From IMG/VR virus record IMGVR_UViG_3300030380_003988, positions 1 through 21,177 of that record: a stretch of 21,177 nt of DNA; one strand, written 5' to 3'. This DNA is from a virus. This document shows, one piece after another, positions 1 through 21,177 of this stretch (positions within the stretch are counted from its first letter, which is position 1; every line of letters starts with the position of its first letter). A model generated the notes under the pieces. It made no database searches. It saw nothing but the letters and a program-made list of their open reading frames with translations, and was not told where the DNA came from. The translations under genes were made by a program, and so were the position numbers.

Positions 1-54
1 ATCTTTTGAGTGATTACTTTCTTGATTTTTAGTGATTTTTATTCATTTTTATTC

Positions 55-83
55 TTGACCCCACCGTAGGTGGGGAGTATAGT
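55..83 (+). promoter_or_regulatory. Promoter with inverted repeat, for the gene at 90
   Basis: A -35 TTGACC (55-60) and a -10 TATAGT (78-83) are separated by 17 bases. Six bases then lead to the ATG at 90, so the transcript would begin at or next to the start codon. A perfect inverted repeat, CCCCACC-GTA-GGTGGGG (59-75), starts at the end of the -35 and fills nearly the whole spacer. This is where a repressor dimer could block RNA polymerase; operator function is inferred. Confidence 0.7.
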
Positions 84-89
84 TTCCGC

Positions 90-398
90 ATGACTGAAAC
101 AAAAGAGTATCCACTGCCGACAGTTAACCTTAATGGCACATCAAAAGAAATGTTATTAGAGGGGAATGTTAAAATCCTATCTGCTATTAATGAATTAAGA
201 GAGGCTATTAGTTCTTGTGAATTCCACCCCAGAGATTATTGGTCCAATCATCAAGGACATATCATAGGAACAATCCCAACTGACCCACATCTAGATCCCT
301 TCCAAGAGGCGCTTGAAGAGCGACGTAAACACCTAAATAATATTGGTGATTTCGAGCAGTATATTGAGAAGCACATTGAACACATAATCACCCAGTAA
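90..398 (+). CDS. Hypothetical phage protein, 102 aa
   Basis: I do not recognise this 102-residue soluble protein. It is acidic to neutral with a mostly helical-looking C-terminus (an EEALEERRKHLNNI-type stretch followed by repeated ExxIE patterns) and has no membrane segment or clear catalytic motif. The ATG at 90 is chosen because a good -35/-10 pair ends six bases before it, the same geometry seen at many other accessory genes here. There is no Shine-Dalgarno sequence. It is followed after 14 bases by the SprT-like gene on the same strand and may share its transcript, ending at the terminator near 1050. The inverted repeat in its promoter suggests it can be repressed. Confidence 0.7.
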   Translation: MTETKEYPLPTVNLNGTSKEMLLEGNVKILSAINELREAISSCEFHPRDYWSNHQGHIIGTIPTDPHLDPFQEALEERRKHLNNIGDFEQYIEKHIEHIITQ

Positions 399-412
399 AT
401 GACTCTTTACCA

Positions 413-988
413 ATGGTGGATTATATTCCTAGTAATAATAACAATAATCGTTACTTTAAATCAATGAACAAGCTAATAGAAATACAGAAGTTCGCAGAAG
501 AGAAGCTTGAAGAATGGTGTTTAGCAGGAATAGGCTGGAAAATGGTCTGGGACAATAAGGCTACCCAAAGATACGGGCAATGTAGATACTACAAAAAAGA
601 AATTGGTATTACAAAGAAGCTAGTTCTGATTAATACAATAGAAGAATCTAAAGATGTTGTTCTCCATGAGATCGCCCATGCCCTCACGGGAAGCGGTCAC
701 GGACACGACGCTGAGTGGAAGCGCATGTGTATCAAGGTAGGCGCACGACCTGAAAGATGCTATACCCCAGAAGAGAATGGTGGCACAGTAAAGACAATCA
801 AGGGTAAATGGAAACTCATTAATAAAGAAACAGGTGAGGTCTATCGGCACTACCACCGCAAACCTCGAAGACAGCGTTGGGATTGTATATGGCTTACAGG
901 TAGAAAGAAAGAAACATATGGTAAGCTTCAGGTTGTAGCAAATGAACTTAATAATCCTGATAGCAGTCCATATAAAATTCAGTCTTAG
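413..988 (+). CDS. SprT-like zinc metalloprotease
   Basis: The motif LHEIAHALTGSGHGHDAEW (residues 84-102) contains the HExxH zinc-binding/catalytic helix (H85, E86, H89) and a downstream third-ligand histidine (H96 or H98), the SprT/Spartan-type arrangement. The segment before it (WDNKATQRYGQCRYYKKEI) matches the beta-strand region that precedes HExxH in SprT-like proteins. The C-terminal part is basic and lacks the paired cysteines of the usual SprT zinc ribbon. Family members cleave DNA-linked or other proteins; the phage substrate is unknown. The N-terminus contains an Asn run (NNNNN); the ATG at 464 (residue 18) is an equally good or better start because the core domain begins there. A strong terminator follows at 1031-1056. 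Confidence 0.8.
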   Translation: MVDYIPSNNNNNRYFKSMNKLIEIQKFAEEKLEEWCLAGIGWKMVWDNKATQRYGQCRYYKKEIGITKKLVLINTIEESKDVVLHEIAHALTGSGHGHDAEWKRMCIKVGARPERCYTPEENGGTVKTIKGKWKLINKETGEVYRHYHRKPRRQRWDCIWLTGRKKETYGKLQVVANELNNPDSSPYKIQS

Positions 989-1030
989 GTTATAGGTTAA
1001 AGCCTTAATAAGCAAATAAGCATACCACAG

Positions 1031-1056
1031 AACCGCACGTTTGTGCGGTTTTTTTT
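1031..1056 (+). terminator. Intrinsic terminator after the SprT-like gene
   Basis: An 8-bp perfect stem, AACCGCAC / GTGCGGTT, with a GTTT loop runs into a T tract ending at 1056. It ends the + strand transcript of the two leftmost genes, where they converge on the minus-strand block. The A tract needed for a mirror terminator on the minus strand is absent. Confidence 0.88.
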
Positions 1057-1070
1057 ATACATTGATCTGT

Positions 1071-1149
1071 CGTAAGTCACTGATTATCAACGAGTTACGC
1101 AGAGAGGGCGGCCCGCCGCGCGTAACTCCCTCATTATGAAGGAGTTACG
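1071..1149. repeat. 79-bp double-dyad repeat, copy 1
   Basis: Two 27-base imperfect dyads (GTAAGTCACTGA-TTA-TCAACGAGTTAC at 1072-1098, GTAACTCCCTCA-TTA-TGAAGGAGTTAC at 1122-1148) flank a 22-base block rich in G and C. It sits between the + strand terminator and the 3' end of the minus-strand gene at 1158, starting 8 bases past that gene's stop codon. Five more copies of exactly 79 bp occur up to 7323. The role is unknown. Confidence 0.9.
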
Positions 1150-1157
1150 GGGATGGG

Positions 1158-1340
1158 CTAGATCTTGACGGTCATTTGCTTGAGGACTAAGACGAAGCCG
1201 AGTTCCTTGAGAGCTTCAATATCGTAGTCGGTCAAAGTTTTTCTTCCTGTTAGCTTCTTTATGGAGTTCCTGACAGATTCATCTGTCACATAGGTGAGGG
1301 TGTTTCCATAAACGTCCTTTTGTGTTACTTCTATTGTCAT
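1158..1340 (-). CDS. Small hypothetical protein, 60 aa
   Basis: The 60-residue reading starts at the ATG at 1340 (MTIEVTQKDVYGN). An open frame extends to an ATG at 1475, but that extension is Asn/Ser-rich low-complexity sequence encoded by AT-rich DNA and overlaps the preceding gene, so the shorter start is preferred. The sequence resembles short phage proteins with a beta-hairpin (DVYGNTLTYVTDE) followed by a helix and a C-terminal strand; I cannot assign a function. There is no convincing promoter directly upstream, so it is probably co-transcribed with the gene at 1411-1788. Repeat copy 1 lies 8 bases beyond its stop, and no T-tract terminator is seen. Confidence 0.6.
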   Translation of the reverse strand: MTIEVTQKDVYGNTLTYVTDESVRNSIKKLTGRKTLTDYDIEALKELGFVLVLKQMTVKI

Positions 1341-1410
1341 GTAAAGAATATTATTACTATTGCGGTTACTATTACTATAAAAATTATTTGATTTTCCTGC
1401 ATTTTTTTTA

Positions 1411-1788
1411 TTACCACCAGCAAGAATAGGTGATTTCATATCCCTCGTCGATAGCCTCCCTAGCTTTAGAAACAAAGTCTAGATCATATTCTTTGCGACT
1501 TTCGTCTTGGCTAGTGTCGGAGCCATAAAAGAATCCCACAGTGCTAGGAAGTTTATTCTTGGTGATTGCCTCCTCTAATTTATCAAGATCTTCGGAAGTG
1601 AGTGGAAGGTCTGCACAATTAAGACTCTCCGCTGTCTTCCCAGTCTTTTGACACCAGAGTTCTTCCATCCAACCCTGTAAAGCATTGTGCTTGCGCCAGT
1701 AACAGATTTCTGTAGTTCTGACGGTTCGGGTTTTGGTGGAGGGTGCGTAACTGCTTTTTACTTTGTATGCGTTTTGATCGAGTCCCAT
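1411..1788 (-). CDS. Conserved phage protein of the MGLD...WRKHNALxGWMExL...CWW type
   Basis: The start MGLDQNAYK, the central CYWRKHNALQGWMEELW, the GFFYGS segment and the C-terminal EITYSCWW are hallmarks of a small protein family spread across tailed phages and their hosts. Its function is not established, and family members are often misnamed in databases. At 125 residues it is of usual length. The ATG at 1788 is supported by the MGLD start and by a -10 TACACT and -35 TTGCAA just upstream, with nine bases between -10 and ATG. It heads a probable two-gene unit with 1158-1340. Confidence 0.75.
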   Translation of the reverse strand: MGLDQNAYKVKSSYAPSTKTRTVRTTEICYWRKHNALQGWMEELWCQKTGKTAESLNCADLPLTSEDLDKLEEAITKNKLPSTVGFFYGSDTSQDESRKEYDLDFVSKAREAIDEGYEITYSCWW

Positions 1789-1797
1789 AGTGCTGGT

Positions 1798-1826
1798 AGT
1801 GTATATTCTTTTTTCGCTTGTTGCAA
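1798..1826 (-). promoter_or_regulatory. Promoter for the gene at 1411-1788
   Basis: On the minus strand, TTGCAA (1821-1826) and TACACT (1798-1803) are 17 bases apart. Nine bases separate the -10 from the ATG, slightly more than the usual six here. The promoter lies just beyond the 3' end of the gp88-like gene (stop at 1844). Confidence 0.65.
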
Positions 1827-1843
1827 GTCTTTTTTATTAATTT

Positions 1844-2530
1844 TTATTGCGGATCAACGACAAAGCCCGTTTTGTCTTTCTTTCCTTTACCTTTTGCTAC
1901 TAGCCCGACAATCTTGCCATTACCATCTTCAAAACGTAGATCGGAATCGTCGCCATCAATTACCTCTATTCCAAGCCACGTTTTAGGTAACTTGTTTCTA
2001 AACACAACCGAAACATTGCCGCCACTTGCACACAAGCTCTTTACCAACGTGTCAGGAGTATTCTCTTTCCTTGAAAAAGTGAGATGATAATTGCTTGGTA
2101 GTTTACCCTCCAAGAAACGAACGAATCTATTTAGGTGTTTAGTATAGTCGTAAAATTGAGTATCTGGAAAATGCCCAACAACAAATCGCTCCCAAAGAAT
2201 GTCACTTGTAAGATTTAAACGGAAGCAACTCTTTAGTTCTTTTCTCGTAGCACTTTTAATCGAGCTTTTAATTTCTTTGAATAACTGCGATAGGAATCCA
2301 TCCCGATCCTCATGAAACCTCTGTGTTTTTTTAACTCGGGCATTTTGAACTGAATTCATTGATCCACGACCAGCAGTATTGAGACAAGCAGCAGCGCAAC
2401 CAGCAGAAGCAGAAGCACAAACATTTTTTCCTGATAGGTTATATGGGGCAAGGTGTATACCGTAGGTTTTCCAACCATACTTTTCTCCCTTGCTTGTTTT
2501 GGAATTTCCATCGTTAAGTAGTTTTGCCAT
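1844..2530 (-). CDS. Gene-product-88-like phage protein
   Basis: The N-terminal region KTYGIHLAPYNLSGKNVC, then CAAACLNTAGRGS, is the signature of the phage 'gene product 88' family, known from mycobacteriophages and many other phages and plasmids; the biochemical role is not established. Three cysteines (about residues 38, 45 and 49, spaced C-x6-C-x3-C) stand in this conserved block and could bind metal. The middle contains further conserved-looking text (FRLNLTSDILWERF, TFSRKENTPDTLVKSL). The C-terminus ends in a Lys/Gly-rich stretch and KTGFVVDPQ. At 228 residues it fits the family. The ATG at 2530 lies six bases after a -10 TACATT with -35 TTGACT, implying a leaderless mRNA. Confidence 0.82.
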   Translation of the reverse strand: MAKLLNDGNSKTSKGEKYGWKTYGIHLAPYNLSGKNVCASASAGCAAACLNTAGRGSMNSVQNARVKKTQRFHEDRDGFLSQLFKEIKSSIKSATRKELKSCFRLNLTSDILWERFVVGHFPDTQFYDYTKHLNRFVRFLEGKLPSNYHLTFSRKENTPDTLVKSLCASGGNVSVVFRNKLPKTWLGIEVIDGDDSDLRFEDGNGKIVGLVAKGKGKKDKTGFVVDPQ

Positions 2531-2536
2531 GTGGGT

Positions 2537-2564
2537 AATGTAACAGATTATTTTGATTAGTCAA
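2537..2564 (-). promoter_or_regulatory. Leaderless-type promoter for the gp88-like gene
   Basis: TTGACT (2559-2564) and TACATT (2537-2542) are 16 bases apart, with exactly six bases between the -10 and the ATG. The predicted transcription start therefore falls at the start codon. Confidence 0.7.
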
Positions 2565-2576
2565 TTAAAAATGAAT

Positions 2577-2795
2577 TTAAATTGCAGAGGTAAATTGAAT
2601 GCTGCCCTCTAACTCTTTATAACCGAACTTTTCAAATTCTTCTGCCAGCTTTATCGCTGCGTGTAATGAGCAGACAATACCTGTTTCTTCTGTTCCATCA
2701 AACCACTCAAATACAAAATCAAAAGGTAGGTCATGCGGGTTTGTCCGTGATCCTCGTCGAGAAACATTATATGTCTTTGATCCGATAGTCGTCAT
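2577..2795 (-). CDS. Small hypothetical protein, 72 aa
   Basis: This 72-residue protein starts MTTIGSKTYNVSRRGS. An ATG 18 bases further upstream is open, but it lies inside the promoter -10, so the start at 2795 is preferred. The protein combines likely beta-strands (FDFVFEWFDGTEETGIVCSL) with one amphipathic helix (HAAIKLAEEFEKFGY). I do not recognise the family; membrane segments and catalytic motifs are absent. It has its own near-consensus promoter, so its expression should be strong with the host vegetative polymerase. The end is 46 bases from the start of the gp88-like gene, so read-through into that gene is possible; no terminator is seen between them. Confidence 0.65.
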   Translation of the reverse strand: MTTIGSKTYNVSRRGSRTNPHDLPFDFVFEWFDGTEETGIVCSLHAAIKLAEEFEKFGYKELEGSIQFTSAI

Positions 2796-2801
2796 GGCAA
2801 A

Positions 2802-2830
2802 AATATACCCCAAAGAAAAAAAACTGTCAA
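2802..2830 (-). promoter_or_regulatory. Near-consensus leaderless promoter for the gene at 2577-2795
   Basis: TTGACA (2825-2830), a 17-base spacer and TATATT (2802-2807), then six bases to the ATG, with no room for a ribosome binding site. This is the closest match to the sigma-70 consensus among the accessory promoters. Confidence 0.8.
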
Positions 2831-2854
2831 ATTAAAAAAGAATTAAAATTCAGT

Positions 2855-2933
2855 CGTAAGTCCTTGAGTATCAAGCAGTTACGCTGCGCGGGCGGCCCCC
2901 GCCCCGTAACTCGTTGATATTCAACGAGTTATG
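2855..2933. repeat. 79-bp double-dyad repeat, copy 2 (core inverted)
   Basis: Left dyad 2856-2882, right dyad 2906-2932 (GTAACTCGTTGA-TAT-TCAACGAGTTAT, perfect but for the final base). The central G/C block reads in the opposite sense to copies 1, 3, 5 and 6: its reverse complement, GGGGCGGGGGCCGCCCGC, matches copy 3. It lies between the promoter at 2802-2830 and the terminator of the DUF932 gene. Confidence 0.9.
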
Positions 2934-2980
2934 AGGCTTGAATACCGTGTCAACTAAAAAAACATTTTATTTTTGCAAGC

Positions 2981-3010
2981 AAAAGCCCGCACCCCTTTCG
3001 GAATGCGGGC
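2981..3010 (-). terminator. Intrinsic terminator of the DUF932 gene
   Basis: On the minus strand a GCCCGCA / TGCGGGC stem (3004-3010 with 2985-2991) is followed by TTTTGCTTG. It lies 20 bases beyond the DUF932 stop codon. Confidence 0.82.
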
Positions 3011-3030
3011 CTGTGATGGTAGCGGCAGGG

Positions 3031-3789
3031 CTATGCGGGCAAGGCAATCTCTTCGGCCTCGACGATCTTGGGCTTGTGGCCCGCGAGCCTGTCAAAGACA
3101 GACTGCGTGGTCATCGTGCGCTGTGGCAACTTGGTAAGGTCGCCACCCTTGAGATGCTCGGTCACTCCGTTGTAGAGCGTCCAGAGCGTCCCGCCTTTGA
3201 ACTCCTCATGGCGAGGGTTGCGGAACTCCTGAATCGCCTTGTAGACGGAACGCGCAGGAAACGCACCCATCTCGGCAAGATCGACAACCAAGTCGGAAGC
3301 TGCCTCCTTAGAGATTTCACTCTCCTTGTAGGAAGCAATCCGATTGCCCATGTCAGCCCAGTGCGAGGTAACGCGACTGACGGCAGACGAAAGGACCGTG
3401 TTCAGATCCCGAAGGATGTTGACGGTGTGACGGCGAGCGAGCTTCACATCAGAAGAGAAGCAAAGATTTTCGCAGACCATCATCTGGTTGCCGATGCACA
3501 CGGAAGCTGCAAAGGACTTGTCGTGCGCGTTGCGGAGACCAAGCACAAGCTTGCGATCATCCCCGTCGATTGCCTCGCCCTTGAGGGCGAAGCCGCCGAA
3601 GTAGCGGAGACCGCCACGCGCGATGGCGTGTTCTTCTTGAGTGATCTCAAGACCAGCCTTCGCGATGACATTGCGAGTGCGCTCCGCAAGGAGTGCGTGA
3701 CCGATTGGAGTGTGGGTATCCGTAGCAGCAGGAGTAACGACGTTTGCAAGTTGCTCGGAATCGACTTTGTTTTTAGCTAGTATCAACAT
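3031..3789 (-). CDS. DUF932 (phage/plasmid-like) protein
   Basis: The segment FGGFALKGEAIDGDDRK followed by GLRNAHDKSFAASVCIGNQMMVCENLCFS is characteristic of DUF932, a family common on phages, plasmids and other mobile DNA whose biochemical function is unknown. At 252 residues it is a compact version. The gene is visibly more GC-rich than the structural genes, which suggests a separate origin. The ATG at 3789 lies exactly six bases after a -10 TAAACT paired with -35 TTGCAT, so the mRNA should be leaderless. A hairpin terminator stands just past the stop. The long antisense open frame across it is a shadow produced by its codon use. Confidence 0.85.
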   Translation of the reverse strand: MLILAKNKVDSEQLANVVTPAATDTHTPIGHALLAERTRNVIAKAGLEITQEEHAIARGGLRYFGGFALKGEAIDGDDRKLVLGLRNAHDKSFAASVCIGNQMMVCENLCFSSDVKLARRHTVNILRDLNTVLSSAVSRVTSHWADMGNRIASYKESEISKEAASDLVVDLAEMGAFPARSVYKAIQEFRNPRHEEFKGGTLWTLYNGVTEHLKGGDLTKLPQRTMTTQSVFDRLAGHKPKIVEAEEIALPA

Positions 3790-3795
3790 GCAAGA

Positions 3796-3823
3796 AGTTT
3801 ACCACATAATTGATTTGATGCAA
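3796..3823 (-). promoter_or_regulatory. Leaderless-type promoter for the DUF932 gene
   Basis: TTGCAT (3818-3823) and TAAACT (3796-3801) are 16 bases apart, with six bases to the ATG. The same TTGCAT / TAAACT pair recurs at 5034-5061. Confidence 0.7.
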
Positions 3824-3893
3824 CCCTTTTTTAGCTTTTTCTTTTATTTTTTTTCTGCTTGACAGACTTAAAAACATGTGTTTCTTTTTCCTT

Positions 3894-3970
3894 CGTAAGT
3901 CGTTGAGTATCAACGAGTTACGGGGCGGGGGCCGCCCGCAGCGCGTAACTTCCTGAGTATCAATGAGTTA

Positions 3971-3972
<2 letters not shown>
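3894..3972. repeat. 79-bp double-dyad repeat, copy 3, overlapping the tRNA 3' end
   Basis: Left dyad GTAAGTCGTTGA-GTA-TCAACGAGTTAC (3895-3921), G/C core GGGCGGGGGCCGCCCGC-AGCGC, right dyad GTAACTTCCTGA-GTA-TCAATGAGTTAT (3945-3971). The last two bases of the repeat are also part of the encoded CCA end of the minus-strand tRNA (3971-3973), so the element directly abuts the tRNA 3' terminus. Confidence 0.9.
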
Positions 3973-4046
<74 letters not shown>

Positions 4047-4047
4047 A

Positions 4048-4297
4048 AAGAAAAGCCCCGCCCCCCGTATAGATGAAACGAAAGGGGGGCGGGACTTACC
4101 CCATGTAGCAAGAAAGTGGTCCCCTCCCTCACTGTCTAGAAGAGTGAGGGAGGGTCGGCTTGTTGACGAGTGCCAGTCAATTAAGAGTTGGTCACTGTTA
4201 CCACCTAGCGGTTTATTCGCCCACCACTGGGAGCCTCTGTGTTTTTATGACACCAACGGCACAGAGACCGCAGATGAAATTTGTTTTTATATCCTAG
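4048..4297 (-). ncRNA. Gene-free structured stretch, candidate noncoding RNA
   Basis: About 250 bases between the stop of the gene at 4298 and the tRNA hold no convincing ORF but a series of helices: CTCTGTG/CACAGAG (4235-4241 with 4260-4266), a perfect 12-bp stem CCCTCCCTCACT/AGTGAGGGAGGG (4122-4133 with 4143-4154) and a 12-bp G/C stem (4055-4066 with 4084-4095). On the minus strand the loop of the first stem contains GTTGGT (4252-4257), complementary to ACCAAC at 4187-4192, so an H-type pseudoknot is possible. The stretch would be transcribed from the promoter at 4526. No known RNA family is recognised; strand and function are inferred. Confidence 0.4.
4051..4095 (-). terminator. Strong G/C hairpin with T tract before the tRNA
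   Basis: Read on the minus strand, GTCCCGCCCCCC (4084-4095) pairs with GGGGGGCGGGGC (4055-4066) with one mismatch, followed by TTTTCTTT immediately before the tRNA 5' end. It looks like an intrinsic terminator for the transcript from 4526, yet it is only about eight bases upstream of the tRNA, which then lacks an obvious promoter. It may instead be a processing structure. Confidence 0.5.
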
Positions 4298-4519
4298 CTA
4301 GGAATTCTGTAACTCACTAAGAGAAAACTTGTCATTAAGAGACTTTGCATGTTTGCGCGTCCACTTAACATTATCTAAGAAGGTATCAAGTTTATTATCT
4401 TCTACCTCCTCAAGACGACTTGCGAGGTGCTGATGAACCAAGCCAAGTGCATAGTTAAGAATGGCGGCTTGTTCCTGTGTTTTTACTTCGATACGAAGTG
4501 TTTCTGATGATTTAGGCAT
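4298..4519 (-). CDS. Small hypothetical protein, 73 aa
   Basis: Unrecognised 73-residue protein starting MPKSSETLRIEVKTQEQ. It is predominantly helical in appearance (QAAILNYALGLVHQHLASRLEEVEDNKLDTFLDNV), with one short N-terminal strand, no membrane segment and no cysteine. Such small helical proteins are common as phage regulators or host-takeover factors, but nothing specific points to a function. The ATG at 4519 follows a -10 TAAATT by six bases, with a perfect -35 TTGACA. Its stop codon lies in a perfect palindrome, TCCTAGCTAGGA, after which the structured gene-free stretch begins. Confidence 0.65.
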   Translation of the reverse strand: MPKSSETLRIEVKTQEQAAILNYALGLVHQHLASRLEEVEDNKLDTFLDNVKWTRKHAKSLNDKFSLSELQNS

Positions 4520-4525
4520 GATGCT

Positions 4526-4554
4526 AATTTATTCTATTGTTTGTTGTTTGTCAA
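4526..4554 (-). promoter_or_regulatory. Leaderless-type promoter for the gene at 4298-4519
   Basis: TTGACA (4549-4554), a 17-base spacer and TAAATT (4526-4531), then six bases to the ATG. This transcript could continue through the structured stretch toward the tRNA. Confidence 0.72.
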
Positions 4555-4567
4555 ATTTTTTGTTGTA

Positions 4568-4612
4568 GAAAGGGGTGGCAGGACTTAAGACACACACACA
4601 CCTACCACCCCT
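4568..4612 (-). terminator. Long-loop hairpin after the gene at 4628
   Basis: AGGGGTGGTAGG (4601-4612, minus strand) pairs with CCTGCCACCCCT (4571-4582) with one mismatch, followed by TTCT. The 18-base loop contains a GT dinucleotide run. It is a likely but imperfect terminator because the T tract is short. Confidence 0.5.
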
Positions 4613-4627
4613 CATGCGTTTACACAC

Positions 4628-4906
4628 CTACACAACAGTCGAAATTCTATCTACAATGAGGTTTCTGTATTTCTCCTTACCACCATCTTGAGGGTCAATG
4701 ATCTTGACATTTACATATTGATCTCCCGTTGATTGAGAGATTGAAACGTCCTCTACGGCTTCAACCTTGAAGACCCTTTCTCTGTCGAAGGTAACAGAAG
4801 AATCTTTTTTAGTTGTATAGTGAACTGTCTTGCCAGTAAGGGCAGAAGCAAGTTGCACAGGGTTAGTAGGAAGGGTGAGGTTGGCAGTAATGGTGTTTGT
4901 TTGCAT
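4628..4906 (-). CDS. DGGK-motif small protein, paralogue A (92 aa)
   Basis: The 92-residue protein starts MQTNTITANLTLPTNP. The frame is open for 56 more codons upstream, but the ATG at 4906 stands seven bases after a clear -10 TATACT / -35 TTGCAC, so the short form is preferred. The C-terminal half (VNVKIIDPQDGGKEKYRNLI followed by VDRISTVV) aligns with the protein at 6033-6368 (EVQDLDDGGKTKFRTLHVAG, then ITKV). Shared residues are DGGK-x-K-[YF]-R-x-L-x-V-x-x-I-x-x-V, and the upstream SSV...F.V strands also match. The pattern suggests a small beta-barrel fold (inference). I know no function. The pair probably arose by duplication of a cassette. Confidence 0.68.
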   Translation of the reverse strand: MQTNTITANLTLPTNPVQLASALTGKTVHYTTKKDSSVTFDRERVFKVEAVEDVSISQSTGDQYVNVKIIDPQDGGKEKYRNLIVDRISTVV

Positions 4907-4913
4907 TGAGGTA

Positions 4914-4941
4914 AGTATAGCAGAATTTTGAGTGAGTGCAA
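4914..4941 (-). promoter_or_regulatory. Leaderless-type promoter for paralogue A
   Basis: TTGCAC (4936-4941) and TATACT (4914-4919) are 16 bases apart, with seven bases to the ATG at 4906. This decides the start of the gene against the longer open frame. Confidence 0.72.
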
Positions 4942-5033
4942 GAGGTTTTTTGCTGAATTTTAATTTTTTTCTGAGCATGGTCTGTTTTTGTTGTAGGTTA
5001 GAGAAGCATAGGTTAAATAGCTTCGATACAAAT

Positions 5034-5061
5034 AGTTTACCAAATATCGCCAGATATGCAA
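5034..5061 (-). promoter_or_regulatory. Orphan promoter-like pair with no start codon
   Basis: TTGCAT (5056-5061) and TAAACT (5034-5039) with a 16-base spacer repeat the DUF932 promoter elements, but no ATG follows at the usual distance; the frame there is closed within a few codons. The 190 bases between 4906 and 5096 hold no other feature. It could start a short RNA running into paralogue A, or be a remnant of a lost cassette. Confidence 0.4.
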
Positions 5062-5095
5062 GCGATTTCTGCATTTAAATTAATTTTTTTTCAGT

Positions 5096-5174
5096 CGTAA
5101 CTCGTTGTATATCAATGACTTACGCGCTGCGGCCTACCCCCGCCCCGTAACTCCCTGATTATCAAGGAGTTAGA
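5096..5174. repeat. 79-bp double-dyad repeat, copy 4 (core inverted), supplying a stop codon
   Basis: Left dyad GTAACTCGTTGT-ATA-TCAATGACTTAC (5097-5123), right dyad GTAACTCCCTGA-TTA-TCAAGGAGTTAG (5147-5173). The core reads in the inverted sense, as in copy 2. The terminal TTA of the repeat (5170-5172) is the TAA stop of the minus-strand gene starting at 5388. Confidence 0.9.
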
Positions 5175-5388
5175 TGTCCATGTATTCCGCGATTTTTTTA
5201 TGACCCCGCCACGCCGTCCACCCCTCCACAGAGATGCCCGAACAGTATTGAGCCTTGGCATCCCCCTCGTAGAGATTTTCCCAAGCGATCCGCGAGGCTT
5301 CTTCAGAAGCCTTCTTGGGAGAACGCGACATCGCGACTCCTGTGTAAACTCCTGTGCTGGCGACGATGTAGTAGCTGAACGTATACAT
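5170..5388 (-). CDS. Small hypothetical protein, 72 aa
   Basis: Unrecognised 72-residue protein, MYTFSYYIVASTGVYTGVAM and then a hydrophilic part (SRSPKKASEEASRIAWENLYEG...). The N-terminal 20 residues are hydrophobic/aromatic but look more like beta-strands than a signal peptide, because no basic N-region exists. The ATG at 5388 lies six bases after a -10 TACACT with -35 TTGCCA. Remarkably, the stop codon is contributed by repeat copy 4, so the gene ends exactly where the repeat begins. Either the repeat landed at or replaced the original end, or gene and repeat move as one unit. No T-tract terminator follows. Confidence 0.62.
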   Translation of the reverse strand: MYTFSYYIVASTGVYTGVAMSRSPKKASEEASRIAWENLYEGDAKAQYCSGISVEGWTAWRGHKKIAEYMDI

Positions 5389-5394
5389 GAGAGT

Positions 5395-5422
5395 AGTGTA
5401 ACAGATAATTTGCTTTTGGCAA
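5395..5422 (-). promoter_or_regulatory. Leaderless-type promoter for the gene at 5170-5388
   Basis: TTGCCA (5417-5422) and TACACT (5395-5400) are 16 bases apart, with six bases to the ATG. Confidence 0.68.
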
Positions 5423-5441
5423 TCTTTTTTTTACATAAAAG

Positions 5442-5470
5442 CACAAAAAAAAAGCTCCCTTTCGGGAGCC
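5442..5470 (-). terminator. Intrinsic terminator of the gene at 5496-5732
   Basis: On the minus strand GCTCCC (5464-5469) pairs with GGGAGC (5454-5459) around a four-base loop, followed by nine T residues. It is a strong, textbook terminator lying 26 bases past the stop. Confidence 0.88.
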
Positions 5471-5495
5471 TTGAAGAGAGTCTTGTCTCTTTTGA

Positions 5496-5732
5496 TTATT
5501 CAGCGTCGAGGTAAGACTGGAGGGCTTGAGCGTCTGAGGGGTCCAATCCGTCCTGATCAGTAGACCAGTTAGGATCGCGATCACCGAGATCAGCGTGGAT
5601 CTCAGCGAGAACCTCCTGCACCTCATCGGGCGTAGGGTTCCAGTTCCCGCAGCGAGGCCCATCACTGAGCATGTCGCGCAGGTCAGATTCTGTCATCGGG
5701 GCGAGTTGGCCAATAGGATTTTGAACTGTCAT
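5496..5732 (-). CDS. Small, strongly acidic hypothetical protein, 78 aa
   Basis: The 78-residue protein has about 17 Asp/Glu (mostly Asp) against three Arg and no Lys, spread along its whole length (ESDLRDMLSDG, TPDEVQEVLAEIHADLGDRD, DQDGLDPSDAQAL). It shows two or three short helices and no membrane segment. Such charge is typical of DNA-mimic inhibitors that phages use against host nucleases or regulators, but this is only an analogy. The ATG at 5732 follows a -10 TAGGTT by six bases with -35 TTGCAC, and a strong terminator follows the stop, so it is a complete single-gene cassette. Confidence 0.68.
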   Translation of the reverse strand: MTVQNPIGQLAPMTESDLRDMLSDGPRCGNWNPTPDEVQEVLAEIHADLGDRDPNWSTDQDGLDPSDAQALQSYLDAE

Positions 5733-5738
5733 GCGAGT

Positions 5739-5766
5739 AACCTACCAGAAGATCGCAGGAGTGCAA
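5739..5766 (-). promoter_or_regulatory. Leaderless-type promoter for the acidic protein gene
   Basis: TTGCAC (5761-5766) and TAGGTT (5739-5744) are 16 bases apart, with six bases to the ATG. The -10 is weaker than most here. Confidence 0.6.
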
Positions 5767-5822
5767 ATGTTTTTTTATCTTTTTTTTTCTTAGGTTACAG
5801 GTTAGAACAACAAATATCAAAT

Positions 5823-5843
5823 AGCCAAATATTTGGCTTGACA
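5823..5843 (+). promoter_or_regulatory. Perfect 16-bp palindrome overlapping a TTGACA
   Basis: AGCCAAATATTTGGCT (5823-5838) is perfectly self-complementary and its last base begins TTGACA (5838-5843). No good -10 or ORF follows on the + strand before repeat copy 5. It may be a protein-binding site or an orphan promoter. The 300 bases from 5733 to 6032 otherwise contain only the promoter at 5739, repeat copy 5 and a terminator. Confidence 0.4.
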
Positions 5844-5873
5844 GGGTATTACAATGCATATTTTGTAAGGTGA

Positions 5874-5952
5874 CGTAACTCGTTGAGTATCAAGGAGTTA
5901 CGCAGGGCGGGCTGGCCGCAGCGCGTAACTCACTGAGTATGAAGGAGTTACG
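5874..5952. repeat. 79-bp double-dyad repeat, copy 5
   Basis: Left dyad GTAACTCGTTGA-GTA-TCAAGGAGTTAC (5875-5901), 22-base G/C core, right dyad GTAACTCACTGA-GTA-TGAAGGAGTTAC (5925-5951). It lies 30 bases from the terminator of paralogue B. A minus-strand TTGACAGCCG abuts its right edge, as at copy 6. Confidence 0.92.
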
Positions 5953-5981
5953 GCTGTCAAGGCCAAAAAACAATTTAATGC

Positions 5982-6017
5982 AAAAAAAACCCGCCAGCCT
6001 CCGAAGAGACTGACGGG
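5982..6017 (-). terminator. Intrinsic terminator of paralogue B
   Basis: On the minus strand CCCGTCAGTC (6008-6017) pairs with GGCTGGCGGG (5990-5999) with G-T wobbles, followed by eight T residues. Confidence 0.85.
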
Positions 6018-6032
6018 CAACACGCTATGCAC

Positions 6033-6368
6033 TTAAAAAACTGATTTGGCTAGCTGGTAAGCGGTCGCCACGCGACCTTTAACTTTGGTGATCCCTGCAA
6101 CGTGCAAGGTGCGGAACTTGGTCTTGCCTCCATCGTCGAGGTCTTGAACCTCGCCTTGGATGTAGCGACGACCCGAACCTTTAGCGTGATCGGTGTGGTC
6201 GATTGACTTGATCACGAACTGACGGACACCATCATTCTTGACGGAGGATTCTTCGCTGTTCCAGTAAGTGACAACGCGATTGGTGAGCTTGTTCTTGAGG
6301 TCTTGATCACTGAGTCCATAGAGAGAGTGATCGAAGCGGGTGGTGGTAGTGGTAGTGGTGTTTTTCAT
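6033..6368 (-). CDS. DGGK-motif small protein, paralogue B (111 aa)
   Basis: The 111-residue protein starts with MKN and seven threonines, then a helix (YGLSDQDLKNKLTNR) and a beta-rich part ending in EVQDLDDGGKTKFRTLHVAG and ITKVKGRV. The region from about residue 25 to 95 aligns with the 92-residue product at 4628-4906 (see there). Paralogue B has an extra C-terminal basic tail (VKGRVATAYQLAKSVF). Function is unknown. The ATG at 6368 lies nine bases after a perfect -10 TATAAT, so at most a very short leader is made. A strong terminator follows. Confidence 0.7.
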   Translation of the reverse strand: MKNTTTTTTTRFDHSLYGLSDQDLKNKLTNRVVTYWNSEESSVKNDGVRQFVIKSIDHTDHAKGSGRRYIQGEVQDLDDGGKTKFRTLHVAGITKVKGRVATAYQLAKSVF

Positions 6369-6377
6369 AACGAGAGA

Positions 6378-6406
6378 ATTATAACAGAGATTTGAGTGAG
6401 TAAAAA
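6378..6406 (-). promoter_or_regulatory. Promoter for paralogue B
   Basis: A perfect -10 TATAAT (6378-6383) is seen nine bases before the ATG. The matching -35 position holds only TTTTTA (6401-6406), so this promoter may depend on an activator or on its A/T-rich upstream tract. Confidence 0.55.
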
Positions 6407-6436
6407 GCTTTTTTTGTATTTATTTTGATTTTTTTT

Positions 6437-6501
6437 TGGTGGATAGCGGGGGAGTCGAACCCCCATCCGCGACTTGCGTCCCGTCGAAACCCTTGCTACC
6501 C
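6437..6501 (-). ncRNA. Mini-tmRNA: tmRNA tRNA-like domain without a message domain
   Basis: Read on the minus strand from 6501 to 6437: acceptor GGGTAGC, then AAGGGTTTCGACGGG (the near-invariant 5' motif of tmRNA), a hairpin GAC-GCAA-GTC closed by a GNRA tetraloop, CGCGGAT, T-arm GGGGG-TTCGACT-CCCCC, acceptor GCTATCC, discriminator A and an encoded CCA. The third acceptor pair is G-U (G3:U70), the alanyl-tRNA synthetase identity element. The 30 bases between acceptor and T-arm are too few for D and anticodon arms, so it is not a tRNA. Normal tmRNA has about 300 nt (pseudoknots and tag ORF) where this has the tetraloop. It would be alanylated yet carry no tag. Its acceptor stem contains the TAG stop of the upstream 62-aa gene. 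Confidence 0.75.
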
Positions 6502-6684
6502 TAACTGAACTTCCTTGACTGCTTCATCAAGTTGGCTCTCGATTCTTTTGAAGGTCTCCTTGTTAAAGGCAGAAGTCTCTTGGAATGAAGACCTTGCTGC
6601 TGCGATGCCTGAAACTCCCTTCATTACCATTTGAAGTTTGAAGATTTGATCTTTGAGGTGTTCGATTTGTTCTTTTTCTGTCAT
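6496..6684 (-). CDS. Small coiled-coil-like protein, 62 aa
   Basis: Unrecognised 62-residue protein, MTEKEQIEHLKDQIFKLQMV with heptad-like hydrophobics at the start and a second helix (FKRIESQLDEAVKEVQL) at the end, joined by a Ser/Ala-rich linker. It probably forms a helical dimer (inference). The ATG at 6684 follows a -10 TAGATT by six bases with -35 TTGCAC. The stop TAG (6496-6498) lies inside the 5' acceptor strand of the mini-tmRNA, so the two are almost certainly on one transcript: ribosomes finishing this ORF would run onto the RNA's first stem, or RNase P cleavage at 6501 would remove the stop codon from the message. Confidence 0.66.
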   Translation of the reverse strand: MTEKEQIEHLKDQIFKLQMVMKGVSGIAAARSSFQETSAFNKETFKRIESQLDEAVKEVQLG

Positions 6685-6690
6685 GAGTAG

Positions 6691-6719
6691 AATCTACTTT
6701 AGTTTTTGAGATAGTGCAA
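6691..6719 (-). promoter_or_regulatory. Leaderless-type promoter for the 62-aa gene and mini-tmRNA
   Basis: TTGCAC (6714-6719), a 17-base spacer and TAGATT (6691-6696), then six bases to the ATG. It is the nearest promoter upstream of the tmRNA-like domain. Confidence 0.68.
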
Positions 6720-6736
6720 CCTTTTATTTTGTTTTT

Positions 6737-6937
6737 TTAAGGAAGAAAATGAGGGGCTTGCTTTGGCTGATTAGGCACATCTTTTATAAACCATTCGCGC
6801 TGTTTTTTCTGGAACTCTCGGGCTTCTTTTACGAATTGCTCCGAAACCTCGACGGTTCTATTGACCATCTTATTCCAATTGTCTTCGGCCTTCTTCATTG
6901 CTGCTAGTGCTTCCTGTGCTTCTTTTGATACGTTCAT
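6737..6937 (-). CDS. Small helical protein, 66 aa
   Basis: Unrecognised 66-residue protein, MNVSKEAQEALAAMKKAEDNWNKMV followed by a charged amphipathic helix (SEQFVKEAREFQKKQREWFI) and a Pro-rich end. It is almost wholly helical and could be a coiled coil. Unlike its neighbours it has no recognisable promoter close to the ATG. Its start codon overlaps by four bases (ATGA) the stop of an upstream open frame (6934-7074), so it may be translated by coupling from a transcript starting near 7111. No terminator separates it from the 62-aa gene's promoter. Confidence 0.58.
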   Translation of the reverse strand: MNVSKEAQEALAAMKKAEDNWNKMVNRTVEVSEQFVKEAREFQKKQREWFIKDVPNQPKQAPHFLP

Positions 6938-7074
6938 AGTGTTTGTATTTGGGAAATTGGTCGCTCTAAAAGGAATTGCACCTTTGTCTTTCTCGCCCGA
7001 ACCATTGGGGTTGCGGTGACTTTCGCGCCGAGATTATCATCGAGCGTGTTATTGAAGAGGTCGTGGAGAATGTT
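6934..7074 (-). pseudogene. Possible broken or non-ATG small ORF
   Basis: A 46-codon open frame (NILHDLFNNTLDDNLGAKVT..., ending LLERPISQIQTL) has protein-like composition and higher GC than the A/T-rich spacers. It begins directly after a TAA stop and has no ATG until codon 24 (7003-7005). Its end overlaps the next gene by ATGA, as coupled genes do. The TATACT at 7111 is followed not by ATG but by AGC at the usual distance. It may be a gene that lost its start, a product of ATT initiation or a 23-residue peptide. Confidence 0.3.
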
Positions 7075-7110
7075 TTACTTTTTAAACTATAGAGCTTTCT
7101 TGCTGGGAGA

Positions 7111-7116
7111 AGTATA
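7111..7116 (-). promoter_or_regulatory. Orphan -10 element
   Basis: A TATACT identical to the strongest -10 boxes here lies on the minus strand with no ATG in the usual position and only a weak -35. It may drive the broken frame and the 66-aa gene. Apart from this, the broken frame, repeat copy 6 and the terminator at 7354, nothing else is seen between 6938 and 7404. Confidence 0.4.
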
Positions 7117-7244
7117 GCACAGATCCGTATGAATTAAAAGCTTTTTTTACCTTTAAAATGATTTTTTTTAAGTTGTCAGACAGGTTAATTTTTTTTCATT
7201 TAAATGCTTGCGTTGATCTAAAAGTATGATACATGAGGAATCTT

Positions 7245-7323
7245 CGTAAGTCGTTGGTTATCAAGGAGTTACGGGGCGGGGGCGGGCCGCCGCGCGTAAC
7301 TCGTTGAGTATCAGTGAGTTACG
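7245..7323. repeat. 79-bp double-dyad repeat, copy 6
   Basis: Left dyad GTAAGTCGTTGG-TTA-TCAAGGAGTTAC (7246-7272), core GGGCGGGGGCGGGCCGCC-GCGC, right dyad GTAACTCGTTGA-GTA-TCAGTGAGTTAC (7296-7322). A minus-strand TTGACAGCG abuts its right edge. It is the last copy; none is found in the + strand structural region. Confidence 0.92.
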
Positions 7324-7353
7324 CTGTCAAGCTTTTTATTTATTTTTTTACAA

Positions 7354-7387
7354 GAAAAAACCTCGCCACCCGTTGGGGTGACGAGGC
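7354..7387 (-). terminator. Intrinsic terminator of the gene at 7405-7746
   Basis: On the minus strand CCTCGTCACCC pairs with GGGTGGCGAGG (7375-7386 with 7361-7371, one G-T wobble), followed by TTTTTTCTTG. Confidence 0.88.
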
Positions 7388-7404
7388 TCCATGACAGCGG
7401 TAGT

Positions 7405-7746
7405 CTACCCTACCGAAAGTTTTTTATCCATGCTGTTCGCGGCGAGATCATCGCCCACAACCATTAGATCCTTCTTGACAAGTCTATGGTGACAAGTCGG
7501 AGAGATCGTTGGCACTGATTCTCTGCGTAGGCGCAAGATGGTTTCGAGTATCCATTCACACGTTCCGCGAAAGTTTTTTATGTCGCTATTGTCGGCAACT
7601 GCTTCACTGCACATATCAGTGATCACAGCAGCGGTGTATTTGTCAATGGTTGGTTCTTCTACGTTAGCCATGTCGCGTCTCAAGCGAGATTCTTTGAGGG
7701 CTTTAACGATTACGGAGTAGATGAATGCTGGTTTCTTAACGGTCAT
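7405..7746 (-). CDS. Hypothetical protein, 113 aa
   Basis: Unrecognised 113-residue protein, MTVKKPAFIYSVIVKALKESRLRRDM at the start, a helical middle (TIDKYTAAVITDMCSEAVADNSDIKNFRGTC) and a C-terminal part with CHHRLVKKD. Two cysteines and a His pair are spread too far apart to call a zinc site. It has no membrane segment. The ATG at 7746 lies six bases after TATACT with -35 TTGCAA, and a strong hairpin terminator follows, making it a self-contained cassette bordered by repeat copy 6. Confidence 0.68.
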   Translation of the reverse strand: MTVKKPAFIYSVIVKALKESRLRRDMANVEEPTIDKYTAAVITDMCSEAVADNSDIKNFRGTCEWILETILRLRRESVPTISPTCHHRLVKKDLMVVGDDLAANSMDKKLSVG

Positions 7747-7752
7747 GAGAGT

Positions 7753-7780
7753 AGTATAGTGTAGTTTGAGATTATTGCAA
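7753..7780 (-). promoter_or_regulatory. Leaderless-type promoter for the gene at 7405-7746
   Basis: TTGCAA (7775-7780) and TATACT (7753-7758) are 16 bases apart, with six bases to the ATG. A nearly identical 15-base -10-to-ATG block (TATACTAC...ATG) recurs at 8345 and 8660. Confidence 0.75.
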
Positions 7781-7788
7781 GGATTATT

Positions 7789-8124
7789 TTAGAGTTTTAT
7801 ATCAACTAATTCCTTTCCCGTGATTGTGTTGGGTGTGCGCTTGGCCTTGCGTCTTGCGGGTGCGTCATTGATCCAGTCGATGGCAGTGATGCAAGGAGCC
7901 AGCACCATAGCAGGAAGGTAAGTGAGAGCCATGAAGTGTAGGAAGTTATAGGCATGATAGTAGACCTCTCCGTTTGCTTTGGTCTCATACCATCCTCCGA
8001 TGTTGTCAATGGCTTGGGGCAAGCCGACGAAGTAAGCCATCAAGCCGAAGATGGCAAGCACGGCAACGTGGGTGATCATTACGATAGTGACGAAGTTCTT
8101 GAGGTAGTTTAAACGATGGTTCAT
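7789..8124 (-). CDS. Two-TM membrane protein, 111 aa
   Basis: Two hydrophobic segments, about residues 11-34 (FVTIVMITHVAVLAIFGLMA) and 62-82 (FLHFMALTYLPAMVLAPCIT), are joined by a short loop containing GGWYETKANGEVYYH. A basic tail (DAPARRKAKRTPN) suggests both termini face the cytoplasm under the positive-inside rule. I recognise no family; superinfection exclusion or an inner-membrane accessory role is possible but unsupported. It starts 35 bases after the stop of the gene at 8160 without a strong promoter of its own, so the two probably form an operon driven from 8352-8380. Confidence 0.68.
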   Translation of the reverse strand: MNHRLNYLKNFVTIVMITHVAVLAIFGLMAYFVGLPQAIDNIGGWYETKANGEVYYHAYNFLHFMALTYLPAMVLAPCITAIDWINDAPARRKAKRTPNTITGKELVDIKL

Positions 8125-8159
8125 AATTTTATTTTTGTTAGTGTTTAGGTGTGAGTGAA

Positions 8160-8345
8160 TTACCAGCCGACTCTGTTTCTGTCGTGGTTTTTGAGAATGT
8201 CTTCAAGTCTTTTCGAGATCTCTGGATTGTCAGCTTTAAGCCATCCGACAAGGAAGAAAAGATCATCACGCATTTCGGTTGCTGCGTTACGCTCTTGAAA
8301 GAATTTATCTTGGTCAGTCTTGGGAGTTGATTTTGTTACTGGCAT
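8160..8345 (-). CDS. Small hypothetical protein, 61 aa
   Basis: Unrecognised 61-residue hydrophilic protein with a helical centre (NAATEMRDDLFFLVGWLKADNPEISKRLEDIL). No motif is diagnostic. The ATG at 8345 lies six bases after TATACT with -35 TTGCAC. It is the first gene of a probable two-gene unit with the membrane protein at 7789-8124, so the two products may act together at the membrane (inference from position only). Confidence 0.65.
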   Translation of the reverse strand: MPVTKSTPKTDQDKFFQERNAATEMRDDLFFLVGWLKADNPEISKRLEDILKNHDRNRVGW

Positions 8346-8351
8346 GGGTGT

Positions 8352-8380
8352 AGTATAGTTTAGATTTTGATTCTGTGCAA
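8352..8380 (-). promoter_or_regulatory. Leaderless-type promoter for the 8160/7789 operon
   Basis: TTGCAC (8375-8380), a 17-base spacer and TATACT (8352-8357), then six bases to the ATG. Confidence 0.75.
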
Positions 8381-8399
8381 GGATTTTTTATTCTTTTTT

Positions 8400-8660
8400 T
8401 TAGACGTTATCATCAGCCCAGAAAGCTTTTGCGTCGAAGTCCACATACCAGTCTTGTCTCTGGTTAGAGTGGTAGCGGTAACCATAGGACTTGCCACCGC
8501 CCAAAGCCTTGCGCTGTTCAAGGTTCCTAGCTATAGAACTCTCGGAAGGCCAGATGTCGGTAACCTTGGTGAAGCCTTCGACTTCGAAGTCATCGTTGAA
8601 TTTAACGGTGCGACCATCGTCCCAAGTTACGCTGCGGTAGTATTCTTTGTTTGCTGTCAT
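8400..8660 (-). CDS. Hypothetical protein, 86 aa
   Basis: Unrecognised 86-residue protein rich in aromatic residues (YYRSVTWDDGRTVKFNDDFEVEGF, YGYRYHSNQRQDWYVDFDAKAFW), with strands suggesting a small beta fold. It has no membrane segment and no cysteine. It is the first gene of the minus-strand block, divergent from the PhoH gene on the + strand. The ATG at 8660 follows TATACT by six bases with -35 TTGACC inside a small palindrome, so it may be regulated. Confidence 0.68.
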   Translation of the reverse strand: MTANKEYYRSVTWDDGRTVKFNDDFEVEGFTKVTDIWPSESSIARNLEQRKALGGGKSYGYRYHSNQRQDWYVDFDAKAFWADDNV

Positions 8661-8666
8661 GTGGGT

Positions 8667-8698
8667 AGTATAGCAGAAAACCCAGCGGGGTCAACCCC
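8667..8698 (-). promoter_or_regulatory. Leaderless promoter with palindrome over the -35
   Basis: TTGACC (8689-8694) and TATACT (8667-8672) are 16 bases apart, with six bases to the ATG. The -35 lies within the palindrome GGGGTTGACCCC (8687-8698), a possible operator. The base composition recalls the CCCCACC/GGTGGGG dyad in the promoter at 55-83. Confidence 0.7.
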
Positions 8699-8770
8699 TA
8701 AACACACTTTTTTTTCTTTTTTTTGGCGGGTAGGTAGGGGTGGGTTTTTTGAGAATTTTTGAGAAATGAC

Positions 8771-8811
8771 TTGACGCTCACAGCGCGGGGGGGTGGTGAA
8801 TTCTATAAACA
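8771..8811 (+). promoter_or_regulatory. Likely control region of the structural operon, weak signals
   Basis: Between the divergent genes (8661-8852) a TTGACG (8771-8776), a run of seven G (8787-8793) and TATAAACA (8804-8811) are seen. TTGACG and TATAAA are too far apart for one sigma-70 promoter. TATAAACA resembles the T4-type late -10 box TATAAATA, which a phage sigma factor could read; this is tentative. Confidence 0.3.
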
Positions 8812-8852
8812 AGTAACCAACCATTCAGTTATTCGTGTAAAAAAGAACATAC

Positions 8853-9530
8853 ATGTCATATAAATATAAAAACTCTTTTTTGTTGGGACATATAGAACTT
8901 ACAGAAAAACAAAGTCAATTTCATAAGATCATGAGGAACCCCAATACGAGGGTAGTATTTATAAGTGGGCCAGCAGGGACGGCAAAGACATTTTTGTCAG
9001 TGTATACGGCTATATACAAACACAATCAGGACAATCTGCTTAATATTCTTTATTTGAGGAGTTTGGCAGAGAGTGCGGATAAGGGGATGGGTTTTCTGAA
9101 AGGAAGTATGGATGATAAATTCAATCCATATATTGGACCCCTAGATGATAAACTGGATGAACTTTTAAGTCCACATGAAAAACAACAATTACAACAAAGG
9201 AATGCGGTAGATGCGGCCCCGATTAACTTTATTCGTGGGTCTACATGGAGGAATAAGATCGTTATCGTTGACGAAGCGCAAAACATGACGATAAAAGAAC
9301 TTACAACTGTCATTACTAGGATAAGTGCGAACTCTACATTATTTATATGTGGAGACACAATGCAGAGTGATATTAGGTCTACTGGCTTCCAACAATTTTG
9401 CAAGGTCTTCGACGATGAAGAAAGTCGGAGTCATGGGATTCATCACTTGAATTTTACGAAGGATGATGTTATGAGAGATAAGATTATTAGCTATTTAGTA
9501 GATAAAATTGAAAAAAACCAATTAAATTAA
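8853..9530 (+). CDS. phoH: PhoH-like P-loop ATPase
   Basis: Walker A GPAGTAKT (residues 39-46), Walker B IVIVDEAQN (136-144) and the GDTMQSD sensor segment (167-173) are the PhoH signature, as is the intervening LRSLAESADKGMGFLKGSMDDKFNPYIGPLDDKL. PhoH-like proteins are RNA helicase-like ATPases very common in marine and other tailed phages; their role in infection is unsettled. At 225 residues it is a stand-alone PhoH core without the PIN or KH domains found in some relatives. No Shine-Dalgarno sequence precedes the ATG. It heads the + strand operon. Confidence 0.92.
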   Translation: MSYKYKNSFLLGHIELTEKQSQFHKIMRNPNTRVVFISGPAGTAKTFLSVYTAIYKHNQDNLLNILYLRSLAESADKGMGFLKGSMDDKFNPYIGPLDDKLDELLSPHEKQQLQQRNAVDAAPINFIRGSTWRNKIVIVDEAQNMTIKELTTVITRISANSTLFICGDTMQSDIRSTGFQQFCKVFDDEESRSHGIHHLNFTKDDVMRDKIISYLVDKIEKNQLN

Positions 9531-9536
9531 TAAAAT
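9508..9536 (+). promoter_or_regulatory. Leaderless-type promoter before the zinc-ribbon gene
   Basis: TTGAAA (9508-9513) inside the end of the PhoH gene, a 17-base spacer and TAAAAT (9531-9536) are followed by five bases and the ATG at 9542. The A/T-rich context makes chance matches more likely here. Confidence 0.5.
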
Positions 9537-9541
9537 TAGCC

Positions 9542-9904
9542 ATGAATAAACTTTTTTGTGTATCGTGTGGACATAAGATCTTGTATGAGGTAAAGAAGCC
9601 TAAGTTTTGCCCAGAATGTGGGCAGAGTCTCGATGGCTTATCCAAGGCTTCAACAGAACAAGATGTGGACGAGCAGCCTGAGTTAGATGTTGATTTAGAT
9701 AAATTAAAAAGAGACATTGTTGTAGAGTCTTCTAATCAAAAGACTACAGTTGAACAAATTTGGGGTTCTGTTACTGCTGCCGAAGCAGGAATGGAAAGAG
9801 ATAGTTTTTCTAGGCCAGCTTCGAAAGATCCTGATGGAAAAGAACTTTTAGATCAAACTATTAAAGATTGTTCCTCATCTCGGATGAGAGATGTCGATGA
9901 ATAA
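9542..9904 (+). CDS. Zinc-ribbon protein, 120 aa
   Basis: The N-terminus holds a classical zinc ribbon, C-x2-C (CVSCGH) and C-x2-C (CPECGQ), within the first 30 residues. The rest is hydrophilic, rich in Asp/Glu/Ser and likely disordered. It probably binds nucleic acid or RNA polymerase, but nothing specific is known. It overlaps the following sigma-like gene by 14 bases, and the adjacency of a small zinc ribbon and a sigma-like factor hints at a joint role in late transcription (inference). Confidence 0.72.
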   Translation: MNKLFCVSCGHKILYEVKKPKFCPECGQSLDGLSKASTEQDVDEQPELDVDLDKLKRDIVVESSNQKTTVEQIWGSVTAAEAGMERDSFSRPASKDPDGKELLDQTIKDCSSSRMRDVDE

Positions 9905-10574
9905 TGATTTTGATAGTCAGCGAGATTATTTAGAAGAGCTTCTTAAAAAATATAGACCAAAATGGCAACTAAGCGCTTTAGCTTGGATGGATTATGATGA
10001 TGTTTGTCAAATAATCCGAATACATATACATAACAAGTGGCATCTTTGGGATCAGTCTCGCCCATTCAAGCCTTGGGCTTCGATGATTATATCCAATCAG
10101 ATTAAAAACCTGATTCGTAATAATTATTCAAGTTTTGCCAAGCCGTGTTTGCGCTGCCCTCATAACATGGGGGCAAACTCTTGCGAATTTACTAAAAGCC
10201 AAGAGCAAGATGAATCTTGCCCTGATTTTGCTAAATGGAGAAAGAAAAAGGAAAGAGCGTATAACATAAAGCTTCCATTAGCTTTGGAAGAAGGTGTTTC
10301 GACAGGAACGGCGACAATAAAAGATTTTGTTGATTATGATGGTTCTGCTCAAAAATTGCATAAACTTGTAATGGATCAGTTAAGTGACAAGCATAAAAAG
10401 ATTTATTACATGCTTTACGTCGAGAACATTGAAGAAAATGATGTTGCGAAGAAATTTGGGTTCAAAGCCGACTCAGCCAAGCGAAAAAAGCCAAGATATA
10501 AACAAATGGCAAATTTAAAAAAGAAATTTTATTTAATTGCTCTTAAGATTATAAAGAACAATGACATTTTATGA
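9891..10574 (+). CDS. Sigma-70-like RNA polymerase factor with cysteine insert
   Basis: Residues about 30-78 (AWMDYDDVCQIIRIHIHNKW ... PFKPWASMIISNQIKNLIRN) read like sigma region 2, and residues about 160-215 (LSDKHKKIYYMLYVENIEEN, then DVAKKFGF) like a region 4 helix-turn-helix. Between them is an insert with four cysteines (C86, C89, C98, C110) able to bind zinc. Phage-encoded sigma factors such as T4 gp55 direct late transcription; its position at the head of the packaging and capsid genes fits that role (inference). Two in-frame ATGs (9891, 9897) are possible starts. It ends in a 4-base ATGA overlap with the next gene, so translation is coupled. Confidence 0.68.
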   Translation: MSMNNDFDSQRDYLEELLKKYRPKWQLSALAWMDYDDVCQIIRIHIHNKWHLWDQSRPFKPWASMIISNQIKNLIRNNYSSFAKPCLRCPHNMGANSCEFTKSQEQDESCPDFAKWRKKKERAYNIKLPLALEEGVSTGTATIKDFVDYDGSAQKLHKLVMDQLSDKHKKIYYMLYVENIEENDVAKKFGFKADSAKRKKPRYKQMANLKKKFYLIALKIIKNNDIL

Positions 10575-11632
10575 ACAATTTAGCATTAACAGAGAAACAA
10601 AAGACTCAAATACAAGAAGAGTTCGTTAAAAATCCAGATTTGCGTCATATCACACAAATAGTGTTTGAAGATGATAGTTTGGATGGTCGTTCTAAGGAAG
10701 GAAGGGCCGTCAGAGCATTTTTAATTAATAATAATTTAGAATTTAACACAACGACCCCACAAAGAGTTGAAGAAATAGATTTAACAACTGAACAAAGAGA
10801 ATTCTTGATGAGTGATAACATCGAGAGAGGGATGAATGCATTAGAGGCTACTAGGCTAGCTTTTCGGGATAGAGAGATACAGCCACTTAGTCAGCAGCAT
10901 AGGATGGTTATGGAGTTCCTCCGTAGTTACAGGCCAGAGATTGTCGATGACAATGATATGATCACTAGTGACAAGTGGACTCCTCCTAAATCGCTATCTA
11001 GGGCGATTAAGAAGGTTAACGATTGGGCTGGTCAGACATTTGACGAAATATCAATACAAACAAAACAAAAGAAAATGTGTGAAAGGCTTCTCTTCTACCT
11101 GAAGAGTCCTCGTTTCGTTCATTTCATTAATCAATACTCAACAATAGCAGATAGAGACTTATTTGAGAGTGAGTTTGTTCGGACGGTGTGGGACAAGCCC
11201 GATTTAACAAATGATGAGCTAAACTTGTATATTACTGTTTGCACGAACTATGTTCGGCAGAAGCATATTCAACAAAGAATCGACAGATTGAACAATATGC
11301 TCAATGACACCGAAAATGAGCGGGATATAACATTGCGTCTTACTGAGCTTATAAAGGCCACCAGCGACGAGCTAAACCAATGTGAGAAAAGAATCGAATC
11401 TTTGACCAAAGACCTTAACGGAAGCCGTCAGGCGCGTTTAAAGGCAAGAGGAGAGCAAAACGGGAGCATCGCTGCGCTAGTGGAGGCATTTCAAGAGAAA
11501 GAGGAACGTGATAGGATGATTATGATGGCAGAGATGCAAAACAAGCTAATCGAAGAAGAAGCTGACCGACTTGAGTCTATGGATGACTACAAAGCTCGGA
11601 TTCTAGGAATATCTAAAAAAGAGATCTTATGA
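10571..11632 (+). CDS. Putative small terminase or packaging-associated protein, 353 aa
   Basis: The first 60 residues contain helices of HTH-like type (LTEKQKTQIQEEFVKNPDLRHITQIVF...GRAVRAFL), and ATRLAF / LSQQHRMVMEFLR follow. From about residue 235 to 345 the sequence is a long charged coiled coil (RIDRLNNMLNDTENERDITL, EELNQC..., EKEERDRMIMMAEMQNK). DNA binding plus coiled-coil oligomerisation and the position two genes before the large terminase suggest the small terminase, but no family signature is certain. It overlaps both neighbours by ATGA, so the three genes are translationally coupled. Confidence 0.5.
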   Translation: MNNLALTEKQKTQIQEEFVKNPDLRHITQIVFEDDSLDGRSKEGRAVRAFLINNNLEFNTTTPQRVEEIDLTTEQREFLMSDNIERGMNALEATRLAFRDREIQPLSQQHRMVMEFLRSYRPEIVDDNDMITSDKWTPPKSLSRAIKKVNDWAGQTFDEISIQTKQKKMCERLLFYLKSPRFVHFINQYSTIADRDLFESEFVRTVWDKPDLTNDELNLYITVCTNYVRQKHIQQRIDRLNNMLNDTENERDITLRLTELIKATSDELNQCEKRIESLTKDLNGSRQARLKARGEQNGSIAALVEAFQEKEERDRMIMMAEMQNKLIEEEADRLESMDDYKARILGISKKEIL

Positions 11633-12582
11633 GCAATTTTGTCTGTAAAGAATGTGGTAAAGAGTTTGACAAAAAGAGAAGCTTCCATGCTCACTTGAAA
11701 GCTCATTCTCTAACTATAGGAGATTACTATGTCAAACACTACGACCGAAGAGACCTATACACGGGTGAAAAACTGGCTTTTCGATCTTATGATCAATATT
11801 TTAGGGATAGCTTTAACTGTTATGATAATTTTAAGTTATGGATGGACTCGGCTCCAAAGGAGGAGGTCAAAACATATATCAAAGAAAAAGTAGTAGATAA
11901 ATTTACATCAAAAGAAATTTCTATATCACCACCAAACCTTTTTTATGACTTGTCACAGATGGCAAGCATATTTTACTATAAAAAGTTCTGGGGTTCTTAT
12001 TCTGCTTTTTTAGAAGAACTTGAGGTAGAAAATTACTTCAATGCAAATCTACCCAAAGATTTCTGGGAGAAAGACTATCAGGCTCTACCTATCTTTACAG
12101 ACACCAGAGAAAAAGCCCCACTTAAATTCCAAGACTCTATAACAAACAAATTGGACTTCGGAGACTATACTGCAAGAGGAGACCTATATACAAAGACATT
12201 TGTTGATCGCAAATCACAAGATGACTTTAGGCAAACCTTCGGTAAGGACATCGACAGGTTTCGACGCGAGATGGACAGGTGCGTAGAGTTTAACTCTTAC
12301 ATGTTTGTTGTAGCAGAAACAACAATAGACAAATTAGAAGAAGACAACAAGACTTCTAAGTTTAAGTCTAATCTTGGTTATCTATGGCACAATATAAGAA
12401 ACTTAATTATAGACTACCCCAAAAACATACAAATCATTTTTGCACACAACAGAGCAGGAGCTAAAAAGCTAATTCCACTTATTCTTTATCACGGAGAAGC
12501 TATGTGGAATGTTGACTTACAATATTTTATAGACGAACGAGTAAATGTCTTGGACAAAGGGAGAACAAGGATATCGGCTTGA
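11629..12582 (+). CDS. C2H2 zinc finger fused to ERCC4-type nuclease
   Basis: The N-terminus is a C2H2 finger (C6, C9, H22, H26: CKECGKEFDKKRSFHAHLKAH minus the last residue). The C-terminal half carries the XPF/ERCC4-type nuclease pattern: FTDTREKAPLKF, KLDFGDYTARGD, TKTFVDRKSQDDF (a VDRKS variant of the ERKxxxD active site) and later DRFRREMDRC and SYMFVVAE. Such nucleases cut branched DNA. Located directly before the large terminase, it may resolve branches in replicated DNA ahead of packaging, as endonuclease VII does in T4, or aid terminase cutting as HNH nucleases do in other phages (inference). It overlaps the terminase start by 38 bases. Confidence 0.75.
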   Translation: MSNFVCKECGKEFDKKRSFHAHLKAHSLTIGDYYVKHYDRRDLYTGEKLAFRSYDQYFRDSFNCYDNFKLWMDSAPKEEVKTYIKEKVVDKFTSKEISISPPNLFYDLSQMASIFYYKKFWGSYSAFLEELEVENYFNANLPKDFWEKDYQALPIFTDTREKAPLKFQDSITNKLDFGDYTARGDLYTKTFVDRKSQDDFRQTFGKDIDRFRREMDRCVEFNSYMFVVAETTIDKLEEDNKTSKFKSNLGYLWHNIRNLIIDYPKNIQIIFAHNRAGAKKLIPLILYHGEAMWNVDLQYFIDERVNVLDKGRTRISA

Positions 12583-14440
12583 TCATTCTTCTCAGGAACT
12601 CAACGAGTTCCTAAAGGGAATTGATGGCAGTATCAAAGAAGAAGAAGCGAAGTATTTGCTGTATAAGTTCTTGCGGAACAATATAGCATTTACTTCAGAG
12701 TTATTTTTAGGTGTTAAGTTATTTCCTTTTCAGGCTATGGCTATTAAGGGGATGATGGTTTCTGACTATTCCATGTTCGTTTTCTCGCGTGGTATGTCGA
12801 AGACGTTCTCTACTGCGATCTATGTCTTACTGGAGTGTCTACTCAACCCTAATTCAAACATAGGGGTTATTGCTGGGACATTTAGGCAATCTAAACAAAT
12901 CTTCCAAAAGATGGAGGATATAATTAGCAAACCCGAAGCAAGTCTAATTAAAGAATGTGGATTTAAGATAACCAAAGGAACTGACCAATGGACAATGACT
13001 TTAGGTAAGGCTAGGGCGATAGCCCTTCCGTTAGCTAATGGTGAGAGACTTCGTGGATTTCGATTTAATAGGATTGTGTTGGATGAGTTCTTAACGATAC
13101 CTGAAAAAATATTTAATGAAGTTATTATTCCATTTCTGGGGGTGGTAGAGAATCCTATCGAGAGGGAGGAACTATACAATTTAGAATCCCGTCTAATCGA
13201 CAAAGGCGAGATGAGAGAAAAGGATAGATATATATGGCCTAATAACAAACTTATTATTCTTTCATCTCCATCATTTAAATTTGAGTATATGTATAAACTC
13301 TATAAAAAATATGAAGAATTAATACAAGGACAAGGGGATGGGCAAGAAGATGAGGAAGAGGATACCCTTAAAGATGATGCTTATAGGCTAATAATGCAGC
13401 TTAGTTACGACTGCGCCCCATCAATGCTATACGATCAGAATCTGCTTAAACAAGCTAAAGCCACCATGAGTGAAATGCAGTTTAAAAGAGAGTTTGGCGC
13501 ACAATTCATAGATGAGAGTGATGGATATTACAGATTATCAAAGATGGCCGCTTGCACGATACCAGACGGAGAATTACCCGCTGTCGAAGTAGTTGGTAAC
13601 CCCAGTCATGAATACTTATTATCTTTTGACCCAAACTGGGCTGGGAACACAAGTGCTGACCATTTTGCTATGCATGTCTTCAAGATAGACAGAGAAGCAC
13701 AAAAAGTTTGTTTAGTTCATGGTTATGCCATAGCAGGGGTTTCTTTAAAACAGCATATGGAATATATGCTATACTTGCTGAAACATTTTAATATTGTAGG
13801 TATATGTGGTGACTATAATGGAGGAGTTCAGTTTATAAATTCTTGTAACGAAAGCGCTTTGTTTAAAAACGAAAATATAAACATAGGTGTGATTGATGTT
13901 GATTTAGAGAAGCCAGAGAACTGGAATGCGGATATAACAAGTTTTAAAAATCAATATAACTTAAGAGAAAGGAATTACTGCATCTTAAGAAAACCTACAT
14001 CAAACTGGATTAGAAATGCCAATGAGATGTTGCAAGCAGCAATAGACCATAAAAGAATTTTATTTGCTTCTAGAGCAATTGATGCTCACTTCGATGAGCA
14101 AAGAAAAAAGAATTTACCTATAGATAAATTAAACTGGGATGTCAAATCCCCCAAGGCTTCTAAGGGAGCTATGATGATTGATTTTATTGACCATCAAAAG
14201 TATGTGGTTGAACTTACAAAGTCAGAATGTGCTAACATTGAGGTTATTGCTAACCCTCAAGGCTCTCAATCATTTAACTTGCCTCAAAATCTAAGAAGAC
14301 AGAAAGGCCCGAATAGAGCTAGAAAAGACTCTTATTCTTCTTTAGTTCTAGGCAATTGGTTTGCAAAAGTATTCTTTGATGCTGAGAATGCATCTTTAGA
14401 GCAGAAACCAGAAGGAACATTTATTCCCTTTGCGATTTGA
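12545..14440 (+). CDS. Terminase large subunit
   Basis: The ATPase domain has a variant Walker A (SRGMSKT, residues 81-87), Walker B RIVLDE (176-181) and the LSSPS coupling motif (about 239-243). The nuclease domain has three acidic positions typical of the RNase H-like fold: FDPNW (D362), GICGDYNGG (D423) and IDFID (D546/D549). This motor pumps DNA into the prohead and cuts concatemers. At 631 residues it is of usual length for large-genome phages. The ATG at 12545 lies inside the end of the nuclease gene; no later ATG precedes the ATPase motifs. The end overlaps the annotated portal start by 11 bases. Confidence 0.9.
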   Translation: MSWTKGEQGYRLDHSSQELNEFLKGIDGSIKEEEAKYLLYKFLRNNIAFTSELFLGVKLFPFQAMAIKGMMVSDYSMFVFSRGMSKTFSTAIYVLLECLLNPNSNIGVIAGTFRQSKQIFQKMEDIISKPEASLIKECGFKITKGTDQWTMTLGKARAIALPLANGERLRGFRFNRIVLDEFLTIPEKIFNEVIIPFLGVVENPIEREELYNLESRLIDKGEMREKDRYIWPNNKLIILSSPSFKFEYMYKLYKKYEELIQGQGDGQEDEEEDTLKDDAYRLIMQLSYDCAPSMLYDQNLLKQAKATMSEMQFKREFGAQFIDESDGYYRLSKMAACTIPDGELPAVEVVGNPSHEYLLSFDPNWAGNTSADHFAMHVFKIDREAQKVCLVHGYAIAGVSLKQHMEYMLYLLKHFNIVGICGDYNGGVQFINSCNESALFKNENINIGVIDVDLEKPENWNADITSFKNQYNLRERNYCILRKPTSNWIRNANEMLQAAIDHKRILFASRAIDAHFDEQRKKNLPIDKLNWDVKSPKASKGAMMIDFIDHQKYVVELTKSECANIEVIANPQGSQSFNLPQNLRRQKGPNRARKDSYSSLVLGNWFAKVFFDAENASLEQKPEGTFIPFAI

Positions 14441-16445
14441 AAAGTTTCAAAGTAACTTTTATAACTTTAGTGTAAACTTTCATATGCCTCGTAAATATAC
14501 CAAAAGATCAGAGTATTGGGAAAAATTCAACAAGAAGGATGTTCCCATAGAAAATTTATTAAACCCACAAGAAGATGGTTTTAGTCCAGAGCTAATTGGT
14601 GAACCTATTTTTAGTTCAAGCGAGGCTTCACGTTTGACTTCTCCAACAGCCAGAACAAAGGCGCGAACCAACGCAGTAGCGACCTTGGGGTTAGATAACA
14701 AATTTGAAAATATTAAAAATGGTATTTTACCCTTTAATTATGAAAAAGGAGGGGCAGACACTAGGGAGGCGGTAGAACTTTGTCAGAAAGCTTACTTTAA
14801 TATTTCGTCATTTAGGGGGACTGTAGATCTATTGTCTGAGTTTGCAGACTCTGATATTTATTTAGAGGGTGGCAATGATAAATCAAGAAAATTTATTGAT
14901 GCTTGGTTCAAGAGAATCAGGATACACAACTTAAAAGAACAATATTTTAGAGAGTATTACAGATCGGGCAATGTCTTCTTTTATAGAGTGGATGGAAAAA
15001 TACCACTTAAAAACTCTCAAAAAATGTTGGAGGCATATGGGGCAAGCGCGAGAAAAGAAATTCCTATAAAATATTTACTGATTAACCCTACAGACATAGC
15101 GACCAAAGGTTCGGTTTCTTTTAGTGGTTATGAATATTTCAAAGTCTTAACTCCTTTTGAGATCTCTAGACTCCAAAAACCAGAGACAGATCATGAGTTA
15201 GAGATGTTTAACTCTTTACCAAAAGATGTGCAAGAAGCACTTACCAACGGGAAGAATCAATATGCAATGACAAGGATTCAAATTAAATTAGATCCTAAGT
15301 TATTACATGTAGTCTTTTCTAAAAAACAAGACTATGAGCCGATGGCTGTTCCAGTCGGTTATTCTGTTCTAGACGATATCAATAGAAAAATAGAATTAAA
15401 AAACATTGATCAGGCAATTAGTAGATCTATTGAGAATGTTGTGTTACTTGTCACGATGGGTAATGAGCCAGACAAGGGAGGAGTAAATCATAGAAATCTA
15501 GCAGCTATGCAGCAGATATTTAAAAATCAAAGCGTAGGTCGTGTGCTTGTTTCTGATTATACTACTAAAGCAGATTTTATCATTCCTGATATTAGAAAAG
15601 TTGTTGGGCCAGAAAAATATGCAGTTATTAACAAAGACATTGAAGATGGTTTGCAAAATGTTTTGATTGGCGATTCAAAGTATTCTGATGCGACAATGAA
15701 AATGAAGGTTTTCTTCCAAAGGCTTGAAGAGTCGAGGAGATCTTTCTTGCACGACTTTATTAATCCAGAAATTAGAAGAATCTGTAAGGCTGCTGGCTTG
15801 CGTAGCTTCCCAGAAGCTAAGTTTGCAAAGACAGATACGATGGATGATAATAACTTATCCAAGCTAGCAACAAGACTTATGGAGCTTGGTGTTCTTACCC
15901 CAGAACAAGGGATGCAAGTTGTTCATACTGGAGTTTTCCCTCAAGGGAAAGATATGGAAGCGGCTCAAACAAAATTTGTAGACGATAGAGAAAAGGGACA
16001 CTACATGCCATTAGTTAATACAATAAATTTATATGATGATGGTGAAACTTCATCCGAGCCAGAAAAACGAGAAGAAAAACCTGTCTCGCCCTCTGGTGGT
16101 AGACCAGTAGGTGTCTCAAACTCAAATTATTCAAAAAAGAATATTGTCGAGGCAACTAAAAGATTAAATGAATTTGAACTATTAGCCTTTAAAGAATTTG
16201 CTTCTAAATTTGGTTTGAAGCGGATGTCTAAGCAAAAAAAAGAAATGGTTACTCAAGTTTGTGAATCTATTGTTATAGCAAAAGACGCAAGTGAATGGGA
16301 ACCTACTTTAACTGAAATAGTAGAAGATTTAGACAAAATAAGTTCATTAAATGTAAACGCCAAGGTTCTTGAATTGGGGTCTCAACATCAGTTAGATGAC
16401 TTGTCTTCTGCAATTTTATATCATTCAACTCAAATTTCTGTGTAA
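14430..16445 (+). CDS. Portal protein
   Basis: A 671-residue protein between terminase and protease genes, with portal-like text: a central KYLLINPTDIATKGSVSFSG region, ...VGYSVLDDINRKIELKNIDQ and IDQAISRSIENVVLLVTMGN, then VLVSDYTTKADFIIPDIRKV and a helical stem region (MKVFFQRLEESRRSFLHDFI). It forms the 12-subunit ring at the capsid vertex through which DNA passes. The region after about residue 530 is Pro/Ser/Glu-rich and then helical (VEATKRLNEFELLAFKEF). The ATG at 14484 (MPRKYTKRSEYWEKF, residue 19) is an attractive alternative start, because the first 18 residues look like read-through of the overlap. Confidence 0.85.
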   Translation: MRFEKFQSNFYNFSVNFHMPRKYTKRSEYWEKFNKKDVPIENLLNPQEDGFSPELIGEPIFSSSEASRLTSPTARTKARTNAVATLGLDNKFENIKNGILPFNYEKGGADTREAVELCQKAYFNISSFRGTVDLLSEFADSDIYLEGGNDKSRKFIDAWFKRIRIHNLKEQYFREYYRSGNVFFYRVDGKIPLKNSQKMLEAYGASARKEIPIKYLLINPTDIATKGSVSFSGYEYFKVLTPFEISRLQKPETDHELEMFNSLPKDVQEALTNGKNQYAMTRIQIKLDPKLLHVVFSKKQDYEPMAVPVGYSVLDDINRKIELKNIDQAISRSIENVVLLVTMGNEPDKGGVNHRNLAAMQQIFKNQSVGRVLVSDYTTKADFIIPDIRKVVGPEKYAVINKDIEDGLQNVLIGDSKYSDATMKMKVFFQRLEESRRSFLHDFINPEIRRICKAAGLRSFPEAKFAKTDTMDDNNLSKLATRLMELGVLTPEQGMQVVHTGVFPQGKDMEAAQTKFVDDREKGHYMPLVNTINLYDDGETSSEPEKREEKPVSPSGGRPVGVSNSNYSKKNIVEATKRLNEFELLAFKEFASKFGLKRMSKQKKEMVTQVCESIVIAKDASEWEPTLTEIVEDLDKISSLNVNAKVLELGSQHQLDDLSSAILYHSTQISV

Positions 16446-16453
16446 GAAGAAGT

Positions 16454-17956
16454 ATGTCATTGGATGATTTTAATATTTGTTTATTTGAAGGCAAGGTAAG
16501 AGAGATAAAAGATGAAGAGTTTGAAGCATTCGGACTCTCTCAGGCAAATATTCAAGAGGCCGCAGAATCACTGCTGCCAGATGGATTTGACCCAGATCAA
16601 AATATTGATGTTTTACCTGTTGTCTTTAACTTAGCGAAAGTTAATGAATTCAACAAAAATGGCGATGGCATCGACGCGAAAACTGCAATAGCTGCTATAA
16701 AAAGATTTATTAATAAGCCTATTAATATCGAACACAAAAAAGATAAAATCGTCGGTCATATGATTAATGCGTCCTTCTCAGAACGAGAGTTTGACTTTAA
16801 AAATAACGATATTGAATCTTACGCCGACAAAAAGGAGCCATTCTACATGAATGCTGCTGGTTTAATTTATAAGTCAGTTTACCCAAAATTAGCAGAGGCA
16901 ATCGAAGAAGCTTCAAATGAAGATGACGAAACCTATCAAAGTATTTCTACTAGCTGGGAATTAGCATTCAAAGAATTTGAAGTGGCTGTTGGATCTAAAT
17001 TTTTACAAGATTCAACTGTTGTGACAGGTGCAGAAAAAGAAGACCTAAAACAATATGTCAAGGGTTTAGGTGGCAAAGGAGAAAATCCAGAAGGCGAGCC
17101 TGTTAATAGATTGATTGTTGGTCAAACGTATCCATTAGGAGCGGCTTTAACTAAAAACCCAGCCGCTGCTGTCACAGGAGTTTATACAACTAAAGATGAC
17201 TCAAGTGATAAAAAATTAGAAAAAATTTCCCGAAACGCTAATATTAATGTAAAGTCAAACAAATTAAAAAACATTTTTAATATGGATAAAGAACAATTCG
17301 ACCAACTTATTACTCAGTTGTCCAAGAGCGTTGCTTCCGCAGTGAAGGAAGGCTCAGAGGCTAAAACTGTTAGCGAGACTATCCGTGATACTCTCGTAGA
17401 ACACAACGAGTCTTGGACATCCAAGATGGAAGTTGAAAAGGAAGCCAAGGCTAAAGCCGAAGCGGAGCTTGCAGAGTTACAAGACTCTTTCAAGCAGACT
17501 AAAGAAGAACTCAATACTCTTAAAAACGAAGTAGAGGCGAAAGCTGCTGTGGATCTTTTTAATGACCGTATGAACTTCATTGACAGCGACTATGAGCTTA
17601 ATGAAAAAGAGCTTGCTTTAGTCACCGCAGAAGTCAAGGAGCTTGGTTCTTCTGATGAAGACTTTAACAATTACAAAGATAAGCTTGAAGTTATTTTTGC
17701 CCACAAACTCAAAAAGAACATCGAAACTCAGGAAGCTGAAATTAAAGCTCGCATCGACGAAGCTGTAGCCAGCCGCGAAGAGGGAGATGACACTGAAGAG
17801 GAAGAGGAAGCAACTGAAGAAGATCCTGAAGAGGAGCTTGAAGTTGAAGGAGATGAGGCCGAGGCTTCTATCCCTAATAATAACGCAGAAGCTAGTGAAC
17901 AAATTTCTTTCGTCGAGAGGCTGAAGAAGAACTTCTCAGTAGAAGTTTCTAACTAA
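16454..17956 (+). CDS. Capsid maturation protease fused to scaffold
   Basis: Residues 50-180 hold the protease: VFNLAKVNEFNKNGDGI, NIEHKKDKIVGH (candidate catalytic His 94) and SISTSWEL (catalytic Ser among 163-167), the His/Ser pattern of phage prohead proteases. From residue 277 (MDKEQFDQLITQL) the protein becomes a scaffold: a long coiled coil (EVEKEAKAKAEAELAELQ..., TKEELNTLKNEVEAKA) and a very acidic tail (EEGDDTEEEEEATEEDPEEE). An in-frame ATG at 17282 after an A/T-rich stretch would give a separate 224-residue scaffold, as in lambda C/Nu3. Codon use changes at that point toward C-ending codons like the major capsid gene, which fits independent high expression. Confidence 0.82.
   Translation: MSLDDFNICLFEGKVREIKDEEFEAFGLSQANIQEAAESLLPDGFDPDQNIDVLPVVFNLAKVNEFNKNGDGIDAKTAIAAIKRFINKPINIEHKKDKIVGHMINASFSEREFDFKNNDIESYADKKEPFYMNAAGLIYKSVYPKLAEAIEEASNEDDETYQSISTSWELAFKEFEVAVGSKFLQDSTVVTGAEKEDLKQYVKGLGGKGENPEGEPVNRLIVGQTYPLGAALTKNPAAAVTGVYTTKDDSSDKKLEKISRNANINVKSNKLKNIFNMDKEQFDQLITQLSKSVASAVKEGSEAKTVSETIRDTLVEHNESWTSKMEVEKEAKAKAEAELAELQDSFKQTKEELNTLKNEVEAKAAVDLFNDRMNFIDSDYELNEKELALVTAEVKELGSSDEDFNNYKDKLEVIFAHKLKKNIETQEAEIKARIDEAVASREEGDDTEEEEEATEEDPEEELEVEGDEAEASIPNNNAEASEQISFVERLKKNFSVEVSN
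17282..17956 (+). CDS. Internal start giving a separate scaffold protein
   Basis: In-frame ATG at codon 277 of the protease/scaffold gene begins MDKEQFDQLITQLSKSV, the first residue of the scaffold-like part. The preceding 60 bases are strongly A/T-rich (a linker in the longer protein). Nested scaffold genes are established for lambda Nu3 and many related phages. Whether initiation occurs here is inferred from the domain border and the codon-use shift. Confidence 0.55.
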   Translation: MDKEQFDQLITQLSKSVASAVKEGSEAKTVSETIRDTLVEHNESWTSKMEVEKEAKAKAEAELAELQDSFKQTKEELNTLKNEVEAKAAVDLFNDRMNFIDSDYELNEKELALVTAEVKELGSSDEDFNNYKDKLEVIFAHKLKKNIETQEAEIKARIDEAVASREEGDDTEEEEEATEEDPEEELEVEGDEAEASIPNNNAEASEQISFVERLKKNFSVEVSN

Positions 17957-17981
17957 AAAAAACAAAACAAATTAATCAATT

Positions 17982-18611
17982 ATGGCTAACGAAATTACAC
18001 GTTTATTGCCGTTTCGTCAATATGACGAGAATGATGTTATTAACTTCTATTCTCTCGATGCCGAAACAGGTGAAGCAGGTTCCGTTGTCAAAGTTAGTTC
18101 TGCTAACTTAGATAATGAGCCTGTCCAGTATGTTGAGCGAGGCGATTCTGACTCGTTCCTCAATACTTTAGGCAAGGGTCTTTCCCTGTATCCAGAGGTT
18201 CCTTACAAGGTAACTAAAATGACTGCCACTGGAGGCAACGAAAAGGCTTTGGGAATTCTTTTACGAGATGTTCGTAACAAGGATGAAAATGGAGAAAATT
18301 TACTTTATTATCCACAGAAAAAAGAAGAACTTCAGTGTGTTGTTTCTGGTGAAGCTGTTCCTATCGCTACGAAAGGGATCTTTACTATTAACACAAGAGG
18401 TTTGACAAACGGTGTTTCACCTACAGTCAACCAATATGCTGTTCCTTCTTTAAATGGAACCATCACTGGAGTGACCAGCACTGCTGCTACCCACGGTCAG
18501 CATCACGCACACTCTATCGGAACCTTTATCGCTACTGGTAATAGGGAATCTCAAGGTAGCACTACCGATGCTTTCGCTGGTGCATACGCAATTCTTAAAC
18601 TTAGCTGCTAA
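17982..18611 (+). CDS. Capsid decoration-like protein, 209 aa
   Basis: A 209-residue beta-rich protein between scaffold and major capsid genes, the usual place of a head decoration or stabilising protein. Text such as YKVTKMTATGGNEKALGILL, then VVSGEAVPIATKGIFTIN, resembles the beta-tulip decoration fold in which small loops carry surface variation. A His-rich loop (THGQHHAHSIG, about 170-180) could bind metal or trimer partners. Codon use is like that of the major capsid gene, which suggests high expression. The 25-base leader is A-rich with no Shine-Dalgarno sequence. Assignment rests on position and general character. Confidence 0.6.
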   Translation: MANEITRLLPFRQYDENDVINFYSLDAETGEAGSVVKVSSANLDNEPVQYVERGDSDSFLNTLGKGLSLYPEVPYKVTKMTATGGNEKALGILLRDVRNKDENGENLLYYPQKKEELQCVVSGEAVPIATKGIFTINTRGLTNGVSPTVNQYAVPSLNGTITGVTSTAATHGQHHAHSIGTFIATGNRESQGSTTDAFAGAYAILKLSC

Positions 18612-18623
18612 TATTTTACGATC

Positions 18624-19763
18624 ATGAAAATCACAATTAAAAGAACTGAAGATCAGTTAGCTCTTATCCGAGCAATGGGATCTAATAATCGTGAAGAGGC
18701 TTATGAGGCACAGGCAGCAGTCGCAGACTTGCTTGGACCAGTCGTTTCGGAAGTTATTAATAACGCTCCTACTATTGGAAATCTGTATACCAGCCTTTCC
18801 TATGGAGAAGACGACAATCCTTCTTTGCCCTTAGACCTTTTCCACGATATCACTGGTGAGGATTACATCGAGGTGTATTCTCAACAGGTCGCTGGCGGCC
18901 TTCCTTATAGTCAGGTATTTCCTGCTCACAATGAACTCAAGTTCTCAACTTACACCTTGGACAGTGCGCTCGCATTTGATCGCAAGTATGTCCGTAAGGC
19001 GCGTCTTGATGTTGTTAGCAAGACCTTTACTCGGATGGCTCAAGAAGTCTTAATGAAACAAACGAAAACTGCTTTCAACGTGCTTGCAACCGCTCTGGTT
19101 AAAGCCACTGGAACAAGTGGTTCCGCTGGTGGAAGCATCATTGGTTCCGCAGCAGCAGATCGTTTTGTGCTTGCTGACTTCAATAACTTGATCACCAAGA
19201 GTAAGCGTATCAACAGTTCCTTCAGTGGAGGAACCCCTGTTGGTGGCGTTAAGTCTGGTATCACCGACCTTCTGGTTTCCCCAGAAATGGTTGAGGAACT
19301 CCGCGCAATGGCTTACAACCCTGTAAGCACCGCTGCTGCTCCTGTTGGTGGAACTCCCGCTGACGGACAAATGGCTCCAGAAGCCCTTCGTCAAGAGCTT
19401 TACAGCGCCGCTGGTCTTCCTTCCTTCTATGGTATTAACATCATGGAAATCAACCAGATGGGTAACGGACAACTGTTTAACAAGCTCTTTGGTGCTATCG
19501 TTGCATCTGAAGGCGCTACTGTTATCGGTGGTGGTGGTTCTGGAACTTGGAACACTGCTGATGATGAGATCGTTATCGGTATCGACAGGAGTAAGGATTC
19601 CCTTATTCGCCCTGTTGTTGTCGGTGAAGGTTCTCCATCTGAGCTTCAAGTTCTTGTTGATGACCAGTTCTCTGTTCGTCAGAACAAGATCGGTTACTAC
19701 GGTAAAGTTGAAGAGGGTCGTATCTGCATCGACAATACTGCTCTTATCGGACTTTGCGTATAA
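18624..19763 (+). CDS. Major capsid protein
   Basis: A 379-residue protein following protease, scaffold and decoration genes, with composition and length of an HK97-fold major capsid protein: N-terminal helices (EAQAAVADLLGPVVSEVINN), an E-loop-like region (YTLDSALAFDRKYVRKARLD), the long spine helix (FTRMAQEVLMKQTKTAFNVLATALVK) and Gly/Ala-rich A-domain loops (VIGGGGSGTW). It has the strongest codon bias in the window, with many C-ending and GGT/GCT codons, as expected for the most abundant virion protein. A strong terminator follows immediately. No Shine-Dalgarno sequence precedes the ATG; TATTTT lies six bases upstream. Confidence 0.85.
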   Translation: MKITIKRTEDQLALIRAMGSNNREEAYEAQAAVADLLGPVVSEVINNAPTIGNLYTSLSYGEDDNPSLPLDLFHDITGEDYIEVYSQQVAGGLPYSQVFPAHNELKFSTYTLDSALAFDRKYVRKARLDVVSKTFTRMAQEVLMKQTKTAFNVLATALVKATGTSGSAGGSIIGSAAADRFVLADFNNLITKSKRINSSFSGGTPVGGVKSGITDLLVSPEMVEELRAMAYNPVSTAAAPVGGTPADGQMAPEALRQELYSAAGLPSFYGINIMEINQMGNGQLFNKLFGAIVASEGATVIGGGGSGTWNTADDEIVIGIDRSKDSLIRPVVVGEGSPSELQVLVDDQFSVRQNKIGYYGKVEEGRICIDNTALIGLCV

Positions 19764-19786
19764 GCAAGACCATAACACTTATAAAG

Positions 19787-19818
19787 AGAGTCGCCTCGAA
19801 AGGGGCGGCTCTTTTTTA
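19787..19818 (+). terminator. Intrinsic terminator after the major capsid gene
   Basis: GAGTCGCC (19788 on) pairs with GGGCGGCTC around TCGAAAG, followed by six T residues. It separates the highly expressed capsid genes from the neck genes downstream. Confidence 0.88.
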
Positions 19819-19846
19819 TTGATTTATATCAGAATTTAGGTATCAT
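19819..19846 (+). promoter_or_regulatory. Leaderless-type promoter for the neck genes
   Basis: TTGATT (19819-19824), a 16-base spacer and TATCAT (19841-19846), then five bases to the ATG at 19852. It directly follows the capsid terminator, so the neck genes have their own transcript. Confidence 0.6.
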
Positions 19847-19851
19847 ATATT

Positions 19852-20289
19852 ATGAGTAAAAAGAAGAGTGCTAAAAAAGAGAGTCTTGAAAGTTTGCCAG
19901 TTTCCAAGGGAATTGAGAGAAAACACTTGGAGGAATTCGATGTAACAGACGGCAAAGATCGAAGTAAAAAAGAAGAGCAAATCGAAAAAGTTAAAGAGCT
20001 TGAGGAACTCCTAGGAATGCCTCAAATGAATCCATATGGAACTTTGCACCGAGACATCTTCAAACAGCGCGTGGAGGCATCCTCGGCTTCAGAATTAACT
20101 GATTTAGCTGCTAGGGTAGGGGTTCCTAGAGAAAGGAATATGAATCTACTTAGGAAGTCTTTGATGAAGTCTTTTGATTTTTATGTGCAAAAACATAACG
20201 TTACTGTTCAAGGTTCTGCTAAACCAATTTTAGATCCAAGTTCCCCAGACTATGATTCTACTGTAAGGTTATTTAAGGACGGCTTTTAA
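19852..20289 (+). CDS. Hypothetical head/neck-region protein, 145 aa
   Basis: A 145-residue basic N-terminus (MSKKKSAKKESLESL), a Glu/Lys-rich helix (KKEEQIEKVKELEELLGM) and a C-terminal domain with LHRDIFKQRVEASSASELTD, LAARVGVPRERNMNLLRKSL, SPDYDSTVRLFKDGF. I recognise no family. The middle part has a helix-turn-helix-like feel (SELTDLAARVGVPRERNMNLL), which is also seen in SAP-like DNA/protein binding helices. Position after the capsid gene suggests a virion or assembly factor. Confidence 0.6.
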   Translation: MSKKKSAKKESLESLPVSKGIERKHLEEFDVTDGKDRSKKEEQIEKVKELEELLGMPQMNPYGTLHRDIFKQRVEASSASELTDLAARVGVPRERNMNLLRKSLMKSFDFYVQKHNVTVQGSAKPILDPSSPDYDSTVRLFKDGF

Positions 20290-20292
20290 ATA

Positions 20293-20781
20293 ATGAATGA
20301 TCTTGGAGTTTTAGCTACTGACATCGTAACATATGATTTCCCTAATGATACAGGGTCATATAATGTTGGTTTTGTTTCTGGGTGGCTAGAAACTAACATT
20401 GGAGAGCTTAATGGTCTCATCCATGAAGAGTTCGAAGTAAACTCAACTGGTGCTATCAGAATGAATGGCACAGGTTTAGCAGATGTGGAGAAGAGTATCT
20501 TTGGGACTCTTTATGAACTTTGGTATTATCAAAAATCTGCTAGAGAATCTCTAAGATCATTTACTTATTCTGATTCTGTTGATTGGGTTACTATAAAAGA
20601 GGGTGATACAACTATACAAAGACAAAATAAAAACTCTGTTGCTAAAACATATAGAGATTTGTCTGTTGAGACGAGCGAAAGATTAAATGATCTTTTATAT
20701 CAATACAATTACCAAAAATCTTCACCTATTCAAGTCGCAGGAACTGATGGCACTTACACCCTATCTGGGACATTAACATGA
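20293..20781 (+). CDS. Hypothetical head-completion/neck protein, 162 aa
   Basis: A 162-residue protein with MNDLGVLATDIVTYDFPNDT, a helical centre (KSIFGTLYELWYYQKSARES) and a mixed C-terminus (LNDLLYQYNYQKSSPIQVAG). The length and the helical centre fit head-tail connector (adaptor) proteins, which follow the capsid gene in most tailed phages, but I cannot name the family. Three bases separate it from the preceding stop codon, and four from the next gene's start, so the three are one translational unit. Confidence 0.6.
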   Translation: MNDLGVLATDIVTYDFPNDTGSYNVGFVSGWLETNIGELNGLIHEEFEVNSTGAIRMNGTGLADVEKSIFGTLYELWYYQKSARESLRSFTYSDSVDWVTIKEGDTTIQRQNKNSVAKTYRDLSVETSERLNDLLYQYNYQKSSPIQVAGTDGTYTLSGTLT

Positions 20782-20785
20782 CACT

Positions 20786-21177
20786 ATGGCCTCACTTCTT
20801 ACAGACGCAGAAAAAACAGCTATTAATTCAGCATTAAGTGATGTTCACGATACTTTTGCTAGAGACATTTATGTTTATGTCAAAGAAGTATCAAGTGTTC
20901 CTGCCGAATTAAATTATAATCCTCTATATGGTAGGAGGAAAGATGTAGCGAAAATATCTTCAGAAGAAACTCTCGAAAGATATACTTACAGTGCTAGAGT
21001 ATATTATAAAAACGAGCAAAAAGAAGATATCATTGATGGTAATGGGCAAATGAATCTAGTTGGATCTGAGGGCCAAATTAGAATTAAAGTAAAAGCAGCA
21101 GCTTATGAAAAAATTAAAATTTGTTCAAAGATAGAGGTTGATAATGAACTATATGTTGTAGATGGAGACGCAAAGGT
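20786..21177 (+). CDS. Neck/connector protein, truncated at the window end
   Basis: An open frame begins ATG at 20786 (MASLLTDAEKTAINSALSDV) and stays open for 130 codons to the window edge, so the C-terminus is missing. The visible part continues with HDTFARDIYVYVKEVSSVP, NPLYGRRKDVAKISSEETLE, ARVYYKN..., VDNELYVVDGDAK. The pattern DTF.RDI.VYK plus later beta-strands resembles the head-closure/stopper type small neck proteins that line the channel beneath the portal. This is a resemblance, not a family match. Confidence 0.6.
   Translation, partial: MASLLTDAEKTAINSALSDVHDTFARDIYVYVKEVSSVPAELNYNPLYGRRKDVAKISSEETLERYTYSARVYYKNEQKEDIIDGNGQMNLVGSEGQIRIKVKAAAYEKIKICSKIEVDNELYVVDGDAK

What the first reader, a model, noticed from the sequence alone, without database searches (positions are those of the whole stretch)
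1071..7323. Six copies of a fixed-length 79-bp double-dyad repeat between accessory cassettes
All copies are 27-base dyad + 22-base G/C block + 27-base dyad, bounded by C and G. The dyad consensus is GTAACTCGTTGA-GTA-TCAACGAGTTAC. They occur only in the minus-strand accessory block, always 3' of a cassette and 5' of the next promoter. Length is absolutely fixed while dyad bases vary, which suggests a protein complex bridging two binding sites, or a mobile miniature element. Comparable repeated, gene-associated phage elements are the stoperators and the SAS/ESAS sites of mycobacteriophages, but this sequence matches none I know.
Basis: partly seen in the sequence, partly recalled or inferred. 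Interest (0 to 1): 0.75.

Follow-up and report, generated by a model that had tools for sequence, protein, structure and literature searches.

The report
Paired palindromes between phage gene cassettes
An uncultured, widespread (largely marine) group of phages carries, between its small accessory genes, many copies of one fixed-length DNA module (two 27-bp palindromes around a GC-rich core) that often sits at the start point of an antisense promoter and coincides with places where genes have been swapped, so it is probably a new kind of gene-cassette boundary whose binding protein is unknown.

Summary
Six 79-bp elements lie at 1071, 2855, 3894, 5096, 5874 and 7245: two 27-bp dyads exactly 50 bp apart with a G/C core. 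IMG/VR holds hundreds more; 15 of 16 long contigs tested share the window's terminase lineage. In a probably near-complete 170-kb relative all 13 copies lie in one ~16-kb arc. Spacing is constant within a phage (74 of 81 contigs) but differs between clades. 575 comparisons with both flanks conserved show no clear empty site, so it is not an active mobile element. Dyad positions show no compensatory pairing, whereas the core is weakly hairpin-like; the same dyad recurs singly upstream of one Fibrobacter gene, so the dyads look like DNA-protein sites. New here: TTGACA lies about 34-38 bp before the element (about 70 of 313 copies), so the element starts near the transcription start of a sigma-70-type promoter reading against the block genes; some copies also have a convergent promoter. 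Breaks in homology between relatives are enriched at elements (25% against 11%). No integrase, resolvase or REP transposase was found. Best reading: a protein-bound transcription boundary between autonomous early cassettes that doubles as a recombination patch. Main rival: a small-RNA gene. Function is inferred, not shown.

The parts
1071..1149 (+). Double-dyad element 1 (79 bp); end of the block, next to a convergent plus-strand gene with its own terminator (1029-1052)
2855..2933 (+). Double-dyad element 2 (79 bp)
3894..3972 (+). Double-dyad element 3 (79 bp), abutting the 3' end of tRNA-Met
3859..3864 (+). TTGACA, 35 bp before element 3, reading into it (the -10 is weak)
3971..4046 (-). tRNA-Met (CAT) whose 3' end meets element 3; the same adjacency in four relatives (L048, L051, L074, L103)
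5096..5174 (+). Double-dyad element 4 (79 bp); holds the stop codon of the minus-strand gene 5170-5388
5838..5843 (+). TTGACA, 36 bp before element 5, reading into it, followed by TATTTT
5874..5952 (+). Double-dyad element 5 (79 bp); left boundary of a cassette that is different in relative L051
5989..6018 (-). Intrinsic terminator of the minus-strand gene 6033-6368, upstream of element 5 in the direction of that gene
7245..7323 (+). Double-dyad element 6 (79 bp); right boundary of the cassette that is different in L051; T-rich tract on its plus-strand side
7357..7390 (-). Intrinsic terminator of the minus-strand gene 7405-7746, upstream of element 6 in the direction of that gene
1158..8660 (-). 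Accessory block: small minus-strand genes (including GP88 1844-2530 and DUF932 3031-3789), many with a sigma-70-like promoter a few bases before the ATG
   Evidence: promoters partly read by eye

Best explanation
Each element is a composite cassette boundary. Two 27-bp dyads (half-site GTAASTCNYTGA) are most likely binding sites for a dimeric DNA-binding protein, possibly of cellular origin, held at a phage-specific distance across a GC-rich core of constant length. The module often begins near the start point of a sigma-70-type promoter that reads against the neighbouring genes, sometimes with a second promoter reading in from the other side. I propose that the bound module, together with the intrinsic terminator found before some copies, keeps polymerases from running between neighbouring early cassettes, each of which has its own promoter and gene(s). 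Because the module recurs with conserved ends, it also offers homologous patches at which cassettes can be exchanged between phages. Shown: the repeats, their conservation, confinement, within-phage spacing, the positioned -35 hexamer, absence of a clear empty site, enrichment of homology breaks. Inferred: the binding protein, the barrier function, and that recombination occurs at the elements rather than merely leaving them at module edges.
For: Element counts and exact spacing across IMG/VR contigs. Same terminase lineage in 15 of 16 contigs. All 13 copies of the 170-kb G001 in one arc; its contig ends share sequence. Spacing single-valued in 74 of 81 contigs; core GC 0.90 in contigs of GC 0.41. 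Dyad columns vary without compensatory pairing. Conserved dyad at 12 Fibrobacter loci 155-272 bp upstream of one gene, with flanks that look unrelated. Exact TTGACA 34-38 bp before the element in about 70 of 313; with <=1 mismatch, 112 of 312 left and 42 of 312 right against 6-33 in shifted windows; -35 box 0.95 and -10 region 0.82 identical between relatives against 0.66 in the spacer; TTGACA-N16-TATAGA consensus at distance 37. Terminators before elements 5 and 6. Window and L051 differ between elements 5 and 6 with homology ending at the elements; homology breaks at elements 25% against 11% by coverage.
Against: No candidate binding protein was identified and no binding or expression data exist. 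A clear promoter is present in only about a third of copies; in pooled flanks the -10 is not enriched, and in this window only copies 3 and 5 have TTGACA, with poor -10 boxes. Strict intrinsic terminators precede only 13% of family copies. Breakpoint enrichment may partly reflect that any intergenic spacer is a tolerated place for module edges; no intergenic control without elements was run, and contig pairs are not independent. The core's weak hairpin tendency, strong in the 58-spacing clade, is not explained by a pure protein-site model.
Confidence: 0.38

Rival explanations
1. Each element is a small-RNA gene: a promoter starts transcription at the element, the RNA folds into two outer hairpins and a GC-rich inner hairpin, and a U-tract after the second dyad ends it (~85-95 nt); in some copies both strands are transcribed.
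For: Promoter positioned at the element edge and conserved between relatives; T-rich tract 2-9 nt after dyad 2 in 36% of copies against 5% in shuffles; core folds better than shuffles (z -0.42 +/- 0.07), strongly so in the 58-spacing clade (z -1.5, stems 5.6 against 3.6 bp), whose cores read CCCC-TTCG-GGGG or its complement.
Against: No compensatory pairing in the dyads; promoter and U-tract are not associated (OR 1.4, p 0.18); element asymmetries do not follow the promoter side; the T-tract may be the discriminator of a convergent promoter; the dyad exists alone in bacteria.
Confidence: 0.27
2. The elements are sites for site-specific recombination, an integron-like cassette array in which each gene carries its element at the 3' end.
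For: Element at the 3' end of each cassette including the last; cassettes replaced between elements; breaks enriched at elements; core stays with the cassette at whose 3' end it lies more often than with the other side (0.68 against 0.51 identity, background 0.48); core inverted in two orthologous pairs.
Against: No PF00589 or PF00239 protein in 12 contigs of 67-170 kb, including the probably near-complete G001; inferred breakpoints are spread over the element; the dyad centre is variable.
Confidence: 0.12
3. The elements are decoys that titrate or recruit a host DNA-binding protein whose own site is the single dyad.
For: Same degenerate dyad as a low-copy site in Fibrobacter and a few other bacteria, conserved upstream of one Fibrobacter gene.
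Against: Hosts of these phages are unknown; the dyad is rare in sampled relatives of one carrier (2 of 288 genomes of that phylum); decoys would not need fixed spacing, a GC core or a promoter.
Confidence: 0.12
4. A mobile miniature element (REP/BIME or MITE type).
For: Multi-copy, palindromic, intergenic; paired palindromes resemble BIMEs.
Against: No clear empty site in 575 comparisons, no Y1 transposase in 12 contigs, and dyads conserved over terminases as distant as 36% identity.
Confidence: 0.05

Closest known systems
PeSL elements of T4-type phages (promoter early stem-loop; Arbiol et al. 2010, Comeau et al. 2014, as cited in PMC4503421)
   Same: Repeated intergenic modules in the variable early-gene regions of large phages that join a promoter with stem-loops and coincide with modular gene shuffling.
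   Different: Here the promoter usually reads against the genes, the core unit is two conserved 27-bp dyads at a set distance around a GC core, and these phages have no cultured relative; no shared sequence is known to me (the PeSL papers themselves were not read).
Stoperators of cluster A mycobacteriophages (L5 repressor sites; PMC9283540)
   Same: Many copies of a short site in short intergenic spaces, proposed to halt transcription.
   Different: Stoperators are single asymmetric 13-mers oriented with transcription and bound by a repressor monomer; here paired symmetric 27-bp dyads, and no repressor known.
Integron attC sites (own knowledge)
   Same: Palindromic module at the 3' end of each gene cassette, variable centre.
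   Different: No integrase found; R/L box consensus not noticed; spacing constant within a phage.
REP/BIME elements (PMC3733652)
   Same: Intergenic palindromes, sometimes paired.
   Different: No GTAG or CGTC tag noticed, no RAYT transposase, no sign of transposition.

Membership tests
PeSL (T4-type phages) | Intergenic repeated module holding a promoter plus a stem-loop in variable early regions | tested here: inconclusive
   A positioned promoter in about a third of copies and palindromes, but the promoter is mostly antisense to the genes.
PeSL (T4-type phages) | Carried by T4-type phages | tested here: not met
   Best annotated terminase and portal matches are Bacillus phage Slash/Stahl-type and Microcystis phage MaeS at about 20-25% identity.
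Stoperators | Asymmetric 13-bp site oriented with transcription | tested here: not met
   27-bp palindromic dyads in pairs.
Stoperators | Bound by the phage's immunity repressor | not testable with these tools
   No repressor was recognised; PF00589 absent from 12 contigs.
Integron cassette array (attC) | Tyrosine recombinase (IntI) in the genome | tested here: not met
   0 of 12 contigs with PF00589; control genomes 14 of 14.
Integron cassette array (attC) | Cassette exchange at the sites | tested here: inconclusive
   Breaks enriched at elements but spread over the element.
REP/BIME or MITE | Insertion polymorphism or empty sites | tested here: not met
   575 both-flank comparisons, none a clear empty site.
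REP/BIME or MITE | Y1 (RAYT-type) transposase | tested here: not met
   0 of 12 contigs with PF01797; control genomes 5 of 14.
Known RNA families (Rfam 15) | Match at gathering score | tested here: not met
   Only the tRNA matches in the window.
Intrinsic terminator | GC-rich hairpin directly followed by a U-run | tested here: inconclusive
   None of the six copies is called as a terminator; in the family a T-tract starts 2-9 nt after dyad 2 in 36%.

The most novel reading that the evidence does not exclude
A multi-copy, self-contained genetic element class: paired protein-binding dyads with a GC hairpin core and convergent promoters at both edges, transcribed from both strands into complementary structured RNAs, which both isolates and shuffles early gene cassettes in a major uncultured phage clade, using a DNA signal shared with cellular bacteria.
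Probability: 0.15. Interest if true: 0.85.

Novelty: new variant of a known kind. Interest (0 to 1): 0.62.

Why it matters
The element marks a large phage clade with no cultured relative in the collection searched. It offers a concrete, testable handle on how big phages keep many small early genes independently expressed and exchangeable, a question raised for T4-type phages by PeSL elements. The recurrence of the same dyad in Fibrobacter chromosomes points to an unrecognised bacterial DNA-binding protein that both cells and phages may use.

Tried and rejected
Close DNA match in INPHARED phages: none. RNA covariation in dyads: none; an apparent anti-pairing signal along the long hairpin weakened after orienting by gene direction and is best explained by mixed orientation of the core. 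Empty-site test: no clear empty site. Integrase, resolvase and Y1 transposase families: absent. Orientation by EM on the core did not give a clean strand. Whether the element travels with one flanking cassette: only a mild bias; an early strong-looking case (L029/L059) was a mis-registered element. Dyad as a housekeeping site of the phylum of the Akkermansia carrier: rejected, 2 of 288 genomes. Periodic ~2.3-kb partner hits in Fibrobacter were chance matches inside a coding repeat. The first PeSL paper query failed on a short term.
Full report
WHAT IS THERE. Six 79-bp elements sit in the minus-strand accessory block of the window, at 1071, 2855, 3894, 5096, 5874 and 7245. Each is dyad (27 bp) - GC core - dyad (27 bp), with dyad starts exactly 50 bp apart. 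The dyad is far above chance (7 hits, 0 in 100 shuffles). None of the six is called as an intrinsic terminator by the scan, and no Rfam family matches except tRNA-Met at 3974-4046.

HOW WIDESPREAD. In the first set 208 double dyads have the spacing of exactly 50; others have 51, 52, 48 or 58-60. Of 16 long contigs with elements, 15 encode a terminase of the window's lineage at about 35-90% identity. No DNA match exists among 50,697 phage records (a lone 25-bp match at E 0.7) and the nearest annotated terminases and portals are about 20-25% identical over their length. So this is a signature of an uncultured phage clade; the capsid protein has no match at all.

WHERE. In G001 (170.5 kb, contig ends share sequence, so probably near complete) all 13 elements lie in one arc of about 16 kb upstream of the PhoH-terminase operon and none elsewhere. 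Only 2 of 443 elements overlap homology-supported coding sequence. In the window many block genes carry a sigma-70-like promoter a few bases before the ATG, and the cassettes upstream of elements 5 and 6 end in intrinsic terminators. The elements lie after these, before the next promoter. The leftmost element has no minus-strand gene beyond it and none lies upstream of the first genes of the block.

LENGTH. Spacing is single-valued in 74 of 81 contigs with three or more elements, but the value differs between contigs (48, 49, 50, 51, 52, 55), with 58-62 in further contigs. Cores within one phage can be unrelated in sequence yet equal in length, and average 0.90 GC in contigs of 0.41 GC. I read this as selection on distance and composition, tuned per clade.

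DNA SITE OR RNA. If the dyads were RNA hairpins, changes should be compensated. Observed pairing at dyad positions equals that expected from independent columns (0.788 against 0.780; 0.779 against 0.769). Position 6 is nearly always C or G, and so is its partner, without pairing preference. This suits independent half-sites read on double-stranded DNA. The same degenerate dyad occurs singly, in low copy, in Fibrobacter and a few other bacteria, and at 12 Fibrobacter loci it lies 155-272 bp upstream of the same gene while the flanks look unrelated (the identity averages in that script failed, so this is by inspection). It is rare in the wider phylum of one carrier. The core, in contrast, has a weak hairpin tendency in the 50-spacing clade (z about -0.4) and a strong one in the 58-spacing clade (z -1.5), with TTCG-type loops.

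A PROMOTER AT THE EDGE. Hexamer enrichment in the flanks showed CTTGACA at a fixed place. TTGACA begins 34-38 bp before the element in about 70 of 313 non-redundant copies, with a peak at 37; with one mismatch allowed the numbers are 112 of 312 on the left and 42 on the right, against 6-33 in shifted windows. At distance 37 the consensus reads CTTGACA-N16-TATAGA-N8/9-element. In relatives the -35 (0.95) and -10 (0.82) regions are better conserved than the spacer (0.66), although pairs were chosen on one member having TTGACA. By the usual promoter geometry transcription would start at the element edge, against the block genes. Some copies, such as G012:2717 (oriented), have textbook promoters reading in from both sides. 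In pooled flanks the -10 is not enriched, so the promoter claim holds for a subset. In this window copies 3 and 5 have TTGACA (3859, 5838) but poor -10 boxes. A T-rich tract follows dyad 2 in 36% of copies against 5% in shuffles, but it does not go with the promoter.

EXCHANGE AND MOBILITY. In the window and relative L051 the sequence between elements 5 and 6 is unrelated while both outer sides align, and homology ends at the elements. Over all contig pairs, 25% of homology ends fall at elements against 11% by coverage. Inferred breakpoints spread over the element rather than at one point, and the core stays somewhat more often with the cassette whose 3' end it marks. Two orthologous pairs show the core inverted with flanks and dyads conserved. 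No clear empty site was seen in 575 comparisons. No integrase, resolvase or Y1 transposase was found in 12 contigs, most of which are fragments.

VERDICT. The data fit best a protein-bound boundary between autonomous early cassettes that also serves as a recombination patch (0.38). A small-RNA gene is the main rival (0.27). Site-specific recombination (0.12), host-protein decoy (0.12) and a mobile element (0.05) are less likely. Functionally the nearest known thing is the PeSL element of T4-type phages (cited in PMC4503421), but that membership is not met: the phages are not T4-type and the promoter direction differs. Stoperators (PMC9283540), attC and REP/BIME fail tested defining features.

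LIMITS. Contig pairs are not independent; orientation was set by homology to the window's genes; IMG/VR contigs may be fragments; shuffles keep only approximate dinucleotide content in my scripts; no expression or binding data were available.

Noticed in passing
window 90-8660, e.g. 2793-2830(-), 4517-4554(-), 7741-7780(-): Many accessory genes have a sigma-70-like promoter (TTGNNN, 16-17 nt, TANNNT) ending about 6 bp before the ATG, suggesting leaderless mRNAs.
   Followed up: partly
window 3971-4046; L048 977-1051; L051 8420-8495; L074 5786-5861; L103 18461-18535: A tRNA-Met (CAT) abuts the element with its 3' end, conserved in five phages.
   Followed up: partly
Fibrobacter loci L113, L117, L119, L122, L125, L128, L129, L130, L133, L135, L141, L235: A single copy of the same 27-bp dyad lies 155-272 bp upstream of a conserved gene starting MKFVFLCDANYLKGD, while the flanks look unrelated.
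   Followed up: partly
window 8853-14440: Operon before terminase: PhoH-like, zinc ribbon, sigma-70 region 2 protein, unknown, and an ERCC4-type nuclease with a C2H2 zinc finger (11629-12582), a candidate for acting on palindromic or branched DNA.
   Followed up: no
L067, L028, G009 (L105), L159: Related contigs with 58-60-bp spacing have tandem dyads and cores that are near-perfect hairpins with TTCG, TACG or GAA loops.
   Followed up: partly
window 4628-4906(-) and 6033-6368(-): Two block genes are paralogues (33% identity) found in many of the related blocks.
   Followed up: no
L013:3087 and L032:669; L013:655 and L064:11070 (oriented): The GC core is inverted between relatives while dyads and flanks are conserved.
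   Followed up: partly

Follow-up and report, generated by a model that had tools for sequence, protein, structure and literature searches.

A phage gene for a tmRNA without a message and its covarying relatives in viral sequences

Our comparison strongly supports the view that an uncultivated tailed-phage fragment carries a gene for a CDS-less tmRNA, in which the complete tRNA-like domain (TLD) of tmRNA and a short, capped helix H2 are kept and the message is missing. The fragment (21,177 nucleotides of IMG/VR record IMGVR_UViG_3300030380_003988, hereafter the window) encodes PhoH, a sigma-70-region-2-like protein, a terminase with distant named relatives only and a possible capsid gene; for the major capsid protein of the window no named relative was found. 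The element belongs to a known but barely described kind of RNA. What is new here is its breadth, its near restriction to viruses, its covariation, the short form with a GNRA cap and the exchangeable cassette in which it sits, and with 32 distinct viral sequences showing strong covariation a curiosity becomes a conserved, largely virus-restricted RNA class.

Anatomy and detection of the 65-nt element

The complete TLD occupies 6501..6437 of the minus strand and, read in that direction, runs GGGTAGC AAGGGT TTCGA CGGGAC GCAA GTCGCG GAT GGGGG TTCGACT CCCCC GCTATCC ACCA, with the tmRNA 5' motif GGTTTCGACGGG. Its parts, and the reading frame that overlaps it, are as follows.

6437..6501, minus strand: mini-tmRNA (CDS-less tmRNA), 65 nt including the encoded CCA
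6495..6501, minus strand: 5' strand of the 7-bp acceptor stem, GGGTAGC
6441..6447, minus strand: 3' strand of the acceptor stem, GCTATCC, which gives G3:U70
6483..6491, minus strand: D-loop analogue, tmRNA motif GGTTTCGAC, the final C of which opens H2
6468..6483, minus strand: shortened, GNRA-capped helix H2, CGGGAC-GCAA-GTCGCG, in place of message and pseudoknots
6448..6464, minus strand: T-arm, GGGGG-TTCGACT-CCCCC
6437..6440, minus strand: discriminator A and encoded CCA
6496..6684, minus strand: 62-aa ORF, ending in GGG TAG (last codon and stop), which coincide with mini-tmRNA nucleotides 1-6

All the parts that the first-pass annotation had listed (acceptor, G3:U70, 5' motif, T-arm, discriminator A, CCA and a GAC-GCAA-GTC hairpin) occur within 6437-6501, in minus-strand orientation. 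The hairpin forms the end of an H2 stem six positions long, in which the window has a single G.G mismatch; a standard pair stands at this position in 30 of the 32 distinct sequences. Helix H2 of tmRNA ordinarily leads on to pseudoknots and the tag frame. Here it is closed by a 4-nt loop only, which leaves no room for a tag frame, and the element has neither the pseudoknots nor a reading frame for a tag, with its resume codon and stop. The acceptor with G3:U70 and the CCA end, the D-loop analogue TTCGAC and T-arm in the absence of a D-stem or anticodon arm, and an H2 that joins the TLD to the rest and, albeit short, covaries among relatives are all features of tmRNA (RF00023, ssrA), while the standard gene order, complete TLD and missing CDS are those of CDS-less standard tmRNAs.

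Neither ARAGORN nor Rfam at its gathering threshold calls the window's element. In a whole-model search with RF00023 it scores 43.9 bits (E 2.9e-18) with the entire model spanned, slightly below the gathering cut-off of 47 bits; the window's genuine tRNA-Met reaches 24.1 bits against the same whole model. The whole-model search is needed to see the full element, since a local cmscan of the region matched the T-arm alone (13.5 bits). Of the model runs proposed in the first-pass annotation, the one with the tmRNA model bears out its reading, though at a score under the cut-off, and the one with the Rfam tRNA model gave no call. Identity as a tRNA (RF00005) was rejected, there being no D-stem, no anticodon arm and no ARAGORN or Rfam call, as was identity as a permuted two-piece tmRNA (RF04321), which needs the 3' segment first while the element has standard order. 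Its fold is only modestly better than that of shuffled sequences (z -1.76), so the case for the element rests on comparison.

Viral relatives and covariation

An exact 25-nt core of the element occurs in ten viral contigs, and 55 viral contigs match a relaxed pattern with CCA at a gap of 8-38, giving forms of 65-84 nt with 7/7 acceptor pairs, versus 0 matches for the reversed-pattern control. The relaxed pattern demanded C71, C72 and CCA, but neither U70 nor the acceptor 5' strand. Together with the whole-model score, this excess upholds the earlier identification of the element as a tmRNA TLD without message. Matching without the CCA requirement had given a first set of 37, many of which look like chance and were set aside; so were three matches in the gap 39-69 class, none with a paired acceptor, which are chance or ordinary tRNAs. 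The gap 70-100 class holds ten matches, six of which have 7/7 acceptors and measure 126-140 nt, an intermediate form. We note that the tmRNA-like genes of this intermediate size, with 7/7 acceptor and G3:U70, are those of viral contigs L215, L218, L219, L220, L221 and L223. The window's own short, GNRA-capped type accounts for 7 of the 32 distinct sequences (23 contigs plus the window) and has GCAA or GCGA loops.

In 84,980 prokaryote genomes, a stricter short pattern, satisfied by 15 of the viral contigs, gave two matches, one of them true. The other (L084) is a chance match with 3/7 acceptor pairs. The true one comes from a single-cell contig of Prochlorococcus; at 130,604 bases, this contig has the same size and element as IMG/VR contig L022, which IMG/VR classes as viral.

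Constraint was assessed on 32 distinct sequences of 65-84 nt, with pairs counted from the element ends, as linker length varies and the default alignment misplaced the acceptor for this reason. All seven acceptor pairs form in 32/32, G3:U70 is invariant in 32/32 and the T-stem pairs in 32/32. Acceptor pair 5-68 occurs as four pair types and pair 6-67 as five; H2 position 2 is GC in 18 sequences, TA in 8 and AT in 6. Compensatory changes are thus seen in acceptor, T-stem and H2 alike, which answers the call of the first-pass annotation for covariation in acceptor and hairpin among related phages; the loss of acceptor or T-arm pairing in homologues, which it had named as telling against its reading, was not seen. 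As judged from these pair counts, it is the covariation that proves constraint, and identity by itself would be insufficient.

RF00023 matches 42 of the 44 carrier records with 43.5-78 bits across the whole model, and in 33 of the 44 the match passes the 47-bit cut-off; those that pass measure 65-84 nt, and other RF00023 matches within these records reach at most 32.7 bits. No longer high-scoring tmRNA was found in the 44 records, which may be fragments, and, provisionally and with the same proviso, no SmpB is encoded in the carrier records examined or in the window. Host factors would therefore be needed. Long-type minis of L011, L037, L096, L105 and L116 lie within or adjoin tRNA gene arrays.

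Among named phages, BLAST with short queries gave mostly T-arm or tRNA matches. Stenotrophomonas phage Jojan60 is the only followed-up isolate in which the mini is clear (ON045087.1:37722-37804, minus strand; 83 nt, 61.8 bits, GGGGCAT/ATGCTCC, CCA, adjoining a tRNA cluster); a clean mini was not seen in the followed-up isolates PA_L9, Rb1, RpAliso, Franklin22, QDWS595 and QDWS359. Mini-tmRNA-like genes without an encoded CCA were observed in L028, L031, L035 and L036 (44-65 bits with RF00023). In L109, ARAGORN calls a 489-nt tmRNA (636-1124) that shares its CCA end with an 81-nt mini; the absence of a message may have led the program to this artefactually long call. The class as such escapes ARAGORN, and the Rfam threshold misses the window's copy.

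Contrary to the first-pass annotation, which took an ORF-less phage tmRNA to be undescribed, the tmRNA of mycobacteriophage DS6A has been listed as 'TLD only' (PMC4131195). By description, this CDS-less tmRNA is likewise phage-borne, with little beyond the TLD and no tag frame; unlike it, the window's element occurs in a marine group, has its H2 capped by a GNRA loop and sits in a cassette bounded by repeats. Of the 97,179 sequences published in a 2025 database, 9 are CDS-less standard tmRNAs (against 72 permuted CDS-less forms), with one phage case named and two plastid genes. Again by description, the standard-order 'no CDS' tmRNAs of Mallomonadaceae plastids (PMC11915505) have the same size (~65 bp) and no CDS, yet are organellar where ours is viral; mitochondrial tmRNA without a tag frame has lost this reading frame too, but is also organellar. 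Full-length phage tmRNAs, as in Gordonia phage GMA2 (412-nt match) and Cellulophaga phage phi40:1 (362-nt match), share the same TLD, whereas the window's element is a bare TLD.

A candidate decoy against trans-translation

Anatomy, conservation, covariation and near absence from prokaryote genomes rest on this analysis. As for function, we favour (at a probability of roughly 0.6) that the mini-tmRNA acts as an alanyl-charged decoy, which would occupy SmpB, EF-Tu and stalled A-sites and so block tagging; the idea is plausible, and the published support for it concerns a similar molecule. The RNA would be transcribed inside its small-gene unit, excised by RNase P and 3' processing and charged by host AlaRS via G3:U70; bound by host SmpB and EF-Tu, it would then enter the empty A-site of stalled ribosomes. 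Having no resume codon, it cannot bring about tagging or termination, and by competing for stalled ribosomes and SmpB with the tmRNA of the host it may switch off tagging and proteolysis during infection. That a TLD suffices for entry follows from the crystal structure of an alanyl-TLD-SmpB-EF-Tu complex on a stalled ribosome (PMC3968760), in which the stand-alone TLD is a laboratory construct, unlike the naturally encoded phage RNA. According to PMC11915505, the TLD-only form of DS6A was shown to inhibit endogenous tmRNA in E. coli, and a DS6A-like molecule is described in PMC4131195 and PMC11915505 as inhibiting tmRNA whether charged or not, perhaps via SmpB titration. If such titration alone sufficed, G3:U70 would be dispensable. 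Its invariance hence favours an alanyl-dependent act over a sponge and, so far as conservation can tell, suggests that charging matters in nature.

For the same reason, the main rival is a tag-less rescue, in which the alanyl mini-tmRNA would accept the nascent chain on stalled ribosomes and the peptidyl-mini-tmRNA leave by drop-off or hydrolysis, so that ribosomes are freed and phage proteins spared tags. The invariant G3:U70 and acceptor pairing (32/32) are what an alanyl-dependent act requires, and mitochondrial tmRNA without a CDS has been kept together with SmpB, with a proposed role in dealing with incomplete mRNAs (PMC11915505); nevertheless, with neither resume codon nor stop the known release step is missing, and what PMC4131195 and PMC11915505 report for the comparable DS6A form is inhibition, which is why we consider rescue unlikely. 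A quite improbable option, to our minds, is that the tRNA-like structure serves solely as processing punctuation, recruiting RNase P and 3' nucleases to a polycistronic phage transcript to trim or destabilise neighbours such as the 62-aa ORF. While this ORF does end within the acceptor stem, such that maturation would remove its stop codon, the overlap is not conserved (it is absent in the L046 and L001 types), and G3:U70, TTCGAC and the H2 stem are kept although unnecessary for processing.

Conservation is accounted for as poorly by the idea of an ssrA gene in decay, acquired through a deletion or at an attachment site. Phages do integrate at ssrA and carry ssrA fragments (work cited in PMC9004378), but perfect acceptor pairing in 32/32 with compensatory changes, intact gene ends and CCA, the many different contigs and sequence types and the location of some copies inside tRNA arrays leave this origin, which the first-pass annotation had itself raised, very improbable and without support. 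Mycobacteriophage Validus, whose copy adjoins an integrase and looks like an attachment-site case, retains the 3' part only. Least probable of all is that the element is just the acceptor-bearing half of a two-piece tmRNA, with another RNA to supply the message: two-piece tmRNAs are common in marine phages (PMC9004378), yet here a single piece holds both acceptor strands in the standard order, H2 is closed by a tetraloop, and a second tmRNA piece was not found in the carrier records.

Beyond the decoy reading of the window's own RNA, it may be envisaged, tentatively and at slightly less than even odds, that several phage lineages each evolved or acquired a stand-alone TLD, which depends on alanine in hijacking SmpB and ribosomes that have stalled. 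Such RNAs would make up a wide viral class that inhibits trans-translation, or rescues without a tag, and that works as a host-takeover or counter-defence device. If inhibition proves true, viruses would have come repeatedly to blocking ribosome rescue, and the RNA would offer a small natural inhibitor for study; the invariant G3:U70 makes SmpB sponge versus ribosome entry directly testable.

A repeat-bounded cassette

In short-type carriers, the mini lies in a small-gene region divergent from PhoH. The window's arrangement around it is given below.

6737..6937, minus strand: 66-aa ORF, upstream of the mini on the same strand and associated with it in relatives
6033..6368, minus strand: 111-aa ORF, downstream of the mini on the same strand
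5989..6018, minus strand: intrinsic-terminator-like site closing the unit with the mini
7357..7390, minus strand: intrinsic-terminator-like site closing the preceding unit
5875..5951, no strand assigned: paired-palindrome repeat, left boundary of the cassette
7246..7322, no strand assigned: paired-palindrome repeat, right boundary of the cassette

The two boundary repeats belong to six copies in the window (the others at 1072-1148, 2856-2932, 3895-3971 and 5097-5173), each made up of two near-palindromes of 27-29 bp (CGTAACTC..GAGTTACG), placed exactly 50 bp apart, and a GC-rich core. Sited in the small-gene region and present in relatives too, they give 21 matches versus 0.00 expected; a role as mobile spacers, as regulators or in antitermination is conceivable. 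Relative L135 is colinear with the window, but ~390 bp replaces 5952-7244, the mini-bearing segment between the repeats. Among the 80 nearest relatives by the sigma-like protein, the mini was found in 5 only, many loci being too short to judge; where upstream sequence is sufficient the count is 5 of 28 loci, the window included, as is L174, whose mini was missed by the regex and found by the covariance model. Such patchy carriage would fit an accessory host-interaction gene. Among carriers the mini RNA is 85-98% identical to that of the window, and PhoH 41-95%. As the 111-aa ORF is ~90% identical in several carriers whose PhoH reaches only 44-63%, lateral exchange of the cassette may contribute to the high identity.

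No confident family was found for the 66-aa ORF (6737-6937). When it is present, the mini accompanies it in 4/4 covered loci, versus 1/24 when it is absent; the loci counted are related, and the data are suggestive only of an ORF that travels with the mini-tmRNA. RNase P maturation of the mini, in stripping the 62-aa ORF of its stop, would leave a non-stop mRNA; a comparable non-stop mRNA through processing has been noted for Carsonella smpB/ssrA (PMC4131195). Finally, a 148-aa ORF (4628-5074) and the 111-aa ORF match the same places in relatives and, by this measure, appear to be paralogues.
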